DNA from: Pontiella desulfatans
Lineage (GTDB): Bacteria > Verrucomicrobiota > Kiritimatiellia > Kiritimatiellales > Pontiellaceae
DNA: 64,000 bases
Assembly: GCF_900890425.1 (NCBI RefSeq)
Contig: NZ_CAAHFG010000004.1
Span: forward strand, 1,036,330-1,100,329
Reading direction: 5' to 3'
Shown here: positions 1 through 64,000 of the stretch, piece after piece
How positions within the stretch are numbered: position 1 is the first letter of the stretch
Layout: each line of letters begins with the position of its first letter
Notes under the pieces: generated by a model
What the model saw: the letters and a program-made list of their open reading frames with translations, nothing else
Told to the model about the DNA's origin: nothing
Database searches by the model: none
Translations under genes and position numbers: made by a program

Positions 1-2
1 TG

Positions 3-692
3 GCCGGGTGCTCCGCTGGCAACAGCTGCTTCATCGGCGACACGCTCGAACTGTTCAACGCCGGCGAGCCGAGCGAAGCCCAGCCGCTGGTCGCCAACGA
101 AGTGCGCAAGTGGGTGGGGCGGCAGGCCAAGAGCGCCAAGAACCTGAAGCACTACAAGATTCCAAAACTTGCAGAGCTGTTGCTGCGCGACCGCCTGCTC
201 TCCGACGTGCACCGCTGGTATCGCCCCGACCAGGTCTTCATGGACGGCTCGCCACTGCTCAACATGGCCGGCTGGGCCATCCTCTACCACGAAGACGCCT
301 TCAATGAAGAGGTGTGTTCAACAGCCATGGACATCCTCACCGGAAAACACGTCTGCGGAAAGCGCGATCCCATCTTCAAGCAGTTCCCGGAACTGTTGAC
401 GTTGCGCAAACTCAACCTCACCCATCTGCACCTGCCGGATGCGGTCATCTTTCTCGATGTCGATCCAGCGGTCTGTGTGGAGCGCATCACCTCCCGCGGC
501 GAAGAGGTGCAGGCGCATGAAAACATCGAGAAGCTAAGCAAGCTCAGAAAAGCCTACGCCCTCGTCTGCGACGTCGTGCAGCAAACCCGCCCCGTCGGCC
601 GCCTGACCGGCGACAAAACCCAGGATCAGCTCACCGAAGAAGCAACCGCATTTATCAAAACGGCAATACAGCAGAAAGTAGAAGCAAAATGA
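3..692 (+). CDS. Thymidylate/deoxynucleoside kinase-like protein, 5' truncated by the window edge
   Basis: The reading frame is open from the first bases, so the true start and the Walker A loop lie outside the window; the GTG at 102 is internal. Conserved pieces typical of nucleoside/nucleotide monophosphate kinases are present: a DGSPLLNMAGW segment (substrate-binding region), LDVDPAVCVERI, and a basic lid-like stretch RGEEVQAHENIEKLSKLR. Such enzymes phosphorylate dTMP or deoxynucleosides with ATP in the cytosol. The gene stops at 692 and a 96-bp gap precedes the next gene on the same strand. I cannot separate a thymidylate kinase from a deoxynucleoside kinase without the N-terminus. Confidence 0.75.
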   Translation, partial: AGCSAGNSCFIGDTLELFNAGEPSEAQPLVANEVRKWVGRQAKSAKNLKHYKIPKLAELLLRDRLLSDVHRWYRPDQVFMDGSPLLNMAGWAILYHEDAFNEEVCSTAMDILTGKHVCGKRDPIFKQFPELLTLRKLNLTHLHLPDAVIFLDVDPAVCVERITSRGEEVQAHENIEKLSKLRKAYALVCDVVQQTRPVGRLTGDKTQDQLTEEATAFIKTAIQQKVEAK

Positions 693-788
693 TTATATGC
701 AAAATGAGGAACGCTCAACACCCGTTGTCGAAGCCAACATTTTGCATCAAATTGTTTTGTTATAAGAAACCGGTATAGAGGGAATGTT

Positions 789-1784
789 ATGAAACGGATT
801 GATGTGATTGCCACAACGATCTCCGGCTCGATTGCCGACTGGAAAAAGGTCGAGCGGATAGTTCCGCTGTTTGCGGAGCATGGCTATTCCGATGTCCGGT
901 TGCACTCGGTCGACAGCCATGCCGCCGCGCGCGCCGCCGCCTGCGCGGCGTTGAAAGAGGGCGGGCGGATTCCCATCTCCGCCGGTGGTTCCGGCACCTT
1001 CCGCGCCGTGCTTGAGGGTTGCATCGATTCCGGCGTCGGGCTGGCCGACGTCCGCCTCGGTTTCCTGCGCAAGGGCTCCGCCGACCTCATCGGCAAGGTG
1101 CTCGACATGCCCGACGAGATTGAACGCGCGATCCAGGTCTTTGCGAAATCCATCACCGCAGACCGGCATCTCCCCGCCGACATCCTCCGCGCCAGCAGTC
1201 CGGCGGGCAACGAAGTGCCGCGCCACTTTATCGGCTACGGCGGAGCGGAACTCTTCGGGCGGATTCCCTACTATACCGAGAACCGCTACACCAAATATTA
1301 CAAGGGCATCCTCAGCCAGTTTTTCGGCGACCTCGGCCCCTTCATGACCGGCGTGGCGCTTGCGCTAATGGAGCGGCTCATCAAAGCACCCTTCCGCAGA
1401 AAGACGCGCTGGCAAATCATGGCCGACGGCCGGCTCGCCGCGGAAGACGCCTTCCAGTCCATCATCCTTGTCAACGGATACCTCGGCCCCGACCTGCCGT
1501 ATTCCGACCAGCCGCTCGGTTCCGGCGAATTCTATTGCTTCGGTCTGCGCAACCTCGGCGCCTCCAAACTGCTACCCCAGATCAAGCACGCCCGCGACGG
1601 CTCCATCACCGACGATCCCGAACGCTGGGGCCTCGTACCCATTGTCGCAAAAGACAATCTCGAATTCATCCCCGACCACGGCAAGCCATTTCCCATCAAC
1701 GTCGATGGCGGCACCTTCATCGCCAAGGAATCCATGCTTTTCGAACGCGTCGGGCAAATCCCGCTCATCGCAAACGCTCGCTAA
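789..1784 (+). CDS. Diacylglycerol kinase-fold (DAGK/lipid kinase-like) protein
   Basis: 331 residues. The segment GGSGTFRAVLEG (GGSGT at about residues 66-70) matches the nucleotide-binding GGDGT loop of the DAGK/sphingosine kinase/NAD kinase fold, with Ser in place of the usual Asp. A purine-rich Shine-Dalgarno (gaggga) sits just upstream of the ATG at 789. Family members phosphorylate diacylglycerol, sphingoid bases or related lipids at the membrane surface; the substrate here is unknown. No signal peptide is visible. It is a single gene followed by a structured repeat and a shared terminator facing hppA. The altered loop leaves open that it binds rather than phosphorylates its ligand. Confidence 0.7.
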   Translation: MKRIDVIATTISGSIADWKKVERIVPLFAEHGYSDVRLHSVDSHAAARAAACAALKEGGRIPISAGGSGTFRAVLEGCIDSGVGLADVRLGFLRKGSADLIGKVLDMPDEIERAIQVFAKSITADRHLPADILRASSPAGNEVPRHFIGYGGAELFGRIPYYTENRYTKYYKGILSQFFGDLGPFMTGVALALMERLIKAPFRRKTRWQIMADGRLAAEDAFQSIILVNGYLGPDLPYSDQPLGSGEFYCFGLRNLGASKLLPQIKHARDGSITDDPERWGLVPIVAKDNLEFIPDHGKPFPINVDGGTFIAKESMLFERVGQIPLIANAR

Positions 1785-1799
1785 TGGTGTTGGGCCGAT

Positions 1800-1872
1800 C
1801 CGCCGCCCGCCCGGTGGGGCACCGGGCCTACAACGCGGCTGTAGGCTGGGTCACTGACCCGGCGCGCGGCGG
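1800..1872. repeat. Nested inverted repeats, cloverleaf-like
   Basis: An outer 11-bp inverted repeat (1800-1810 with 1862-1872, one mismatch) encloses three successive hairpins: GCCCGGTG/CACCGGGC (1809-1827), CCTACA/TGTAGG (1827-1845) and the palindrome GGGTCACTGACCC (1848-1860). It lies 15 bp after the preceding stop codon. It could be a REP-like element or a strong 3' RNA structure. No gene is seen in the 367 bp between 1785 and 2151 apart from this and the terminator at 2086. Confidence 0.55.
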
Positions 1873-2085
1873 CAAAGCGTTATGGTGCTGAACGGCAGAC
1901 GCCACCCTCCCTGTTTTCTCTTCTTTTTGGGGATGCTTCATCAAGATCGTCACGGGAGCACCGCCATGGTTCCAGGCCGTCGGCCCGAATCCAGTCATGT
2001 TGGTCCATTCAACATTCATCGTTCCTCTCCTGTCTTCCCACAAAGCGTAGAACGCGTTCGGGGGCGGTTTATTGCATCCACCCTC

Positions 2086-2133
2086 AAAGCGTATCGCCCA
2101 GACTCACGGCCGTGAAGCTGGGCGATACGTTTT
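2086..2133. terminator. Large hairpin between convergent genes
   Basis: Arms AAAGCGTATCGCCCAG and CTGGGCGATACGTTTT pair over 16 bp with one mismatch; the interior contains a second palindrome, TCACGGCCGTGA. It lies 18 bp beyond the hppA stop and downstream of the DAGK-like gene, so it may end transcription from both sides. The T tract is short (TTTT on the plus strand), so termination efficiency is uncertain. Confidence 0.6.
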
Positions 2134-2151
2134 CTGGAAAGCCCTCCGGAA

Positions 2152-4443
<2,292 letters not shown>

Positions 4444-4601
4444 ACATTCCCCAATGTTTAGCAGTCGTTAAGAGTTCTGGCGATTTAGCGGAGAGTAGGG
4501 ATACGGGCGTGGCAAATCAAATGCAATTATGCGTCATCGAGCACCGCGATTTGCGAAAAGTTCCCATGACTGGCTTTTAGTCCATGTGCTACGTTCCACC
4601 T

Positions 4602-5141
4602 ATGGAAAAGGAACCGTTCATCAATTTGGTCAAGCACCGGACGAGCTGCCGGTCGTATGAAGCGAAACCGGTGCCGCGCGAGCATCTGGAGCTGATGCTG
4701 GAGGCGGCGCGGCTGGCGCCCTCGGCCTGCAACAAGCAGCCGTGGCGCTTTGCGGTGGTGCAGGATGCGGGCACGCGGATGCGGCTGGTGAAGGAGTCGC
4801 TTCGCGTCGGCATCGAAATGAAATGGGCGGCCAATGCCGGCGCAATCATTGCCATCGGGGTGCGGAGCAAAGGCCTGGTGCATAAGGTGGGTACCCGGAT
4901 TACCGGTGTTGAATATCCGCAAATCGATCTAGGCATTGCGGGCGAGCACCTGGTGTTGCAGGCGGAGGAGCTGGGGCTGGGAACCTGCTGGATCGGGTGG
5001 ATCAAACAAAAGGCGGTTCGGCGGATTGTGGGTTGGTCGAAGGATGTTGCGCCGATGGGATTGATTACGGTCGGCTGGCCCGCCGGGGAGCGCAAGACCC
5101 GCCCGCGGCTGCCCTTGGATGAAATCGTGAAATGGATCTGA
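4602..5141 (+). CDS. Nitroreductase family protein
   Basis: 179 residues from ATG 4602; an in-frame ATG at 4584 would add six residues and neither has a clear Shine-Dalgarno. The N-terminal RTSCRSYEAKPVPREHLELMLEAARLAPSACNKQPW pattern, given here only in outline (RxSxRxY, then APSACNKQPW), is the FMN-binding signature of the nitroreductase fold. The C-terminal half has the GLGTCWIGW element. These flavoproteins reduce nitro compounds, quinones or flavins with NAD(P)H in the cytosol. The short form suggests the single-domain, FMN-homodimer type. It is a lone gene, divergent from hppA and convergent with the response regulator. Confidence 0.88.
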   Translation: MEKEPFINLVKHRTSCRSYEAKPVPREHLELMLEAARLAPSACNKQPWRFAVVQDAGTRMRLVKESLRVGIEMKWAANAGAIIAIGVRSKGLVHKVGTRITGVEYPQIDLGIAGEHLVLQAEELGLGTCWIGWIKQKAVRRIVGWSKDVAPMGLITVGWPAGERKTRPRLPLDEIVKWI

Positions 5142-5171
5142 CGAATCCGGGGATTCGAGGCTGGATCGGGC

Positions 5172-5867
5172 TTATTGGAATATTTGCTGGAGCCGGCCGA
5201 GTGCTGTCGGGCCTATTTCAAGTATGTCCCCATTCAGCAATACAATCTGGGCTTTGTTCGAGTGGTTCAGCCTAGAAAAGGCGCTGATTTTTTTCACGTT
5301 GATGATGGTGGACCGATCTAGCGAAACAAATTGTTCGTGAGGGAGTAGTTCGAGCCATTCGTGCATGCGCCGATTGCACAGCGGGTGGGTGCCGTTGTCA
5401 TCAAGTATCGTGGTGTAATCACGATCGGCGGTCACCTGGATGATTTCATTGATCTGGCTGATCCGGGTTGTGTTTCCGATTTTCAGAAGGATGATGCCAT
5501 TGCCTGTGCTTTTTTTGGGACGGGGGTTGGGTACGCGACGGAAGGCTCTCTCCAGCTTCTCTTCGGTTACGGGTTTAAGCAGATAATCGATGGCCCCGAC
5601 CTCGTAGGCCCGCAGTGCATGGCTTTCGTACAGTGTTGTACAGATGATGTGGGGGCTATAGTCCAACTTTCTTAAGTGATCCAGGCTTACCTCGCGGCCG
5701 AGTTGAATATCGGACAGAATGATATCAGGGCGAAGCTGTGCCGCTAAGTCCATGCCTTTTTCAATGGTTTCCGCAGTACCGACCAACTCATGGTCCCCGA
5801 ACTTTCCGAGCAGGATCTTGAGGTTTTCCATGTCGACGATGTTGTCTTCTATAATGATGACCTTCAT
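5172..5867 (-). CDS. LytTR-family response regulator
   Basis: 231 residues. The receiver domain (about 1-118) has the acidic pair ED at 7-8, the phospho-acceptor Asp at 53 (ILSDIQLG) and a conserved Lys in LLKPV. Residues from about 126 to the end form a LytTR DNA-binding domain, with FVSLDRSTIINVKKI as its recognisable core. It starts 8 bp after the stop of the sensor kinase on the same strand, so the two are almost certainly co-transcribed and cognate. LytTR regulators bind direct repeats upstream of target promoters; none could be identified here. The first targets to test are the adjacent carbohydrate genes. Confidence 0.92.
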   Translation of the reverse strand: MKVIIIEDNIVDMENLKILLGKFGDHELVGTAETIEKGMDLAAQLRPDIILSDIQLGREVSLDHLRKLDYSPHIICTTLYESHALRAYEVGAIDYLLKPVTEEKLERAFRRVPNPRPKKSTGNGIILLKIGNTTRISQINEIIQVTADRDYTTILDDNGTHPLCNRRMHEWLELLPHEQFVSLDRSTIINVKKISAFSRLNHSNKAQIVLLNGDILEIGPTALGRLQQIFQ

Positions 5868-5875
5868 ACGAGCCT

Positions 5876-7732
5876 TTATGAGACGATTTTAGGCGGAGAG
5901 GAAGCGTCCATCTGCGAATGGGCTGAAATCATCGACGAATCCGCCCCGAGCGGTACGGCAACGGTGAAAACCGTGCCGGTTGGCTGGGCATTGCCGATTC
6001 GGATGTCGCCGCCGAGCAGGCGGGTGTTGCGCTCGACGATGGAAAGGCCGAGCCCGACCCCCGAACGGTGCGACGGCCCTTCGGCCCCTTGGGCGAACAT
6101 GTCGAAAATCCGTTCGCGCTCCTCCTCGGGAATACCCGGGCCTTCGTCGGAAACCCGCATCTCCAGGGAGGATGGGCTGCATGAAAGGGCGATGCGGACG
6201 GTTCCGTTTTCCGGTGTGAACTTGATGGCATTGTGGATCAGGTTCAGCAGGATTTGTGAGAGGCGGGTACGGTCGGCCTCAATGGTCGCGGTGGTGGCAT
6301 CGATGCGAACCTGCACGCCCTGCTCGTTGGCCAATGGCTGCACGAGGTTGCCGATTTCCCCGCCCCATTCCGACAATTCGAAGTGTTCCGGGCGCACGGC
6401 GGCGGCATTCATTTCGAAGGCCGAAAGATCGAGGATGTTATTGAGCATGAGCATCAGGAACCCGCCGCCGGACTTGAGCTGCTCCAGGAATGCATTGAAC
6501 TTGTCCGGCAGCTCCAGGCTCTTGCCATGGTGGTGGAAAATATTGGTCAACCCGATGATCGAGCTGATCGGCGCGCGTAGGTCGTGGCTGACGTTGGCGA
6601 TGAACCAGGTTTTTTTGCGGTTGGCCTGTTCGGCGGCTTCCTTGGCATCCGAGAGCTCCTTGTTGATGGTCAGCAATTTTGCATTGAGGTGCCGGAAGTA
6701 GACCGTGATGGCCAGCAGGATGGCCAGCAGTGCCGTTGCGCCGGCTACCGCTTTCATGAACCAGGCAGGAAGCATGGTGCCGTCGGGTTGGTAGATGAAC
6801 CCGTCGAGATCCGGGCGCTTGTCCAGCATGCCGATCTCGATATAGGTGTCTGCAATGTGTTCCCAGCGCCCCGGCAGCATATAGCCCGGATCGACGAGCC
6901 CGGTCATTAGATCCCGCGTAATCCGTGCTTCGTACAGCAGGTGCTCGCGGCTCATGCGGGTGGGGTAGTGCTCCAGGATAATGTCGATCGCCTTTTCCGG
7001 ATGGTTGTAGGCCGCCTGCCAGCCGCGGACAGAGGCCGCGCGGAAGCCCTTGGCCACATCCTCCCTTTCCGTGAGCATGGCCTGGGTGGTGAAAAAATTG
7101 TCGCCGTAGAAATCGATCCCGTAAGTGCGCGGCGAGAGGATGAAATGCTCGACGCCCATTTGGTCGAGCACAAAAGGCTCGTTGCCCATATAGGCGAAAA
7201 TGGCGTGCGCCTCGGAGGTGAGCAGGTCTTCAATGTAGCCCGTGTGGTTCAGGCAGGTTAGCTGGTCGAGGGGAACCCCGGCTCGGTTGAACATTGCGAA
7301 AAGGTCGGCGGCATGCTCTTCGATCATGATCGTCTTGCCCGCTAGATCCTGCATGGTGGCCGAGGGCTTGTCGCCCCGCATAATCAAGATGACGGGGGAG
7401 TGCTGGTACACCACGCCTAGCACCTTCACGGGGCTGCCTTCGGCATAGTTCAACAGCAGGTCGCTGGTCGCCACGCCGAAGTCGGCTTCGCCCGAAAGCA
7501 CCCGCCCGACCACATCGATGTTAGGCCCCCCGACGACAATATCCACATCCAGCCCCGCCTCGCGGTAGTAGCCGTTGTGTTGAGCCATATAGTATCCGGC
7601 AAATTGGAACGCATGAGTCCATTTCAGTTGCAACGTGACCTGTTCAAGGTTCGTTTCCTCAGCTTGTAACGGCGACGCCAAGAGCAGGGCGAGCAGGCAG
7701 GGGGCTATTCCAATAGATTTCAACGGATTCAT
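5876..7732 (-). CDS. Sensor histidine kinase with fused NMT1/THI5-like periplasmic binding domain
   Basis: 618 residues. A signal peptide (1-24) is followed by an NMT1/THI5-like substrate-binding domain (about 30-315; LQLKWTHAFQFAGYYMA start, GEADFGVATSD). A membrane helix lies at about 325-346, then a short coil and a histidine kinase core. The H-box VSHDLRAPI puts the phospho-acceptor at His383, the N-box is LNLIHNAIKFTPENG, and the G-boxes are DEGPGIPEE and GVGLGLSIV. Thi5-like domains bind pyrimidines, taurine, sulfonates and similar small molecules, so the kinase probably senses such a compound in the periplasm and phosphorylates the LytTR regulator encoded next to it. The ligand is unknown. 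ATG 7732 gives a proper signal peptide. Confidence 0.93.
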   Translation of the reverse strand: MNPLKSIGIAPCLLALLLASPLQAEETNLEQVTLQLKWTHAFQFAGYYMAQHNGYYREAGLDVDIVVGGPNIDVVGRVLSGEADFGVATSDLLLNYAEGSPVKVLGVVYQHSPVILIMRGDKPSATMQDLAGKTIMIEEHAADLFAMFNRAGVPLDQLTCLNHTGYIEDLLTSEAHAIFAYMGNEPFVLDQMGVEHFILSPRTYGIDFYGDNFFTTQAMLTEREDVAKGFRAASVRGWQAAYNHPEKAIDIILEHYPTRMSREHLLYEARITRDLMTGLVDPGYMLPGRWEHIADTYIEIGMLDKRPDLDGFIYQPDGTMLPAWFMKAVAGATALLAILLAITVYFRHLNAKLLTINKELSDAKEAAEQANRKKTWFIANVSHDLRAPISSIIGLTNIFHHHGKSLELPDKFNAFLEQLKSGGGFLMLMLNNILDLSAFEMNAAAVRPEHFELSEWGGEIGNLVQPLANEQGVQVRIDATTATIEADRTRLSQILLNLIHNAIKFTPENGTVRIALSCSPSSLEMRVSDEGPGIPEEERERIFDMFAQGAEGPSHRSGVGLGLSIVERNTRLLGGDIRIGNAQPTGTVFTVAVPLGADSSMISAHSQMDASSPPKIVS

Positions 7733-8078
7733 TCATGAAGATTCTTAGAGGAAAACGCCTCGTTATAAAACCCATTTCCCAATCTAAACCCAAAGGGTTT
7801 TGCGGCTGCTAACTGAAGAGCCGAGAAACAAAGGGCAGGGCGGCTACCGGGCTGCATGGCTTCGCCGGCCATGGATGGCGATGCACTGATCCTGTGAACA
7901 AAACCCATCTTGACCGAATTCAGAAACAGTCGGGCCTGTCGTCATGAAGTTCCACGAGCGGAACGTCCAATGTTTGAAAAAGCGGCGTCCGGTTTCATAA
8001 AACCCGATTCCCGCTTCATGAGGCCTGATTGCTGATTCGGGGGTGGTGGGATACATTCTGTTTTTAGGAGTTTACCCT
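7733..8078. promoter_or_regulatory. Divergent intergenic region, kinase / GH43
   Basis: These 346 bp separate divergent transcription units and must contain both promoters, but I see no convincing -35/-10 pair. A small inverted repeat, GTTCC-N6-GGAAC (7949-7964), could be an operator. A Shine-Dalgarno AGGAG at 8066-8070 fixes the GH43 start at 8079. No gene is supported here. Confidence 0.4.
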
Positions 8079-9089
8079 ATGGCGAAATGGACAAGATATC
8101 TTGTGCCGCATCTATACACGGCAGACCCGCATGCGCATGTGTTTGACGGGAAGCTATATATTTATCCCTCGCATGATATTGATGCGGGCATCCCGGAAAA
8201 CGATAATGGCGACCACTTCGCCATGCGGGATTACCATGTCTTTTCGATGGAGGACATCGAAGGGGATGTTACCGATCATGGCGTTGCGCTGAAGTTGGAG
8301 GATATTCCATGGGCCGGTCGCCAATTGTGGGATTGCGACTGTGCCTGCAAGGACGGCAAATATTACCTCTATTTCCCGCTGAAAGACCGTTCGGATATTT
8401 TCCGCATCGGTGTGGCCATCAGCGACAAGCCGGAGGGGCCCTTTGTTCCTCAGGAAGTTCCAATGGCTGGAAGCTATTCGATCGATCCTTGCGTCTTCCG
8501 TGATGAGGACGGCTCGCACTACATGTACTTTGGCGGTATATGGGGCGGGCAGCTGCAATCCTATCGGAACAACCAGGCGGTTGAGAACGGGAAGGAACCC
8601 GCCGACGATGAGCCGGCGCTCCCCCCGCGGGTGGCTAGGCTGCGCGATGATATGCTCCAGTTTGGCGAGGAACCGCGTGCCGTTGTGCTTCTGGATGAAC
8701 AGGGCGAGGAGCTGAGAGCCGGCGACCATGAGCGTCGCTTCTTCGAAGCCGCGTGGATGCACAGATACCAGGGCAACTATTATTTTTCATACTCCACGGG
8801 CAATACGCAAAAGCTGTGCTATGCCGTGGGGGACAATCCATACGGGCCGTTCACCTACCAAGGCGTGATTCTGACCCCGGTGGTGGGATGGACGACACAC
8901 CATTCGATTGCGGAGTTTAAGGGGAAGTGGTATCTGTTTCACCACGACAGCGGTCCGTCGGGAGGCAAGACCTGGCTGCGCAGCATGAAGGTCTGCGAGC
9001 TGGTATACCGCGATGACGGAACGATCTGCACGATGGACGGCGGGGGGGAAATGGAACCGCTGCAACCTCAGGATTTGACCGAAGCATAA
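8079..9089 (+). CDS. Glycoside hydrolase family 43 (beta-xylosidase / alpha-L-arabinofuranosidase type)
   Basis: 336 residues from ATG 8079, which has AGGAG eight bases upstream; an in-frame upstream GTG has none. Five-bladed-propeller GH43 features are present: catalytic base Asp16 in TADPHAHV, the pKa-modulating Asp136 in SIDPCVF and the general acid Glu223 in FFEAAWMH. There is no signal peptide, so it acts in the cytosol on imported oligosaccharides. It sits 8 bp upstream of a GPH-type symporter gene, an arrangement usual for xylo- or arabino-oligosaccharide uptake. GH43 members split xylose or arabinose from short chains; which one cannot be decided here. Confidence 0.9.
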   Translation: MAKWTRYLVPHLYTADPHAHVFDGKLYIYPSHDIDAGIPENDNGDHFAMRDYHVFSMEDIEGDVTDHGVALKLEDIPWAGRQLWDCDCACKDGKYYLYFPLKDRSDIFRIGVAISDKPEGPFVPQEVPMAGSYSIDPCVFRDEDGSHYMYFGGIWGGQLQSYRNNQAVENGKEPADDEPALPPRVARLRDDMLQFGEEPRAVVLLDEQGEELRAGDHERRFFEAAWMHRYQGNYYFSYSTGNTQKLCYAVGDNPYGPFTYQGVILTPVVGWTTHHSIAEFKGKWYLFHHDSGPSGGKTWLRSMKVCELVYRDDGTICTMDGGGEMEPLQPQDLTEA

Positions 9090-9097
9090 GGGGTAAT

Positions 9098-10585
9098 ATG
9101 GGACATTTTCATCAGAAACTCTCCTTCCGCGAAAAGGTAGGCTACAGTCTGGGTGATGGAGCCGCCAACCTGGTCTTCCAGGTTTTGATGGCTTATCAGT
9201 TCATGTTTTTTACGCAGATTCTGGGGCTGAGCCCCAAGGCGGCGGGGCTCCTGTTTCTGATCGGACGCTTCTTCGATGCCTTCACCGATCCGGCCATGGG
9301 GTTTGTTGCTGACCGCACAAAGACCAAGTGGGGACGCTTCCGTCCCTGGCTGATTTGGTCGGCGCTTCCTTTTGCCGCCATTTTCTGGCTGACCTTCACC
9401 AGCCCCGGATGGTCGCCCACGGGGCAGATGGTCTATGCCTACCTCATGTATTTCCTGCTGATGGCCGTCTATACCGTGAACAACGTGCCGTATTGCGCGT
9501 TGAACGGAGTGATGACGGGCGACGTGGATGAACGCACCAGCCTTTCCACCTACCGGTTTGTTTGCGTCACGATTGTTTCGTTCATCGTGCAGGGCATGAC
9601 ACTGCCGCTGGTTGATAAATTCGGGCAGGGCGACGATGCCAAGGGCTGGTCGATCACCATGGGCATTTTCGCGGTGGTAACCATTTTCCTCTTCGTGATC
9701 TGTTTCTTCTCGGTGAAGGAGCGCGTGGAGCCCGACCCCGATCAGCAGTCGTCTGCAAAACAGGACATGCTGGACACGTTTAAAAACCGCCCGTGGGTCA
9801 TCCTGTTCAGCGCCACGCTGATGATTTTCATCATGCTGGTGGTTCGCGGCGGATCGCTGCCTCTTTTCATGGAACACATCGCCGACCGTCAATCGTTGGC
9901 GGACTTTATTGGAAGCATGGGGCTTCAGTCGGTTGACGGCGTTGCCCCGACCGGCTTCGGGAAATTCCTGAACGCCTTCGGTTATCTGCTGAAGCCGGAT
10001 CATTCCAATGTGCCCGGCGTCGCCTACGGCATCATGGGTATGCTGGGCACCTTTACCATGTTCCTTGGCGTTTTGTGCTCCAAGCCCCTTTCGAAGCTCT
10101 TCGGGAAGCGGATGGTGTTTGTGGGATCGCTAGTGGTAACGACGTTCGTGACCCTGTGGCTGTTTTATATTCCTTCCACGAATGTCCGCGCCATGCTGTG
10201 GCAGAGCGCGTTGTGGGGGTTGGCGTACGGCCCCACCGTTCCGTTGTTGTGGTCGATGATTGCCGATACCGCCGACTATTCCGAATGGAAGACGGGTCGC
10301 CGCGCGACCGGGTTTACCTTCGCGGGCGTGGTCTTTGCCCTCAAATTCGGGTTGGGGGTCGGCGGCTATATCCAGGGGCTGATCCTTGCCCAATACGGTT
10401 ACGAAGGCGGGGCTGAGCTGGCTGAACGCGCCATGACCGGCATTCGTGTTGCCTCGTCCGTTGCGCCGGCCGCGTTCATCATTGCGGCAGTGGCCATTCT
10501 GCTTTTCTATCCGATATCGAAAGAGCTGAACTATCAGATTGGCGATGATCTCGCGAAGCGGCGGAAAGAGCGGGCTGGGGAATAG
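9098..10585 (+). CDS. GPH-family sugar:cation symporter (MFS)
   Basis: 495 residues with about 12 membrane helices. The N-terminus FREKVGYSLGDGAANLVFQ and the loop DAFTDPAMGFVADRTKTKWGRFRPW are hallmarks of the glycoside-pentoside-hexuronide:cation symporter family (MelB, XylP, XynB-type transporters). It imports sugars with Na+ or H+ across the inner membrane. It begins 8 bp after the GH43 stop with AGGGG upstream, so the pair forms an operon. The likely cargo is xylosides or arabinosides released by the extracellular enzymes encoded downstream. It ends only 10 bp from the convergent regulator gene. Confidence 0.92.
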   Translation: MGHFHQKLSFREKVGYSLGDGAANLVFQVLMAYQFMFFTQILGLSPKAAGLLFLIGRFFDAFTDPAMGFVADRTKTKWGRFRPWLIWSALPFAAIFWLTFTSPGWSPTGQMVYAYLMYFLLMAVYTVNNVPYCALNGVMTGDVDERTSLSTYRFVCVTIVSFIVQGMTLPLVDKFGQGDDAKGWSITMGIFAVVTIFLFVICFFSVKERVEPDPDQQSSAKQDMLDTFKNRPWVILFSATLMIFIMLVVRGGSLPLFMEHIADRQSLADFIGSMGLQSVDGVAPTGFGKFLNAFGYLLKPDHSNVPGVAYGIMGMLGTFTMFLGVLCSKPLSKLFGKRMVFVGSLVVTTFVTLWLFYIPSTNVRAMLWQSALWGLAYGPTVPLLWSMIADTADYSEWKTGRRATGFTFAGVVFALKFGLGVGGYIQGLILAQYGYEGGAELAERAMTGIRVASSVAPAAFIIAAVAILLFYPISKELNYQIGDDLAKRRKERAGE

Positions 10586-10595
10586 ATCCGTTCGT

Positions 10596-11750
10596 TTAAC
10601 GATCCCGTTCTTGTTGTTTCATTTTCCGGTATTTTCCCGGCGTTGTTCCATATTCCGTCTTGAAGCTGTTGATCAGGGTGTCGACGGAATAGTAGCCGCA
10701 GTTTTCGGCGATGTCCTCGAGTGTGGCTGTGGTGCAGCTCAAAAGATGGGCGACGGACTGGATGCGCTGGTAGCGGATTTCCTGCCCGGGAGAGCGGGAA
10801 TAGTTTGCGGCAAAGGCCTTCTGAAGTCCCTGTTGGGTCACGCCCATGGCCTCGGCCACGTCGGTGGCCTGAATGCCGGTGTGGAAGTTGTTCTGGATCC
10901 AGTGCAGCGCATCGGAAACCAGCGGGTTGCGCACGGCATAGCAGTCGGTGCTCCTGCGCACAACAACCTCGGCCGGGGCGTGGCGGATCACCGTTGCCTC
11001 CGCCTTGCGCGCTGGCTGCTCCAGAAGGCCGCGAAGGGTGTTGGCGGCCAACCGGCCCAAACCTTCCTGATCGGTCTCGATGCTGCTCAGGCCAACCGTG
11101 AGCCCGGCGTTGACCAGATCGTCGTTATCCACACCCAGTACGGCCATGTTTTCCGGAACGCGCAGCTCGTTCCGCAGGCAAAGGGATATCAGCTCCGCCG
11201 CCATATTATCCTGGTAGGCAAAGAATCCTAAAGACAGCTCCTCCAGACGGTTGCCGCGTTTTTTTGCAATCTGTTCCATTTCCCGGATAACGCCCGGCTG
11301 CATGTTTTCCGATGATTGGAGAACCGTGACGGAGCCGCCATCTTCCTCCATGAATTCGCGCAATGCATCCAGGCGCTCCTGATACATCCGGATATTTCCC
11401 GGGCCGAGGGCGAAGACTTCGCGATAGCCGTGGTCGCGGAAATGTTCGGCGGCAAGGCGGCCGATTTCGCGGTTGTCGGTCACGACGCGCGGAATGGGAA
11501 GGTTGTGTTCGCCGAGGCCAAGATCGACCAATGGAATTTTGTGGGTACGGAAATATTGCAATGTCTCCCTGCACTGGAGCAAGGCGATGCACCCATCGCC
11601 CTTCCAGTCCTTCAGGTACCCGTCGTTGGTGACCGGATCCTTCGGGCAATTGAGCTGCCAGCCGGCTTCGCGCGCAACCTGCGCCACGCCGCGGTGGATG
11701 CGGTAGTCGTACCATTCCAACAGCAGCATGATGTGTTTGCGTTTGATCAT
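10596..11750 (-). CDS. XylR-like AraC-family transcriptional regulator with LacI-type sensor domain
   Basis: 384 residues. The N-terminal part (about 1-280) is a periplasmic-binding-protein-like sugar-sensing domain, starting KRKHIMLLLEWYDYRIHRGV, as in E. coli XylR. The C-terminal 100 residues form an AraC double helix-turn-helix (GVTQQGLQKAFAANY, then DIAENCGYYSVDTLINSFK). E. coli XylR activates xylose genes on binding xylose, so this gene fits a pentose-responsive switch for the surrounding locus. It is divergent from the LamG-like/GH30 genes and convergent with the symporter. An AAAGG Shine-Dalgarno lies upstream of ATG 11750. Confidence 0.9.
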   Translation of the reverse strand: MIKRKHIMLLLEWYDYRIHRGVAQVAREAGWQLNCPKDPVTNDGYLKDWKGDGCIALLQCRETLQYFRTHKIPLVDLGLGEHNLPIPRVVTDNREIGRLAAEHFRDHGYREVFALGPGNIRMYQERLDALREFMEEDGGSVTVLQSSENMQPGVIREMEQIAKKRGNRLEELSLGFFAYQDNMAAELISLCLRNELRVPENMAVLGVDNDDLVNAGLTVGLSSIETDQEGLGRLAANTLRGLLEQPARKAEATVIRHAPAEVVVRRSTDCYAVRNPLVSDALHWIQNNFHTGIQATDVAEAMGVTQQGLQKAFAANYSRSPGQEIRYQRIQSVAHLLSCTTATLEDIAENCGYYSVDTLINSFKTEYGTTPGKYRKMKQQERDR

Positions 11751-11970
11751 GGAGTTTCACCTTTCAGGATTCGGTGTCAGGAATACCTCGTATCTGAGCG
11801 ATGTCAAACATTCAAAATGGGTTTCATTTTTCCGCATTAATGTTTCGATACTGGGGATTGATAGAATTCCGTTCTGCGCTATTTTGGATTACAGATGGAA
11901 ACAGGAGTGTGATCTTCGCCTGAAGGGCTGGCGATGGATTTTTAACCAGAAATGCGAGGAGAGGAATGAG
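11751..11970. promoter_or_regulatory. Divergent promoter region between the regulator and the surface/GH30 genes
   Basis: The region holds an inverted repeat AAACATT (11807-11813) ... AATGTTT (11839-11845), a candidate operator for the adjacent AraC-type regulator, and a strong Shine-Dalgarno (gaggagagga, 11956-11965) before ATG 11971. Promoter boxes are not clear. Confidence 0.4.
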
Positions 11971-13824
11971 ATGAAAAAGTGCTTAACGATAGTCGCAGCA
12001 ACCCTCTTGGTTGCCTGTAGTTATGCAGGGACGCTTGAGGACTGGCAATTCAACGATGCCAATGGAACTGCGCTAAACAGCGTTACGAACACGGGGACGG
12101 TCGGCTCGTCCTGGAATTTTGGCGGGCCATCGACACAGGCGGGCGATCTCAACATTGGTGACGCCACCTTCTACAAGTGGAATCCGGGCAGCGGAACAAC
12201 CTTTAGAACGGCCGATTTTACCGAGCTTACCTCCGGCCAGTATATATTTGAATTTGTCGTTTCCGATTGGAATATGGCGGGTACAGATGGCCTTGGCGTC
12301 GTTAATAACGGAATAAAATTCGCGTTCGGACACACGACGAACGGGAGTGCCCAGATTGAATTTGAAGTCGCCCAAGCACCTGGCAATGATATGCGCGTGC
12401 GTTCACAAAATTCAAACAACGGAAATCTCTCCGGCACGGATGCTCAAAATCAACTGGGCAGTTTGAATTTAACCAATACCGCACCGGTTACGGTGCAACT
12501 TCTGGTCGATCTCGATACGGGCGAATGGTCTACGCAGGTTGATGCCGGAAGTGGTTTTGTCGCGCTGGTGTCTGACGGAACCGGAATGACAATGATTGAC
12601 CGTATACAGCTCATCGTTGATGCCAGTAACGGGACCTGGGAATTCGGCGGCGCGGCTGGAACGGCAACGGAATTCATCAAGATTGATTCGGTGTCCCTGT
12701 CCGAGCCGGCTCCCGACCCATGGAGTAAACTCGAATACTGGGATTTTGAAGCTGATGCGGCCAACAAGTCATTTGGTACGAATTGGGTTAACTCAGGTTC
12801 TTTGGGCAGTGAGTGGACTTTTGGCGGACCGGACACCATAACAACGGATGGTGCGGGTAGTTTAATTGTCAGCAACCACTCCGGCGAGGTATTCCGGAAG
12901 CTTCCGAAAGCGGGAACCGCCAATGCGAATCCAACGAACGATGCCTATGCGACAGCCTTTACCACCGGTAAATATCGTTTGGAAATGAATTTTGCTTCAT
13001 GGGATCTTCCGGAGGGTGCCGACAGCGGAAACCTCGAGCTTCAGGCGTTGTCCGGCACAAATGCCGTCGCCCTGATTCGCCTGAGGGTCAATGACGCAGG
13101 AAATGCCACATGGATGCAACTGATGGGTGTGGAATCAGGAGCTCAAAAATTCAACACCTATGGCCTCGGTACTGCCAGCACAAACAGAACGACCCCGGCG
13201 ACGGCTGTGATCGAATTTGATTTCGACAACGATACCATTGAATACTTCCTGAATGGTGAGCTGAAGAAATCTACGAATGTGTTTAACGAAGCCGGTTTCG
13301 ATCAACTGGTATTCACAACAGATGCAAACTGGTCATCAAATAATGTGGTGGTGATCGAATCGATGGGACTGTCAACATTCATAGATCCAAATGCGACTAA
13401 TGATACTCCCACGTCGCTATGGAGTGAATGGATTGCTCTTTATCCGGGTGTAGGAGCCAGCTCAAATCTGCTGGATAACGGCGACAGTGATGATCTGGAT
13501 AATCTGACCGAATATGCCTACGGCGGTGATCCTTCGGATGGCGGCGACCAAGGCAATGTGCCGGTGCAGTCGCAGGTCGCCGCGGGAGGAACTAACTATC
13601 TCGAATATATCTACTACGAACGAACCGATGCGGACGACCGAGGGCTGGCTTCGATCCTCGAGGTGGGTACCGATCTGGTCATCACCAACTGGGCCGATGG
13701 AAGCGGCTATGAAACAGCCAGCGGTGCATCGGGTGTAACAGGGTTCAATGCCATAACCAACCGGATTCCAACCGATACTGAAGCTCAGCAGTTCATTCGG
13801 CTTCAGATTGAATTCACGCCGTAA
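11971..13824 (+). CDS. Secreted protein with two LamG/concanavalin-like domains and a C-terminal Asp-rich module
   Basis: 617 residues from ATG 11971; the open frame extends further upstream, but the Shine-Dalgarno and a signal peptide (MKKCLTIVAATLLVACSYAG) favour this start. Residues about 20-240 form a beta-rich domain beginning LEDWQFNDANGTALNS, and a second related domain starts at about residue 250 (LEYWDFEADAANKS). The tail has a Ca-binding-like NGDSDDLDNLTEYAYGG segment, resembling type-3/dockerin-like loops, and ends in RLQIEF. The first domain is closely similar to the protein encoded at 18288. Such proteins probably bind glycans at the cell surface, but no enzyme motif is seen. It heads the GH30-sulfatase transcription unit. 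Confidence 0.75.
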   Translation: MKKCLTIVAATLLVACSYAGTLEDWQFNDANGTALNSVTNTGTVGSSWNFGGPSTQAGDLNIGDATFYKWNPGSGTTFRTADFTELTSGQYIFEFVVSDWNMAGTDGLGVVNNGIKFAFGHTTNGSAQIEFEVAQAPGNDMRVRSQNSNNGNLSGTDAQNQLGSLNLTNTAPVTVQLLVDLDTGEWSTQVDAGSGFVALVSDGTGMTMIDRIQLIVDASNGTWEFGGAAGTATEFIKIDSVSLSEPAPDPWSKLEYWDFEADAANKSFGTNWVNSGSLGSEWTFGGPDTITTDGAGSLIVSNHSGEVFRKLPKAGTANANPTNDAYATAFTTGKYRLEMNFASWDLPEGADSGNLELQALSGTNAVALIRLRVNDAGNATWMQLMGVESGAQKFNTYGLGTASTNRTTPATAVIEFDFDNDTIEYFLNGELKKSTNVFNEAGFDQLVFTTDANWSSNNVVVIESMGLSTFIDPNATNDTPTSLWSEWIALYPGVGASSNLLDNGDSDDLDNLTEYAYGGDPSDGGDQGNVPVQSQVAAGGTNYLEYIYYERTDADDRGLASILEVGTDLVITNWADGSGYETASGASGVTGFNAITNRIPTDTEAQQFIRLQIEFTP

Positions 13825-13858
13825 GCACGTTGCCAGGTCAAAAAGTATTAAATGTGTG

Positions 13859-13878
13859 CGCCCCGGCTTGCCGGGGCG
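13859..13878 (+). terminator. GC-rich intercistronic hairpin
   Basis: CGCCCCGG-CTTG-CCGGGGCG is a perfect 8-bp stem with a tetraloop between the surface-protein gene and the GH30-sulfatase gene. No U tract follows, so it may instead stabilise the upstream mRNA or attenuate transcription. Confidence 0.5.
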
Positions 13879-13940
13879 TATGCTTAACGATGAGTGGTTG
13901 GGCGCATCAAAGCGTCTAGTGGTGTAAAGAGGCAAGTTAC

Positions 13941-16900
13941 ATGAGCATTAGAAGAACAAAACATATCGTTTCAGCATTTCTCGTTCTGCTGGTTGCCGGC
14001 GCTCAATCCGCGCTTGTAGTGGATTTTGATGCCGCGGTGCTGGTAACGAACAACAGCTCGAATGTCAGCTCGGATACGGCCCTGAATATCGGTGCGCCCC
14101 TCATCACAGCCGATGGCGTGAACTATATCGGGCCGGATGTTTATGGCGCATTGCACCGGCAGAATGCAGGCGTCTGGACGGTTGGCAACAATGGGGCTTC
14201 CGGCCTGCGGGTGCGTTTCAATACCGGTGATTTCGGGCATGCCGTTGCCGGCCTGTTTCTTTTTAAAACAGACGCCGTTCAGTTTAATATCGCAAATGAC
14301 ACAATGAATGCGGCGGATATTTTCACCAGTCAGATCCAGCGACTGGATTCGGCGACCATCCGCTTTGTCGTCGAGGATGGCGGCCAGTTTTATATTTCCT
14401 CTTCTTCCGCAAATTTTTCAACAGGAGGCTCAGGCAACCAAGGCGATGCCTTCAGCATTGAAGCGCTGAGCGCAAGCTGGTTTAACTATGATCCCTCAAC
14501 AGCCACAGGCGTTTCCGCAATCGGCTCCGCTGCAACACCCGCCTTTGCAGACATTGGTTTTGTTGGATTCACCCTGTTTGCAGACTCGATCGATGCAGGC
14601 GATGCAAGCGTCAACTTCGGGGTTCGGGAATTTTACGTATCAGCCATTCCGGCTTCGGCAGGTTCGGCAGCCGGGGTAGTGAATGCCGGGCTGAAGCATC
14701 AGAAGATCGAAGGGTTCGGGGCATCCGCCGCATTCTATATCAATAAGCTGATCGAAAATGATCACTCCAACGAGTTGGCCAATCTGTTGTTCGAGGATCT
14801 GAACCTGGATATTTTCCGGATTCGCAATCTCTATTTGGCTGATGAATCCAATGTTCAGAACAATATCGATGGTACGATCACGACCCTTCAAATGGGCGAA
14901 GCTTCTCTTGGGAGGCCGCTAAAAGTTCTGATGTCGGCCTGGACGCCGCCGGATGACCTGAAAAGCAATACGAACAAAATCGGCGGAACGCTGGCTTCCG
15001 ATGGCGGCGGTTATCGTTACGACGATTTTGCCCAGTGGTGGGCCGACAGCCTCGACTACTATGCAACACTTGGCATTTCCCCGGATTATATCAGCATTCA
15101 GAATGAGGCGAACTGGGAGGCAACGCATGCTTCCTGCAAGTTTGACCCAATAGAAACCGGAAGCTTCGCCGGCTACAACATCGCCTTCGAAAAAGTGTGG
15201 CAGAAGCTGGCGATCGAAATGGGGACGGCCGCGATGCCGAAAATGCTTGGTCCGGAATTGGTCGCATTCAACAAGCTGGATGAATACATCGATAACCTGC
15301 TCTATCCGTTGCACGCCTATGGGTATGCGCACCATTTGTATAGCAGCAATGTCGGCTCCAACCCATCTGTCCTGAATGCCGAGATGCAATCGACGAACGA
15401 CGACTACGATTACAGGCCGCTGTTCCAAACGGAATATTACAGCGGCGCCTCCCCGACGGATTGGCTGCGGAAATACAATCTCGCGAAGCTTATGTTTAAC
15501 TCGCTTACGATTGAAGAAGTCTCTGCGTATCTCTATTGGTGTTTGTATTGGCCTTTCGACGACGGACAGGCGCTGATTACCCTGCCGGATGATTCCTCCT
15601 ACGACATCAATCCGGAATATTATGCCTTCAAGCATTATTCAGCGTTCATCAATACCGATTGGCGGAGGCTGGATACCACATCATCGAAACCGGGCGTTGA
15701 TCTGGCCGCCTTCATCAGTCCCGCTGGCGACGAAGTTAGCGTCGTGATCCTCAATTCCAACGGAAGCCTTGTGGATCTGGATTTATCGTTTTCGGGTGTC
15801 ACGATTACGGGAGGAGATATCTATCGCTCCACCTCCAGTTTAAACTGCACGAACATCGGCAGCTTTAATCCTGCTGCCACGAATCTAGTCATCCCGGCGG
15901 AATCGATCACCACGCTAGCGCTTACAGCCTCCCCGAACACGGCCCCATCTAATCCAAATATTCTGATGGTTTATGTCGACGATCTCCGGCCGCAAACCAG
16001 AAGCTATGGTGCGGCGCAGATGATCACGCCGAACATGGATCAGATTGCGGCGGATGGCTATCAGTTCAACCGCGCTTATGTGCAGCAGGCAGTCTGTTCT
16101 CCCTCGCGCACCAGTTTAATGACCGGCATGCGCCCCGACTCGACACAGGTATTTGATCTGACGACCGACTTCCGCGACACGATTCCGTGGGTAGAAACCC
16201 TGCCGCAATACCTGCAGGATTATGGCTACTATTCTGTCGGTATCGGTAAGGTTTATCATGGAAGCCTGAATGATGATTTGTCGTGGAGCGAATCATGGAG
16301 CGCCGGTTCCGGAACCTATGGTTCGGTTGGCGCGGGTAATCCGCCCACAGAAAGTCCGAATGTGGCGGATAATGTGCTGCGCGATGGCGCTGTAACGGAT
16401 GAGGCCGTTATCAAACTGGCCGACCTTAAAACGAAGCAGCCTTTCTTTTATGGGGTGGGCTATGTTCGTCCGCACCTTCCGTTTGTAGCACCTCAAACCT
16501 ATTGGGATCTATACACGACCAACGATCTGGTTTATCCCCATACGGATGATCCGGCTGTCGATGCTTCAAGCTTGGCCTACACGACCTGGGGTGAATTGCG
16601 CGGGTACGACGGAATTCCTGCCAGTGGTCCGGTTTCATCAGCACAGGAACAGGAACTGATTCACGGGTACTATGCTTGCGTGTCCTATATGGATGCGCAG
16701 CTCGGTCGTTTAATGGCCGCGCTCGAAAATGAAGGCCTTTCCGAAAATACGATTGTTGTAGTCTGGGGCGATCACGGCTGGCATCTGGGCGACCATGGCC
16801 AGTGGACCAAGCACACCAATTTTGAATTGGCCACCCGGATTCCTATGATCATAAAAGTTCCATGGATGCCCGGCGCTGCGCAAATCGATGCACTGACCGA

Positions 16901-18140
16901 AGCCGTTGATCTCTATCCGACGCTACTCGATCTCTGCGGCGTTCCGCACCCCGTCCAGCTCGAAGGCGACAGCCTGATGCCGTTACTTGAAAGTCCGGAT
17001 TCAGCGGGAGAAGCCGATGCCATCAGTCAATATCCGCGCAGCGGTAACATGGGCTATTCCATGCGCACCGACCGGTATCGCTATACGGAATGGCGTCTCG
17101 AAAATTCCAATATTATCGTCGATCGCGAACTGTACGACCAGTTCCTCGATCCGCGCGAAGACACCAACGTGGTGGATCACATTGTATACGCTGCCGATGT
17201 TGCAACCCTCGCCGCGCAGCTGCAGGCACGGCTGGACGAACTGAATCCCTCGTCAGGTGCCAATGGCGAGAATCTGGTCTTGAATGGCGATTTCGACGAT
17301 GATTTGAACGACTGGGTTCAAACGATCAACGGAGCCTCGGCTTCATTCGCCACCAACGGCCCCGTAGCCGATCCGGAATTGTACGTGAGCATTACCGATG
17401 GTACGGCAGATAAATACCGGTTGGCTATCGAGCAGATTGTGCCGGCTCAGCAGGGCAAGCTTTATACCATCCGTTTCAGCGCCCGAGCCGCCGCCGACCG
17501 GACCATCACCATTCTGTGGCGAAACAAGGACAATGTCGGGACGGCTTATCTGACGTTGAATATTCCGATTGATACGGTCAGCCGCACATATGAGTTCTCG
17601 GCCATCCAGCTCGCGAATATCACCGGCACCGATCCCGATGGCGAAATCCGCATTCAGTTCGGCGGCGATGATGCCGATGTCTGGATCGATGCCATAGAAA
17701 TCTATGCCGAAACTTCTTTTGCAGCAGCACTGGTAGAAGCCGGACTGAGCGGCACCGATGCTCTGGCAAGTTCAGATGCCGATGGAGACATGGCCATTAA
17801 TCTGTTTGAGTATGCTTCCAATCTGGATATGGCAACCAACGATTATCATCGGCTGGTTTCCGGCAGTGGAACGTCCGGCCTGCCGACGTATCAGATTGCT
17901 CCCTCCAACAGTTTCCAGACGCTGGAGCTTGAATATCTCCGTCGGCGCGGCGCTTATGACCTCCAATACATCCCTGAGTTTACCGGGAATCTGGTTGGAG
18001 GGGAATGGGCTGAATCTGTCGCTTCCGAAACAGTCGTGCTGATCGACTCTGACTGGGAACGCGTAACCGTTAGAGATGTTGAAACCACCGAAACCTCCAC
18101 CAACCGCTTTGGCCGCGTCCGGATCCTCTTCAGACCGTGA
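13941..18140 (+). CDS. GH30 glucuronoxylanase-like / S1 sulfatase fusion with binding domains
   Basis: 1399 residues, secreted (signal peptide about 1-24). The order is an N-terminal beta-rich domain (to about 235), then GH30 (about 245-660), a family S1 sulfatase (about 671-1100), a CBM-like beta-sandwich (NLVLNGDFDDDLNDW, about 1115-1265) and an Asp-rich C-terminal module. GH30 signs are KIEGFGASAAF, an acid/base Glu in SIQNEANW, a nucleophile Glu in LFQTEYY and the trailing beta-domain. The sulfatase has the VDDLRP metal site and the formylglycine motif CSPSR with Cys719, and resembles iduronate-2-sulfatase. It would cleave a xylan-like backbone and remove sulfate in one polypeptide. The formylglycine-generating enzyme is not in the window. 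Subfamily and substrate are inferred. Confidence 0.9.
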   Translation: MSIRRTKHIVSAFLVLLVAGAQSALVVDFDAAVLVTNNSSNVSSDTALNIGAPLITADGVNYIGPDVYGALHRQNAGVWTVGNNGASGLRVRFNTGDFGHAVAGLFLFKTDAVQFNIANDTMNAADIFTSQIQRLDSATIRFVVEDGGQFYISSSSANFSTGGSGNQGDAFSIEALSASWFNYDPSTATGVSAIGSAATPAFADIGFVGFTLFADSIDAGDASVNFGVREFYVSAIPASAGSAAGVVNAGLKHQKIEGFGASAAFYINKLIENDHSNELANLLFEDLNLDIFRIRNLYLADESNVQNNIDGTITTLQMGEASLGRPLKVLMSAWTPPDDLKSNTNKIGGTLASDGGGYRYDDFAQWWADSLDYYATLGISPDYISIQNEANWEATHASCKFDPIETGSFAGYNIAFEKVWQKLAIEMGTAAMPKMLGPELVAFNKLDEYIDNLLYPLHAYGYAHHLYSSNVGSNPSVLNAEMQSTNDDYDYRPLFQTEYYSGASPTDWLRKYNLAKLMFNSLTIEEVSAYLYWCLYWPFDDGQALITLPDDSSYDINPEYYAFKHYSAFINTDWRRLDTTSSKPGVDLAAFISPAGDEVSVVILNSNGSLVDLDLSFSGVTITGGDIYRSTSSLNCTNIGSFNPAATNLVIPAESITTLALTASPNTAPSNPNILMVYVDDLRPQTRSYGAAQMITPNMDQIAADGYQFNRAYVQQAVCSPSRTSLMTGMRPDSTQVFDLTTDFRDTIPWVETLPQYLQDYGYYSVGIGKVYHGSLNDDLSWSESWSAGSGTYGSVGAGNPPTESPNVADNVLRDGAVTDEAVIKLADLKTKQPFFYGVGYVRPHLPFVAPQTYWDLYTTNDLVYPHTDDPAVDASSLAYTTWGELRGYDGIPASGPVSSAQEQELIHGYYACVSYMDAQLGRLMAALENEGLSENTIVVVWGDHGWHLGDHGQWTKHTNFELATRIPMIIKVPWMPGAAQIDALTEAVDLYPTLLDLCGVPHPVQLEGDSLMPLLESPDSAGEADAISQYPRSGNMGYSMRTDRYRYTEWRLENSNIIVDRELYDQFLDPREDTNVVDHIVYAADVATLAAQLQARLDELNPSSGANGENLVLNGDFDDDLNDWVQTINGASASFATNGPVADPELYVSITDGTADKYRLAIEQIVPAQQGKLYTIRFSARAAADRTITILWRNKDNVGTAYLTLNIPIDTVSRTYEFSAIQLANITGTDPDGEIRIQFGGDDADVWIDAIEIYAETSFAAALVEAGLSGTDALASSDADGDMAINLFEYASNLDMATNDYHRLVSGSGTSGLPTYQIAPSNSFQTLELEYLRRRGAYDLQYIPEFTGNLVGGEWAESVASETVVLIDSDWERVTVRDVETTETSTNRFGRVRILFRP

Positions 18141-18287
18141 ACTTTCTGCGTGTTCAGATTTCAGTATACAGCGTTCAGGAGTGCCGATTGCCGATATGGC
18201 TTCGGCGTATATTATGTAATACCTAATCGAATAAGAAAAAGACGCGGACGCTGTAAGCGTGCGTAACGTTTGAACGGAGGAACAATA

Positions 18288-19106
18288 ATGAAGAAACTGG
18301 GAATGGCAGGACTGACGGCGATGCTGTTGGTTGCCGTAAGCAATGCGGATGTGCTGGAGGATTGGCAATTCAACGATGCCAATGGTACGGCGCTGAACAG
18401 CGTCAACAACAGCGGATCGGTCGGGTCTTCGTGGAATTTCGGCGGCCCCCAGACGCAGGCGGGAAGCCTCAACATCGGCGATGCCAACTACTTCAAGTTT
18501 AATCCGGGCAGTGGACAAACCTATAGAACCGCCGATTTTGCGCAACGCACATCCGGCCAGTATATCTTTGAGTTTGTTATCGCTGATTGGGATTTGGCCG
18601 GCACCGATGGAATCGGAACCGTTAACAATGGAATAAAATTCAATTTCGGAAGTGCAACGAACGGAAGCGCACAGCTTGAATTTGAAGTCGCTCAATCGGG
18701 CAGTAATGATATCCGTGTCCGTTCACAGAATTCAAACAACGGAACGTTGTCCGGAACGGACTCCCAGCATCAACTAGGCGGTCTGAACCTGACGAATACT
18801 TCCTCAGTTACGGTTCAGCTGCTTGCGGACCTCGACACTGGCGTCTGGTCTACCCGGGTAGATTATAATGGAAGCTGGGCGGATCTCGTTACCGACGGCA
18901 CGGGAATGACCTCGATCGACCGGATCCAGCTCGTGGTTGACGCCAGCAACGGAACCTGGGAATACGGTGGTATCGGCGGAACGGCTACGGAATTCATCAA
19001 AATTGATTCGGTTTCCCTCACCCAGATTCCGGAACCGGCTACGCTGGGGATGATTGCGGTCTTCGGCGGAGGCATCCTTTTTATACGCCGCCGTTTCATG
19101 ATGTAG
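18288..19106 (+). CDS. PEP-CTERM surface protein with one LamG-like domain
   Basis: 272 residues from ATG 18288, with GGAGG seven bases upstream. A signal peptide is followed by a single beta-rich domain that is nearly the same as the first domain of the 11971 protein (shared LEDWQFNDANGTALNSV and VGSSWNFGGP). The C-terminus is a PEP-CTERM sorting signal: PEPATLG, a hydrophobic helix, then RRR. Exosortase would process it and anchor or export it to the outer surface; no exosortase gene is in the window. It follows the GH30-sulfatase gene and ends at a clear terminator. It may display a glycan-binding domain for the enzymes encoded around it. Confidence 0.85.
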   Translation: MKKLGMAGLTAMLLVAVSNADVLEDWQFNDANGTALNSVNNSGSVGSSWNFGGPQTQAGSLNIGDANYFKFNPGSGQTYRTADFAQRTSGQYIFEFVIADWDLAGTDGIGTVNNGIKFNFGSATNGSAQLEFEVAQSGSNDIRVRSQNSNNGTLSGTDSQHQLGGLNLTNTSSVTVQLLADLDTGVWSTRVDYNGSWADLVTDGTGMTSIDRIQLVVDASNGTWEYGGIGGTATEFIKIDSVSLTQIPEPATLGMIAVFGGGILFIRRRFMM

Positions 19107-19133
19107 CTGCATGGAGCAGGATAAATTTCAGCG

Positions 19134-19161
19134 GGATGCCGTTACGCCGGCATCCTTTTTT
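19134..19161 (+). terminator. Rho-independent terminator
   Basis: The stem GGATGCCG/CGGCATCC (19134-19141 with 19148-19155) is followed directly by six T. It lies 28 bp after the PEP-CTERM gene and closes that transcription unit. The 285-bp gap before the next gene holds nothing else recognisable. Confidence 0.85.
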
Positions 19162-19391
19162 ATGGCGCACGCTTCTGGTAATGCTGGATTGCCGACGAAG
19201 GTGTCGTAGCATGGCAGGAATGCAAAATCCCTTTTAGCGAAGGCTGCCTGTCCACGGCTCGCAAGTGATGGACTTCCCCTGTTCTGCCTCGCGCCGATAT
19301 AGCAGGTTGTTTAAAAGAAGCGCCTTGCTGTGCCGCGGAGCATGAATCAATATAAGCTGTTTATCTGTCGGAAACGAGCAAGGAGCATGGG

Positions 19392-20735
19392 ATGAATGGA
19401 AACAGACGCGGATTAATAAAAGGGATGATGATCATAGCCGTGGGTGTGGCTATGGGAATGGGCGCAGCGGAGTTTAAAACACCTGTTACATCGATCGACC
19501 TGCAGGATGGCGACACGCTTGTTTTTCTGGGCGACAGCATTACGCACCAGTGCCTCTACACGCAGTATGTGGAGGATTATTTTTATACCCGCTATCCGGA
19601 TCGCCGGATCCTTTTCCACAATGCGGGCGTCAGCGGCGACCGTGCGGCCGACGCGCTCGACCGTTTCGCCGAGGATGTTGCTCCGTTCGAACCGAAATAT
19701 ATTACGGTGCTGCTGGGCATGAACGACGGCAGTTATCAGCACTTTGATCTCGGGATTTTCAACACCTATGAAACGGGCATGACCGAGCTCGCCGACCGCA
19801 TGGACGCGCTCGGCGCGGTCGAAGTCTTTATGGGGCCGACGATGTATGATTCGCGCGTGGCCTCGGTCACGCCGCCGCACTGGCTGAAAGACCAGGAAAA
19901 GATTGCTCAGGCCAGGCACTATTACAACGCGGTGCTCGCATTTTATGGAACCTGGTTGCGCGACACCGCGGTGGAGCGCGGGGCGGGGTATGTGGATCTG
20001 CTCGGGCCGCTGAATTTCCACACCACCCAGCAGCGCCTTGAAGATCCGGCGTTTACCCTGATTCCGGATGCGGTTCATCCGGGGCCGGCCGGCCATGCGG
20101 TGATGGCGTTCGAGCTGCTCGAACAGATGAATGCCGACCGCTCGGTCAGCGGGATCAACGCATCCACGAAGCCGGATGGAAGCTGGCGGGTCGCCTCGCC
20201 GAATGGTGAGGTGTCGGACATATCCGGCGACGGCGCATCGCTTCGGTTCACTTTCAAGGCGCAGGCATTGCCGTGGGTGCTGCCGCCGGAAGCCACGCTC
20301 GGCTATGAAATTACAAAGTCCGGACATAAGATGAGCAATGAACATCTTTCCGTACGCGGGCTGAAACCCGGCAAATACAGTCTGAAAATCGACGGCATCG
20401 AAGTGGGGCACTACTCGCATGCCCAGCTCGGTTCCAAGGTGGAGCTGCAGAGCAACGAAAAGACGCCGCAATACCAGCAGGCGCTTGCGGTCGCGTTGCT
20501 CAACAAGGAGCGCAACGACAAGGCGGTTCATCCCCTGCGGGATCAATGGGGCGCCCGCAAAGGCAAGCGCCGCGAAAAACTGCAGGAAAAAGATCCCGAA
20601 GCCTATGCGCAGTTTTATTCGGCCTACGAGGCCGAGGTTGCCCACTTGCTGAACGTGAAGGCCGATTATGAAGAGCGCATTCACGAGCTCGCGCAACCAA
20701 GGGCGCGTGTCTATGAAATCAGTCCGGTAAAATAA
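19392..20735 (+). CDS. Secreted SGNH/GDSL-family esterase
   Basis: 447 residues; signal peptide (about 1-26), AAGGAG upstream of ATG 19392. SGNH blocks are visible: nucleophile Ser49 in FLGDSITHQ, the Gly in NAGVSGDRAAD, Asn in LLGMND and the Asp/His pair in IPDAVHPG. After the hydrolase domain (to about 260) come a beta-rich region and a charged helical tail (KGKRREKLQEKDPEAYAQF) of unknown role. SGNH enzymes deacetylate glycans or cleave other esters. Between sulfatase, GH30 and GH10 genes, an acetyl-xylan-esterase role is reasonable, but it is inferred from context only. Confidence 0.85.
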   Translation: MNGNRRGLIKGMMIIAVGVAMGMGAAEFKTPVTSIDLQDGDTLVFLGDSITHQCLYTQYVEDYFYTRYPDRRILFHNAGVSGDRAADALDRFAEDVAPFEPKYITVLLGMNDGSYQHFDLGIFNTYETGMTELADRMDALGAVEVFMGPTMYDSRVASVTPPHWLKDQEKIAQARHYYNAVLAFYGTWLRDTAVERGAGYVDLLGPLNFHTTQQRLEDPAFTLIPDAVHPGPAGHAVMAFELLEQMNADRSVSGINASTKPDGSWRVASPNGEVSDISGDGASLRFTFKAQALPWVLPPEATLGYEITKSGHKMSNEHLSVRGLKPGKYSLKIDGIEVGHYSHAQLGSKVELQSNEKTPQYQQALAVALLNKERNDKAVHPLRDQWGARKGKRREKLQEKDPEAYAQFYSAYEAEVAHLLNVKADYEERIHELAQPRARVYEISPVK

Positions 20736-20855
20736 CTATCGCCACGGATTCGCTCCCGTTTCATTTTTCAGGTTTTAGGCGTCAATAGTCGCGGTTTACG
20801 CGGCGCTGGGGTGCGCATACCATTGATGGCCTCAATAGAAACAGAACGAGCGGGT

Positions 20856-22562
20856 ATGAATATGAAAGGGTTACGGTATTTATCAATTGTTTTCATGGGG
20901 GCAGCGATTGCATCCGGCGTTCCGGTGCAGTCGGTATCGAAACCCAATGTGCTCTTCATTATGATCGACGACCTGCGTCCGCAGCTGGGTTGCTATGGGC
21001 ATACCGAAACCCTTTCCCCGAATATCGACCGACTGGCGAGTGAGGGCCTGCTGTTCAACCGCGCCCATGTGCAGGTGCCCGTCTGCGGCGCATCGCGCGC
21101 AAGTCTGTTGACCGGGCTTTATCCCACGGCGGATCGCTTTGTGACCTACTATACCAAAGCGCAGGAGGATGCGCCCGCCATACCGGACATCCCCGCCCAC
21201 ATGAAGGCGAATGGCTATACCACCATTTCAAACGGTAAGGTCTATCACCATGCCGACGATAATACCAACTCGTGGCACGAGATCCACAAGCCGAAGGACT
21301 TCCGCGTCTATCTCAAGCCGGAAAATCAGGGCAGGGAATGGGCAGAAATGGCGGCCTGGGAAGATGCCGATGTGCCGGACAATGCCTATCCCGGTGGAGC
21401 GCTGGCCGACAAGGTGATTAAAGACCTGCAGCGAGCCAAAAACGAAGGGACGCCTTTCTTTATTACCGCCGGGTTCACCAAGCCGCACCTGCCGTTTAAC
21501 GCACCCAAAAAATATTGGGACATGTATGACCCGGAAAGGCTCGCGCTGGCCGACAACCCGTTCGCCCCGAAAGACGCGCCTTCCAATGCCATTCATCAGT
21601 GGAACGAACTGCGCGACGGCTATGGCGGAATGCCGACCAACGGGCCGGTCTCCGATGCCGTTGCACGAAAACTGATTCATGGGTATTACGCCTGTGTGTC
21701 CTATACCGATGCGCAGGTCGGCAAGCTGCTCGACGAGCTGGAGCGGCTGGAACTGCGTGAGGATACGATTGTTGTTCTAATGGGAGACCACGGATGGCAG
21801 CTGGGCGAGCATGGACTTTGGTGCAAGCATGCTCTGTTCAACACCTCAACCTATACGCCGCTCATGATCAGCGCGCCCGGTTTCAAGCAAGGCCAGCGCA
21901 CGGATGCCCTGGTGGAGTTTGTGGACATCTATCCTTCACTTTGCGAGCTGGCCGGTCTTCCAAGGCCTGGACACCTGCAGGGAAAAAGTTTTGTTCCATT
22001 GCTCAACGAACCTTCCAGGGATTGGAAACAAGCGGTATTCAGTCGCTATCATGCCGGCGAATCGATCACGACGGATCGCTATTCCTACTCGGAGTGGTCT
22101 GATGGCAGCCGCATGCTGTACGACCATAGGAAGGATCCGGATGAAAATACGAACATTGCGGTTTTGCCGGAATATGCACAGCTCACCGAAAAACTTTCGC
22201 GGGAGCTGCAAAAGCACCGCGAAAAGGTTAAAGCCCTGGATCTGGCTTCCGGCCTTCGAAAAACCGAAAACGTTCCGCCGACCTGGAAGTCAAAGCGGTT
22301 CCAGCAGAAAGCTGCAACAGCCGGTCAGCCTTACATGAACTATATCAACTGGCGGGTTTCGGATGCCGATGGAGATGAGCTCAGCTACGCCAAGATCCGC
22401 GGGCCTGAATGGCTGACGGTCTCCAATGCAAAATTCGGAAAAATTGAAGGAACGCCGGCAGCTGATAACGTGGGGATCAATCTATTTGTGGTGAGTGTTT
22501 CAGATGGAGTCAATGCTCCGGTTGAGGCCACGATGGAATTGGATGTGCTGCCGGCGAAATAG
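20856..22562 (+). CDS. Family S1 sulfatase (iduronate-2-sulfatase-like) with C-terminal Ig-like domain
   Basis: 568 residues from ATG 20856, chosen because it gives a standard signal peptide; an in-frame ATG at 20811 would add 15 residues. Metal-binding IDDLRP follows the leader, and the formylglycine motif is CGASR with Cys77, the Ala-type variant. GKVYHHADD, TKPHLPF and LMGDHGWQLGEHG are further S1 landmarks, close to those of the sulfatase half of the 13941 fusion. Residues from about 480 form a cadherin/Ig-like module (INWRVSDADGDELSY). It should hydrolyse a sulfate ester of a glycan outside the inner membrane. It lies between the SGNH esterase and the GH10-sulfatase on the same strand. 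Confidence 0.93.
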   Translation: MNMKGLRYLSIVFMGAAIASGVPVQSVSKPNVLFIMIDDLRPQLGCYGHTETLSPNIDRLASEGLLFNRAHVQVPVCGASRASLLTGLYPTADRFVTYYTKAQEDAPAIPDIPAHMKANGYTTISNGKVYHHADDNTNSWHEIHKPKDFRVYLKPENQGREWAEMAAWEDADVPDNAYPGGALADKVIKDLQRAKNEGTPFFITAGFTKPHLPFNAPKKYWDMYDPERLALADNPFAPKDAPSNAIHQWNELRDGYGGMPTNGPVSDAVARKLIHGYYACVSYTDAQVGKLLDELERLELREDTIVVLMGDHGWQLGEHGLWCKHALFNTSTYTPLMISAPGFKQGQRTDALVEFVDIYPSLCELAGLPRPGHLQGKSFVPLLNEPSRDWKQAVFSRYHAGESITTDRYSYSEWSDGSRMLYDHRKDPDENTNIAVLPEYAQLTEKLSRELQKHREKVKALDLASGLRKTENVPPTWKSKRFQQKAATAGQPYMNYINWRVSDADGDELSYAKIRGPEWLTVSNAKFGKIEGTPAADNVGINLFVVSVSDGVNAPVEATMELDVLPAK

Positions 22563-22601
22563 CGCGATTTTTTTTAGTTAGGTTGGATCGAGAGAAAAAC
22601 C

Positions 22602-25277
22602 ATGAAGTCATATTTTATACAACTGCTCTGTGTCATCGGTGCCGTGTCTTGCGCATCCGCCGCCCCGCTGAAGGATGAATTTTCCGATGACTTCCTGATG
22701 GGAACGGCACTGGGGAGCCGCCATGTGAACCATCACTATCGGTATCCCATGCGGCAGGATGCAAAGGAGCTCGCCGTGGTGACCCGGGAGTTCAATTGCC
22801 TTACCGCCGAGAACCTGATGAAAATGGAATACCTCCAACCCCGGGAGGGCTTCTTCAACTTTGAGCAGGCCGATGAATTCATGGCCTTTGCCGAGGAGAA
22901 CGGCATGGCCGTCGTCGGCCATGCGTTGGTCTGGCATTCGCAGACACCGGATTGGCTGTTCAAAGACAAGTCCGGCAATCCGGTTTCGCGCGAGGTGCTC
23001 ATTGCGCGGATGCGCAACCACATTCACACGGTGGTCGGCCGCTACAAGGGCCGCATCAAATACTGGGATGTGGTCAACGAGGCCATCGATACCAAGATGG
23101 TGGTGGATGAAAGCCTTCCATTGGATGAAGAGGGAAACCCGCAAAAAAAACGAGTGGCTTTTTATCGCGATTCCCCATGGCTTCAGATCATTGGCGAAGA
23201 CTATATCGAACTCGCGTTCCGCTTTGCGCACGAAGCCGACCCGGGAGCCCGGTTGCTTTATAATGACTTCAGCATGACCGACCGGGCCAAGGTTGAATTT
23301 GCCGCCGGGATGGTGCAAGGCTTGAAAGCCCGGGGCGTCCCGATCGACGGCGTCGGGATGCAGGCGCACTGGCATTTGGATTATCCAGCGGTCGAGCAGC
23401 TGCAGGAGTCCATAGATATCCTGGCCGCAACCGGCGTGAAGCTCAGCATCACCGAACTCGACATCGGCGTGCTCCCGCGCGGAAACCATTATCAGGGAGC
23501 GGACGTAAGCCGGCGCGAGGAACTGCGCGCGGAACTCAACCCCTATACCAACGGGATCCCTGCGGAAATTCTCCGTGAGCAGGGCGAAAAATACCGTGCA
23601 TTATTCGAGGTGTTCCGCAAAAACCGGGAGCATCTTGAGCGGGTGACCGTTTGGGGCGTCTCGGATAAAGATAGCTGGAAAAATAACTGGCCGGTGCCGG
23701 GCCGAACGGCGGCCCCGTTGCTGTTCGACGCCAACTACCAACCCAAGCCCGCCTACTATGCGCTGCAGAAGCCCAGCATGGTCGTCATCATCTGCGACGA
23801 CCTCAACGACTCCATCGCAGGCATGGGTGGACACCCGCAGGCGAAGACGCCGAACATCGACCGCTTGATGGAGCGCGGTGTGCGTTTCGAAAACGCCGCC
23901 TCCAACTGCCCCCTGTGCGGGCCGTCGCGCGCCAGCCTCTGGAGCGGGCTGCTTCCGACCTCGACCGGCTACTATGGCTCCAACCAGCAGGCCAATCATT
24001 GGCGGAAAAATCCGGTGCTCAAGGAAGCGCCCACCCTGTTCGAACATTTCACGCGCAACGGCTACCGAAACTTTTCCACCGGCAAGATCCACCACAACGG
24101 CCATGAGGAGCTTTCGATCTTCCAGAATCCGGATGGTTTCCCGGGCTTTGGAAGCAAACCTAACTTCGGGCCGATTCCAAACGATGGAAAACCGAAAAAC
24201 CTGCGCAACGGCGTACTGCCCCCGTGGATGCCGGCAAAGCTGCGCAAGGAAGGTGGGTGGGGCGACGGCTTCGGCCCCGTTCAGGATCTGAAACCCTACG
24301 GCGCGGAGTATGGCTGGACGATGTTTTATTCCGGCGAGCCGTGGGAGTTCCGCAACGGCCACGACCGCGATCCCATGCCGGACGAAATGCATGCCGCCGA
24401 GGCCGTCAAGTTCCTCAAACAAAACCACGAAGCCCCGTTCCTGCTGACGGTCGGTTTCACGCGCCCGCATTCCCCGTGGTATGCACCGCAGGAATATTTC
24501 GATCAGTTTCCGCTCGAAACCATCGAACTTGCGCCCATCCTGAAAAACGACACCGACGACTGCGCAAAGATTCTTGTTGAGCAGAACGACATCGCCCAGC
24601 CATGGGGCTGGCAGAAATACAGGAAGATCATGGAAAACGGCGGCGAGCAACAGCTGCGCCAATGGACGCAGGCCTATCTCGCCTGCGTGGCGTTTGTCGA
24701 CGATCAGGCGGGAAAGATTCTCGATGCGCTGGATGAAAGCCCCTATGCCTGCAACACGCTGGTCATCCTCACCAGCGACCACGGCTACCACATGGGCGAA
24801 AAGGAATACCTGTTCAAATATTCCCCGTGGGAGGAGAGCGTCCGCATCCCGCTGGTGGTTGCCGGCCCGGGCGTGGCCACCAACCTGGCCTGCTCAACTC
24901 CGGTCTCGCTGATCGATCTTTACCCGACCTTTACCGACTATGCCCGTATGCCGCCGCCCCCGCGGCTCGACGGTTTTTCGCTGCGCCCCCTGCTGGAAGA
25001 TCCAGCGGCTGGAAAATGGGCCGGCCCGGCCTTTTCCCTCGCGGCGTCCGCCTCCAAGGTTCCGGTCGAGCAGAACGTTCCCGCCAAGGCGTCCGACCAG
25101 CATTTCAGCCTGCGCACCGAGCGCTACCGCTACATCCGCTGCCGCAACGGCGAGGAAGAGCTCTACGACCACCGGAACGATCCCAACGAATGGATCAACC
25201 TCGCCGGGAATCCGGAATTCGGGCAGGAGCTCGCCTCGTTGCGGGAAAAACTTGAACAAGCGGTTCCGCAGGATTGA
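22602..25277 (+). CDS. GH10 xylanase / S1 sulfatase fusion
   Basis: 891 residues, signal peptide about 1-20. Residues 25-390 are a complete GH10 domain: ENLMKMEYLQP, HALVWHSQTPDW, acid/base Glu160 in WDVVNEAID and nucleophile Glu285 in ITELDIG. Residues 395-885 form a sulfatase with CDDLND metal ligands, the formylglycine motif CGPSR at Cys439, TRPHSPWYAP and LTSDHGYHMGEK. The join is almost seamless (KPAYYALQKPSMVVIICDD). The protein should cleave beta-1,4-xylan and desulfate the same or a neighbouring sugar. No carbohydrate-binding module is present. It is convergent with the next sulfatase, with 7 bp between stops. Confidence 0.95.
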   Translation: MKSYFIQLLCVIGAVSCASAAPLKDEFSDDFLMGTALGSRHVNHHYRYPMRQDAKELAVVTREFNCLTAENLMKMEYLQPREGFFNFEQADEFMAFAEENGMAVVGHALVWHSQTPDWLFKDKSGNPVSREVLIARMRNHIHTVVGRYKGRIKYWDVVNEAIDTKMVVDESLPLDEEGNPQKKRVAFYRDSPWLQIIGEDYIELAFRFAHEADPGARLLYNDFSMTDRAKVEFAAGMVQGLKARGVPIDGVGMQAHWHLDYPAVEQLQESIDILAATGVKLSITELDIGVLPRGNHYQGADVSRREELRAELNPYTNGIPAEILREQGEKYRALFEVFRKNREHLERVTVWGVSDKDSWKNNWPVPGRTAAPLLFDANYQPKPAYYALQKPSMVVIICDDLNDSIAGMGGHPQAKTPNIDRLMERGVRFENAASNCPLCGPSRASLWSGLLPTSTGYYGSNQQANHWRKNPVLKEAPTLFEHFTRNGYRNFSTGKIHHNGHEELSIFQNPDGFPGFGSKPNFGPIPNDGKPKNLRNGVLPPWMPAKLRKEGGWGDGFGPVQDLKPYGAEYGWTMFYSGEPWEFRNGHDRDPMPDEMHAAEAVKFLKQNHEAPFLLTVGFTRPHSPWYAPQEYFDQFPLETIELAPILKNDTDDCAKILVEQNDIAQPWGWQKYRKIMENGGEQQLRQWTQAYLACVAFVDDQAGKILDALDESPYACNTLVILTSDHGYHMGEKEYLFKYSPWEESVRIPLVVAGPGVATNLACSTPVSLIDLYPTFTDYARMPPPPRLDGFSLRPLLEDPAAGKWAGPAFSLAASASKVPVEQNVPAKASDQHFSLRTERYRYIRCRNGEEELYDHRNDPNEWINLAGNPEFGQELASLREKLEQAVPQD

Positions 25278-25284
25278 ACCGCAG

Positions 25285-26877
25285 TTAGTTGCCGTCGAAT
25301 TTTGAAACGTCTTCGAAGAACCGGCCTTCGTCGATGAGGCGCGGGTCGCCGGTGGCCTTCATTTCCGCGAGCAGTTGTTTCTGGAGCCTTGCAACGACTT
25401 CCCGGTATTCGGGATTGTCCGCGAGGTTGTTCATCTGGAACGGATCCTTTTGCACATCGAAGAGCTCCAGGCGCGGGCGCTTGCCATAGGCGTGCTGGAA
25501 ATAGGTCTGCCACTTGGGGTCGTTGCGATGCTCGACGATCCACGCCTTGGCCGGCCCGGCATCTTCGTCGGGAAGGGTGGCGAAGGTGTTGTTTTCCAGC
25601 TTGTCGGAGGAGGGGGCCTTCCCGTTGTCCAGATCGAAGGGGTCGCCCAGCGGATAGCGGTCGGGCCGGAAGTTGATGACCAACAGGAATTCCCGGGTGC
25701 GGATGGCGCGCTGGGGGTAGGGCAGGTTTCCGGCGCGGGCCTTCCGGACGTGCCGCTCGCGGCCGATGTAGACCCCGGTGCGGGCGGGGTCGACCCATCC
25801 GTCTTTTTCGGCCGCCAAAACCGGCCAGAGTGTTTTCGCGGTCATCACCGACGGAACATCAACCTGGCCCGCCTCCAGGAAGGTGGGCGCCAGGTCCGGC
25901 AGCGAAACAAAGTCGTTCACCACGCGGCCGCCCCCGATGCCCGGGCCGGAGAGCGCGAGCGAAACCTGCGTGCCGAAGTCGTAGAGGTTGCATTTCCCAT
26001 GCGGGAACCCCGGCGCGCCGTGGTCGCCCGAGATGGCAATGATGGTGTTTTCAAATTTGCCGCTCCGCTTGAGTTCTTCAATCAGCACGCCGATGGCTGC
26101 ATCGAACGCCTGTGCTTCGCCGAGGTAGTCGGCGAAATCCTGCCGCACCTCATGGACGTCCGGCAGGAAGGGGGGCATCTTGCCCTTCAGGCTGTCGGGA
26201 TCAATGTTCCACAGTTTCTTGCCGGAACCCTTGATCCACTTGCGGTGCACGTTGGTGGGGCCGAACCAAAACGCGAACGGCTTGCCTTGGCCGCGCGTTT
26301 CCAGGAAACTGCGGAAGTTGCCGCGGGCTTCGTCGAGCAGGGCCGCTTTGGCCTCTTCAACCGTTGAACCCTTTTTGATCAGTGCGGTTGCGGTTTGGGA
26401 AAACGAGTTGAAGCGTTTCCCGGCCTGCTCAAACCGGGTTCTTTTTTCGCCGATCGGAGCGTTGAGCGGGGTTCCCGGCGCCCACACCTTGTAGGAATAG
26501 CCAATGTCGTATCCGCCCGCCTCCAGCAGCAGCGGCCAGCTCGGGATCTTCGAATCCCACGTGGCGCCCTGCAGGATGGCGCCATTTCCCGTCCGCCAGA
26601 AATGCTGCCCCGAAAGCAGCGAGCTGCGGCACGGCGTGCACGAGGGCGAGTTGACGTAGGCATTCAGGAACAACACCCCGGCTTCCGCCACCCGGTCGAA
26701 GTTCGGTGTCGAAACGGTATCGTTCATCGAGCCGGGCCCCTCGACCTTGGCGTAGGCGCTCGCATGCCGTCCCCAGTCGTCGGCAAACAAAAACAGAATG
26801 TTGGGCCGTTGCGCCGAATGGGATCCGGTTGCGGCGGCAAGAAGCAGGGCGGCGAGGGAGGACAGATGCATTTTCAT
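25285..26877 (-). CDS. Secreted S1 sulfatase (heparan N-sulfatase-like subgroup)
   Basis: 530 residues from ATG 26877, which opens a signal peptide ([21 protein letters not shown]); the frame is open much further upstream but codes nothing plausible. Landmarks are [11 protein letters not shown] near the N-terminus, the formylglycine motif CTPCR at Cys80, TNVHRKW and [12 protein letters not shown] (written [14 protein letters not shown] in the protein). The arrangement resembles bacterial homologues of N-sulfoglucosamine sulfohydrolase, though the substrate cannot be deduced. It is the only minus-strand member of the polysaccharide locus. No good Shine-Dalgarno precedes the ATG. It borders the IS30-type element. 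Confidence 0.9.
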
Positions 26878-26950
26878 GGAAACACTATAAAGGGGCCGCG
26901 GCTCGCCCCGCGACTTTTTTTTGCCGAATAACGCGGGTGGATCATGCGGG

Positions 26951-27674
26951 GTAGACTGTAAATCAAACTGTCCGAAATTGGAGCGAGAAGAACCCCATGC
27001 CAGAATGAACCTTATTCTACATCGACCAAAACGAAGAAAAGGAGCATCGGCATGGGGCAGAAGGAAAGTAGCAACAACGACCGCAAGGGCAAACATTTGA
27101 GCTGGGAAGAACGCATCCAGATAGAGACCCTCCATAGGGAGGGATACTCCGAAAAGGACATCGGCGAACGTCTTGGCCGCTCTCATGAAGGCGCAGTGCT
27201 TGGAGTATGCGGTTTGCGAGAAAACCATCTATAACCTGATCGACGCGCAGAAGGTGCCCGGCGTGACCAATGAGTCGCTATGGGAGAAGCGCAAGCGCAA
27301 GAAGGGCCGCAAGTCGTTGTGCCGACAGCGCAAGTGCGCCGTGGATCCCGGCCATGGCATAGGTGATCGCCCGCAGGAAGCCGAAGAACGGCAGGTGGCC
27401 GGGCTCTGGGAGATCGACCCGGTCTTTGGCGGCAAGGGCAAGGGAACGGCCGTCCTGCTCACCCTCACCGAACGAAAGACCCGCAAGCAGATCATCCGCA
27501 AGCTAAAGGACAGGACGGAGAAGGCCGTTGCCCGCAAGCAGGTCCAGAAGATCGAGGACGGGATAAACAACTATCCGCGCAGGATATTGGATTTTGAAAC
27601 CGCAGAGGAACGGTTCATTCAGGAGCTGTCGGCATGAGGCGCGAAAAAAACGGACAGTTTGATTTATAGTCTAC
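26951..27674. mobile_element. Internally deleted IS30-type element with near-perfect terminal inverted repeats
   Basis: The 24-bp ends at 26951-26974 and 27651-27674 are inverted copies with one mismatch (GTAGACTGTAAATC.. against GTAGACTATAAATC..). Between them lies a broken IS30-type transposase. At 724 bp the element is well short of the usual length of about 1.1 kb. I see no clear target-site duplication. The ends are far better conserved than the coding part, so it could still be moved by a full-length relative elsewhere in the genome. Confidence 0.85.
27052..27637 (+). pseudogene. IS30-family transposase remnant
   Basis: The first frame (27052-27234) gives the N-terminal helix-turn-helix region [19 protein letters not shown], then runs out of register at about 27190. 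A second frame (27173-27637) continues with [30 protein letters not shown] and TLTERKTRK, which match the catalytic-core start of IS30 transposases. Most of the DDE domain between ILDF and the C-terminus is missing. A frameshift and at least two internal deletions therefore inactivate it. It lies inside the terminal repeats described for this element. Confidence 0.85.
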
Positions 27675-27691
27675 CAATGGCCTTCGGGCGG

Positions 27692-28255
27692 CTAGAAGAC
27701 CAGCAGATCCTTCGGGGAGCCGATGCCGAAAAGGCGGTCGGAAATATCGCCCAGCGCCCCTAGGGTTTCGCTCGAGAGCAGGCCAAGGATTTCATCGACG
27801 GCCTCGCCCGAGATCATGTAGGGGGCGCCGTTGAAGATCAGATCCTGGTCGATGCAGAATCCGTAGATCTGGTATTCGCCGCACTCCTCCGGGGGATAAC
27901 CCTTCACCATGCAGTGGCCGAGCCAGCGCTCGTGGCGGGTTCCGAATTTTTCCAGTAGTTGGGCGGGGCGGTGCTCGAGGTCGACGTTTTCGGCGAAATA
28001 GCTGCGGATGCGCCGGGTGCTCTCCTCCGAAAGGTTCTCCAAGCACTGGAAATGGCACTGCAGGCAGATGGCGTGCTCGAACAGGGTTTCGCCATCCTGG
28101 AATGCTTTTTCGATCACATAGTTGGTGCCCGGTTCCATCAGCTCGCGGTGGCACAGGCTGCAATGGCTGATCGGCTTGCCGGTCTCGAACGACCAGAAGA
28201 TTTCCGGAACCGGGATATAGTCATCATAAACAATCATGCGGTATGGATAACACAA
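27692..28255 (-). CDS. Hypothetical protein with zinc-ribbon-like cysteine pairs
   Basis: 187 residues, start at ATG 28255 or 28237. I do not recognise the family. Visible features are two cysteine pairs, CSLC near residue 32 and CLQC near residue 65, spaced as in a treble-clef or zinc-ribbon fold, and further Cys/His in the central part (LGHCMVKGY, EECGEYQIYGFC). There is no signal peptide or membrane segment. It sits between the IS30-type remnant and the disrupted GIY-YIG gene. The next 273 bp (28256-28528) hold no supported gene. Confidence 0.6.
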   Translation of the reverse strand: MCYPYRMIVYDDYIPVPEIFWSFETGKPISHCSLCHRELMEPGTNYVIEKAFQDGETLFEHAICLQCHFQCLENLSEESTRRIRSYFAENVDLEHRPAQLLEKFGTRHERWLGHCMVKGYPPEECGEYQIYGFCIDQDLIFNGAPYMISGEAVDEILGLLSSETLGALGDISDRLFGIGSPKDLLVF

Positions 28256-28652
28256 TTCAACCGCCTTGAACAGAGGCCGCGCCGTAAATGAATGCGTTTT
28301 TTCCGCCGAACTTCAGGGTATACGTACCGAGGAAAGCTTTGTAGTTGGTCATTTCGATAGACTGAATCTTCCTGCCACCCGCTGTCACCAAAGAGTTTTT
28401 TCAGATGCTCATTACCGCGACGAAGAATACCTCCACCTGAAGATCTACGACCTACCTCATCTGGCAACGCGACGGGACCTGTGAGACGCACTTCCGAGAA
28501 GAACCGGAATTTTCTTCTTTGGAATGAATTACCACAAGCGCTTTTTGGCGAAGGCGCGGCCCGAACCGGATTTAAGATAGGCCTCAAATGCTGCAGATTG
28601 CTCTCGTGAAGAAAAAGCAAGATAGGTCACGAATTCCCATGGCTTGTATCCT

Positions 28653-29738
28653 GCCTATCCGATTAACACAGGCTAGGTCGAATCTTTCGATTCCCTTGCG
28701 GCTTTATAAAAGTTTTGCACAGTCGGAGACTCCACCTGGACCGCAATTTTCAGCACACTCTCGAAGCCTACCATGGGCCAGAATCGGCGATTGAACCGGA
28801 ATACGAATTCGTTGAGATAGCCCTGCAAGTGCGCCGAACTCACGCCGTGGTGTGTTCCCAGAAGCCAGGCATCAAGATTTCCGAATACAATGTGAATCAT
28901 CGGAAGATGCTGGTCCGTTTTGGCCTGATCCCCTCTGATGGGCACGGCGATGTGTTTGTACCCCAATCCATGCAAGTTGTCATAGCCCGTCCATCCGTCG
29001 GTTCGTACTTCGGCTTTCTTCTGGACGTTGGTCACAAGGATCGGCTCCAGCGTTTCCTGCTTTCGGTTGGGAACAACCTGAAGCCGCAACCTTCCCGCAA
29101 TAAAACTCCGTCCATGTCCTCCCTGATGCTGTGGACGCTGCCCTGATGGCAGGTTCGGATCAGGCCCCAGAGCCTTCTTGCGAGGCATAACTTCCACCAT
29201 ACCAACAACAAGTGTTTTGTGATGCCGTCCCCGGCCCTCCCCTTGGGTTGTGCCACCGACGAACGTCTCATCCACCTCAACGGGCCACTTGGAACCAATT
29301 CGGTCTCGCTCTGGCCGAACCATAGCCATGCGCAACTTGTGCAGAATCAGAAACGCAGTTTCGTAACGTTTGATACCGAGCTGCCGCTGGAATTGCAGAG
29401 CACTCATACCCGGGGTCTGCGTCGTCACCAGGTAGGCAGCCCAAAACCAAATCGTCAGGGGGAGTTGTGTTCGGTGCATAATTGTTCCTGCTGTGAGGCT
29501 GGCCTGATTCCCGCATTGCCTACATTCCAGCACGCGGGGTCTGGCTCGAAGTCGCCAAGGGTCACCGACGTTTCCACAGGACGGGCATTCGAAACCCGCT
29601 GGCCACCTGACATGCTCCAGATGGTGCAAGCAGGATGACTCATCAGGAAAGCGATGTTGAAACTCCAACAGGGTTCGAGGGTAATTCGACATGCGTTAGG
29701 GTGTGCCAAAAACACCAACCTGTGTCAATCGGATAGGC
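28653..29738 (-). mobile_element. IS1595-type insertion sequence, intact
   Basis: The 1086-bp element is bounded by 22-bp inverted repeats (28653-28674 and 29717-29738; GCCTATCCGATT.. ends, 20/22 matching). Flanks are 14-bp copies ATGGCTTGTAT followed by CCT or TTT (28639-28652 and 29739-29752), with two mismatches. It carries one full-length transposase and interrupts a GIY-YIG nuclease gene. The duplication seems longer than the 8 bp usually given for this family. Confidence 0.9.
28673..29692 (-). CDS. IS1595-family (ISXO2-like) transposase
   Basis: 339 residues. The N-terminus has a zinc ribbon (CPSC near 38 and CRQC near 58) preceded by HLEHVRWPAGFECP, the standard ISXO2-like leader. The catalytic core shows WPVEVDETFVGG with the first Asp, VRTDGWTGYDN with the second, and a late LNEFVFRFNRRF block carrying the third acidic or Asn position. 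The length is normal and no frameshift is seen, so the enzyme should be active. It moves the 1086-bp element by cut-and-paste or copy-paste transposition. It is transcribed in the same direction as the GIY-YIG gene it disrupts. Confidence 0.95.
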   Translation of the reverse strand: MSNYPRTLLEFQHRFPDESSCLHHLEHVRWPAGFECPSCGNVGDPWRLRARPRVLECRQCGNQASLTAGTIMHRTQLPLTIWFWAAYLVTTQTPGMSALQFQRQLGIKRYETAFLILHKLRMAMVRPERDRIGSKWPVEVDETFVGGTTQGEGRGRHHKTLVVGMVEVMPRKKALGPDPNLPSGQRPQHQGGHGRSFIAGRLRLQVVPNRKQETLEPILVTNVQKKAEVRTDGWTGYDNLHGLGYKHIAVPIRGDQAKTDQHLPMIHIVFGNLDAWLLGTHHGVSSAHLQGYLNEFVFRFNRRFWPMVGFESVLKIAVQVESPTVQNFYKAARESKDST

Positions 29739-29890
29739 ATGGCTTGTATTTTGAGGTATGCGGAGATCCGCCCTCATTGTGTTTATTTAGGCGGGATTTG
29801 AGATCATCGGTGAGGCCGATGTAAGTTTGGCCGGGATTTGCGATGCTCCGAATGAGGTAAACGTAGTGCATGACTTTTCCTTATGGACGT

Positions 29891-30030
29891 GCCAAGTCCT
29901 CCTTCGCTAAAGCTTCGGCGGACAGCCCTCGCCAATTCTCCGGCTTGCCAGCCGAAGGCGGTTGCCAAGTCCTCCTTCGCTAAAGCTTCGGCGGACAGCC
30001 CTCGCCAATTCTCCGGCTTGCCAGCCGAAG
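29891..30030. repeat. Two tandem copies of a 67-bp repeat, 73-bp period
   Basis: Copies at 29891-29957 and 29964-30030 are identical (GCCAAGTCCTCCTTCGCTAA ... GCCAGCCGAAG). They contain internal inverted stretches such as TTCGCTAAAGCTTCGGCGG against later AAGCCTTGGCGAAGG. Any translation gives low-complexity Ala/Lys/Ser text and is not believed to be a gene. The 438 bp between 29872 and 30309 hold nothing else recognisable apart from the terminator-free 3' side of the Fic operon. Confidence 0.85.
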
Positions 30031-30309
30031 CCTTGGCGAAGGCTGGTGGAGGACGCGTCGTCGATAAACAATTCACGCTCCGCCCGCCCGTCATTCACAA
30101 CCTCTTCAACAGCAGCTTCATACGAATCGTATATTTCCCAGGGCGAGAGTTGTGAAAAAGGAAGCGATTTAACCAAATTTCCTTTCTCCGTTTTCTCCGC
30201 GAGTTTGCGGGTGCTATTTTGACTCCAGTTTACAGCATAAAAACCGCGTCAGAATCTTCCGTATCACAGCAGTTGTCATAGCTTTGTCACAGCTTCGTGT
30301 CGCAGCTTG

Positions 30310-31362
30310 TCACAGCTCCGCTAAAGCATAGTGACGAGTGGGATCTGTTGCTCCTGCACCAATTTCTAAAATGACCTCTTTATCCAGCATACCCTTGAGG
30401 TCTCGTTGCAAGCTACGTCGATTTACATCGGGGCAGATACCTTCAAAGTCCTGAATGGTCAGTTTTCTGTTTTGAAGCAAATAACCCAGAGCTTTGCCTT
30501 GGCGTTCATTCAGACTGTGCTTCTGAACCAGAACGTCGCGGCGGATAACCTGCTCGCCTCGCTCTTTCACTTCGATCATCTGGGTTTCGAGCCCCGTGAT
30601 GAAATAGTCAAGCCAGCCGGTCATATCCATATCGTTTTCTCGAACGCTTTGGATCTTTTTGTAAAAAGTGGGTCGGTCGCGGTCGTAGTATTCGCTGATG
30701 GTAAACAGCCGCTTGAAGTCGTATCCAGCTTTGTACAGGCAAAGCGTGGACAGCAGGCGCGAGGCGCGTCCATTTCCATCGAGGAATGGATGAATGTGCA
30801 CCAACTGGAACTGAGCAATACCGCTGACCAACACCGGGTGAATATCAAGATCGCTGTTCAGCCATTTGACCATTTCCGACATCATGATCGGCACGTCCGC
30901 CGCGCCGGGCGGGGTATAGATGACTTGACCAGTTGCCGCATTGGCCACATAGTTTTGAATGCGCCGGTAGTTTCCAGGATCAGCTTTGCCGCCGCGAACG
31001 CCATCCACCAGTTTACGGTGAATCTCCCGAATCATACCTTCATGGATCGGATCCCCGCTGTCCAGGCACTCGGATACAAATCCAAAGGCCGAGCGATAAT
31101 TGAGCAGTTCCCGCGCATCATCCGGGTCAGCCTCCGGCACCGCTTCTCCGCGCCATAAACGTTCTGCCTGGTCCAGTGTCAGATGCGTTCCTTCAATATG
31201 GGTTGTATGATGCGCCTCTTTGATCAATGCCTCAGCGCCCATATCCCGCACCCAGTCATCCGACAAACGCGCCGCCTCCAAAAAACCACGCGCCCGCTCA
31301 ATCTGCGTGATCGCGGCGGTCATGCGGTTGGTGATGGTGAATTTGGGTGTGAAGGTGGTCAT
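30310..31362 (-). CDS. Fic-domain protein with N-terminal inhibitory motif (class II)
   Basis: 350 residues. The Fic active site HPFLDGNGR is at 191-199; His191 is the catalytic base for transfer of AMP or another phosphate-linked group to a target hydroxyl. The helix [10 protein letters not shown] carries the (S/T)xxxE(G/N) inhibitory motif (Thr53, Glu57, Gly58), which in class II Fic proteins blocks ATP binding until relieved. A C-terminal winged-helix-like region (about 280-350, [23 protein letters not shown]) follows. Its start overlaps the RNA ligase stop by 4 bp, so it is the last gene of the defence operon. Targets are unknown; it may act as a toxin or modify a neighbour's product. Confidence 0.93.
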
Positions 31363-32090
31363 GAGCTTGTCTCCTCATTTTTATCCAGCACTGCACTCTT
31401 TCCCTCCCAAACCGTCGAAGCGAGCGTATTCGATCTTATGGGCGCACGCGACCAATGTTCATCAACGGCCTGAATAAAAGAAGACCGAACAAGTTTTGCG
31501 CGTTTCGTCAGCCACTGTCCGTGTTCCGCCCGGAGATAAAGTCCTTCAGCAGGATCATCTGATATTTTTGATTGCGCTAACATCAGTTCTATCTCCGACA
31601 GAGAAAAGCGCCCTTGGGCCACCTGTGGGACTTTGGTGACTTCCATTTGTTCGAACAACTCATTTCGGCGCATAACTGAGAGGAATTTCTTTTCATGCTT
31701 ATCATAAAGATCAAATCCAAGAAACCAATCGGGCAGATGGTTGTAATGAACAGAATGCTGAGCCCAACACCACTCGCCAAAAAGGATATAACGGTCAGTT
31801 AATATTTCAAACAGCAGATCTAATTTAGGTTGCAGCCATTGTTCCAGTTTTTTCCACTGTCCTACGGCAGGAAACGTCAAATATGCCCCCCTATTTTGAC
31901 AGAGCAAACCTCCCTCTGAATCAAAGGATATTCCCAAATTTGCGCCATCAACTTTTTCTTCAACAATCAGTTTATTCAGGAGGAAATCATCTTGTTCTGC
32001 TTTTGACAGAACCTTGTCGCCCCGAACGACCACGCCTTCTAGCGTCGTCAGGTGAGGGGTTGATGGGAATTTGTAAAACGAGTCATTCAC
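31359..32090 (-). CDS. RNA ligase family protein (nucleotidyltransferase)
   Basis: 243 residues. Covalent nucleotidyltransferase motifs are visible: motif [11 protein letters not shown] with the adenylated Lys46, motif III-like [12 protein letters not shown] and IFWLGFDLYD-type text (written [10 protein letters not shown]), motif IV EGLYLR and motif V KRAKLVR. This set is that of Rnl2/T4-type RNA ligases and small mRNA-capping-like ligases, which seal 3'-OH/5'-phosphate breaks in RNA using ATP. The protein lacks the large C-terminal domain of replicative DNA ligases. The gene overlaps both neighbours by 4 bp. Placed directly after a PIN-like nuclease, it may repair RNA which that nuclease cuts. 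Confidence 0.85.
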
Positions 32091-32617
32091 GTCCCTATTT
32101 TCTCCGCATACTTACCCTGAATGTATGAAGCACACATGAATTGTACCGTGATATTGCAGATACTTAGCGCATCTTTCCATCCCCACCATTTGCTATCTGT
32201 TGCCTGAAGAATGGTTGGCTTGTTTGGATGTGTATTCGCAACGGCAACAAACTTGCGATCTGAAATGTCGAATTCCGTTAGATCCGCATGCTGGGGAAAT
32301 TCATTGTATGAATCTCCGTTCTTTGTGATTTCAACGCGTTGATGATCTGGCAAAGCGTACCGATTATCATGCACCCACTTCATAAAGCAGTCCCCCATAC
32401 CGGGACTCCCACTCATTGAAAGCTGTTGCCGATATTCATCAAAAATTTCGTCACCTGCATCCAACACAACTCCCTTTTTCTTGATGACATGCTCTATCGC
32501 TTCAATGCATGCAAGAACGCACTCATCAGGCACATCAGAGGTTGGGTCAGGCTGAGTGGCCAGATTAGCTGTTTTGGCGACATTCGTATCCACCACGCAT
32601 AAATTGGGATAGCTCAT
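32087..32617 (-). CDS. PIN-like nuclease domain protein
   Basis: 176 residues. The N-terminus CVVDTNVAKTAN fits strand 1 of a PIN domain with Asp10; DEIFDEY gives the helix acid (Asp60/Glu61); DISDRKFVAVA gives Asp117/Asp120; and QATDSKWW gives Asp141. These are the positions of the four metal-binding acids of PIN ribonucleases. No other domain is present. It overlaps the ATPase gene by 4 bp upstream and the RNA ligase gene by 4 bp downstream, so the products are likely made in fixed ratio. PIN nucleases usually cut tRNA, rRNA or mRNA; the substrate here is unknown. Confidence 0.75.
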   Translation of the reverse strand: MSYPNLCVVDTNVAKTANLATQPDPTSDVPDECVLACIEAIEHVIKKKGVVLDAGDEIFDEYRQQLSMSGSPGMGDCFMKWVHDNRYALPDHQRVEITKNGDSYNEFPQHADLTEFDISDRKFVAVANTHPNKPTILQATDSKWWGWKDALSICNITVQFMCASYIQGKYAEKIGT

Positions 32618-34020
32618 TCAGAAAGCTCCGTATTTAGAGATTTCTGCTCCATCCGTTTTTTCATGGCCGCCTTGGCTTGTCCGGTAATATCACCCATTTC
32701 ATCGCCAAAAAAGTTTGGCGGCCAGTTCAAAATACTGCCAAACATATCAATCTGTAAGGGTTCTAATTTTGCAGGTGTTCTACTGACATTCGCAAAATAG
32801 GCCGAGACTTTTTCTTGCGACACAGCATCTTCTGCAATTCTTCGCTGCAAGCGTCTCAAAAAATGCTCTGAATGGGTTTCAATAACCAATTGAATATTCC
32901 GGTCGCAGCCGTTTTCTCTAGAGTTAATCACGTCAATCAGTACATCGGCTAACGCCGATTGTGCATTAGGATGAAGATGAATTTCGGGCTGTTCCATAAT
33001 AATGATGGAATTTGCCGGAGCATAAAAACATTGCACCAACACAGGAAGTACTTGTGAGATACCAAACCCTACATCCGGCAAATCCACCCAATCTCTGGAA
33101 CCTTTCGTGCGAACTTTCACCTCATATTCTTGACGCTGTTTTGAAATTGGATTCACTCGAAATTCTTCAATCAGGCTCATTTGCTTTAGCTTCATCGCAA
33201 TAATTTGCTCAAAAGGTTTCGTGGCTTTTTTATACCCCATACTGATTTTTCGGTTTCTGGCTGCCAGAATGGCCGCAATCGTATTTTCACCTGAATAGCC
33301 AACACTCTCCGGTTCCATTCCCGTCCAGGAATATAAGCGCTCCACTTTTGTGCGTAGTGGCCCTAAATAACAAATGGATCTAAATAGCTTTTCGTGCAGT
33401 AGATTTAAGTCCTGAACAAAATCAGCGTTCTGGTGATACGCAACCACCTCATCAGGAAAACCATAAAATCGAACCGGCGCTCCGGGATACCAGACACGGC
33501 CTTTATTGCGCTTAAGCGAAAAACCAGTGGCGTCCACTTTGTAATCCGATTTTGAATCCGCTTTTCGTTCCATCCCCACGGACAAGCTTCCCTCTGTATC
33601 CTTCTTGAGCTCATATTGGAATTTATCAACCACCAGCATATGCTGATCCTTATTGCCTAGCCCTGCTTCAGCATCGAATCTTATCGCACTATATTCATAC
33701 GATTGGCCCGAGTTCGGATCTTTGAATTTAGTCGAAACAGGCAAAGTCCATTCATACTCAAAACTAATCTTATTTTCCGGATCACGGTGAAATACCATTT
33801 CCTGATAAGAACCCAGCTGTACGGCAGAGTTTTTGCTGCCCGGATGAAACACCGCCTTGCGATCCGGTGACTCGACCGTCTGCTTCAACATCATCAGAAA
33901 CTGACCGATGCTCGACTTGCCTGAACTGTTGGCGCCAAAGAATAGAGAAATCGGAGCCATGCGAATCGCATCCGTATCCTTCCAACCCTTAAAATTTTGT
34001 ATGCGTAACTGCTTCAACAT
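32614..34020 (-). CDS. AAA/ABC-type ATPase (DUF3696-like, OLD/RecF-related)
   Basis: 468 residues. Walker A is GANSSGKSS (29-37) in the SMC/OLD-type setting LRIQNFKGW..ISLFFGANSSGKSS, and Walker B is IIIMEQPEIHLHP with Glu343 as the likely catalytic acid. The C-terminus (SEHFLRRLQRRIAEDAVSQEKVSAYF, then LNWPPNFFGDE) resembles the DUF3696 tail. No TOPRIM or nuclease domain is fused, so effector action is probably supplied by the PIN-like protein next door. Such ATPases commonly sense phage or DNA-end states in defence systems. It starts 40 bp after hsdS. Confidence 0.88.
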   Translation of the reverse strand: MLKQLRIQNFKGWKDTDAIRMAPISLFFGANSSGKSSIGQFLMMLKQTVESPDRKAVFHPGSKNSAVQLGSYQEMVFHRDPENKISFEYEWTLPVSTKFKDPNSGQSYEYSAIRFDAEAGLGNKDQHMLVVDKFQYELKKDTEGSLSVGMERKADSKSDYKVDATGFSLKRNKGRVWYPGAPVRFYGFPDEVVAYHQNADFVQDLNLLHEKLFRSICYLGPLRTKVERLYSWTGMEPESVGYSGENTIAAILAARNRKISMGYKKATKPFEQIIAMKLKQMSLIEEFRVNPISKQRQEYEVKVRTKGSRDWVDLPDVGFGISQVLPVLVQCFYAPANSIIIMEQPEIHLHPNAQSALADVLIDVINSRENGCDRNIQLVIETHSEHFLRRLQRRIAEDAVSQEKVSAYFANVSRTPAKLEPLQIDMFGSILNWPPNFFGDEMGDITGQAKAAMKKRMEQKSLNTELSE

Positions 34021-34060
34021 AATGGAACTCCATCTACTCTGGTTTTAAATTGCTGTGTGC

Positions 34061-35596
34061 TTACTTTTTCAAAGCCTCTCGAATAATGCGAGCCTCTTCA
34101 TCAGGGGCGCGGGCCTTCAGTTGGGTCGCGGGCGAAAAGGCTTCTTTGAGGACGGCTTGGAGGAGGCGGTCGGCGTGCTGGCGGGAGTGCTCGATTTCCT
34201 GTTCAAGCTCGCGGCAGTGCGCCATCAGCGCCTCCACCCGCTCTACAATCGCCGCTTGTTCGGCTAGGGGTGGGAGGGGGAACAATAAGTTCTTGAGCTT
34301 ACTGCCACTAACATTTGGCTGCGCACCACGAGCTGCATCAATCAGCTGCTCCCAGTAGCATGGACTTCCTAGGTACATTTTTATAAACACCGCTAATTCA
34401 ATAAAGGAAGGAATGACACGAACCAAATATGATGCAAAAACCGATTGAACAGGAAGAGCATCAACCAAATAGGACTTCCCCACAGTCCCACCAGTTCGTG
34501 CGATGAGAATATCACCCACATTAAGAAGGTATTTCCTTCGCTCTTTATCCGTACATGCACAACCAGGAACTGACTCCCAGTTAACACGATCATTTTGAAT
34601 ATCTGTAATACGGAGCAACCGGGTTTCTTTTTTATTCACATCTGCTGAAGCAGTGAATCCATAATGAATATCTCTCGACATATCCATCAACCGACACCAC
34701 TCCCATCCTTCCGGAATGCCGAAAGGAATTTCTTCAGGGGTGATGGGCGGGAGCGGTTTTTGTTTCCGGATTTTCTTGTCGGCGATGAGCTGATCTTTTT
34801 CTTTTTGGATGCGTTTGAGCAGTTCGGCGGCGGGTTCGGTGGCGGGGTTTTCTGCGCGCCACTGTTCCGTCAGCTTTCCCTGAATCGCCTCCTGCAAAAT
34901 AGCCTGCTTTAGTTTTCCCAACAGCGCCTCTTGGTGCGTGATTTCCGACGCCAGTTCCACTTGCCTTTTCTGAGAAGTTAAAACTTCTTCGATTTCAGGA
35001 ACGATATTCGAATTCTCTGAATCAGATGCTATTGCAACTATTTCATCCTGAACAGAGCGTTCAAACTTAGGCAACTTTAGAGCAGAAAGCTTTTTGGCAT
35101 TAACGCTGGGTCGGAATTCATCACGATTGAGAGAGGTAATTTGTCCCCAATAGAAATAGCTGTTCAAAAAAATAGAGATGAACGCGGGGTTCGTATTGGA
35201 ATTTGCCCGAATTCGAATCAAATAGCCTGCAAAGATCGAATCTTTTGGCGGTGACAAAACCATGAAGCTTTTTCCAGTAGTTCCACCTGTTCTGGCAATA
35301 ATCAGATCGTGATCATTGAGCAGGTATCCATCGGGATCGTCACACTTACAAAAGGGCACGGAATCCCAATCAATTTTCCCGTTAGTAATATCGCTAATGC
35401 GGACGAACCGATTTGTCCCAGAGTCTTTTGCGGCGGCGTTGAATCCGTATTGCGTGCCCTCAATGTAATGCGAAAGAGGAACTTCATTTTCTGCGAGTGA
35501 TCCAAAGTGGCGAAGGAGCATAGTGTTCTTAATTAAACGTTCCTTTTCATCCTTCTCCGAAACAAACGTAAGTGGGATATACTTTGCCTCTATCAT
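34061..35596 (-). CDS. hsdS: Type I restriction-modification specificity subunit
   Basis: 511 residues with two target-recognition domains, each followed by a coiled-coil spacer (about 180-260 and 465-510). The two domains share the pattern YGFxAxA..RxxRIxDI..W(D/E)SVPxCxC and LIARTGG.TGKS, so they are clearly related to each other. HsdS binds a bipartite DNA site, each domain reading one half; with similar domains the halves may be alike. The stop is followed after 40 bp by the ATPase gene, and the start overlaps the hsdM stop by one base, so the gene is translationally coupled. Confidence 0.94.
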   Translation of the reverse strand: MIEAKYIPLTFVSEKDEKERLIKNTMLLRHFGSLAENEVPLSHYIEGTQYGFNAAAKDSGTNRFVRISDITNGKIDWDSVPFCKCDDPDGYLLNDHDLIIARTGGTTGKSFMVLSPPKDSIFAGYLIRIRANSNTNPAFISIFLNSYFYWGQITSLNRDEFRPSVNAKKLSALKLPKFERSVQDEIVAIASDSENSNIVPEIEEVLTSQKRQVELASEITHQEALLGKLKQAILQEAIQGKLTEQWRAENPATEPAAELLKRIQKEKDQLIADKKIRKQKPLPPITPEEIPFGIPEGWEWCRLMDMSRDIHYGFTASADVNKKETRLLRITDIQNDRVNWESVPGCACTDKERRKYLLNVGDILIARTGGTVGKSYLVDALPVQSVFASYLVRVIPSFIELAVFIKMYLGSPCYWEQLIDAARGAQPNVSGSKLKNLLFPLPPLAEQAAIVERVEALMAHCRELEQEIEHSRQHADRLLQAVLKEAFSPATQLKARAPDEEARIIREALKK

Positions 35597-37020
35597 TACG
35601 CTTCCAAACCTTGAAGAATACTATCTATTTTAACCTGACTTTTCCGAAGTGCAGCTATGATTTCCCCTTTACTCAGAATCTCTTCATCATCTGGGATAAC
35701 AGGATTTTTCACATCCAAATCAAAACCAGCTTTGAGATCATCAACGCTGACCTTCCACGCATTTTCATTTTCTTCGCGGTCGTCCCACCAGTCGATCAGC
35801 GGGGTGAATTCCTCAAATTGGATGGGCTTGGTTTTGGAATAGCTTTTTTGTCCTTCGGGCAGTTGGTGCTCCCAATACCAGATTTCTTTAGTCGGCGTGC
35901 CTTTTTGGAAGAACAGCAGATTGGTGGAAACAGTGGCAGGATGGAAGGTGGACTGCGGCAGGCGAATGATGGTGTGCAGGTTGCAGTCGGTCAGCAGTTT
36001 TTCACGGATGCGCGCCTTATAGCCGTCGCCGGTGATGCACCCGTCGGGCAACACAATCGCACAGCGTCCGCCGGGCTTGAGCAATTGCAGCATGAGGATG
36101 ACGAAGAGGTCGGCGGATTCGCGGCAACGGAAGGAGGCTGGAAAGTTGGTTTCAACGCCTTCGGCAATGCCCGCTCCAAAAGGTGGGTTGGCGAGAATTA
36201 CGTCGACCTGTTGTTTGGGGCCGATGGTGTTGTATTCGGTCTTGAGGCTGTCGCGGTAGTGCCAGTCGGGGACTTCCAAACCATGGAGAATCAGGTTGGT
36301 CAGGCCGAGGACGTACGCCACGGGTTTGTATTCCCACCCGGCGATGGACGTTTGCAGGACGGCTTCGTCGTCGAGGGTTTTGACCTCGCTGTCGCGAATG
36401 TAATCAATGGCGGCAGAAAGGAAGCCTCCGGTTCCTGCGGCGGGATCGAGCACCTTTTCACCGAGGGTGGGATTCGTCATCTGCGTCATGAGCTGGGTAA
36501 TGGCGCGAGGCGTGTAATACTCACCTTTGTTGCCGGCATCGCGCAGTTCAATCAGGATGGATTCATAGATGGTGCCGAAAATGTGGCGGTCTTCGGAATT
36601 ATTGAAATCGAAGCCATTCAACTGGTTGATGACTTTGCGCATGGCAAAGCCGGATTTCATATAGTTGTTGAGCCCGTCAAATACCTCGCGCACAAGGGAG
36701 GCGCGTTGCGGGTGGTGCGGCGCATTCAGATTCTTCAGCTTCGCGAAGAGTCCGTCGGACGGGTGGTCGATGAAAAGTAACAGCTCGTCGCCGGTGAGTC
36801 CCTCGGGATCAACGGCCCAGCTACGCCACTGGAATTGTTCAGGGATAACAGAGGTGTATCCTTCGCGGATGCATTCAAGCTCCAGGTCTTTTTCGTCGAG
36901 GATTTTGAGGAAAATCATCCAGCCGAGCTGTTCCAGTCGCTGGGCGTCGCCGGAAATACCCCGGTCTTCATCGCGCATGATATTGCGCACATTTTTTACA
37001 ATGGAGGAAATATTAGCCAT
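35596..37020 (-). CDS. hsdM: Type I restriction-modification DNA methyltransferase subunit
   Basis: 474 residues, near the usual length. An N-terminal helical HsdM_N domain (about 1-140) precedes the N6-adenine methyltransferase domain, with SAM-binding DPAAGTGGF at 192-200 and catalytic NPPF at 278-281. It methylates adenine in the site read by HsdS, protecting host DNA; two HsdM and one HsdS form the methylase, to which HsdR is added. It lies 12 bp after the hsdR stop. No frameshift or loss of key residues is visible, so the methylase should be active. Confidence 0.97.
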   Translation of the reverse strand: MANISSIVKNVRNIMRDEDRGISGDAQRLEQLGWMIFLKILDEKDLELECIREGYTSVIPEQFQWRSWAVDPEGLTGDELLLFIDHPSDGLFAKLKNLNAPHHPQRASLVREVFDGLNNYMKSGFAMRKVINQLNGFDFNNSEDRHIFGTIYESILIELRDAGNKGEYYTPRAITQLMTQMTNPTLGEKVLDPAAGTGGFLSAAIDYIRDSEVKTLDDEAVLQTSIAGWEYKPVAYVLGLTNLILHGLEVPDWHYRDSLKTEYNTIGPKQQVDVILANPPFGAGIAEGVETNFPASFRCRESADLFVILMLQLLKPGGRCAIVLPDGCITGDGYKARIREKLLTDCNLHTIIRLPQSTFHPATVSTNLLFFQKGTPTKEIWYWEHQLPEGQKSYSKTKPIQFEEFTPLIDWWDDREENENAWKVSVDDLKAGFDLDVKNPVIPDDEEILSKGEIIAALRKSQVKIDSILQGLEA

Positions 37021-37032
37021 AGTTGAGTCTCA

Positions 37033-39417
37033 TTAAACTGCGTAAAGTTCTTCGGTTAAATCATGGATCGCTTCGTCGTAGGCGGCTTTGCCGCCAAAGG
37101 CCCGGATGATCTCCGGAGCGGTGCCCAGTTGTTTGATCGGGTCGAGCGTGATGATGGCGGGGTTTTCCAGATCGGCGAGGCCGTCGTCGGCATATTTTTC
37201 GAGCAGTGCATCAATCACGTTACGGGCGAGGTCGCCGTAGCGGGTGAAATAGTCACGTTTTCTGACCTGCTCGGCCCGCTCGCGACGAGTGAGTGGTTTT
37301 TGCTCATAGGCGATATGGCAGATCAAATCGAACGGATCAAAGTCGGAACCGATTTCTTCCTGTAACGCCGCAAATAGAATGCCGTGCTCTTCAAGCTCAT
37401 CCACAATGGCCCGTTTTTTATCGGCTTGCTTCCATTTACTGAGAAAAGCATCCAGCGTGGCACAGGCCGAGCGGATATTCGCACGGGTGTAGTCACGCAG
37501 ACTTTCGGTGATAATTTTCCCGTCGTGGCCCATGTACTGAACGCGCTCTTTAAGGATCACCACTTCCACGCCGTTTACATTCACTTTCCGGCGCGTCCGG
37601 TATTCTTCCGTTTCTTCTGCCACAAACGAAACATCTGGTGTTTCGGGATCAGGGAACTCGACGGTTTCGCCCGTCAGATCATCAATGAGCAGAGCATCAT
37701 CCGCTTCGTCCTCGGTTCCGGAGATGTCATCATCCTGGACGGCGTCTTTCACACGAACGGGATCGCCATCAAATTCCTTGTCTGCGAAAAGCGCAGTGAC
37801 ATTGCGAAAATCCATAATGGTGAAGTAATTTTTGCCGTAGTCTTCGTTAATACGAGTTCCGCGCCCAATGATCTGCTTAAACTCCGTCATTGATCCGATA
37901 TTGGAGTCGAGGACGATCAGCTTACAGGTCTGGGCATCCACACCGGTAGACATCAGTTTCGAGGTCGTCGCAATGACCGGATAAGGTTCACTTGGGCTGA
38001 TGAAGGAGTCGAGGTGACGCTTTCCCTCTTCGTTATCGCCGGTAATCTGCATTACATATTTACTGCTACGTGCGACTTCATCGGCATTAGCATTCGCAAG
38101 AGCGGTTCTCATTCCTTCGGCGTGCTCAATGTCCACGCAGAAGACAATAGTTTTGGAGAAACGCCCACTGCCCTTTAGAAATTCGGTAATTTTTTCGGCA
38201 ACCAGCGTTCGACGTTCATCGATGACGATGTTCTTATCAAAGTCGGAACGGTTATAAATTCGATCCTCCACCGGATTGCCGTCTTTGTCCTTAAATCCCT
38301 TCGGTGGTCTCCAGCCCTCGGCATCCACATCCAGCGTCACCTTAATGACTTTGTAGGGGGCGAGGAACCCGTCGTCTATGCCCTGTTTTAGGGAGTAGGT
38401 GTAAAGCGGATCTCCAAAGTATTCGCTACTGGAAACATCCTTTGTTTCTTTTGGCGTTGCCGTCAGGCCGACATGAGTGGCTCCCGCAAAATAATCCAGG
38501 ATTTCCCGCCACTTGCTGTCTTCTCGGGCACTTCCCCGGTGGCACTCGTCTACGATAATCAGGTCGAAAAAGTCCGGACTAAACTGCTTGTAGGCATCGT
38601 TATTGTTATTGTCAGAGAGCCCCTGATACAGGGCGAGGTAGATATTGTAAGCCGTATCAATCTTCTTGTTTTTAATGACCGTAGCCGCTTCTTTGAAATG
38701 GCGAAAATCGCCGCGAATGGTCTGATCAATTAGTGCCGTCCGGTCGGCCAGAAATAGAATCCGCTTTTTAAGACCGCTTTTCCAGAGGCGGTAAATGATC
38801 TGAAATGCGGCATAGGTTTTCCCGGTCCCAGTTGCCATCACCAGCAGATGACGGTTGTCTCCTTCATTTTTGGCAATGGTCTCTACGGTGCGGTTAACAG
38901 CAATTTGCTGGTAATAACGCGGAGAACGACCGGAGCCGTCTGCAAAATAGTCTTGAGCTACGATCGGGTCAACTTCGTCAGCAATATCCTTGAAAGCTTT
39001 ATACTTCAGCCAAAGCTGTTCCGGTGATGGGAAGGTGTTCAAAGGAAGCTCTGTTTCAATGTCTCCGTCTTTTACAGTTCGATCGTGAAATAGGAATGCG
39101 TCTCCATTGCTGCTGAAAACAAATGGAATATCCAGTGTTTCTGCATAGCCGAGAGCCTGCTGCATGCCTGCATTCACCGAATGTTTGTTGTCTTTGGCTT
39201 CAATGACAGCAATAGGAATGTTCGGTTTGTAATAGAGAATGTAGTCTGCCCGTTTCTTTGCTCCACGAGTGTAGAGTTTGCCCCGCACATAAATTCGGCC
39301 GTCAGTGAAGCTGACCTCTTCGCGAATCTGGGTTTGAATATTCCAGCCGGCCTCCTTCAGGGCCGGGGTAATAAATTTTGTGCAGATGTCGCGTTCGGAG
39401 AGTTGCTTCTTATTCAT
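37033..39417 (-). CDS. hsdR: Type I restriction endonuclease subunit R
   Basis: 794 residues from ATG 39417 (MNKKQLSERDICTKFITPAL); the longer frame to 39543 lies within the regulator gene and is not used. The N-terminal nuclease domain has the VIEAKDNK motif (PD-(D/E)xK). The helicase motor shows Walker A MATGTGKT, the DEAH-like VDECHRG, TATPKET and late motif VI GRGTRINE. The enzyme translocates unmodified DNA with ATP and cleaves at a distance. The start overlaps the stop of the helix-turn-helix gene by 8 bp, which makes a regulator-restriction coupling likely. Confidence 0.97.
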   Translation of the reverse strand: MNKKQLSERDICTKFITPALKEAGWNIQTQIREEVSFTDGRIYVRGKLYTRGAKKRADYILYYKPNIPIAVIEAKDNKHSVNAGMQQALGYAETLDIPFVFSSNGDAFLFHDRTVKDGDIETELPLNTFPSPEQLWLKYKAFKDIADEVDPIVAQDYFADGSGRSPRYYQQIAVNRTVETIAKNEGDNRHLLVMATGTGKTYAAFQIIYRLWKSGLKKRILFLADRTALIDQTIRGDFRHFKEAATVIKNKKIDTAYNIYLALYQGLSDNNNNDAYKQFSPDFFDLIIVDECHRGSAREDSKWREILDYFAGATHVGLTATPKETKDVSSSEYFGDPLYTYSLKQGIDDGFLAPYKVIKVTLDVDAEGWRPPKGFKDKDGNPVEDRIYNRSDFDKNIVIDERRTLVAEKITEFLKGSGRFSKTIVFCVDIEHAEGMRTALANANADEVARSSKYVMQITGDNEEGKRHLDSFISPSEPYPVIATTSKLMSTGVDAQTCKLIVLDSNIGSMTEFKQIIGRGTRINEDYGKNYFTIMDFRNVTALFADKEFDGDPVRVKDAVQDDDISGTEDEADDALLIDDLTGETVEFPDPETPDVSFVAEETEEYRTRRKVNVNGVEVVILKERVQYMGHDGKIITESLRDYTRANIRSACATLDAFLSKWKQADKKRAIVDELEEHGILFAALQEEIGSDFDPFDLICHIAYEQKPLTRRERAEQVRKRDYFTRYGDLARNVIDALLEKYADDGLADLENPAIITLDPIKQLGTAPEIIRAFGGKAAYDEAIHDLTEELYAV

Positions 39418-39619
39418 CGTCCAGCTCTCCCTGTTTTCTTTTGTCATCGCAAAACTGCTCAAACTGTCGCTGAGCCAACTTGGAAGGTTTGGTTTTCTCG
39501 TTCTCCCAGCGATTGACGGTGGCAAAACTGACGCCGAGAGCATGAGCCAGTTCTTCCTGGCTGAGATGCAGTGCAGAGCGCACGGCCTTTACCTCTTCTG
39601 AAAATGGTTTGGTGCCCAT
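39410..39619 (-). CDS. Small helix-turn-helix (XRE/Cro-like) regulator
   Basis: 69 residues from ATG 39619, which has AAGGA about seven bases upstream; a longer frame starts at 39655. The helix-turn-helix is in SEEVKAVRSALHLSQEELA followed by FATVNRWENEKTKPS, the typical XRE recognition helix. The C-terminus is charged. It opens the restriction operon and overlaps hsdR by 8 bp. Controllers of this size often time restriction after methylation, or repress the operon; either role fits here but no operator could be identified in the short upstream region (39620-39783). Confidence 0.85.
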   Translation of the reverse strand: MGTKPFSEEVKAVRSALHLSQEELAHALGVSFATVNRWENEKTKPSKLAQRQFEQFCDDKRKQGELDDE

Positions 39620-39783
39620 ATCTTTCCTTCTCGCGTTCGCTAAAGTCCTGGGCATAATATAACACCTGTTATAGCTTGTGCAACGGCGTTTTTTTTAGGG
39701 CAGAAAAAAAACAACTCTCTTCCGACACATTCTCTGTTTCTCCGGTAAGTAACCCCACACGTACGAAACTATGGGAGAAGCGA

Positions 39784-39975
39784 ATGGATATTAATGATTT
39801 GTTTGACGGAATCGCGGATGCATTTCGCCAGTATCAGGAAGAAACGGAGATGTCTGTTTCCGGACTTGAGGAGAGTGTGGATGCAAAAATACAGAGAACG
39901 GAGAAGCAGATGAGCGAAGAAATCGAGGTTAATCGGCCTTCTGGCGGAGATTGGCCTGAAGGTAAGTCCGGATAG
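39784..39975 (+). CDS. Small hypothetical protein, possibly 3'-truncated
   Basis: 63 residues from ATG 39784, with a GGGAG stretch upstream. The text is acidic and helical (DLFDGIADAFRQYQEETEMS, then DAKIQRTEKQMSEEIEVN) and then changes to Gly/Pro-rich residues before the stop, as if a coiled-coil gene were shifted out of frame. It is divergent from the restriction operon and convergent with tmRNA. No family is recognised. It may be a real small protein or the remainder of a longer gene. Confidence 0.35.
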   Translation: MDINDLFDGIADAFRQYQEETEMSVSGLEESVDAKIQRTEKQMSEEIEVNRPSGGDWPEGKSG

Positions 39976-40000
39976 CGAGTGTCATAACTATTTTCGTTCT

Positions 40001-40046
40001 AAAAAGTTAAGGCCAACACCCTCTCATCAGAGAGGAGGTTGGCCTA
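40001..40046 (-). terminator. Terminator of the tmRNA gene
   Basis: On the minus strand the stem GGCCAAC(A)CCCTCTC / GAGAGGA(G)GTTGGCC (40011-40043) is followed by TTAACTTTTT. It lies 9 bp beyond the 3' end of tmRNA. The stem is interrupted by one unpaired base on each side and has an ATCA loop. Confidence 0.85.
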
Positions 40047-40054
40047 ACAGAGTT

Positions 40055-40408
40055 TGGTGGAGGCGGGGGGAATTGAACCCCCGTCCGAATAAGAGTCACA
40101 GCAGCTTCTACGTGTGTAGTCGGGCATTAAAAGATTCGCCGCCTCCGCTGCCACCCGTCAGAGCCACTTTGGTCGCTAGAATCCTGTTGGGTTTCGCGCC
40201 GCGTCCCGGATCCCCGGAGTTGGCACTAGCTTGTTGTCGTCGCCTCTATCCCCTAACAAGCTTCAAGGTAGAGACGTAGCGGAACTATGCCGCCATTGCG
40301 TAACTTTCGTCAGCATTTATGTTTTTTGGGCTCCTTTTTACGAGGCCTGGAGTCCAACCTCGACACGCCACTGAAGCTTCAACCTACCCGTCGAAACCAG
40401 TCGCCCCC
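40055..40408 (-). ncRNA. ssrA: Transfer-messenger RNA
   Basis: 354 nt. The 3' end reads GGGGGUUCAAUUCCCCCCGC followed by CUCCACCA, a T-arm plus acceptor with encoded CCA; the 5' end reads GGGGGCGACUGGUUUCGACG. The first seven bases pair with the last acceptor strand (one G-U). The tag reading frame is at 40314-40285: GCU GAC GAA AGU UAC GCA AUG GCG GCA UAG, giving the predicted tag ADESYAMAA, preceded by an AUAAAU resume-like context. The tag is close to the E. coli type ANDENYALAA, with Met in place of Leu. It rescues stalled ribosomes with SmpB (not in window). tmRNA genes are frequent island insertion sites. Confidence 0.95.
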
Positions 40409-40471
40409 AAATCATTGGGTTTTAAGCAGAGACAGAGGGAACACGAAAAACGTTCAACCGTCAACACAGGT

Positions 40472-40669
40472 TCATCGGATATTTCTAAGGCCCGGACTCT
40501 CGTGCGGTCTTCCACCGGGTGCCCGCCCGCCGAGGGGCGGGGCAAAATTGGAATGCAGGGTGTTGCCCTGGCTACTGGCGGTATAGGTTGCGAATGGGGA
40601 GTGGCGGCGGTTCCACCAGCGGGTTACCGGTAACCGGGCGGTCCATGGTATGGTTAGTTTGTGTCGCAT
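40472..40669 (-). CDS. Small basic protein, tandem paralogue of the next gene
   Basis: 65 residues from ATG 40669, with AAGGAAGG about nine bases upstream. It begins MRHKLTIPWTARLPVTRWWNRRH, sharing the PW..RL..WWNRR pattern with the 61-residue protein encoded at 40910-40725; the tail has no similarity to it. It is basic and has no signal peptide. A 14-bp palindrome GGTTACCGGTAACC lies inside the coding region. Function is unknown. The Shine-Dalgarno and the paralogue support it, but it may also be a decaying copy. The 316 bp upstream of tmRNA hold only this gene and presumably the tmRNA promoter. Confidence 0.45.
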   Translation of the reverse strand: MRHKLTIPWTARLPVTRWWNRRHSPFATYTASSQGNTLHSNFAPPLGGRAPGGRPHESPGLRNIR

Positions 40670-40724
40670 TTCGGAATCCTTCCTTATCGAAGGTTTCTTT
40701 TGCAAAAACAGTGCCAACCTTGGT

Positions 40725-40910
40725 TCAGTCTTTGCCGGTGCGGTGAAGCGCCCCCAGATGGTTGAGATCGTCCTCGTGCAGCGGCGCGGATTTAACGGTG
40801 TTGCTTTCCGGATCATCGCGGTATTTCCTGCGATTCCACCATTTGCCGTCGTGCTGGTTGCCCTGACGCCCGTTCCGCAATCGAACTCTCCATGGAACTT
40901 GAAGTTTCAT
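40725..40910 (-). CDS. Small basic hypothetical protein (WWNRR type)
   Basis: 61 residues from ATG 40910, preceded at proper distance by AAAGGAGC, one of the best Shine-Dalgarno sequences in the window. It starts MKLQVPWRVRLRNGRQGNQH and contains WWNRRKYRDD, then a polar tail with His-rich LHEDDLNHLGALHRTGK. It is strongly basic and lacks hydrophobic segments. The neighbouring gene at 40669 shares its core motif. I do not recognise the family; a nucleic-acid- or ribosome-binding role would suit the charge, but that is a guess. Confidence 0.55.
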   Translation of the reverse strand: MKLQVPWRVRLRNGRQGNQHDGKWWNRRKYRDDPESNTVKSAPLHEDDLNHLGALHRTGKD

Positions 40911-41076
40911 GCCAATGCTCCTTTCGTCCAGTTAGACTGCATTTATGAGAAAACAGTCAATATTCGCTCCTCCAAATATCACGAACCGTGCCAGGAGCAT
41001 GCCGATGTGTTCTGGCTCTGGGCGGGGCGCCCGTTTTAACATGCTGTCCTTTTCACTCACGTTTTGTTCGTTCCTT

Positions 41077-41124
41077 TTGCATCGCGCACCAGGTTCGTGT
41101 AGAGTGGCGCGCTCTAACCGGAGG
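41077..41124 (+). promoter_or_regulatory. Possible promoter and Shine-Dalgarno of the long redox/isoprenoid operon
   Basis: A TTGCAT box (41077-41082) and TAGAGT (41100-41105) are 17 bp apart, with a weak match to sigma-70 consensus. GGAGG at 41120-41124 precedes ATG 41130 by five bases and firmly sets the start. Confidence 0.4.
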
Positions 41125-41129
41125 TAGTC

Positions 41130-42311
41130 ATGGAAAAATGGATGGGTTGTTTATTGGTGGCGGCGGTGGCTGCCGGGGCGGTTGCGGACGATTGGCATAC
41201 CTGGCGCGGCCCGAATGGAGACGGGATCTCGAATGAAAAGGGTTGGAATCCGATGGGCGCGAAAACGCTTTGGACCAAGGAACTGGGCGTGGGCTATTCC
41301 ACCGTCAGCGTCAAGGGCAACAAGCTCTACACCATGGGGCACCAGGAGGGCACCGATATCGTATATTGCCTCGATGCGAAGAGCGGCGAGAAGATCTGGG
41401 ACTATTCCTATCCGTGCAAAACCGGGAAATACAAGGGGCCGCGTGCAACACCGGTGGTTGATGGGCAATTTCTCTACACCGTTAGCCGCGAAGGCGAGCT
41501 GTTCTGCTTCGAGGCCGAGTCCGGCCAGAAAAAGTGGAGCCTCGATGTGCTTGATGAAACCAAGAATGAGGATAGTCGTTGGGGATGGGGAATATCGACT
41601 TCGGCGGTCGTGGAAGGCGACCTGATCCTGCTCAACATCGGAAAGGCCGGAACGGCGGTTGATAAGCATACCGGAAAGATCCAGTGGACGAGTTCGGGGC
41701 TGCAGAGTTATGCCTCCCCCGTGGTCTTCACGCACAAGGGGAAGCGGCTGGCCGCCATCTTCAGCGCGCCCGGCCTCCAGATCGTCGATGCCAAGTCCGG
41801 AAAGAAGATCGACGACTACGGATGGGAAACCAAGTATGACATCAACGGCGCCGACCCGTTGGTCATCGGCGACCGGATTTTCATCTCCTCCGGCTATGAT
41901 CGCGAAGCCGCCATGTTGGATTTTTCATCGGGCAAGCTGAAAAAACTGTGGAACAGCGACGTCATGAAAATGCAGTTCAGCAGCGCGATCCATGCCGATG
42001 GATACATCTACGGGGTGACGGGGCAGAATAAGAAAAAAGGGCACCTGCGTTGCATCGATATGGACGGCGAAGAGCAGTGGAGCATGCCGATCGGGTTTGG
42101 TTCCGTGATTGCAGCCGATGGCAAGCTGATTGCGTTGGGCGAAAAGGGAACCCTCTACTTTGCTGAAATTTCCCCGAAGGAATATAAGGAAATTTCAAGC
42201 ATCGAAACCGGACTCAGCCAGCTCTGCTGGACGCCCCCCGTGCTCGCCAACGGCATCGTCTATTGCCGCAACGACAAGGGAACCCTCGTCGCCGTCGATG
42301 TCTCGAAATAA
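41130..42311 (+). CDS. Exported PQQ-like beta-propeller protein
   Basis: 393 residues with a signal peptide (about 1-19). Repeats of the type CLDAKSGEKIWDYSY, CFEAESGQKKWSLDV and KHTGKIQWTSSG mark a PQQ-like (WD-type) propeller of about seven or eight blades; N-terminal WHTWRGPNGDGIS is the standard start of this subgroup. No residues for PQQ or heme binding can be claimed, so a structural or partner-binding role in the periplasm is as likely as dehydrogenase activity. It is the first gene of a long coupled operon, overlapping the ferredoxin gene by 14 bp. Confidence 0.85.
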   Translation: MEKWMGCLLVAAVAAGAVADDWHTWRGPNGDGISNEKGWNPMGAKTLWTKELGVGYSTVSVKGNKLYTMGHQEGTDIVYCLDAKSGEKIWDYSYPCKTGKYKGPRATPVVDGQFLYTVSREGELFCFEAESGQKKWSLDVLDETKNEDSRWGWGISTSAVVEGDLILLNIGKAGTAVDKHTGKIQWTSSGLQSYASPVVFTHKGKRLAAIFSAPGLQIVDAKSGKKIDDYGWETKYDINGADPLVIGDRIFISSGYDREAAMLDFSSGKLKKLWNSDVMKMQFSSAIHADGYIYGVTGQNKKKGHLRCIDMDGEEQWSMPIGFGSVIAADGKLIALGEKGTLYFAEISPKEYKEISSIETGLSQLCWTPPVLANGIVYCRNDKGTLVAVDVSK

Positions 42312-43002
42312 ATCCATTCTAATATGCCAATGCGCCGAGCGCGGGTTGGTTAACGTAGACGGAGCTTCCGGCTCCGTTGCGGATGGGCAGGTGGTTTCTA
42401 TTCCCGACCTCTGCAAGGCCGCTGCCGAGCGCGATCCCGTGCTGGGAAACGGCTTCACCGAAATCCATGCCTGCCATCCCCGCGCCGTTCAAGCCCTCTT
42501 TGACTTTGCGGGGCACAAGTTGTCCGGTGATGTGGAGATCGTCAACCACCGCACCAATCCCCCCATCTCCCCATCTCCCGCTCTCCCTCTCGATACAGGC
42601 GGCCCAGCCGCCTGGTACCCGGTCATCGACTACGACCGCTGCACCTCCTGCGGGCAGTGCCACGACTTCTGCCTGTTCGGGGTCTACGAAAAAACGGAAG
42701 CGGGCAAGGTGGTCGTCGCCCATCCATCCAGCTGCAAGAACAACTGCCCGGCCTGCGCCCGCATCTGCCCCGAGACCGCCATCATCTTTCCCAAGGTCGG
42801 CGAGTCGCCCATCGATGGCGCCGAGATCACCGACGAAGAAACCCAGAAGGCCAACGTGAAAATCAATGTCGATGAGCTCCTCGGCGACGATGTCTACGCC
42901 GCCCTCAACGCCCGCAAGCAGAAGCGCCGTTCCCTGCTCAACCAAAAGAAGATCGACCAGGCGCTCGAAGAACGCCGCCACTGCTCGGAGAAAGAAGAAT
43001 GA
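42298..43002 (+). CDS. Ferredoxin-type 4Fe-4S protein
   Basis: 234 residues from ATG 42298, inside the end of the propeller gene. The N-terminal about 90 residues contain single Cys residues (CQCAERGL) of unknown use. Two clusters follow: CTSCGQCHDFC and a partial second set CKNNCPACARIC with CP. The tail is basic (ARKQKRRSLLNQKK). It probably shuttles electrons to the radical SAM enzyme encoded directly downstream, whose start overlaps its stop by 4 bp. No signal peptide is present, so it is cytosolic. Family assignment beyond ferredoxin is not possible. Confidence 0.85.
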   Translation: MSRNKSILICQCAERGLVNVDGASGSVADGQVVSIPDLCKAAAERDPVLGNGFTEIHACHPRAVQALFDFAGHKLSGDVEIVNHRTNPPISPSPALPLDTGGPAAWYPVIDYDRCTSCGQCHDFCLFGVYEKTEAGKVVVAHPSSCKNNCPACARICPETAIIFPKVGESPIDGAEITDEETQKANVKINVDELLGDDVYAALNARKQKRRSLLNQKKIDQALEERRHCSEKEE

Positions 43003-44192
43003 GTGCCACGTTGATGAAGCGCCTGATGACCGAACCGGACAAGCGGCTGCTGTGGAAGTTCGCCTACAACTTCGGCTACAAGGGCATGCGCTCCATCGAG
43101 CGCTTCCAGAAGCGGCTGAAGCAAGGCGAATATTTCCCGGCCTTCCTCTTCATCTCCGTCACCAACGCCTGCAACCTCGCCTGCCAGGGCTGCTGGGTGT
43201 CGCAATCCAACCCCCCGAAGGAGATCGCGCCCGGCACGCTCGACAACCTGATCACGGAATGCAAGAAGCAGGGCTCCTACTTCTTCGGCATCCTCGGCGG
43301 CGAACCGTTGCTCTACGACGGCCTTTTCGAGGTCTTCGAAAAGCATCCCGAATGCTATTTCCTGCTCTTCACCAACGGTATGATGATCACCGATGCCGTC
43401 GCCAAGGAGATGCGCCGCATCGGCAACATCAGCCCGCTCATCAGCATCGAAGGGCTCGAAGAGGTCAGCGATGTCCGGCGCGGCGGCGAAAGCGTCTACC
43501 AACAATCCATGATGGGCCTCGCCAACTGCACCAGGAACCGGCTCGTCACCGGCGTCTGCACCAGCGTCTGCAAGTCCAACATCGACGACCTCGCCAACGA
43601 AAAGTTCGTCAACGAGGTAGCCCGGCTCGGCGCCCACTACCTCTGGTACTACATCTACCGCCCCGTCGGCCCCAACCCGACCCCGTCGCTCGCGCTCAAT
43701 TCCGAACAGGTCACCGACCTGCGCCGCTTCATGGTCGATGTCCGCCGCAAGGCCCCGATCATGGTGGTCGATGCCTACTGGGACGACCAAGGCGCGGCGC
43801 TCTGCCCGGCCGCCGTCGGAATCGCCAACCACATCAGCCCCGATGGCTACATCGAACCCTGCCCGCCGCTCCAATTCGCCAAGGACAACATCGGCGACGG
43901 CACCGGGCTCTACGACATTTTCAACAACTCCGAATTCCTCGCCAAGTTCCGCTCCATGTGCACCGCCACCACCCAGGGCTGCATCATCATGGAACACCCC
44001 GGCAAGCTGGCCGAATTCATCGAGTCCGAGGACGCAACCGACAGCTCCGGGCGCGGCACGCTGCTGCAGGAACTCGGCTGCATGGGCTCCTGCGGCAGCC
44101 ACCACCAACCCGGCAAAGAGATTCCCGAACGCAGCTGGGCCTACCGCTTCGCCAAAAAACACTGGTTCTTCGGGTTCGGGGCCTACGGTTAA
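42999..44192 (+). CDS. Radical SAM enzyme with C-terminal Cys-rich region
   Basis: 397 residues. The cluster motif is Cys58-x3-Cys62-x2-Cys65 in NACNLACQGCW, followed by GGEPLLYDG (SAM/cluster contact), TNGMMI and SIEGLEE. The C-terminal third has further cysteines (CPAAVG, CPPLQF, CTATTQGC, CMGSC) that could hold auxiliary [4Fe-4S] clusters, as in SPASM-type proteins. It makes a 5'-deoxyadenosyl radical for an unknown reaction. HpnH-like hopanoid enzymes are in the same broad superfamily, which is of interest because a cyclase gene lies next downstream; the match is not specific. A perfect palindrome separates it from the following gene. Confidence 0.92.
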   Translation: MSATLMKRLMTEPDKRLLWKFAYNFGYKGMRSIERFQKRLKQGEYFPAFLFISVTNACNLACQGCWVSQSNPPKEIAPGTLDNLITECKKQGSYFFGILGGEPLLYDGLFEVFEKHPECYFLLFTNGMMITDAVAKEMRRIGNISPLISIEGLEEVSDVRRGGESVYQQSMMGLANCTRNRLVTGVCTSVCKSNIDDLANEKFVNEVARLGAHYLWYYIYRPVGPNPTPSLALNSEQVTDLRRFMVDVRRKAPIMVVDAYWDDQGAALCPAAVGIANHISPDGYIEPCPPLQFAKDNIGDGTGLYDIFNNSEFLAKFRSMCTATTQGCIIMEHPGKLAEFIESEDATDSSGRGTLLQELGCMGSCGSHHQPGKEIPERSWAYRFAKKHWFFGFGAYG

Positions 44193-44198
44193 GGAGGA

Positions 44199-44252
44199 GG
44201 GGGCGGTCCTGTGAAATAATGTTTTAAAACATTATTTCACAGGACCGCCCCC
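44199..44252. repeat. Perfect 54-bp palindrome
   Basis: Each 27-bp arm (GGGGGCGGTCCTGTGAAATA.. and its exact complement) meets at TTTTAAAA. It lies between the radical SAM gene and the cyclase-like gene. The arm text GGTCCT(G/A)TG and AAAT(A/G)ATG is shared with the palindrome inside the gene at 60851, so both belong to one family. It could act as a transcript hairpin within the operon. Confidence 0.93.
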
Positions 44253-44263
44253 TAAGCTAAGGG

Positions 44264-45061
44264 ATGCAGAGAAAATCATTATCAGACCGCCTGTTGCAAT
44301 CGGCCGCCGCTTCCCGCCGCTTCCTTGACGAAGGCTCGCTCGACAAGATTGCCCGCTTTGTCCGGGATCGGCAAAATGCTGACGGCGGCTTCCGCGGCCG
44401 CGATGCGAGGAGCGATCTCTACTACACCGTCTTCGCGGTGGCCTGCCTCAAGGCCCTCGGCTATCCGCCCCCGGTTTTCAAGATCTGGAAATATGTCCTT
44501 TCGTTCGGCATGGGGAAAGAGCTGGATCTTGTGCATCTCGTTTGTCTGATCCGGCTGCGCACGGTCTTCCCGCATCTGGGGTTCACCCGCCGCCGATTGC
44601 TCAACGGGCTGCAAAGGTTCAAGGCCGAATCGGCCTATGGCCTGTTCCTGAAGCTCTTTGCCGCAGATTTCCAGTTCGCCGCGCCTTCCGCGCCCATCGC
44701 GGTTTCCCTCGCCGATCCCACCACCAACCTGGCGGCGGCGCTCATGGTGGGCAACCAGGAGGGGGTTGCCGAAGAGCTGCTCGCCCGCGCCCACGCGTCC
44801 GGCGGCTTCACCCCCTCGAAACAGATCCATGTTCCCGACCTGCTCTCCACGGCGACGGCGCTGTTTGCACTGACGCAGCGCGGCATCAACCTGGACGAAA
44901 TCCACAAGCCGTGCTTCCTTTATGCCGAATCGCTCTGGCGCGACAGCGGCGGTTTTGCCGGGCACCGCGCCGACGAATTCGAGGATGTCGAATACACCTT
45001 CTACGCCCTGCTTGCCATCGGCTGCCTCACCCAATCCATGGCCAAGGATTATGGAAATTGA
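44264..45061 (+). CDS. Prenyltransferase/squalene-cyclase-type alpha/alpha-toroid protein
   Basis: 265 residues. Repeats such as RQNADGGFRGRDARSDLYYT, LLNGLQRF and SGGFAGHRADEFEDVEYT resemble the toroid repeats of protein prenyltransferase beta subunits and squalene cyclases. The DxDDTA motif is not present, so catalysis cannot be claimed. There is no signal peptide. It overlaps the longer cyclase-like gene by 11 bp, and the two may form a pair. Start ATG 44264 follows the repeat sequence with a weak TAAGGG upstream. Confidence 0.8.
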   Translation: MQRKSLSDRLLQSAAASRRFLDEGSLDKIARFVRDRQNADGGFRGRDARSDLYYTVFAVACLKALGYPPPVFKIWKYVLSFGMGKELDLVHLVCLIRLRTVFPHLGFTRRRLLNGLQRFKAESAYGLFLKLFAADFQFAAPSAPIAVSLADPTTNLAAALMVGNQEGVAEELLARAHASGGFTPSKQIHVPDLLSTATALFALTQRGINLDEIHKPCFLYAESLWRDSGGFAGHRADEFEDVEYTFYALLAIGCLTQSMAKDYGN

Positions 45062-46649
45062 CCCCGCCATCCAAAATGCGCGCCAGCGGTTGCTGGCCGA
45101 ACTCCAACCCGCCGGGCGGTGGGAGGGCGAGCTGTCGCCGTCCGCGTTGGCGACGGCGGTGGCTTCGTTTGCGCTGAAGTCGGCCGGCAGAACGGAGCTG
45201 GCGGAGCGGGGCTTGCAGTGGCTGCGGGAGCACCGCAACGCGGATGGCGGCTGGGGCGACAGCCCGGAGAGCCCGAGCAACTTTACCACCACCCTGCTGT
45301 GCCGCTGCGCGCTCGACCTGGAGACGGGGGATCCGGAAAAGCTGGCAGCCGAAATCCTGCGCTTCTATGGCGAAGACCGCACCTTCTCGGTGCCGATCCT
45401 GACGATGTGCATGCTCTCCGGAAAGCTGGGCAGCGATTGGTCGGTCGTTCCGCAACTGCCGTTCGAGCTGGCGGTCTTCCCGCACAAGGTCTACCGCTTC
45501 CTTAATCTGCCCGTGGTGAGTTATGCGCTCCCGGCGCTCATTGCCATCGGCCTCGTTCGCCACCGGCACAAGCCGTCGCCGCTGGCGTTCCACCGCAACG
45601 GGCTGGTGGGCAAGGTGCTCGGCATCCTGCGCGGCATCCAGCCGGAGAGCGGCGGCTTCCTGGAGGCCGCGCCGCTCACCGGCTTTGTGGCCATGAGCCT
45701 GATCGGGGCGGGGCAGGGCGACCATCCCGTCGTGCAAAACGCCATCGGCTTCCTCGAAGAAACCGTCCGCGGCGACGGCAGCTGGCCGATCGACGTCAAT
45801 CTTTCAACGTGGGTGACTTCGCTGGCGGTCCGGGCGCTGGAGGGCGACCTTTCCGAAGAGCGGCAAACCGCGATACGCAACCATCTAGTACAGACCCAAT
45901 GGCGTGAGGAGCACCCGTTCACCCACGCCGAGCCGGGCGGCTGGGGCTGGACAAACCATCAGGGCGGGGTGCCGGATGCCGACGACACGGCGGCGGCGTT
46001 GATTGCCCTCCACCAACTCGGGTGCGAAACCGGGGTGGCGGAGCAGGGCATCCTCTGGTTGTTGAATCTACAAAACCGCGATGGCGGGATGCCGACCTTT
46101 TGCCGGGGCTGGGGCAAGTTGCCGTTCGATCGCAGCTGTCCGGATTTGACCGCACACATGATCCGCGCCTTTTCGCTTTGGCGCGATGCGATGGACGAAA
46201 ACCTGTGGGCGGCGATGTTCGATTCGATCCTGGTCGGCATCGAATATTTGGAAAAGGAGCAGCGTCCCGACGGCTCGTGGGTACCGCTCTGGTTCGGCAG
46301 CCAATCGCACCCGGAGCACGAAAACCCGGTCTATGGAACCTGCCGCGTGCTCGAAGCCTTGGCCGGACTCGACGAAGGGGAATTCCCGAAGGCCGCAACC
46401 ATGAAAGCGCGTGCTTTCCAATGGCTCGAAACCGTGCGGCTCGACGACCTTGGCCTGGAGGAATTGGCGCTGGTGGCCGGGTTGACGGGAAAGGGGGTGG
46501 ATGAATTACTTGAAAAGACCGCCCAGGGAACGCAATTTCCGGCTAGCCCTATCGGCCTATATTTTGCGAGTCTGTGGTACTCGGAAAAGCTGTATCCGCT
46601 GATCTTCGCGCTGGAGGCGCTGAAACGTTGCAAGGAACGGGATGGATAA
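45051..46649 (+). CDS. Squalene-hopene-cyclase-like terpene cyclase
   Basis: 532 residues from ATG 45051 (earlier in-frame starts lie within the previous gene). QW-like repeats are present: NADGGWGDSP, GDGSWPIDVNLSTW, GGWGWTNHQGG and DGSWVPLWFGS. The catalytic type II cyclase motif is DADDTA with Asp309. Squalene-hopene cyclases protonate a polyisoprene and close rings; they are usually about 620-700 residues, so this one is shorter and its substrate may be different. It overlaps the VOC gene by 8 bp. In context with a polyprenyl synthetase three genes downstream, a prenyl diphosphate-derived substrate is plausible. Confidence 0.88.
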   Translation: MEIDPAIQNARQRLLAELQPAGRWEGELSPSALATAVASFALKSAGRTELAERGLQWLREHRNADGGWGDSPESPSNFTTTLLCRCALDLETGDPEKLAAEILRFYGEDRTFSVPILTMCMLSGKLGSDWSVVPQLPFELAVFPHKVYRFLNLPVVSYALPALIAIGLVRHRHKPSPLAFHRNGLVGKVLGILRGIQPESGGFLEAAPLTGFVAMSLIGAGQGDHPVVQNAIGFLEETVRGDGSWPIDVNLSTWVTSLAVRALEGDLSEERQTAIRNHLVQTQWREEHPFTHAEPGGWGWTNHQGGVPDADDTAAALIALHQLGCETGVAEQGILWLLNLQNRDGGMPTFCRGWGKLPFDRSCPDLTAHMIRAFSLWRDAMDENLWAAMFDSILVGIEYLEKEQRPDGSWVPLWFGSQSHPEHENPVYGTCRVLEALAGLDEGEFPKAATMKARAFQWLETVRLDDLGLEELALVAGLTGKGVDELLEKTAQGTQFPASPIGLYFASLWYSEKLYPLIFALEALKRCKERDG

Positions 46650-47058
46650 TTTTATCAAGGGAATCTGCCACTTTGGGCTTTCGGTGTCCGACCTCGACGA
46701 GTCGATTCGTTTCTATACCGAGGTGCTGGGGCTCACCATGGGCGAGAGGCGCGAGAAGGATGCCTTTTTCCCAATTGGAACCGACGATGTGCTCGCGCTG
46801 ATCCAGTATCCGTGGGGTGCGAAGCGGTTTGATGAGGAATTTCGGTTGAAATACCACGGTAAAACGTTTACTCATTTCGGTTTGGCGGCAGGTTCGGCGC
46901 AGGAGGTGTTTGCTTTCCAGGAGCACCTCAAGGCGAACAACGTGCAGATTGTGAAGGAAGCGTACGAGCGGTGGGACGGGGCGAGCCTCTACTTCCTCGA
47001 TCCCAACGGTTATACGATCGAATATATATATTTTAATCCGAAAGGTGGTGCGGAATGA
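46642..47058 (+). CDS. VOC (glyoxalase/bleomycin resistance) superfamily protein
   Basis: 138 residues. Two beta-alpha-beta-beta-beta units are visible: HFGLSVSDLDESIRFYTEVL at the start and THFGLAAGSAQEVFAFQEHL in the middle, with metal ligand candidates His and the final Glu in YFLDPNGYTIEYIYF. VOC members include lyases, dioxygenases and drug-binding proteins; the function here is unknown. It overlaps the cyclase gene by 8 bp and the next propeller gene by 4 bp, so it is certainly part of the operon and is more likely to act in the pathway than in resistance. Confidence 0.88.
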   Translation: MDNFIKGICHFGLSVSDLDESIRFYTEVLGLTMGERREKDAFFPIGTDDVLALIQYPWGAKRFDEEFRLKYHGKTFTHFGLAAGSAQEVFAFQEHLKANNVQIVKEAYERWDGASLYFLDPNGYTIEYIYFNPKGGAE

Positions 47059-48380
47059 AAACGATGATCATTGGTTTGGCATTGGCCCTATCCGTGGCGG
47101 CGGTTGCCGCCGACTGGCCGCAGTATGCGGGAATCAACCGCGACAACGTCTCGGCCGAAACCGGGCTGGCCGGCTCGTGGCCATCCGCTGGCCCGAAGGT
47201 GCTCTGGGAAACCAAGGTGGGCGATGGCTATTCCGGCCCGGCCATTGTCGACGGCAAGGCCTACCTGACCGACCGCGATGGCGAGGACAGTCTGTTGCGT
47301 TGCTTCGAGATGAAATCCGGCATGGAACTTTGGAAGGTGTCCTTCGGTGATCCAGGGATTCTGAAGAGCAAAAAATACGACGGTACGCGCGGTACGCCGA
47401 CTATTGCCGACGGCAAGGCCTATCTGGTGACCAGCTACGGCACTTTTGTCTGCATCGACCTTAAGTCGCAGAAGGTCAAGTGGCAGCATAATCTTTCCAA
47501 AGACTATAATCAGGATATCTGCCAATTCGGCATTGCCCAGTCTCCCGCGCTCTACGGCAACATGGTGCTGGTGGCGCCCAACTCGAAGGAGGTCGGCGTC
47601 GCGGCCTACGACTGCAAATCCGGCGAGCGGCTCTGGACATCGAAGGGGCTCGGCTTTCATTCTTTTGTTTCGCCTCGCATCGAAAAGGTTTGCGGTCAGG
47701 ATATGGTGATTGCCGTTGGATCGGCCGAACCGGAACCGCGCGAAACACGCCGCAAGCACGGTGAACCGAAGTCGGAACCCGCCGAGCCATCCACGCTGGA
47801 ACCCTGCCATATTGTGGGCCTGTCGCCGAAGGACGGCTCCGTTCTCTGGGACTACACGAACTGGCGCTGCAAGTGGGCCATCCCGCATCCCGTGGCCTTG
47901 GCCGATAACCATTTCTTCATCACGGGTGGCTACGACGCCGGTTCGGCCATGATCCAGATCGTGAAAAAAACAAACGGCTTCGAGGCGAAGGAACTCTACA
48001 AGACCGACGACGTCGGCTCGCAGCTCCACCAGCCGATCCAGGTCGGCGACCACCTCTTCATCGGCAGCAACTCCAACAGCCGCAAGGATGGACTGGCTTC
48101 TTTTTCGCTCGACGGCAAGCTGGCGTGGCGCACCAAGGATATCGACGATGCGCCCAACTTCGAGCGCGGCCCGTTCATCCTGGCCGACGGCAAGCTGATC
48201 ATCCTCGACGGCAAGACGGGCATCCTCCACCTCGTGAAGGCCGACCCGGAAAAATTCCAGCTACTGGCTTCCGCCGAAATGGTCGAGGAAAACGACATGG
48301 CCTGGGCGCCGCTCGCCCTCTCCGACGGCCGGTTGCTCGTCCGCGACTGGAACACCCTCAAGTGCGTTGAACTGAAGTAG
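47055..48380 (+). CDS. Exported PQQ-like beta-propeller protein
   Basis: 441 residues with a signal peptide (to about residue 19, AAVAA/DWPQYAG). The N-terminal DWPQYAGINRDNVSAETGLAG opens many PQQ-like propellers in this phylum. Blade motifs are CFEMKSGMELWKVSFG, CIDLKSQKVKWQHN, AYDCKSGERLWTSKG and KDGSVLWDYTN. It has no recognisable cofactor ligands. It is one of five propellers in the operon and shares the start with that at 41130, so the two may have arisen by duplication. It overlaps the DUF116-synthetase gene by one base. Confidence 0.88.
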   Translation: MKTMIIGLALALSVAAVAADWPQYAGINRDNVSAETGLAGSWPSAGPKVLWETKVGDGYSGPAIVDGKAYLTDRDGEDSLLRCFEMKSGMELWKVSFGDPGILKSKKYDGTRGTPTIADGKAYLVTSYGTFVCIDLKSQKVKWQHNLSKDYNQDICQFGIAQSPALYGNMVLVAPNSKEVGVAAYDCKSGERLWTSKGLGFHSFVSPRIEKVCGQDMVIAVGSAEPEPRETRRKHGEPKSEPAEPSTLEPCHIVGLSPKDGSVLWDYTNWRCKWAIPHPVALADNHFFITGGYDAGSAMIQIVKKTNGFEAKELYKTDDVGSQLHQPIQVGDHLFIGSNSNSRKDGLASFSLDGKLAWRTKDIDDAPNFERGPFILADGKLIILDGKTGILHLVKADPEKFQLLASAEMVEENDMAWAPLALSDGRLLVRDWNTLKCVELK

Positions 48381-49915
48381 TGCAGAAAGCAAAACCAGAG
48401 TACGGCGTTCCCGCGGCCGAGGCGCAGCGCAGCGAAATGCAGCAGGCCGTGGCCGCATACGCCACGCAGCACCGTCTCGTGCCGCCGCTCTCCATGGAGG
48501 AGCTGCGCGACCACGCCTCGCGCCTCACGTCCCAATCGTCGCTCCTCGACTATGCCATGGTGTTGCTCAACAACGAGGTGTGGCGCGAAACGGTGGCCTC
48601 CATCCCCTACAGCCGCCGCCTGCTCCTGCTGCCGCAATGCCTGCGCAATTTTGCCGACTGCCCCGCCACGCTCGACGAGTTCGGCCTGCTCTGCGAAGAG
48701 TGCGGCCGCTGCAACATCGGCGAGCTGCAAGCCCTGGCCGAAGACCTCGGCTATGTGGTCCTCGTGGCCGAGGGCTCCACCGTCGTCTCCAAGCTGCTCG
48801 CGGGCGGGAAGGTCGATGCCGTCGTGGGCGTCAGCTGCCTCAATGCCCTCGAAAAATCATTTCCGCACATGGCCGACGGCGCCATCCCCGGCCTCGCCAT
48901 TCCGCTCACGCTCGACGGCTGCATCAACACAACCACCGATTTCGGGCACGTTCGCGAAGCCATCCGGCTCAAGTCGTCCGTACCCTGGAAAAACCAGGTC
49001 GACACCGAGGCCATCCGAAAAATCGTCGATGGCTGGTTTGACGAACCGTTCGACTGCGCAACCGAGACCGAACGCATCGCCTACGATTGGCTGCTCAAGG
49101 ACGGCAAGCGCTGGCGACCGTTCCTGCTCGCCTGCACCTACAGCGCCCTCAACGAAGGCTCCTCCGATTTCCCCGCCGACGTCCGCAAGCTCGCCATCGC
49201 CGTCGAATGCTTCCACAAAGCCTCGCTCATCCACGACGACATCGAAGACCACGACGACCTGCGCTATGGCCAGCCGACGCTCCACCGGCAATACGGCATC
49301 CCCGTTGCCATCAATGCTGGCGACCTGCTCGTGGGCGAGGGCTACCGCTGGATCGCCGAAGTCGAAAACAGCGCCGCCGCGCTCCTGCGCATCGCCTCCG
49401 CCAACCACCGCACCCTCTGCGTCGGCCAGGGCGAAGAGCTCATCGGCACCGAACGCAACCACCCCCTCACCGCGCAGCAGGTCATCGAAATCGCCCGCCG
49501 CAAGACCGCCCCCGCCTTCGGCGTCTCCCTGCTGCTCGGCGCCGTCGCCGCCAATGCCGACCAGGCGCTGCTCGACGCCCTCCACACCTTCAGCGAATCC
49601 CTCGGCATCGCCTACCAAATCCGCGACGACCTCGAGGAATACACCTCCGGCCAAGCCGCCGATCTCCGCGCCTCCATCATCCTCGCCCTCGCCGAGGGGT
49701 CAGAACGCTTTTATCGTCATTTTTCGGATGACGAGAAAAGCGTTCTGACCCCTCAGGTGCGGAATCGGTTGGATGAGTTGATGGTGGTGGAAAAGGCGTC
49801 GCAGTTGCTGGAGCACTATAAGAACGAGGCGGTGCGCGCGCTGAACCCGTTGCAGAGCGCCATGCTCAAAACTTTGTTGCGGCGAGTAGCCGCCAAAATG
49901 CTGGATCTTTTTTGA
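48380..49915 (+). CDS. DUF116 / polyprenyl synthetase fusion
   Basis: 511 residues, start GTG 48380. Residues about 60-195 match DUF116: LLLPQCLRN, CEECGRCNIGEL, GVSCLNALEK and LDGCINTTTDF, with conserved cysteines that may hold a cluster or metal. Residues 200-511 are a trans-prenyl diphosphate synthase with the first Asp-rich motif DDIED at 286-290 and a second at RDDLEEY. It should lengthen an allylic diphosphate with isopentenyl diphosphate. A palindrome lies in frame inside the C-terminal part (codes EGSERFYRHFSDDEKSVLTP). Fusion of these two domains is unusual; DUF116 is normally separate. Confidence 0.88.
   Translation: MQKAKPEYGVPAAEAQRSEMQQAVAAYATQHRLVPPLSMEELRDHASRLTSQSSLLDYAMVLLNNEVWRETVASIPYSRRLLLLPQCLRNFADCPATLDEFGLLCEECGRCNIGELQALAEDLGYVVLVAEGSTVVSKLLAGGKVDAVVGVSCLNALEKSFPHMADGAIPGLAIPLTLDGCINTTTDFGHVREAIRLKSSVPWKNQVDTEAIRKIVDGWFDEPFDCATETERIAYDWLLKDGKRWRPFLLACTYSALNEGSSDFPADVRKLAIAVECFHKASLIHDDIEDHDDLRYGQPTLHRQYGIPVAINAGDLLVGEGYRWIAEVENSAAALLRIASANHRTLCVGQGEELIGTERNHPLTAQQVIEIARRKTAPAFGVSLLLGAVAANADQALLDALHTFSESLGIAYQIRDDLEEYTSGQAADLRASIILALAEGSERFYRHFSDDEKSVLTPQVRNRLDELMVVEKASQLLEHYKNEAVRALNPLQSAMLKTLLRRVAAKMLDLF
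49694..49754. repeat. In-frame palindromic element within the polyprenyl synthetase gene
   Basis: Arms of 27 bp (GAGGGGTCAGAACGCTTTTA.. and complement, one mismatch) flank TTTTCGG. The reading frame stays open through the element, adding about 20 residues between ALAEG and VRNRLDEL. The CTGACCCCT end is shared with the palindrome at 60851. Confidence 0.9.
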
Positions 49916-51342
49916 ATAAAAAAACAACAAGCTGGCTAGTGGCCGTGCCCGTCCTCGTTTTGTGTGGATGGGCGGCTTTGCATGTGCTCTCGGAATGGCT
50001 CTCCGCCGATCCATCCGCCAAGCTGGTGCGTAGCGTGCCCGGCAACGACGGAGCACCGCCGGAAGCCGAACGCGTCAAGGACGAACTCGATATCGAGTTG
50101 GCGGGTACGCTCGAAACCTTCGGTGGCGCCCCCTCCGCTCTTCCCGGAAGCTGGCCGCGCTTCCGCGGCGCGGACTTCGACAACATCCACAAGGGCGGCG
50201 CCAAACTTGCCGACTCCTGGCCGGAGGAGGGCCCGAAGGTCTACTGGTCGGTCGAGCTGGGCGAAGGCCATGCCGCGCCCGCCGTGCTCGATGGCGCCGT
50301 CTATCTCTTCGACTATAACGAAGAGACCCGTTCCGATGCCCTGCGCTGCTTTTCGCTGGCCGACGGCCAGGAAATCTGGCGGCGCTCCTATGCGTTGCCC
50401 GCCAAGCGCAACCACGGCCTCTCACGCACCATCCCGGCGGTTACGGAAGACTGCATTGTCACCATCGGGCCGCGCTGCCATGTTTCGTGCGTCGAAACCA
50501 AGACGGGCGCGTTCCGTTGGGGCATCGACCTGCAGAAGGAATACGGAACCACCGAACCGCTCTGGTTCACCGGGCAGTGCCCGCTCATCGACGGCGGCCT
50601 CGCCATTCTTGCGCCCGGCGGCCCCGATGTTTTGCTGATGGCGGTCGATTGCAAGACGGGCGATGTGGTTTGGCAAGTACCCAATTCCAAGGGCTGGAAA
50701 ATGTCGCACTCCTCGGTCATGCCGCTCACGGTGCACGGCGAAGAAATGTATGTCTATGCCGCGGTCGGCGGGATGGTGGGCATCTCCAAAAGCGGCGCTC
50801 TGCTGTGGGACATCCCTTGGAATGCATCGGTCATTGCGCCGTCACCGCTAATGGTTTCCGAAGACAAGATCTTCATCACGGCGGGCTATGGCGCGGGTAG
50901 CCTGATGGTTCAGGTCGATAAAACGGCCAACGGGTATGCTGCGAAGGAAATTGCAAAACACGGCCCGAAGGATTGGCTCGCCTGCGAACAGCAGACGCCG
51001 ATCCTCGTCGATGGCCTGCTCTACGGAATCATGCCCAAGGATGCCGGTGCGTTGAAGCAGCAGTTTGTCTGCTACGATCCCGCCAGCGGCGAGCTCGTAT
51101 GGTCGAGCGGGAAAACCGCCCGTTTCGGCCTGGGGCCTTTCCTCCTGGCCGACGATAAATTCTATGTGCTCGACGACGATGGAACCCTCTCCCTGCTCGC
51201 CCTCGACAAAACCGGGTACGAGCAGCTCGCGCAGCACCGCATCCTCGAAGGCCACGATGCCTGGGGGCCGATTGCTTTGGTGGGGACCCGCATGCTCCTG
51301 CGCGACTCAACCCGCATGGTTTGCATTGAGGTGGGAAAATGA
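49912..51342 (+). CDS. Membrane-anchored PQQ-like beta-propeller protein
   Basis: 476 residues, apparent start TTG 49912, overlapping the synthetase stop. A single membrane helix (WLVAVPVLVLCGWAALHVL, about 8-26) without a clear cleavage site suggests an anchor facing the periplasm. After a linker, SWPRFRGADFDNIHKGG starts a propeller with CFSLADGQEIWRRSY, CVETKTGAFRWGID, CKTGDVVWQVPN and CYDPASGELVWSSG. Two TTG/ATG alternatives downstream would remove the helix. Its stop overlaps the NHL-like gene by 4 bp. Confidence 0.85.
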   Translation: MNKKTTSWLVAVPVLVLCGWAALHVLSEWLSADPSAKLVRSVPGNDGAPPEAERVKDELDIELAGTLETFGGAPSALPGSWPRFRGADFDNIHKGGAKLADSWPEEGPKVYWSVELGEGHAAPAVLDGAVYLFDYNEETRSDALRCFSLADGQEIWRRSYALPAKRNHGLSRTIPAVTEDCIVTIGPRCHVSCVETKTGAFRWGIDLQKEYGTTEPLWFTGQCPLIDGGLAILAPGGPDVLLMAVDCKTGDVVWQVPNSKGWKMSHSSVMPLTVHGEEMYVYAAVGGMVGISKSGALLWDIPWNASVIAPSPLMVSEDKIFITAGYGAGSLMVQVDKTANGYAAKEIAKHGPKDWLACEQQTPILVDGLLYGIMPKDAGALKQQFVCYDPASGELVWSSGKTARFGLGPFLLADDKFYVLDDDGTLSLLALDKTGYEQLAQHRILEGHDAWGPIALVGTRMLLRDSTRMVCIEVGK

Positions 51343-52277
51343 AAACAGCTGCAAAAAACTGGATTTGGTTCGTTGCCCTCATGGCGCTGGTGGTGGGGGC
51401 CGGAGTTTTCATCGGCAATAATCGCCGTAAGGAGCTTGGAAAGAGCTTCGACTATTCGCTGGCTGAATACCGCAAGGTGGATCCGGCATTGATCAAATAC
51501 CAGGAGCTTGAACCGATCGTTCCGTCCATTGGAAATATATCGGCGTTGGCGATTGCCGAAAATGGACAGCTTTACATTGGCGGTGAAAATGCCATTGAAA
51601 CGATCGGCGGCGAAACGACGGTCGTTGAAGGAACCCCCACGTGCCTTGCGGTGGATAGTGAGGGCATTCTTTTCTACGGATTGCAGAATCGGGTTGAGAG
51701 CTCCGATGGGCGCAGTTGGAATGTTCCTTCGGGGAAAGCCCACCTCACTTCGATCGATGTGGATGAGTGGTATGTCTATGTCGCCGATGCGGGTAGCCGC
51801 CGGATCTGGCGCTTCAATAAGGCGGGTGGCGAGCCCTTCGAAATCGGCAAGAAGGACTGGGCGAACGGGGTACGCGGCTTCTTTATTCCGAGTCCGTTTT
51901 TCGATTTGGCGATCAGCCGCGCAGATGGTTCGCTCTGGGCGGTCAATCCGGGGCACCATGCGCTGGAAAACTATCGCCCCGACGGCATGCCGCTTTCGAG
52001 TTGGGAAGCGAGTGGAATGCGGATCGAAGGCTTCAGTGGCTGCTGCAACCCGTCGCACTTTGCGCTGCTGCCCGACGGCGGATTCGTCACCGCCGAGAAG
52101 GGGTTGCCGCGCGTGAAGATCCACAACGTCGATGGCTCGCTGCGCTGTGTGGTTGCCGCGCCGGATCAATTCGAAGAGGGGGTGGAGGGGCTCGACGTCG
52201 CCGTCGGCGAGGACGGAATAATCCATGTGCTCGATCCCAGCAAAAACCAGGTGCGTATTTTCGAGGAGAAACGATGA
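51339..52277 (+). CDS. Membrane-anchored NHL/SMP-30-like beta-propeller protein
   Basis: 312 residues. The N-terminal helix NWIWFVALMALVVGAGVFIG anchors the protein. Blade-like segments follow: ISALAIAENGQLYIGGENAI, LAVDSEGILFYG, IDVDEWYVYVADAGSRRIWRF and LDVAVGEDGIIHVLDPSKNQV, typical of six-bladed NHL or SMP-30 propellers. CCNPSHFALLPDG near residue 235 is a conserved feature of a subgroup often encoded with Fe-S genes. No enzyme residues can be claimed. It overlaps both neighbours by 4 bp and probably acts with them at the membrane. Confidence 0.85.
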   Translation: MKTAAKNWIWFVALMALVVGAGVFIGNNRRKELGKSFDYSLAEYRKVDPALIKYQELEPIVPSIGNISALAIAENGQLYIGGENAIETIGGETTVVEGTPTCLAVDSEGILFYGLQNRVESSDGRSWNVPSGKAHLTSIDVDEWYVYVADAGSRRIWRFNKAGGEPFEIGKKDWANGVRGFFIPSPFFDLAISRADGSLWAVNPGHHALENYRPDGMPLSSWEASGMRIEGFSGCCNPSHFALLPDGGFVTAEKGLPRVKIHNVDGSLRCVVAAPDQFEEGVEGLDVAVGEDGIIHVLDPSKNQVRIFEEKR

Positions 52278-52438
52278 AGCGGATGGATCGGAAAACATTT
52301 TTTAGAAACGGTGCGCTGGTTGGCATTGTTGGCCTGTGCGCCGTGCTGGTTTCGCGTGAAGAAAAGTTCGAGTGCAGCGACCGGTGCGGCAAGTGCCCCA
52401 AGTTTGAAAACGGGAAGTGCGGACTGGGATTGAAATGA
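52274..52438 (+). CDS. Small membrane/Cys-rich protein
   Basis: 54 residues, start ATG 52274 overlapping the previous stop. After RMDRKTFFRNGALVGIVGLC, which forms a hydrophobic N-terminal helix with a Tat-like pattern, comes CSDRCGKCPKFENGKCGLG, a four-cysteine cluster (C-x3-C-x2-C-x7-C). It may hold a metal or cluster, or serve as a docking unit for the ferredoxins next to it. The small size and overlaps on both ends (4 bp each) support it as a real gene. Confidence 0.75.
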   Translation: MKRMDRKTFFRNGALVGIVGLCAVLVSREEKFECSDRCGKCPKFENGKCGLGLK

Positions 52439-52995
52439 AAGCTGGAGAAAACAGAGGACGGCGAAACTTTATCCGCGGCGCGGCGGCGGTCGTGATCGGC
52501 GGCACAGTGCTGGCGGCGGCGCGTAGCCGCTCGCCCAAGCTGGTGTGGCAGATCGATCCCGAAAAATGCACGCGCTGCGGGCGCTGCGCAACGCACTGCG
52601 TGCTGGCGCCGTCGGCCGTGAAGTGCGTTCACTCCTATTCCATCTGCGGCTACTGCGACCTCTGCGGCGGTTATCTGCGTCCCGATGCCAAGGGGCGCGA
52701 TACGGGCGCGGAAAACCAGCTCTGCCCGACCGCAGCCATCAAACGCACTTTCATCGAGGAGCCCTATTTCCAATACAAGATCGATGAGGATCTCTGCATC
52801 GGCTGCGGCATCTGCGTCGAGGGCTGCAGTGTTTTCGGCAACGGTTCGATGTATCTGCAGGTCAAGCACGACCTCTGCGTCAATTGCAACGAGTGCGCCA
52901 TCGCCCATGCCTGCCCGTCCGATGCCTTCGTCCGCGTCGTCGCCAAAAACGATGCCTACCTCCTCAAATCCGACCAGGAAAAGAGGGTGAGTTAA
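52435..52995 (+). CDS. Tat-exported multi-cluster ferredoxin
   Basis: 186 residues from ATG 52435, overlapping the previous stop. RGRRNFIRGAAAVVIGGTVL is a twin-arginine leader. Clusters are CTRCGRCATHC, CGYCDLCGG, CIGCGICVEGC and CVNCNECAIAHAC with CP, together suited to three [4Fe-4S] centres. NapG- and NosR-associated ferredoxins have the same layout, and the next gene is NapH-like, so this protein should exchange electrons with the membrane protein on the periplasmic side. Its stop codon is the first base of an inverted repeat element. Confidence 0.9.
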   Translation: MKAGENRGRRNFIRGAAAVVIGGTVLAAARSRSPKLVWQIDPEKCTRCGRCATHCVLAPSAVKCVHSYSICGYCDLCGGYLRPDAKGRDTGAENQLCPTAAIKRTFIEEPYFQYKIDEDLCIGCGICVEGCSVFGNGSMYLQVKHDLCVNCNECAIAHACPSDAFVRVVAKNDAYLLKSDQEKRVS

Positions 52996-53145
52996 TGGCC
53001 GCGAAGACGCAAAGACGCGAAAGAGCAGATGTGGTTTCCACCACGGAGGGACAGAGACACGGAGTATTGTTTAATTTCCTGACCTCCGTGTCTCTGTGCC
53101 TCCGTGGTAAAGAAAATCATCGCGTCTTTGCGTCTTTGCGGTCAT
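52995..53145. repeat. Nested palindromic element of the GACCGC(A/G)AAGACGC type
   Basis: Outer arms 52995-53020 and 53120-53145 (ATGGCCGCGAAGACGCAAAG.. against its complement, 24/26) enclose a second pair at 53035-53064 and 53084-53111 (CACGGAGG.ACAGAGACAC, about 24 bp). The element lies between the ferredoxin stop and the hydrophobic start of the NapH-like protein, whose frame is open through it. The same outer repeat flanks the GxxExxY gene at 57457. Confidence 0.9.
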
Positions 53146-54377
53146 CTATTCTGATGCTGATGTGCTTGGTGGTTCCCTCGTTCGGGGAATTTCGTTTTCC
53201 GATGCCGGAGTTTTCGACGGGCTACGAACATCCCGCCGTGCACACGCCCGAGCCGTCGAATGCGATGGTTGGATGGGATGTTGCGGTATTGATCGGTGCG
53301 CTGGCGCTGGCCTCTTTTCTTGTGCTGAAGCGCCGCAAGCGCAACGAGATTTTGTTGCTGACGCTGTTCTCGATGGTCTACTTCGGCTTCATCCGCAACG
53401 GCTGCGTCTGTTCCGTTGGCTCGGTGCAGAACATCATTGCGGGTATGGTCGATTCAACCTACGGCGTGCCGCTCACCGTGCTCGTCTTTTTCGCGGCGCC
53501 GCTCGTCTTTGCGCTCTTCTTCGGTCGCGTTTTCTGCGCATCGGTCTGTCCGCTCGGGGCCATCCAGGAAGCGGTCGCGTTCAAGCCCGTCAAGGTGCCG
53601 CCCGCCGTCGAAAAGGTGCTGTCGGTTTTCCCGTTCATCTATCTCGGCCTCACGGCGCTCTCCGTGGTGATGGGCGCGGGCTTCATCATCTGCCAATACG
53701 ATCCCTTCGTCGGCTTCTTCCGCATGGGTGCCAGCTTCGGCATGCTGGTCTTCGGTGGGCTCATGCTGGTGCTCGGCATCTTTGTAGCGCGCCCCTACTG
53801 CCGCTTCCTCTGCCCCTACGGCGTGCTGCTCAACTGGTGCTCCAAACTCTCCCGCCGCCACGCCGTCATCACACCAACCGACTGCATCACCTGCCACCTT
53901 TGCGCCGACTCCTGCCCCTACAACGCCATCAACGAGCCCACCCCCGCCGCCGAACCCGAAGCCCGCTCCACAGGCGCGCGGCGCCTCGGCCTCCTCATCC
54001 TGCTGGTGCCCGTGCTCGTGGCCGTCGGCGTGGGCGTCGGCAGCCTGCTCAAGGAACCGCTCTCGCGCATGCACCCCAACGTGCAGCTCGCAGAGCGCGT
54101 CGCGGGCGAGGAACTCGGTCGCTACGAGGGAACCAACATCGAGTCCGAAGCCTTCCGCGGCTCCGACCAACCCATCGACGATCTCTATGCCGAAGCGCTG
54201 GAGTTGAAAGAAGGGTTCGGGATAGGCGGCATGTGGCTCGGCGCGTTCATCGGATTGGTGATCGGATGCAAACTGATTTCCATTTCCATCCTCCGCAAGC
54301 GCGAGGGCTACGAACCTGATCGCGGCACCTGCTACAGCTGCGGCCGCTGTTTTAAATATTGTCCGGTGAAGGAATGA
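52995..54377 (+). CDS. NapH/NosR-like membrane 4Fe-4S protein
   Basis: 460 residues if ATG 52995 is used; the first 53 are encoded by a palindromic element, so ATG 53154 (MLMCLVVPSFGEF, signal-anchor) may be the functional start. Six or seven helices follow. Conserved blocks are FGRVFCASVCPLGAI and ARPYCRFLCPYGVLLN (NapH/NosR CxxxCP), CITCHLCADSC for a ferredoxin domain and a terminal CYSCGRCFKYC. Such proteins pass electrons between quinol or ferredoxin and periplasmic partners. It starts on the stop of the Tat ferredoxin and probably forms a complex with it. Confidence 0.9.
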   Translation: MAAKTQRRERADVVSTTEGQRHGVLFNFLTSVSLCLRGKENHRVFASLRSSILMLMCLVVPSFGEFRFPMPEFSTGYEHPAVHTPEPSNAMVGWDVAVLIGALALASFLVLKRRKRNEILLLTLFSMVYFGFIRNGCVCSVGSVQNIIAGMVDSTYGVPLTVLVFFAAPLVFALFFGRVFCASVCPLGAIQEAVAFKPVKVPPAVEKVLSVFPFIYLGLTALSVVMGAGFIICQYDPFVGFFRMGASFGMLVFGGLMLVLGIFVARPYCRFLCPYGVLLNWCSKLSRRHAVITPTDCITCHLCADSCPYNAINEPTPAAEPEARSTGARRLGLLILLVPVLVAVGVGVGSLLKEPLSRMHPNVQLAERVAGEELGRYEGTNIESEAFRGSDQPIDDLYAEALELKEGFGIGGMWLGAFIGLVIGCKLISISILRKREGYEPDRGTCYSCGRCFKYCPVKE

Positions 54378-54397
54378 CGTTTTGATGAAAGGAATGT

Positions 54398-54748
54398 TGT
54401 GTTGCCCCTACAGGGCAAGGGATATGGGAGGCAAGGCGTGAACATGGGGCGTTGCCCCATGCTAAATTGTGTAGTGCCGTTGGCACATTGAAAACAGGAC
54501 AACAATTGAGATCGGATCCATTGCCCTGAAAGGGCAAAACAATTTAGCCCGGGGCTAAGCCCCGGGATGCAGAGTCGCAAACGCATGGAGGTTGCCCTGA
54601 AAAGGCAAAACAATTTAGCCCGGGGCACCGCCCCGGGATGCAGAGTTGCAAACGCATGGAGGTTGCCCTGAAAGGGCAAAACAATTTAGCCCGGGGCACC
54701 GCCCCGGGACTGGAGAGAGGAAAAAAAATGCCCTGAAGGGGCAACACA
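54398..54748. repeat. REP-like repeat array upstream of a RAYT-type transposase
   Basis: Three units with 71-bp period start at 54521, 54592 and 54663, each made of hairpin 1 (TTGCCCTGAAAGGGCAA), ACAATTTAG and hairpin 2 (GCCCGGGGC..GCCCCGGG). An inverted unit at 54398-54490 (GTTGCCCCTACAGGGCAA, then GGGGCGTTGCCCC and GTAGTGCCGTTGGCACATT) completes the array. A similar array follows the transposase. Confidence 0.93.
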
Positions 54749-54764
54749 AGCAGAGGAATGGAAA

Positions 54765-55217
54765 ATGCCGCAATCGTTTTGCCAGTTGCATGCGCACATC
54801 GTGTTCAGCACGAAAGAGCGCGAGCCGTATTTGGGCGAAAGCATACGCCCGAAGGTGCATGCCTACATGGCGGGTATTCTCAATGAACTCGGTTGCTCCG
54901 GCATCCTCGTTGGTGGATTCGTCGATCATGTCCATTGTCTCTGCCTACTGAACAAAATGGAAACACCCGTGAAAATGGTGCAGATGTTAAAACAGGATTC
55001 GTCGAAATTTATCAAGACCTTGGATGATCGTTTGCATGCGTTTGGTTGGCAAAATGGATATGGTTTGTTCTCGGTCAGCCCGACGCATGTGGATTCCGTA
55101 CGCAACTATATTTCGGAGCAGGTGGAGCACCATCGGGTAAAATCGTTTCAGGAAGAGTATCGGGAATTTTTAAAGCGGTATAATGTGCCGTTTGATGAAC
55201 GATATGTTTGGGATTGA
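54765..55217 (+). CDS. IS200/IS605-type Y1 transposase (RAYT-like)
   Basis: 150 residues, GAGGA upstream of ATG 54765. HUH metal ligands are in VDHVHCLCLL, the nucleophilic Tyr is in VRNYISEQVEHHRV, and the start HAHIVFSTKEREPYL is typical of Y1 transposases. The flanking REP-like arrays mark it as a REP-associated tyrosine transposase, a single-copy domesticated relative that handles single-stranded palindromes. It sits in the gap between the NapH-like and the 55698 propeller genes. It is probably responsible for spreading the REP-like units; whether it is active cannot be told from sequence. Confidence 0.93.
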   Translation: MPQSFCQLHAHIVFSTKEREPYLGESIRPKVHAYMAGILNELGCSGILVGGFVDHVHCLCLLNKMETPVKMVQMLKQDSSKFIKTLDDRLHAFGWQNGYGLFSVSPTHVDSVRNYISEQVEHHRVKSFQEEYREFLKRYNVPFDERYVWD

Positions 55218-55223
55218 GGATCG

Positions 55224-55682
55224 GTTGTGTTGCCCCTTCAGGGCAAATGGTGGGTGGGGTAGCCATCCAGACCCGGGGCGTTGCCCCGGGCTAAATTGTG
55301 TAGTGCCGTTGGCACATTAAGATGGAGATGGTGGTAAAGAATCGGTTGTCCTGAAGGGACAACACAATTTAGCCCAGGGGCGTAGCCCTGGGACGGGGCG
55401 AAGCCCTGGGGGACAAGACAGGAACAAGGAAGGTTTGCGCTGAAGGCGCAACACAATTTAGCCTAGGGCAACGCCTAGGGGACAAGACAGGAAGACGGAA
55501 GGTTTGCCCTGAAGGGGCAACACAATTTAGCCCGGGGCGTAGCCCTGGGACGGGGCGAAGCCCTGGGGGACAAGACAGGAACAAGGAAGGTTTGCGCTGA
55601 AGGCGCAACACAATTTAGCCTAGGGCGCAGCCCTAGGGGGACAGAAGTCCCGAAATATAATTTGCCCTGAAGGGGCAACACA
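55224..55682. repeat. REP-like repeat array downstream of the RAYT gene, with compensatory stem changes
   Basis: An inverted unit (55224-55320) mirrors the left array, including GTAGTGCCGTTGGCACATT. Then come units with hairpin 1 in forms TTGTCC/GGACAA, TTGCGC/GCGCAA and TTGCCC/GGGCAA, each with TGAA loops, and hairpin 2 as CCCAGGGGC..GCCCTGGG, CCTAGGGC..GCCTAGG and CCCGGGGC..GCCCTGGG. Paired bases change together, so the structure itself is conserved. It ends 15 bp before the next gene. Confidence 0.93.
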
Positions 55683-55697
55683 AATATCAGGATTGCC

Positions 55698-57431
55698 ATG
55701 GCAAAAAAAAACGAATTTAAACAAAGACAAATTCCTGGACTGATCGCGCAGGGGGTGGCGCTGGTGGCGGCGCTGTTTGTGCTGGTGGTGGCGGTGCTGC
55801 TGGTTTCGGACCACGTGAAGCTGGTGAAGATGGATCCGCTGAACGATCCGACGCTGCTGGAGTTGCGCGAGCAACTGGGCAATGCGAGTGAAAGCAATGA
55901 GGCGGTGGTTGAGCAGATCCGCACCTACGACCTGTATGCGCGCCGCGCTTTTTTCAGCAACCAGGAGCAACGACGCGCCGGCGGCCTGCTGGCGCTCGGT
56001 GGAGCGGTCGTTTGTTTTGTTGCCCTCAAGCTTTCCAAGGTTTGGAAACCAAAGCTGCCTGCGGTGCAAAAGCCCGACACGCCCGACCACTGGGAGCTCA
56101 ACAGCCTCTTCCGCCAGCTCATGGCCGGGACGGGGATCTTTCTCGTGGTGCTGTCGCTCTTTCTCGCCTTCGCCGTGCAGAGCGATTTGGCCGTGGTGCT
56201 CGCCCAGCAGCCGGATGAGCAGGCAGGGGTGCCTGCTCATCAGGAAGAACGCATGGCGCAGGCTTCCTTGCCTTTGCAAACCGAAGCAATGAAAGCCAAC
56301 TGGCCATCGTTGCGCGGTTGGGGAAACATTGGCCAGGCGTTGGCGATGGACGCGCCGATTAGTTGGGATGTGGAATCGGGCGAGGGTATCATATGGAAGG
56401 CGGATGTGCCCGTGCACGGTTTCAACTCGCCGATCGTCTGGGGCGACCGCCTCTTCTTCACGGGGGGCGACGAGGAGGGTTGCGAGGTCTTCTGCTACAA
56501 TGCCGACTCGGGCGAGGAGCTGTGGGTGGGGAAGGTTGAGACCTCGGTCGAGCTACCGGAGGTTTCGGAGGATACCGGCTTTGCCGCGCCGACCATGGCG
56601 ACCGACGGAACGCGCGTGTTCGCCATCTTCGCGACGGGCGAGCTGGCGGCGTTCGATTTCAATGGCAACCTGGTCTGGCAAAAAAACCTCGGCGTTCCGG
56701 AAAACCCCTACGGCATGGGCTCGTCGCTCGTCAGCGATGGAGAGCGCCTGTTTGTGCAGTACGACCATGAGGAAAACCAAAAGGTGATGGCGTTCAATTG
56801 CGCCGACGGTTCCGCGGTCTGGGAAACCGCGCGCCTGCACATTTCGTGGTCGACGCCTGCCCTCATCGAAACCGCCGGCGGCATGCAGCTGGTGCTCAAC
56901 GACGAGGAGTTTACGACCGCCTACGATCCGAAGAGCGGCAAGCAGCTCTGGCAAGTCAAGTGCCTCGGCGGCGAGGTGGCGCCTTCGCCCGCCTTTAACG
57001 GCAAGGACCTGGTTTTCGTGGCCAACGAATATGCACAGGCCAGCGCGCTCAAACTCAATGGCGCAACGCCGCAGATCCTCTGGCAGTACGACGAATACCT
57101 GCCGGAAATCGCCAGCCCCCTCGCGGCCGAAGACCGTTTCTTCATCGCCACCTCGGCGGGCGACATGATCTGCCTCGACGCCGCAACGGGCGGGGTCAAG
57201 TGGGAGCAGGAGTTCGACGACGGCTTCAGCTCGTCGCCCGTGCTGGTGGGCGGCAAGGTCTATGCGGTACACCTCGGCGGCATCATGCACATCTTCGATG
57301 CCAAGGCCGATACCTACCACGAGATCGCCGCCATCGACATGGGCGAAGCCGTCTACGCCACCCCGGCGTTTGCAAACAACCGCATCTACATCCGCGGCGA
57401 CGAAACCCTCTACTGCATTGGGAAGGAATGA
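55698..57431 (+). CDS. Membrane-anchored PQQ-like beta-propeller protein
   Basis: 577 residues. Three N-terminal helices (about 15-38, 95-115 and 140-165) precede the propeller (from about 195, NWPSLRGWGNIGQALA). Repeats are CYNADSGEELWVGKV, AFDFNGNLVWQKN, AFNCADGSAVWETAR, AYDPKSGKQLWQVK and CLDAATGGVKWEQEF. The first helix follows a coiled region (LELREQLGNASESNEAV). It is the largest propeller of the set and probably faces the periplasm. Its TGA stop is formed at the edge of the inverted repeat carrying the GxxExxY gene, so the repeat inserted right at the gene end. Confidence 0.85.
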   Translation: MAKKNEFKQRQIPGLIAQGVALVAALFVLVVAVLLVSDHVKLVKMDPLNDPTLLELREQLGNASESNEAVVEQIRTYDLYARRAFFSNQEQRRAGGLLALGGAVVCFVALKLSKVWKPKLPAVQKPDTPDHWELNSLFRQLMAGTGIFLVVLSLFLAFAVQSDLAVVLAQQPDEQAGVPAHQEERMAQASLPLQTEAMKANWPSLRGWGNIGQALAMDAPISWDVESGEGIIWKADVPVHGFNSPIVWGDRLFFTGGDEEGCEVFCYNADSGEELWVGKVETSVELPEVSEDTGFAAPTMATDGTRVFAIFATGELAAFDFNGNLVWQKNLGVPENPYGMGSSLVSDGERLFVQYDHEENQKVMAFNCADGSAVWETARLHISWSTPALIETAGGMQLVLNDEEFTTAYDPKSGKQLWQVKCLGGEVAPSPAFNGKDLVFVANEYAQASALKLNGATPQILWQYDEYLPEIASPLAAEDRFFIATSAGDMICLDAATGGVKWEQEFDDGFSSSPVLVGGKVYAVHLGGIMHIFDAKADTYHEIAAIDMGEAVYATPAFANNRIYIRGDETLYCIGKE

Positions 57432-57890
57432 CCGCAAAGACGCAAAGGACGCGAAGATGGATAAGAAAAAGGCCATAACAACTGATCGGCAAGAAGAGCT
57501 GGTGAAACAATTCATTGATGCTGCCATAACCGTCCATCGGGAACTCGGGCCGGGGTATGATGAAGCAATATATGAAAACGCACTTGCCATAGAAATGGAC
57601 ATCAGAGGAATCCCGTATGAGCGGCAGAAGGTCTTTGATGTTACCTTCAAAGGGCACGTAGTTGGTGAGGGCAGGATGGACTTTGTTCTTGGAAGTGAAG
57701 TTGTTGTCGAACTCAAAACGGTTGATAAGCTAAGTCCCAAGCACACTGCCCAAACAATTAAATATCTCAAGGCGCTTGGAAAGCCCCTGGGATTGCTTGT
57801 GAACTTCCACGAATACCTTCTTAAAGACGGGCTTAAACGTATCATTTATGCAGGTAATTGAGTTCTTGGTTTCTTCGCGTCTTTGCGGTC
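57428..57890. mobile_element. Inverted-repeat unit carrying a GxxExxY gene
   Basis: The left repeat (57430-57457, GACCGCAAAGACGCAAAGGA.. ending GCGAAGA) and right repeat (57872-57890, TCTTCGCGTCTTTGCGGTC) are inverted copies over 18-19 bp and bound the small gene. Copies without a gene occur at 52995 and 60252. It behaves like a small mobile unit with empty derivatives, but no transposition has been shown. Confidence 0.8.
57457..57861 (+). CDS. GxxExxY family protein (PD-(D/E)xK-like fold)
   Basis: 134 residues from ATG 57457, whose first base closes the left inverted repeat. HRELGPGYDEAIYENALAIE has the family signature G-x2-E-x2-Y. GRMDFVLGSEVVVELKTVDK gives a D-x-E-x-K type arrangement (Asp, Glu in VELK) compatible with a PD-(D/E)xK nuclease core. 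The family is uncharacterised and common in environmental genomes. Its place inside a GACCGC repeat unit, within an operon of unrelated function, suggests it is a passenger or the mobility factor of that repeat. Confidence 0.88.
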   Translation: MDKKKAITTDRQEELVKQFIDAAITVHRELGPGYDEAIYENALAIEMDIRGIPYERQKVFDVTFKGHVVGEGRMDFVLGSEVVVELKTVDKLSPKHTAQTIKYLKALGKPLGLLVNFHEYLLKDGLKRIIYAGN

Positions 57891-57900
57891 AAACAAATAG

Positions 57901-60246
57901 ATGAATAGCGAAATAGACATTTTGGAAGTGGACCGGATCGTTGCCGAGGTCGGAACCGACGCGGCCTCGGTGATTCCGATCCTGCAGGCGGTGCAGAAGA
58001 CGTTCAAGCATCTGCCGGAAGAGGCGCTGCGGCGCGTGTGCGAAATCACGGCGATCACCCCTGCGCAGATCGAGGGCGTGTCGTCGTTCTTCTCGCAGTT
58101 TAGGCGGACGCCCGTCGGCCGGCATATGATCAGTGTCTGCGATGGCACGGCCTGCCATGTGAAGGGTTCCGAGGCGGTCTATAAATCGGTGCTGCACGAT
58201 CTTGGAATCGAGCAGGGCGACACCGATGCCGACGGACTCTTCACCGTGCAGAAGGTGGCGTGCCTTGGTTGCTGCACCCTCGCGCCCGCCGTGCAGATCG
58301 ACGAGACCACCTACGGCCACGTGAAGACCGACACCGTCTCGGACATGATTGCCGACTTCCTCGAAAACGAAGCCAACCGCATCCCGCGCCAGGCGCGCGC
58401 CGAAGAGCAGGGCGTGACGATGGGCGAAGTGCGCGTCGGCCTCGGCTCGTGCTGCGTGGCGGGCGGTAGTGCCAAGATCAAGGATGCGCTCGAGGACGAA
58501 CTCGATGCGCTGAAGTGCAAGGTCGATATCAAGCCCGTCGGCTGCGTCGGCATGTGCCACCGCACGCCGCTGGTGGAGGTGGTCATTCCCGGCGAGGAGC
58601 CCGTGCTCTATGCCAAGGTGAAGCCGGAGGATATCCCCGAGATTGTCGAGCGCCATTTCTGGTCGGACAGCCCCTTCATCAAAGTGCGCGCCGCGACCGA
58701 AAGCCTGCTGAAAAGACTCTACTCCGATGCCGCCCGCAACGTGCCCGCCCGCCACGAGCTGAACGTGCGCGACGAACCCATCGCCGACTTCCTTGGCCGC
58801 CAGCGGCACATCGCCACCGAGCACTGCGGTATCCTCAACCCTTCCGATATGGACGAATATAAAAACCTCGGTGGCTTCAAGGCGCTCAAGGAGGTCTTCT
58901 TCAAGAACGATCCGCAGCGGATCATTGCCGAGATCGAAAAGAGCGGCCTGCGCGGCCGCGGCGGCGGCGGCTTCCCGACCGCCCGCAAGTGGGGCATCGT
59001 CCGCAACGCGCCCGGTGAAAAGAAATACATCATCCTCAACGGCGACGAGGGCGACCCCGGCGCGTTCATGGATCGCATGATCATGGAGTCCTATCCCTAT
59101 CGGGTGATCGAGGGCATGATCATTGCATCGTTCGCGGTCGGCGCGTCGGAAGGTTTTCTTTATGTGCGCGCCGAATATCCGCTGGCCGTCAAGCGCGTGC
59201 GCATGGCGCTGAAGGAATTCGAGGCGGCCGGGTTCCTGGGCGACAATATTCTGGGCAGCGGCCATTCGCTGCGGCTAAAGGTTTTCGAGGGCGCGGGCGC
59301 ATTTGTCTGCGGCGAGGAGTCGGCGCTGATCGCCTCGCTCGAAGGGCGGCGCGGCATGCCGAACTATCGCCCGCCGTTCCCCGCCGAAAATGGCTTCAAC
59401 GATTGCCCGACGTTGGTCAACAATGCCGAGACCTATTCGCTGGTTCCGTGGATCGTGCGCAACGGCGCGGAGGCATTCGCCGAGCTGGGCACGGAGCATA
59501 GCAAGGGCACCAAGGTGTTTTCGCTGGCGGGCAAGATCGAGCGCGGTGGACTGATCGAGGTGCCGATGGGCATCACCATCCGCGAGGTGGTCGAGCAGAT
59601 CGGCGGCGGCGTCGCCGATGGCCGCGCATTCAAGGCGGTGCAGATCGGCGGGCCCTCGGGCGGGTGCATCCCGGCGCGACTGGGCGACACGACCGTCGAC
59701 TTCGAGGCGCTTACCGGCGTCGGCGCCATGATGGGTTCCGGCGGTTTCGTGGTGCTCGACGATGCCGACTGCATGGTCGAGATGGCGCGCTACTTCCTTT
59801 CGTTCACACAGAGCGAATCGTGCGGCAAGTGTACGCCCTGCCGCGTCGGCACCAAGCGCATGCTCGAAATCCTGACGCGGCTCTGCAACGGGAACGGGAA
59901 GCAAGGCGACATTGAAAAGCTCGAGCAGCTGGCCAAAACCGTAAAGGCGCAAAGCCTGTGCGGTCTTGGCAAAACCGCGCCCAACCCGGTGCTGACCACC
60001 ATCCAATATTTCCGCGATGAGTTCGAGGCGCACATCGAAGGGCGCTGCCCGGCGGGCAAGTGCGAAAAGCTCATCACCTATTCCATCACCGACGACTGCA
60101 TCGGCTGCACCAAGTGCGCGGTCGACTGCCCCGTCGAGGCGATCCACGGCGAACCCTATTCGGTCTTCGAGATCGATCCCGAAGCCTGCGTCCGCTGCGG
60201 CGCGTGCAAAACCATCTGCCCTGTTGATGCGGTGGTGGTGGAATGA
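57901..60246 (+). CDS. NuoE-NuoF fusion, NADH-binding flavoprotein with ferredoxin tail
   Basis: 781 residues. The first 150 form a NuoE-like [2Fe-2S] domain (CDGTACHVKG, CLGCCTLAPA). A second thioredoxin-like [2Fe-2S] unit follows (GSCCVAGG, VGCVGMCHR). The NuoF core has GRGGGGFP from about 352 (NADH/FMN site), NGDEGDPGAF and ESCGKCTPCR with Cys641 for [4Fe-4S]. The tail has two clusters, CIGCTKCAVDC and CVRCGACKTIC. The layout is that of HydB/HndC-type subunits of NADH-linked bifurcating enzymes, here with NuoE fused in front. It oxidises or reduces NAD(H) for the operon, with electrons to ferredoxin. No hydrogenase catalytic subunit is in the window. Confidence 0.95.
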   Translation: MNSEIDILEVDRIVAEVGTDAASVIPILQAVQKTFKHLPEEALRRVCEITAITPAQIEGVSSFFSQFRRTPVGRHMISVCDGTACHVKGSEAVYKSVLHDLGIEQGDTDADGLFTVQKVACLGCCTLAPAVQIDETTYGHVKTDTVSDMIADFLENEANRIPRQARAEEQGVTMGEVRVGLGSCCVAGGSAKIKDALEDELDALKCKVDIKPVGCVGMCHRTPLVEVVIPGEEPVLYAKVKPEDIPEIVERHFWSDSPFIKVRAATESLLKRLYSDAARNVPARHELNVRDEPIADFLGRQRHIATEHCGILNPSDMDEYKNLGGFKALKEVFFKNDPQRIIAEIEKSGLRGRGGGGFPTARKWGIVRNAPGEKKYIILNGDEGDPGAFMDRMIMESYPYRVIEGMIIASFAVGASEGFLYVRAEYPLAVKRVRMALKEFEAAGFLGDNILGSGHSLRLKVFEGAGAFVCGEESALIASLEGRRGMPNYRPPFPAENGFNDCPTLVNNAETYSLVPWIVRNGAEAFAELGTEHSKGTKVFSLAGKIERGGLIEVPMGITIREVVEQIGGGVADGRAFKAVQIGGPSGGCIPARLGDTTVDFEALTGVGAMMGSGGFVVLDDADCMVEMARYFLSFTQSESCGKCTPCRVGTKRMLEILTRLCNGNGKQGDIEKLEQLAKTVKAQSLCGLGKTAPNPVLTTIQYFRDEFEAHIEGRCPAGKCEKLITYSITDDCIGCTKCAVDCPVEAIHGEPYSVFEIDPEACVRCGACKTICPVDAVVVE

Positions 60247-60251
60247 ATGTG

Positions 60252-60318
60252 ATGACCGCGAAGACGCAAAGAAACAAAGGAATTAGGAGCTTTTGCTTCT
60301 TCGCGTCTTTGCGGTCAT
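60252..60318. repeat. Empty GACCGC-type inverted repeat
   Basis: Arms 60252-60273 and 60297-60318 (ATGACCGCGAAGACGCAAAG.. and its complement, 20/22) flank 23 bp. It lies between the NuoEF stop (60246) and the next gene start (60344). It is the shortest form of the unit around the GxxExxY gene and probably arose from it by loss of the gene, or the reverse. Confidence 0.9.
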
Positions 60319-60343
60319 AAAAAAGCAGTTGAAGAGATGTGGA

Positions 60344-61810
60344 ATGGTTGAACTGAAAATAGACGGAATGCCTGCGAAGGTGAAGGATGGGGCTACGGTG
60401 CTGGATGCGGCACGGTTGCTTGCGATCGATATTCCAACGCTGTGCCATCTGAAGGAGTGCGAGCCGGAAACCTCGTGCATGCTGTGCGTGGTGAAGAACA
60501 CGGCGACCGGGCAGCTGGTCCCTTCGTGTTCGGCCCAGGCCACCGACGGCATGGCGATCGACACCGAGTGCGAAGAGGTGCAGGCCGCGCGGCGCGACAC
60601 CCTCAACCTGCTACTGAGCGAGCACGTTGGCGATTGCGAGGCGCCCTGCACCCGCATCTGCCCGGCGCACCTGGATATTCCAACGATGCTGCGCCAGATC
60701 GAACGCGGCAACATGGAGCAGGCCGGGTGGATCGCCAAGCGCGACCTCGCCATCCCCGCCACCCTCGGCCACGTTTGTCCCGCTCCCTGCGAAAAGGGAT
60801 GCCGCCGGGGGCAGCTCGACGAGGCGCTGAAGATTCGCCAGTCCCACCGTGAGGGGTCGGTCCTATGTTTTAATGGTTTTGACAAAAAACATCATTTCAT
60901 AGGACTGACCCCTAATCTGACCCCTCGTGGAAAGACTGCGGTGGTTGGTTCGGGGGCGGCGGGGCTTTCCTGTGCCTGGAAGCTGTTGCAGCTGGGCTAT
61001 GCGGTGACGGTGTTTGATGAAGCGCCGCAGGCGGGTGGCGTATTGCGGGGGCATCAGGATTTGCCGATGGAGGTGCTGGATTCTGAAATTGATTGGCTGG
61101 CACAGGCGGGAATCGAGTTTCGTTTGGGCGAATCGATTTCTTTGCAGTCGATGGCTGATGGCTTCGGGGGGGTGGTTTTTGCGGAGGCGGAGTTTGCGGG
61201 GACGCGTTTTGCGGATGCGGTCTATGCCGAGGAGCATAAGCTGGCGGTGAAGGCGGTGGCCAACGGCAAGGCGGCGGCGATTGCGTTGGATCGGTCCTTG
61301 AAGGGCGAGCAACCAAAGAATGAAAGCCGGTTTGATTCGAAGATCGGCAAGCTGCGCGATAGCGAAGTGACCGAACTGGCCAAGAACTGTTCGAGGGATG
61401 AGCAGGCTGGAAAGCCTGCCCAAGCGGAAGCGGCACGATGCCTGCACTGCGACTGCCGGAAGCCGGCGAGCTGCAAGCTGCGGCAGTATGCGGAGCAATA
61501 TGGCGCCGACCAGCGGGAGTTCCCGGCGGACGAGCGCGGGCACGTCCAGCTGATCGGCCACGGTGAGGCGGTGGTGTTCGAACCGGGCAAGTGCATCAAG
61601 TGCGGGCTGTGCGTGAAAATCACGAAGCGCGCGGGCGAAGAACTGGGCGTGACGTTTGTCGGCCGCGGCTACAACACGCGGGTGGCGGTTCCGTTCAGCG
61701 AATCCTTGGCGGCGGGACTGAAGAGGACGGCCGAGGACGTGGTGAAGGTTTGCCCCACCGGCGCGCTGGCCTTCCGTGACGCAGAAGAAAACTTGAAACT
61801 TGAAACCTAA
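60344..61810 (+). CDS. [2Fe-2S]/FAD oxidoreductase, GltD-like, shortened
   Basis: 488 residues from ATG 60344 (a frame from 60293 runs through the repeat). An N-terminal [2Fe-2S] domain (CHLKECEPETSCMLC) leads into a GltD/NfnB-type Cys region (CTRICPAHLDIP, CPAPCEKGC). The FAD Rossmann motif is GSGAAG from Gly202. The usual second NAD(P)-binding half is largely missing, since the text goes from GGVLRGH to a short middle and then to the tail. The tail has CLHCDCRKPASC and CIKCGLC cluster motifs. It probably passes electrons from the NuoEF protein to another partner. A palindrome codes for residues about 170-195. Confidence 0.85.
   Translation: MVELKIDGMPAKVKDGATVLDAARLLAIDIPTLCHLKECEPETSCMLCVVKNTATGQLVPSCSAQATDGMAIDTECEEVQAARRDTLNLLLSEHVGDCEAPCTRICPAHLDIPTMLRQIERGNMEQAGWIAKRDLAIPATLGHVCPAPCEKGCRRGQLDEALKIRQSHREGSVLCFNGFDKKHHFIGLTPNLTPRGKTAVVGSGAAGLSCAWKLLQLGYAVTVFDEAPQAGGVLRGHQDLPMEVLDSEIDWLAQAGIEFRLGESISLQSMADGFGGVVFAEAEFAGTRFADAVYAEEHKLAVKAVANGKAAAIALDRSLKGEQPKNESRFDSKIGKLRDSEVTELAKNCSRDEQAGKPAQAEAARCLHCDCRKPASCKLRQYAEQYGADQREFPADERGHVQLIGHGEAVVFEPGKCIKCGLCVKITKRAGEELGVTFVGRGYNTRVAVPFSESLAAGLKRTAEDVVKVCPTGALAFRDAEENLKLET
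60851..60926. repeat. In-frame palindromic element within the FAD oxidoreductase gene
   Basis: Arms AGGGGTCGGTCCTATG (60852-60867) and CATAGGACTGACCCCT (60898-60913) pair with one mismatch; an extra GACCCCTC (60919-60926) can pair with GAGGGGTC (60851-60858). The frame stays open (EGSVLCFNGFDKKHHFIG). The element belongs with those at 44199 and 49694 by its GGTCCT.TG and CTGACCCCT text. Confidence 0.9.
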
Positions 61811-61829
61811 AACTTGAAACTCGCTCGCG

Positions 61830-63104
61830 ATGAAAGTGGTACACATAGTTCCGGGATCGGGCGGCACGTTCTATTGCCAGAACTGCATGCGCGACGGCGC
61901 GCTGGTGCAGGCGCTGCGGCGTGCGGGCGAAGACGTGGTGATGGTGCCGATGTATCTGCCGATGTTCACCGACGGCGACCCGGTGCAGGACGACACGCCC
62001 GTCTTTTTCGGCGGCATCAATGTCTGGCTCCAGCAGCAGGTGCCCTTTTTCCGGAAGACACCGCGTTGGCTGGATCGGCTGTTCGACTCCAAGTGGATGC
62101 TCAGGCGCGCGGCGCAGATGGAGGGTACCACCTCGGCCTCCGATCTCGGTGCCATGACGCTTTCGATGCTGGAAGGAACCGCGGGCAACCAAAAGAAGGA
62201 AGTGGAGCGGTTGGTCGATTGGCTTGCCGAGCACGAGCGGCCGGACGTGGTGCATATTTCCAATGCACTGCTGATCGGCCTGGCCGGGGAAATCAAGGCG
62301 AAGCTGGATGTGCCCGTGGTCTGCTCGCTGCAGGACGAGGATTGGTGGCTGGATGAAATCAATCCGCCTTATGATGAACAATGTTGGGATGCGATCCGCG
62401 CGCGCTGCGGCGATGTGGATCGGTTCGTGGCCGTTAGCAACTGGTTCGCCGACCAAATGAGCGAACGGTTGATGGTTCCGCGCGACGTGATCGACGTGGT
62501 GCACATCGGCATTGATCTGGATGGCTTTGGGCCGGCTCCGCTCGATTTCGATCCGCCTGTGCTGGGCTATCTCTCGCGCATGAACACGGCGCTGGGGATC
62601 GACAAACTGGTGGATGCATTCATCGAGTTGAAGAAGGTTCCCGGTTTGGAAACGTTGAAGCTGCGCGCCACGGGCGGCGCGGTGGGCGACGACCTCAAGT
62701 GCGTGGAGGAGCAGAAGCGCAAGCTGGCAAAGGCTGGGTTGGCCGAAGATGCCGAGTTTGTCGAGGACTTTACCCGCGAGCAACGACTGGCCTTTCTTAA
62801 AACCATTTCGGTGATGTGCGTGCCCGTGGAGCAGGGCGAGGCGTTCGGCTCGTTCATCATCGAATCGATGGCGGCGGGCGTGCCTGTGGTGCAGCCAAAG
62901 GCGGGTGCGTTTCCCGAACTGGTTGAAGCGACAGGCGGCGGCGTGGTTTATGACAACCTCGTCGAAGAGCTGGAGGCGCTGTTGCTGAACCCCGACCGCG
63001 CGCGGGCGCTGGGCGCCCAAGGCCGCGACTCGGTTTATGAAAGCTTCAGCGTCGAGTCGATGGCGCAAAACATGGTCGCGGTCTATCGGGAGCTGGCAAA
63101 ATGA
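61830..63104 (+). CDS. GT4-type glycosyltransferase
   Basis: 424 residues. The N-terminal GT-B half begins MKVVHIVPGSGGTFYCQNCM. The donor-binding half has GYLSRMNTALGIDKLVDAFIEL, CVPVEQGEAFGSFIIESMAAG with the acidic E-x7-E segment of retaining GT4 enzymes, and AGVPVVQPKAGAFPELVEATGGG. There are no membrane helices. It moves a sugar from a nucleotide donor to an unknown acceptor, in this context possibly an isoprenoid or lipid. It begins 19 bp after the previous gene and overlaps the last propeller gene by 4 bp. Confidence 0.92.
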   Translation: MKVVHIVPGSGGTFYCQNCMRDGALVQALRRAGEDVVMVPMYLPMFTDGDPVQDDTPVFFGGINVWLQQQVPFFRKTPRWLDRLFDSKWMLRRAAQMEGTTSASDLGAMTLSMLEGTAGNQKKEVERLVDWLAEHERPDVVHISNALLIGLAGEIKAKLDVPVVCSLQDEDWWLDEINPPYDEQCWDAIRARCGDVDRFVAVSNWFADQMSERLMVPRDVIDVVHIGIDLDGFGPAPLDFDPPVLGYLSRMNTALGIDKLVDAFIELKKVPGLETLKLRATGGAVGDDLKCVEEQKRKLAKAGLAEDAEFVEDFTREQRLAFLKTISVMCVPVEQGEAFGSFIIESMAAGVPVVQPKAGAFPELVEATGGGVVYDNLVEELEALLLNPDRARALGAQGRDSVYESFSVESMAQNMVAVYRELAK

Positions 63105-64000
63105 CTTTGAGCAAAATGATTCCTTTGTTGGCGTGTTGTTCCTCGATGTGCTGGGGAGCATGGCCGACCTATCATGGCGCTCCCGACTTGAAGGGCGTGG
63201 CGGATGCCGAATTGGGCAACCAGCTGGAGCTGGCCTGGCGGTTTAATGCGGGAGGCGAAGTTTACAGCACGCCCGTCTCGGACGGTGAACGGATTTTCTT
63301 TTCGGCGAAGAAAGGGCGGGTGGTGGCGCTGGATCAAAAAGGAATAAAGATCTGGGAGCGTAGCTTCACGCGCACGAACGATGCGGGGCAGGAGATGGCG
63401 CTGCGGTTCGAGGCGCCGTTGGTTTGCGCGGCTGGATTGGTCTTTGCGGGGAGCACGAAGGGAACGCTCTTTGCCCTCGATGCCAAGACCGGGGCGACGA
63501 TGTGGAAGTATGAAACGGATGGGATCATCGTGGGCTCGGCAAATGTCATTTTGGATGGCCGCGAAGACGCGAAGATCGTTGTGATGGATCAGTCGGAAGG
63601 CATGCTGCATGGCCTTGATGTTGCGACGGGAAAGATGGTTTGGAAGTCGGAGGCGGCGGAGCGGTGCGATGGCGCGCCGGGGGTTGGCGCTGGCCGCATT
63701 GCCTACGGGAGCTGCCTGGCGGCCCTGCATGTCTATTCAACCGATGGGAAGCATTTGAAGGATATCGAAGTCGGCGGCGACGGGCAGATTGCGGGCGGCG
63801 TTGCGGTCGAGGGCAAGCTGGCCTATGCCGGATTGCGCGATGGCGCGCTGGTCTGCATCGATATGGAATCGGGTGAAATCGTTTGGAGCAGCGAGGAGTC
63901 GGAAGACCAGACGTTTTCCACCCCGGCGGTGACGGAGCATCGGGTGGTCTATGCCTCGGACAACGGCTTCGTCTATGCGGTCGACAAGAAGGAGGGGAAG
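63101..64000 (+). CDS. Exported PQQ-like beta-propeller protein, 3' end outside the window
   Basis: The frame opens at ATG 63101, overlapping the glycosyltransferase stop, and stays open for all 300 codons to the window edge. The signal peptide is MTLSKMIPLLACCSSMCWGA. Repeats are ALDQKGIKIWERSF, ALDAKTGATMWKYETDG, GLDVATGKMVWKSEA, CIDMESGEIVWSSEE and YAVDKKEGK. ILDGREDAKIVVMDQSEG is a blade feature frequent in this type. It is the fifth PQQ-like propeller of the operon. Nothing can be said of its C-terminus. Confidence 0.88.
   Translation, partial: MTLSKMIPLLACCSSMCWGAWPTYHGAPDLKGVADAELGNQLELAWRFNAGGEVYSTPVSDGERIFFSAKKGRVVALDQKGIKIWERSFTRTNDAGQEMALRFEAPLVCAAGLVFAGSTKGTLFALDAKTGATMWKYETDGIIVGSANVILDGREDAKIVVMDQSEGMLHGLDVATGKMVWKSEAAERCDGAPGVGAGRIAYGSCLAALHVYSTDGKHLKDIEVGGDGQIAGGVAVEGKLAYAGLRDGALVCIDMESGEIVWSSEESEDQTFSTPAVTEHRVVYASDNGFVYAVDKKEGK

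Follow-up and report, generated by a model that had tools for sequence, protein, structure and literature searches.

The window, a stretch of 64,000 nucleotides from Pontiella desulfatans, contains on its forward strand a gene (13941..18140) that reads as one unbroken frame for a secreted protein of 1399 amino acids, in which open reading frame analysis and profile searches recognise a GH30 glycoside hydrolase fused to a sulfatase. Its first 24 residues (MSIRRTKHIVSAFLVLLVAGAQSA, 13941..14012, forward strand) form a typical signal peptide, judged by eye from the sequence. Upstream on the same strand lie genes for a GH43 glycoside hydrolase (8043..9089; PF04616, E 4e-25), a glycoside-pentoside-hexuronide (GPH) cation symporter (9098..10585; TIGR00792 above its cut-off, PF13347) and a secreted protein with two beta domains (11971..13824), whose likely start is Met 82 of the listed ORF. 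Divergent from the cluster, on the reverse strand, is a XylR-like regulator with a periplasmic-binding-type sensor and an AraC HTH (10596..11750; PF13377, PF12833, weak PBP1_XylR). Downstream, again on the forward strand, follow a secreted protein of PEP-CTERM type (18270..19106) that shares the beta domain of the 11971..13824 product, a GDSL-family esterase or lipase (19392..20735; PF13472, E 4e-20), a stand-alone sulfatase with a C-G-A-S-R motif, kept in orthologous clusters (20811..22562), and a second fusion, GH10-sulfatase, with the glutamate motifs WDVVNE and ITELD and the sulfatase motif CGPSR (22602..25277). A distant sulfatase with a CTPCR motif (25285..27228) is encoded on the reverse strand.

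In the clusters of relatives, GH52, xylulokinase and xylose isomerase adjoin the fusion gene. The relative MED670 holds in one run GH52 (matched by Pfam at its C-terminal end only), GPH, XylR, two GH30-sulfatase genes, a sulfatase, GH10, xylulokinase and xylose isomerase. Judged by its gene content, with xylanases, sulfatases and xylose metabolism or transport together, the locus is predicted to be one for sulfated-xylan utilisation.

Domains of the fusion protein

The GH30 catalytic domain (residues 238-661, 14652..15923, forward strand) is easily missed. The Pfam barrel model PF02055 matches neither this domain nor anything else in the whole genome, so a Pfam-only annotation would overlook the fusion gene. 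The GH30 beta-sandwich model PF17189 matches barely above its cut-off, and NCBIfam XynC covers residues 242-660 with an E-value of 3.5e-12, under its curated cut-off. A phmmer comparison with 9ywn gave E 1e-57 and a profile comparison E 2e-155, and the AlphaFold2 model (pLDDT 87.8) aligns with 7n6h over 395 residues with Z 44.5. With a barrel plus beta-side-domain fold and two catalytic glutamates, membership of GH30 is secure. The acid/base E389 (15105-15107) and the nucleophile E498 (15432-15434) are invariant in 8/8 fused and 79/79 unfused domains.

GH30_8 enzymes bind the carboxylate of MeGlcA through an Arg, which is Arg270 in BpXyn30_8A (PMC12921914). In the alignment this position is occupied by Trp in 8/8 fusions (W537 here, 15549-15551) and in 73/79 unfused relatives, and F265 stands at the probable eukaryotic-Arg position, which leaves both recognition sites without Arg. 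By alignment, then, the domain lacks the hallmark of a GH30_8 glucuronoxylanase, and the original prediction that it reads side-chain uronic acid is not supported. The E389-E498 spacing is 109 residues, compared with 108 in AcXyn30B (PMC11058611) and 89 in BpXyn30_8A (PMC12921914). The predicted domain resembles GH30_12, a proposed subfamily of non-specific xylanases, AcXyn30B being compared by its description only. A basic pair, R510-K511, is invariant in 8/8 fusions and nearly missing from the 79 unfused relatives. It might accept sulfated xylose in the cleft, making the GH30 half itself a sulfoxylanase within one chain that both cleaves and desulfates a sulfated xylan not yet described; we think that this is rather unlikely.

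The sulfatase domain (residues 669-1102, 15945..17246, forward strand) matches PF00884 at residues 672-1001 (E 6e-43) and SGSH_C at residues 950-1096. The motif CSPSR at residues 719-723 agrees with C-x-P/A-x-R and provides the predicted formylglycine precursor C719 (16095-16097); together with the metal and sulfate ligands it identifies the domain, by sequence, as an S1 formylglycine sulfatase. D680, D681, C719, R723, K770, H773, H845, D944, H945 and K957 are invariant in the seven complete fusions. By both sequence and fold the nearest solved chains are S1_7 members, 6HHM (P18_S1_7; Z 46.7, 39% identity) and human IDS (Z 40.4, 36%), so that the iduronate-2-sulfatase likeness proposed at first holds as a general similarity, with P18_S1_7 closer. 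Iduronate-2- and galactose-4-sulfatases, human IDS included, are also covered by S1_7. The S-subsite motifs of the fused sulfatase align with those of P18_S1_7, an endo-xylose-2-sulfatase that acts on ulvan, where it takes the 2-sulfate off internal xylose (PMC9096561). In the tree, the GH30-fused sulfatases form their own clade, without a resolved sister relation to P18; given this and the mixed activities of S1_7, the step to xylose-2-sulfate is a weak one.

Three further regions accompany the catalytic domains on the forward strand. The CBM_4_9 domain (residues 1111-1208, 17271..17564) scores 35.1 bits against PF02018, above the gathering cut-off of 25.9, and has a homologue in four of seven full-length fusion copies. 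The C-terminal module (residues 1256-1399, 17706..18137), with an Asp-rich motif DADGD..NL.EYA and a beta region, is kept in most copies at 43-71% identity. The N-terminal region (residues 25-236, 14013..14648) has no Pfam match and is folded by AlphaFold2 as a beta-sandwich (pLDDT 78.3, pTM 0.82), whose best structural matches, at Z about 10 and 5-13% identity, include CBM27 and CBM28 and also non-CBMs such as MAM and adhesin folds. Its relatives are present in neighbour proteins of 943 and 931 aa in related genomes. Sugar binding by this candidate module is only plausible on the modelled fold; of the binding modules that the original prediction gave the protein, the CBM-like one at residues 1111-1208 is borne out. 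The rest of the proposed architecture stands: an intact, secreted chain carries an N-terminal beta domain, GH30 with both catalytic glutamates and a sulfatase with CSPSR, and backbone cleavage and desulfation are accordingly predicted activities of a single protein.

Distribution and origin of the fusion

The same fusion is found as eight genes, one of them truncated, in seven Pontiellaceae-type assemblies. Its recurrence in independently assembled genomes cannot be accounted for by chance or misassembly, and conservation of the active sites, the glutamates without exception in the eight genes and the sulfatase site in every one of the seven that are complete, shows that it is no artefact. In the isolate SAT197 the N-terminal domain is swapped for the beta-domain type of the 11971..13824 product. 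Outside Pontiellaceae-type genomes the fusion was absent among the best 79 loci of a genome scan, those ranked above some 180 further matches, and among 387 genomes of the phylum no close GH30 of the fusion clade was found beyond the genus, a restriction that concerns this GH30 clade and not other GH30 subfamilies. About 79 related GH30 domains of other taxa have no fused sulfatase; many are in plain xylan loci and, in many phyla, adjoin GH10, XylR, GPH, xylA and xylB, which places the parent GH30 clade in xylan loci.

The sulfatase of the neighbouring GH10 fusion belongs to a separate clade, so the GH30-sulfatase is an independent fusion; a common origin of the two fused sulfatases was considered and ruled out (SH-aLRT 100 for each clade). 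Fusions could arise often in a genome so extremely rich in sulfatases, with at least 150 scored here and 521 reported (PMC6388578), and the two halves might then be joined merely physically, for shared secretion or co-regulation, acting on different molecules without a coupled mechanism. Against this, the cluster contains two xylanase-sulfatase fusions of independent origin, both of them kept in several species, and we consider an uncoupled pair improbable.

Predicted substrate and comparison with known systems

In our opinion, at a probability of about two in three, this secreted protein is a bifunctional enzyme, with predicted activities, for xylan bearing sulfated and probably O2-sulfated xylose. 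A xylan-type target is well supported by gene content, because the loci combine a GPH symporter and a XylR-like regulator with GH10-sulfatase and either GH43 or GH52; one relative has xylA and xylB as well. The enzyme would be kept on the polymer by CBM_4_9 and probably also by its N-terminal beta-sandwich. The S1_7-like domain, with C719 matured to formylglycine, would take sulfate esters, most likely 2-O-sulfate, off internal xylose; the GH30_12-like domain might next cleave the beta-xylan backbone so exposed by a retaining mechanism that uses E389 and E498, without need of a glucuronic-acid side chain. The adjoining GH10-sulfatase fusion and the stand-alone sulfatase may carry degradation further, GH43 (GH52 in relatives) would trim oligosaccharides for import by the GPH symporter, and xylose isomerase and xylulokinase would lead into central metabolism, with a XylR-type regulator in control.

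An ulvan-like xylorhamnan or another heteropolymer merely containing sulfated xylose, with GH30 acting on xylose-rich parts, would agree with the action of P18_S1_7 on ulvan (PMC9096561) and with the xylose-2-sulfate adjoining rhamnose-3-sulfate in that polymer (PMC8511951); yet GH10 and GH30 beta-1,4-xylanases together require a run of xylose, and an examination of cluster genes turned up no polysaccharide lyase, rhamnosidase or unsaturated uronidase, so we consider such a substrate improbable. Of the sulfated glucuronoxylan first proposed as target, with GH30 recognising uronic-acid side chains and iduronate-2-sulfatase-like desulfation, the sulfated xylan is reasonable from the gene neighbourhood and the P18_S1_7 likeness, whereas the glucurono- part, for all the GH30 xylanase fold, the place of human IDS within S1_7 and one GH115 elsewhere in the genome, is very doubtful in view of W537 and F265, a locus where no alpha-glucuronidase was found, a genome without GH67 and an IDS that is not the nearest sulfatase.

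The place of the fusion inside a xylose-use cluster of a marine sediment bacterium suggests consumption of sulfated algal xylan. Sulfated xylan as a carbon source in algal blooms is often inferred from gene content, and no characterised xylanase-sulfatase for it was found in the literature searched. Because both predicted activities and binding modules are in one protein of a seemingly cultivable anaerobe, that inference becomes directly testable, and the protein would give a reagent to detect sulfated xylan. P. desulfatans grows on xylose and does not grow on unsulfated xylan (PMC7356697, PMC10880615); lack of induction or uptake could be another cause of the latter.

No earlier description of a GH30-sulfatase fusion was found in the open-access literature, nor does GH30-S1_7 appear among the fusions named in the available part of PMC6388578. 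That source presents GH10-S1_7 fusions of Pontiella, PDESU_06089 (probably the 22602-25277 gene) and SCARR_04194, and the sulfatase-glycoside hydrolase fusion PHEL49_1323 of Polaribacter Hel1_33_49; in all of them a single marine bacterial protein joins both functions, the Pontiella pair with GH10 where the 13941-18140 product has GH30. GH30 would be the third partner family of S1_7-type sulfatase fusions in these strains, after GH10 and GH32. In North Sea Bacteroidetes, predicted PULs for sulfated xylan likewise group sulfatase-bearing GH10, GH30, GH43 and extra sulfatases, but with separate GH30 genes and SusC/D instead of one GH30-sulfatase chain and a GPH symporter (PMC6794258, PMC6298971). 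P18_S1_7 of Formosa agariphila (6HHM) stands alone in an ulvan locus, away from the clade of the fused sulfatases. AcXyn30B, founder of the proposed GH30_12, whose clade of non-specific endo-xylanases includes clostridial members, has no sulfatase and comes from another organism and habitat, while it shares with the fusion the Trp at the prokaryotic-Arg site and nearly the same spacing of the catalytic glutamates (PMC11058611).

One chain with two conserved active sites

The GH30-sulfatase protein is a single chain with intact, conserved active sites, encoded in a xylan-type neighbourhood and carrying Trp in place of the glucuronate-binding Arg. Its ORF (13941–18140, + strand) translates as an uninterrupted frame of 1399 codons plus stop. 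The single polypeptide, both GH30 catalytic Glu residues (E389, acid/base; E498, nucleophile) and the exact position of C719, the formylglycine precursor in CSPSR, are as the original prediction had them. Pfam places the sulfatase domain at residues 672–1001, its C-terminal domain at 950–1096 and, in agreement with the proposed CBM-like domain, a CBM_4_9 at 1111–1208, a region found in 4/7 full-length fusion copies. The GH30 domain is barely detected by Pfam, whose GH30 barrel model gives no match to it; the assignment is clear from sequence comparison with solved GH30 xylanases. In an AlphaFold2 model of residues 238–1102 (pLDDT 87.8, pTM 0.86), the GH30 part matches AcXbh30A with Z 44.5 and the sulfatase part matches 6HHM, the P18_S1_7 structure, with Z 46.7.

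The proposed N-terminal beta domain is a beta-sandwich in the predicted structure, with no family match. In relatives, proteins of 943 and 931 aa encoded upstream of the fusion contain related copies, which fits, without proving, a candidate binding module. Large secreted proteins upstream of relatives' fusions (L031 locus, 603–3473; L032 locus, 4295–7093) contain several copies of this domain and match no Pfam family. The SAT197 fusion has it swapped for the domain type of window proteins 11971–13824 and 18270–19106.

Besides the window, fusions are carried by P. sulfatireligans F21, Pontiellaceae bacterium B12227, MED670 (two tandem genes), ERR2098388_bin.74, SAT197 and casp15-mb.89 (a truncated copy), with 42–67% whole-protein identity to the window protein. 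The GH30 Glu pair is invariant in 8/8 fusions and the sulfatase site residues in all seven complete copies. The sulfatase is absent from all 79 unfused GH30 relatives recovered (the best 79 loci of the genome scan), many of which adjoin GH10, XylR-type regulator, GPH symporter, xylA and xylB genes; the GH30 clade from which the fusions derive thus belongs to xylan loci. This distribution suggests that the sulfatase was acquired by GH30 within this lineage. The fusion is the only close member of the clade found by searching the window's genome. Two other genomes of the genus encode same-clade GH30 proteins without sulfatase (L026 locus, 5678–9028; L027 locus, 1–3468), the former joined to Laminin_G_3, fn3 and DUF1349 domains in a domain scan.

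Specificity of the two catalytic domains

In GH30_8 enzymes, an Arg (Arg270 in BpXyn30_8A) binds the MeGlcA carboxylate (PMC12921914). W537 aligns with this Arg, and Trp is found there in 8/8 fusions and 73/79 unfused relatives. AcXyn30B, a non-specific endo-xylanase and founder of the proposed GH30_12, likewise has Trp at the Arg site and a Glu-Glu distance of 108 (PMC11058611). That distance is 109 in the fusion and 108 in clostridial relatives, versus 89 in BpXyn30_8A. The Trp and the AcXyn30B-like spacing therefore do not support the proposed reading of side-chain uronic acid.

Close to where helix 7 of GH30 begins lies a basic pair, R510-K511 (15468–15473), that all eight fusions share without exception and the 79 unfused relatives almost entirely lack; it is a candidate sulfate contact. 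Shared ancestry alone could account for this conservation, since the fusions form one clade. That GH30 itself tolerates sulfated xylose through this pair seems unlikely.

The suggested resemblance of the sulfatase to iduronate-2-sulfatase (IDS) held as similarity to the human enzyme but not as closest match: in structure comparison human IDS scores below P18_S1_7, the nearest solved protein, which is reported to be an endo-acting xylose-2-sulfatase of ulvan (PMC9096561). We infer a sulfate at xylose O2 with moderate confidence, because the tree does not place the fused sulfatase clade as sister to P18_S1_7 or IDS.

Gene neighbourhood and proposed mechanism

The fusion lies at 8043–25277 among genes for two hydrolases (GH43 and GDSL), a GPH symporter, a divergently oriented XylR-like regulator, secreted proteins with beta domains, a sulfatase and a GH10-sulfatase fusion. 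The latter (22602–25277) has both GH10 Glu motifs and CGPSR, and is the strongest match among the genome's three GH10 genes. In the sulfatase tree, the domains fused to GH30 and those fused to GH10 fall into separate clades, each with SH-aLRT 100, so xylanase-sulfatase joining happened twice; 22602–25277 is an independent second such fusion in the same cluster. The 8.66 Mb genome (six contigs) has at least 150 scored sulfatases, and PMC6388578 gives 521 for P. desulfatans F1. Upstream of their GPH gene, ERR2098388_bin.74 and MED670 have a GH52 gene, identified in MED670 from the gene's end only, the part within the stretch read; MED670 also has xylulokinase and xylose isomerase genes downstream of GH10.

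Elsewhere in the window, Type I restriction-modification R, M and S genes are followed on one strand by genes for an AAA ATPase, an RNA-ligase-family protein and a Fic protein (30310–39543), possibly a defence island. A histidine kinase with an NMT1/THI5-type sensor domain (5876–7732) adjoins a LytTR response regulator, and squalene-hopene-cyclase-like proteins, two PQQ beta-propeller proteins and a polyprenyl synthetase-DUF116 protein are grouped at 41130–49915.

We think that the binding modules would anchor the fusion protein on the polymer, the sulfatase domain would strip sulfates from internal xylose and GH30 would cleave the desulfated backbone, leaving products for the GH10-sulfatase, for GH43 or GH52, for the GPH symporter and for xylose metabolism. 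Xylose supports growth of both P. desulfatans and P. sulfatireligans, whereas plain xylan does not (PMC7356697, PMC10880615). Machinery dedicated to sulfated xylan would explain this pattern, other causes being possible. Sulfated xylans are stated to occur in red algae (PMC6262041).

Comparison with known systems

No GH30-S1_7 fusion was found in the accessible text of the open-access papers searched. PMC6388578 already describes GH10-S1_7, GH32-S1_7 and GH29-S1_15 fusions from these strains. Sulfated-xylan loci have been predicted in Bacteroidetes (PMC6794258).

Follow-up and report, generated by a model that had tools for sequence, protein, structure and literature searches.

Whether an uncharacterised GxxExxY gene lying between inverted repeats is the mobility enzyme of a very small mobile element or merely a stowaway in one is the question raised by the 64,000-nt stretch of Pontiella desulfatans DNA analysed here (the window). 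A first-pass annotation had left both roles standing and had read the repeats, together with two gene-less copies nearby, as a full element with MITE-like derivatives. This arrangement was confirmed. The gene (57457-57861, + strand) encodes a 134-aa protein with a predicted PD-(D/E)XK nuclease fold. To its left is a terminal arm, TGACCGCAAAGACGCAAAGGACGCGAAG (57429-57456, + strand), which consists of TGA followed by the three heptads CGCAAAG-A-CGCAAAG-GA-CGCGAAG; to its right is CTTCGCGTCTTTGCGGTCA (57873-57891, − strand), the reverse complement of the left arm with the third heptad decayed. When 326 windows of equal size were placed at shifted positions, only 0.3% reached the inverted-repeat score of this element.

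The first of the gene-less copies is a GACCGC-type palindrome (52995-53145; arms at 52995-53020 and 53120-53145, 92% complementary). As an addition to the first reading, it was found to be two palindromes, one within the other, its loop enclosing a CACGGAG-type palindrome (53040-53108; arms at 53040-53064 and 53084-53108, 96% complementary). The second copy is a GACCGC-type palindrome of 67 bp (60252-60318). No gene is present inside either copy, and both fold as DNA far better than shuffled sequences (z of −12.5 for copy 1, folded as 52995-53143, and of −6.1 for copy 2). The ends had been said to sit on host stop codons, which was borne out: the TGA in the left arm (57429-57431) is the stop of the upstream gene (55698-57431), copy 1 abuts a TAA (52993-52995), and copy 2 begins 5 nt past the TGA of a hydrogenase/NuoEF-like gene. 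The window also contains a single arm-like stretch, GGCCGCGAAGACGCGAAG (63557-63574), and a short palindromic stretch, GGTCGGTCCTATGTTTTAATGGTTTTGACAAAAAACATCATTTCATAGGACTGACCCC (60855-60930), in frame within an open reading frame at 60293-61810. No Rfam family covers the hairpins; sub-threshold matches of the nested palindrome to plant microRNAs were taken as long-hairpin artefacts.

The encoded protein was assigned to TIGR04256 (128 bits; cut-off 35) and PF13366 (129 bits; cut-off 22), a family carried by 60% of 289 genomes of the phylum, and to nothing else in Pfam and NCBIfam: no Y1/HUH domain, no known transposase family and no S23 (PF05635) match was found there. The D..E-x-K type core inferred by the first-pass annotation proved well supported. 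The window protein carries E36, D75, E85-x-K87, Q99 and Y103, and among 164 proteins D75, K87 and Y103 are each kept in 161, and E85 and Q99 in 158. An AlphaFold2 model (pLDDT 92, pTM 0.84) is PD-(D/E)XK-like and, by Foldseek, resembles LHK-Exo, lambda exonuclease and the Cas4-family protein SSO0001 (E from 2e-4 to 1e-3); VIA structural comparison with SSO0001 gave a Z of 9.4 and an rmsd of 3.3 over 101 residues. The PADLOC Cas4b model matched the window protein weakly (19 bits, E 0.00036). The sole sequence match of known structure was T7 endonuclease I (E 0.83), which was not used. As modelled, the fold is that of a RecB/Cas4-like, stand-alone PD-(D/E)XK nuclease. It shares with RecB, Cas4 and lambda exonuclease the fold and the D / E-x-K / Q-x3-Y core, but it is a stand-alone protein of 134 aa tied to a repeat-bounded element, and no CRISPR or recombination genes lie beside it in the window.

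Gene and arms were found to form a unit well beyond this locus. In P. desulfatans itself, 10 or 11 of the 15 PF13366 genes are closely bracketed by inverted repeats of varying sequence. Across this genome and its relatives, an inverted-repeat score of at least 14 was found at 66 of 86 GxxExxY loci (77%), versus 4.1% when flanks were paired across different loci of this set, 0.3% of control windows shifted within the same loci and none of 18 ParE toxin genes in the same genomes. A scan of 84,980 species genomes, performed with subclade alignment A2 as alignment A1 was too diverse, recovered 80 GxxExxY loci in more than 15 phyla, with arms at 57 of the 77 testable ones. This cross-phylum set is thereby biased to CACAGAG-type arms, and its mismatched-pair rate of 17% arises because these loci share one arm class. 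With groups of homologous flanks counted once, arms are present at 72 of 101 independent loci. The pattern of a full element with MITE-like derivatives thus holds for most GxxExxY genes examined, yet the idea of one repeat for the whole class had to be given up: GACCGCAAAGACGC is one of many lineage-specific arm types, and GACCGC is not common to all GxxExxY genes. Clear arms are missing at about one quarter of GxxExxY genes, fused double-domain paralogues included; fused PF13366 proteins of 260-300 aa without flanking repeats (L020, L022 and L023) are possibly domesticated paralogues.

Armed elements measure 406-637 bp (median 460). Their arms, of about 30 nt, typically consist of three 7-mers of the form CRCNNAR (for example, CACTAAT, CACGAAA, CACGAAT, CGCAAAG, CGCAGAG and CACAGAG), with start-to-start spacings of 8, 9 and 10 bp in 151, 118 and 61 cases, respectively; a minority are built on other units, such as ACAGGAT. 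CRCNNAR doublets occur in 80% of arms, versus 1.1% of shuffled arms and 0% of 14 arm sets from S23 genes. Arm similarity follows protein similarity across unrelated flanks (Spearman 0.445, matched by 0 of 500 permutations; 123 armed elements, 7371 pairs), and within one protein subclade CACAGAG-like arms stay constant from Bacteroidota to Chloroflexota and Pseudomonadota in the cross-phylum set. Protein and arms are therefore paired by lineage across unrelated loci.

The suggested preference for gene ends was also recovered. At independent loci, with neighbouring genes called as long open reading frames, the left arm starts a median of 3 nt past the upstream stop codon (34 of 52 within 10 nt), and the GxxExxY gene shares the orientation of its two neighbours in 46 cases and opposes the two of them in 3. 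A preference at insertion and selection for being expressed with the host operon would, alone or jointly, produce such position and orientation, and the data do not separate them. No junction rule was found beyond the gene-end position.

The gene-less, or solo, repeats track the gene. The first-pass annotation would have been refuted had GxxExxY genes elsewhere lacked such repeats while the repeats were equally common in genomes without the gene; instead, genes elsewhere do have them, and the repeats are much commoner in gene-bearing genomes. Of the 289 genomes from the phylum, 174 carry PF13366 and 115 do not; CACAGAG doublets were found in 103 of the former versus 5 of the latter (2076 versus 17 copies; odds ratio 32, P value 3e-24), and CGCAAAG doublets in 125 versus 28; these associations ignore phylogenetic relatedness. 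When 40 relatives are ranked by CACTAAT doublets, the first five places (31-56 doublets; at most 25 in the others) go to the five genomes for which a CACTAAT-armed gene had been observed, and CACGAAT doublets number 14-33 in the four genomes with such a gene in the fetched loci versus a median of 1 elsewhere. A fifth CACGAAT genome (G027) was added after repeats had been seen beside a known gene position and is not independent, while G030 has 52 CACGAAT copies and no gene of that class among the sampled loci; the 40-relative counts include the genes' own arms, and some genes in these genomes are unclassified. The GACCGC solos of P. desulfatans are mostly intergenic hairpins of 51-71 bp, and GxxExxY was the only gene seen between GACCGC arms in 28 fetched loci of this genome. 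In G042, a solo family of about 125 bp occupies unrelated places, with stretches 86-93% alike. Two further cases stood apart: G221 carries 308 CGCAAAG doublets in its 3.3 Mb, far above the other searched genomes and skewed to one strand (216 forward, 92 reverse), perhaps as a tandem array or through a recent burst; and a 3.6-kb contig (L317 1-3601; G257:C58) has identical 78-bp ends bearing CACAGAG arms, for which an assembly join and a circular form are both possible explanations.

Sites were compared between species only, with one genome per species. At the window site, orthologous positions in 12 species are full (G000, G021 and G012), solo (G016, G001 and G005, plus G035 with another arm type), single-armed (G004), occupied by another hairpin (G017) or empty (G003, G009 and G026). 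The next gap downstream holds solos in G000, G012, G001 and G009 and a gene-bearing element, whose reading frame appears broken, in G005, so that over this pair of adjacent gaps G005 mirrors G000/G012, the one being full where the other is solo. The right junction AATAAAATC(T/G)GATGAAT is common, at the window site, to the full copy of G021 and the solo of G005, which indicates that at least part of the full/solo differences originated in situ. In a V-ATPase operon, likewise, the content of two gaps varies with the species: GxxExxY elements that differ from one another, an S23 element, solos, or no insert at all. One 500-bp element is 88% identical between two species with unrelated flanks (L030/L083). 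The site comparison by which the first-pass annotation had hoped to define the boundaries thus yielded filled, solo and empty sites. No target duplication was detectable in 112 elements, where repeats of k = 2-9 were close to those of mismatched pairs. Near-identical full copies within one genome, as expected of recent transposition, were absent from the sampled loci, the closest pair being the 88% one between species. Among window-site orthologues, synonymous differences are saturated (pS 0.76-0.89) and pN is 0.05-0.21, which corresponds to purifying selection; the low pN and the kept arms argue that the unit is maintained in the long term, RAYT-like rather than as a decaying insertion sequence. 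The window element itself, being old and at the same site in three species, may no longer move.

Several known systems offer parallels. PD-(D/E)XK homing endonucleases are encoded by small nuclease genes and have occupied and empty sites; GxxExxY is alike in being a small nuclease gene with occupied and empty orthologous sites (between species), but it has many unrelated intergenic sites, repeat ends of its own and gene-less copies. Insertion sequences with MITEs also place one small gene between terminal inverted repeats and have gene-less relatives with the same ends; GxxExxY elements, however, have no known transposase family or detectable target duplication, and their ends vary in sequence between elements while keeping one grammar. 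There is also a likeness to REPIN/RAYT (REP-associated tyrosine transposase) systems (for example, PMC3116915, PMC3733652), in which a low-copy gene has lineage-matched palindromic repeats at its ends and tens of gene-less intergenic hairpins lie mostly after gene ends; the absence of a target duplication in the present elements is a further point in common. GxxExxY satisfies two criteria of that system: dedicated palindromic repeats occur both at the gene and dispersed through the genome, and the repeat type co-varies with protein lineage. In contrast, the GxxExxY enzyme is a predicted PD-(D/E)XK nuclease and its arms consist of 7-mers in tandem, spaced at 8-10 bp, whereas REPs are GTAG- or CGTC-tagged; since the Y1 domain is missing, the GxxExxY system is not a member of REPIN/RAYT. 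A Y1 (IS200-like, RAYT-like) transposase gene does lie in the window (54765-55217), with many TTGCCCTGAAGGGGCAACACAATTTAGCCCGGGGC copies on both sides (54396-55683). Rfam identifies these repeats as Acido-Lenti-1 RNA (RF01687), with three copies above its gathering score, and from their position about the Y1 gene this 'sRNA' appears to be the REP sequence belonging to a RAYT system.

A further parallel is with the 23S rRNA intervening sequences that carry S23 genes (PF05635; PMC4990558), which are of similar size with one small open reading frame between paired ends; GxxExxY elements differ from them in protein family and arm units, and lie between protein genes in operons. In the genomes studied here, 12 of 24 S23/four-helix-bundle genes lie between inverted repeats scoring at least 15. 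Those outside rRNA (L053-L082) have short-repeat arms of their own (GTTTGGA, GGCTTNAG and GTTATC), and one S23 element (L119, around 360-860) sits in a V-ATPase operon gap that is occupied by GxxExxY elements in other species. These S23 genes appear to form a parallel system. That their arms are built on different units, with CRCNNAR doublets in 0 of 14 sets, speaks for protein-specific arms, and that they lie between arms at all means that a unit of this kind can do without a nuclease. One could envisage a general class of elements lacking a transposase, with a tiny gene between tandem-repeat arms and at least two independent forms (PD-(D/E)XK GxxExxY with CRCNNAR, and four-helix-bundle S23 with other heptads), whose protein recognises and mobilises the arms and which insert at gene ends; this wider proposal is tentative, with the odds slightly against it. 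If the S23 parallel is true, it suggests a role for the protein of the rRNA intervening sequences.

Taken together, the GxxExxY gene and its arms are best explained as a REPIN/RAYT-like minimal mobile element in which a PD-(D/E)XK nuclease takes the place of the Y1 transposase, a reading to which we give a probability of roughly two in three. The element would comprise about 460 bp, with one GxxExxY gene and two arms. Its protein would recognise the 7-mer repeats of its own arms. The 8-10 bp heptad spacing suggests that it probably does so as an oligomer, and the arms may then be in hairpin or cruciform form; it would cut the arms, after which host repair or replication would copy the element to new intergenic places without leaving a target duplication. 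The gene-less palindromes with the same arms would be non-autonomous derivatives, maintained and spread in trans. The unit of gene and arms, its lineage-matched pairing and the link between solos and gene presence are established by the data; heptad binding, arm cleavage and cleavage-driven movement are inferred from the nuclease core and the pairing. On that inference, the hairpins are probably spread by GxxExxY proteins acting as the enzymes. Confidence in this enzymatic role is not higher mainly because the S23 elements show that such units need no nuclease. The 46:3 co-orientation also counts against a simple DNA transposon, for which it would not be expected unless insertions the other way round are lost through selection.

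Among the alternatives, most weight was left to homing, in which GxxExxY cleaves solos (or empty sites) and recombination, with the arms as homology, brings in a copy of the gene, so that full and solo forms interconvert in place and solos spread otherwise. The junction shared by G021 and G005, the reciprocal full/solo states of G005 and G000/G012, the lack of a target duplication and the nuclease fold all suit it, but an in-place deletion from full to solo would yield the same junction, elements stand at many non-homologous places (101 flank clusters), and the near-absence of solos in gene-less genomes is unexplained unless homing also maintains solos; we regard it as unlikely. Less probable still is that the gene is cargo of palindromic elements moved by another enzyme, such as a RAYT or an unknown factor. 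This stowaway role is consistent with the non-nuclease S23 genes between heptad-repeat arms, and with RAYT genes and REPs in the same genome, even between the copies in the window; it does not account for an arm type that tracks the GxxExxY lineage across unrelated loci and phyla, for the different units of the S23 arms, for solos that track the gene and its arm class, or for the lack of any other gene between GACCGC arms at the 28 fetched loci. Of the two roles originally left standing, the enzyme is thus favoured by the pairing across phyla, though experiment has not settled the matter.

It could also be that nothing moves, the arms being sites on DNA or RNA that GxxExxY binds or processes so as to act on solo-bearing operon mRNAs as well as on its own transcript, with the pairing as regulation. 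Arms right after stop codons, the co-orientation with the operon, long-term purifying selection and the hairpins to be expected in mRNA, given how strongly this strand folds as DNA, are in line with this, whereas the occupied/solo/empty polymorphism, the transfer of a unit into unrelated flanks (L030/L083), solos 86-93% alike at unrelated places in one genome, and the nested palindromes show movement of arms and gene and make it very improbable as a full account; a regulatory role could exist on top of mobility. The idea that meaningless short inverted repeats stand near small genes by chance or composition draws only on the short length of single arms, and we give it next to no credence, the ParE and shifted-window controls having ruled it out and the mismatched pairs standing equally against it.

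No phage record was found at the threshold used when five loci were compared with 2.9 million viral contigs. In the open-access literature searched, subscription journals not being covered, we found no description of GxxExxY elements, GxxExxY being named rarely and in passing, no mention of TIGR04256 and no relevant paper with the repeat strings. The repeat-bounded element gives the uncharacterised GxxExxY family (TIGR04256), present in many bacterial phyla, a directly testable function. It would also explain many interspersed hairpins of environmental bacteria that had lacked an explanation, and would add a different enzyme class to the few systems that maintain palindrome populations in bacterial chromosomes.
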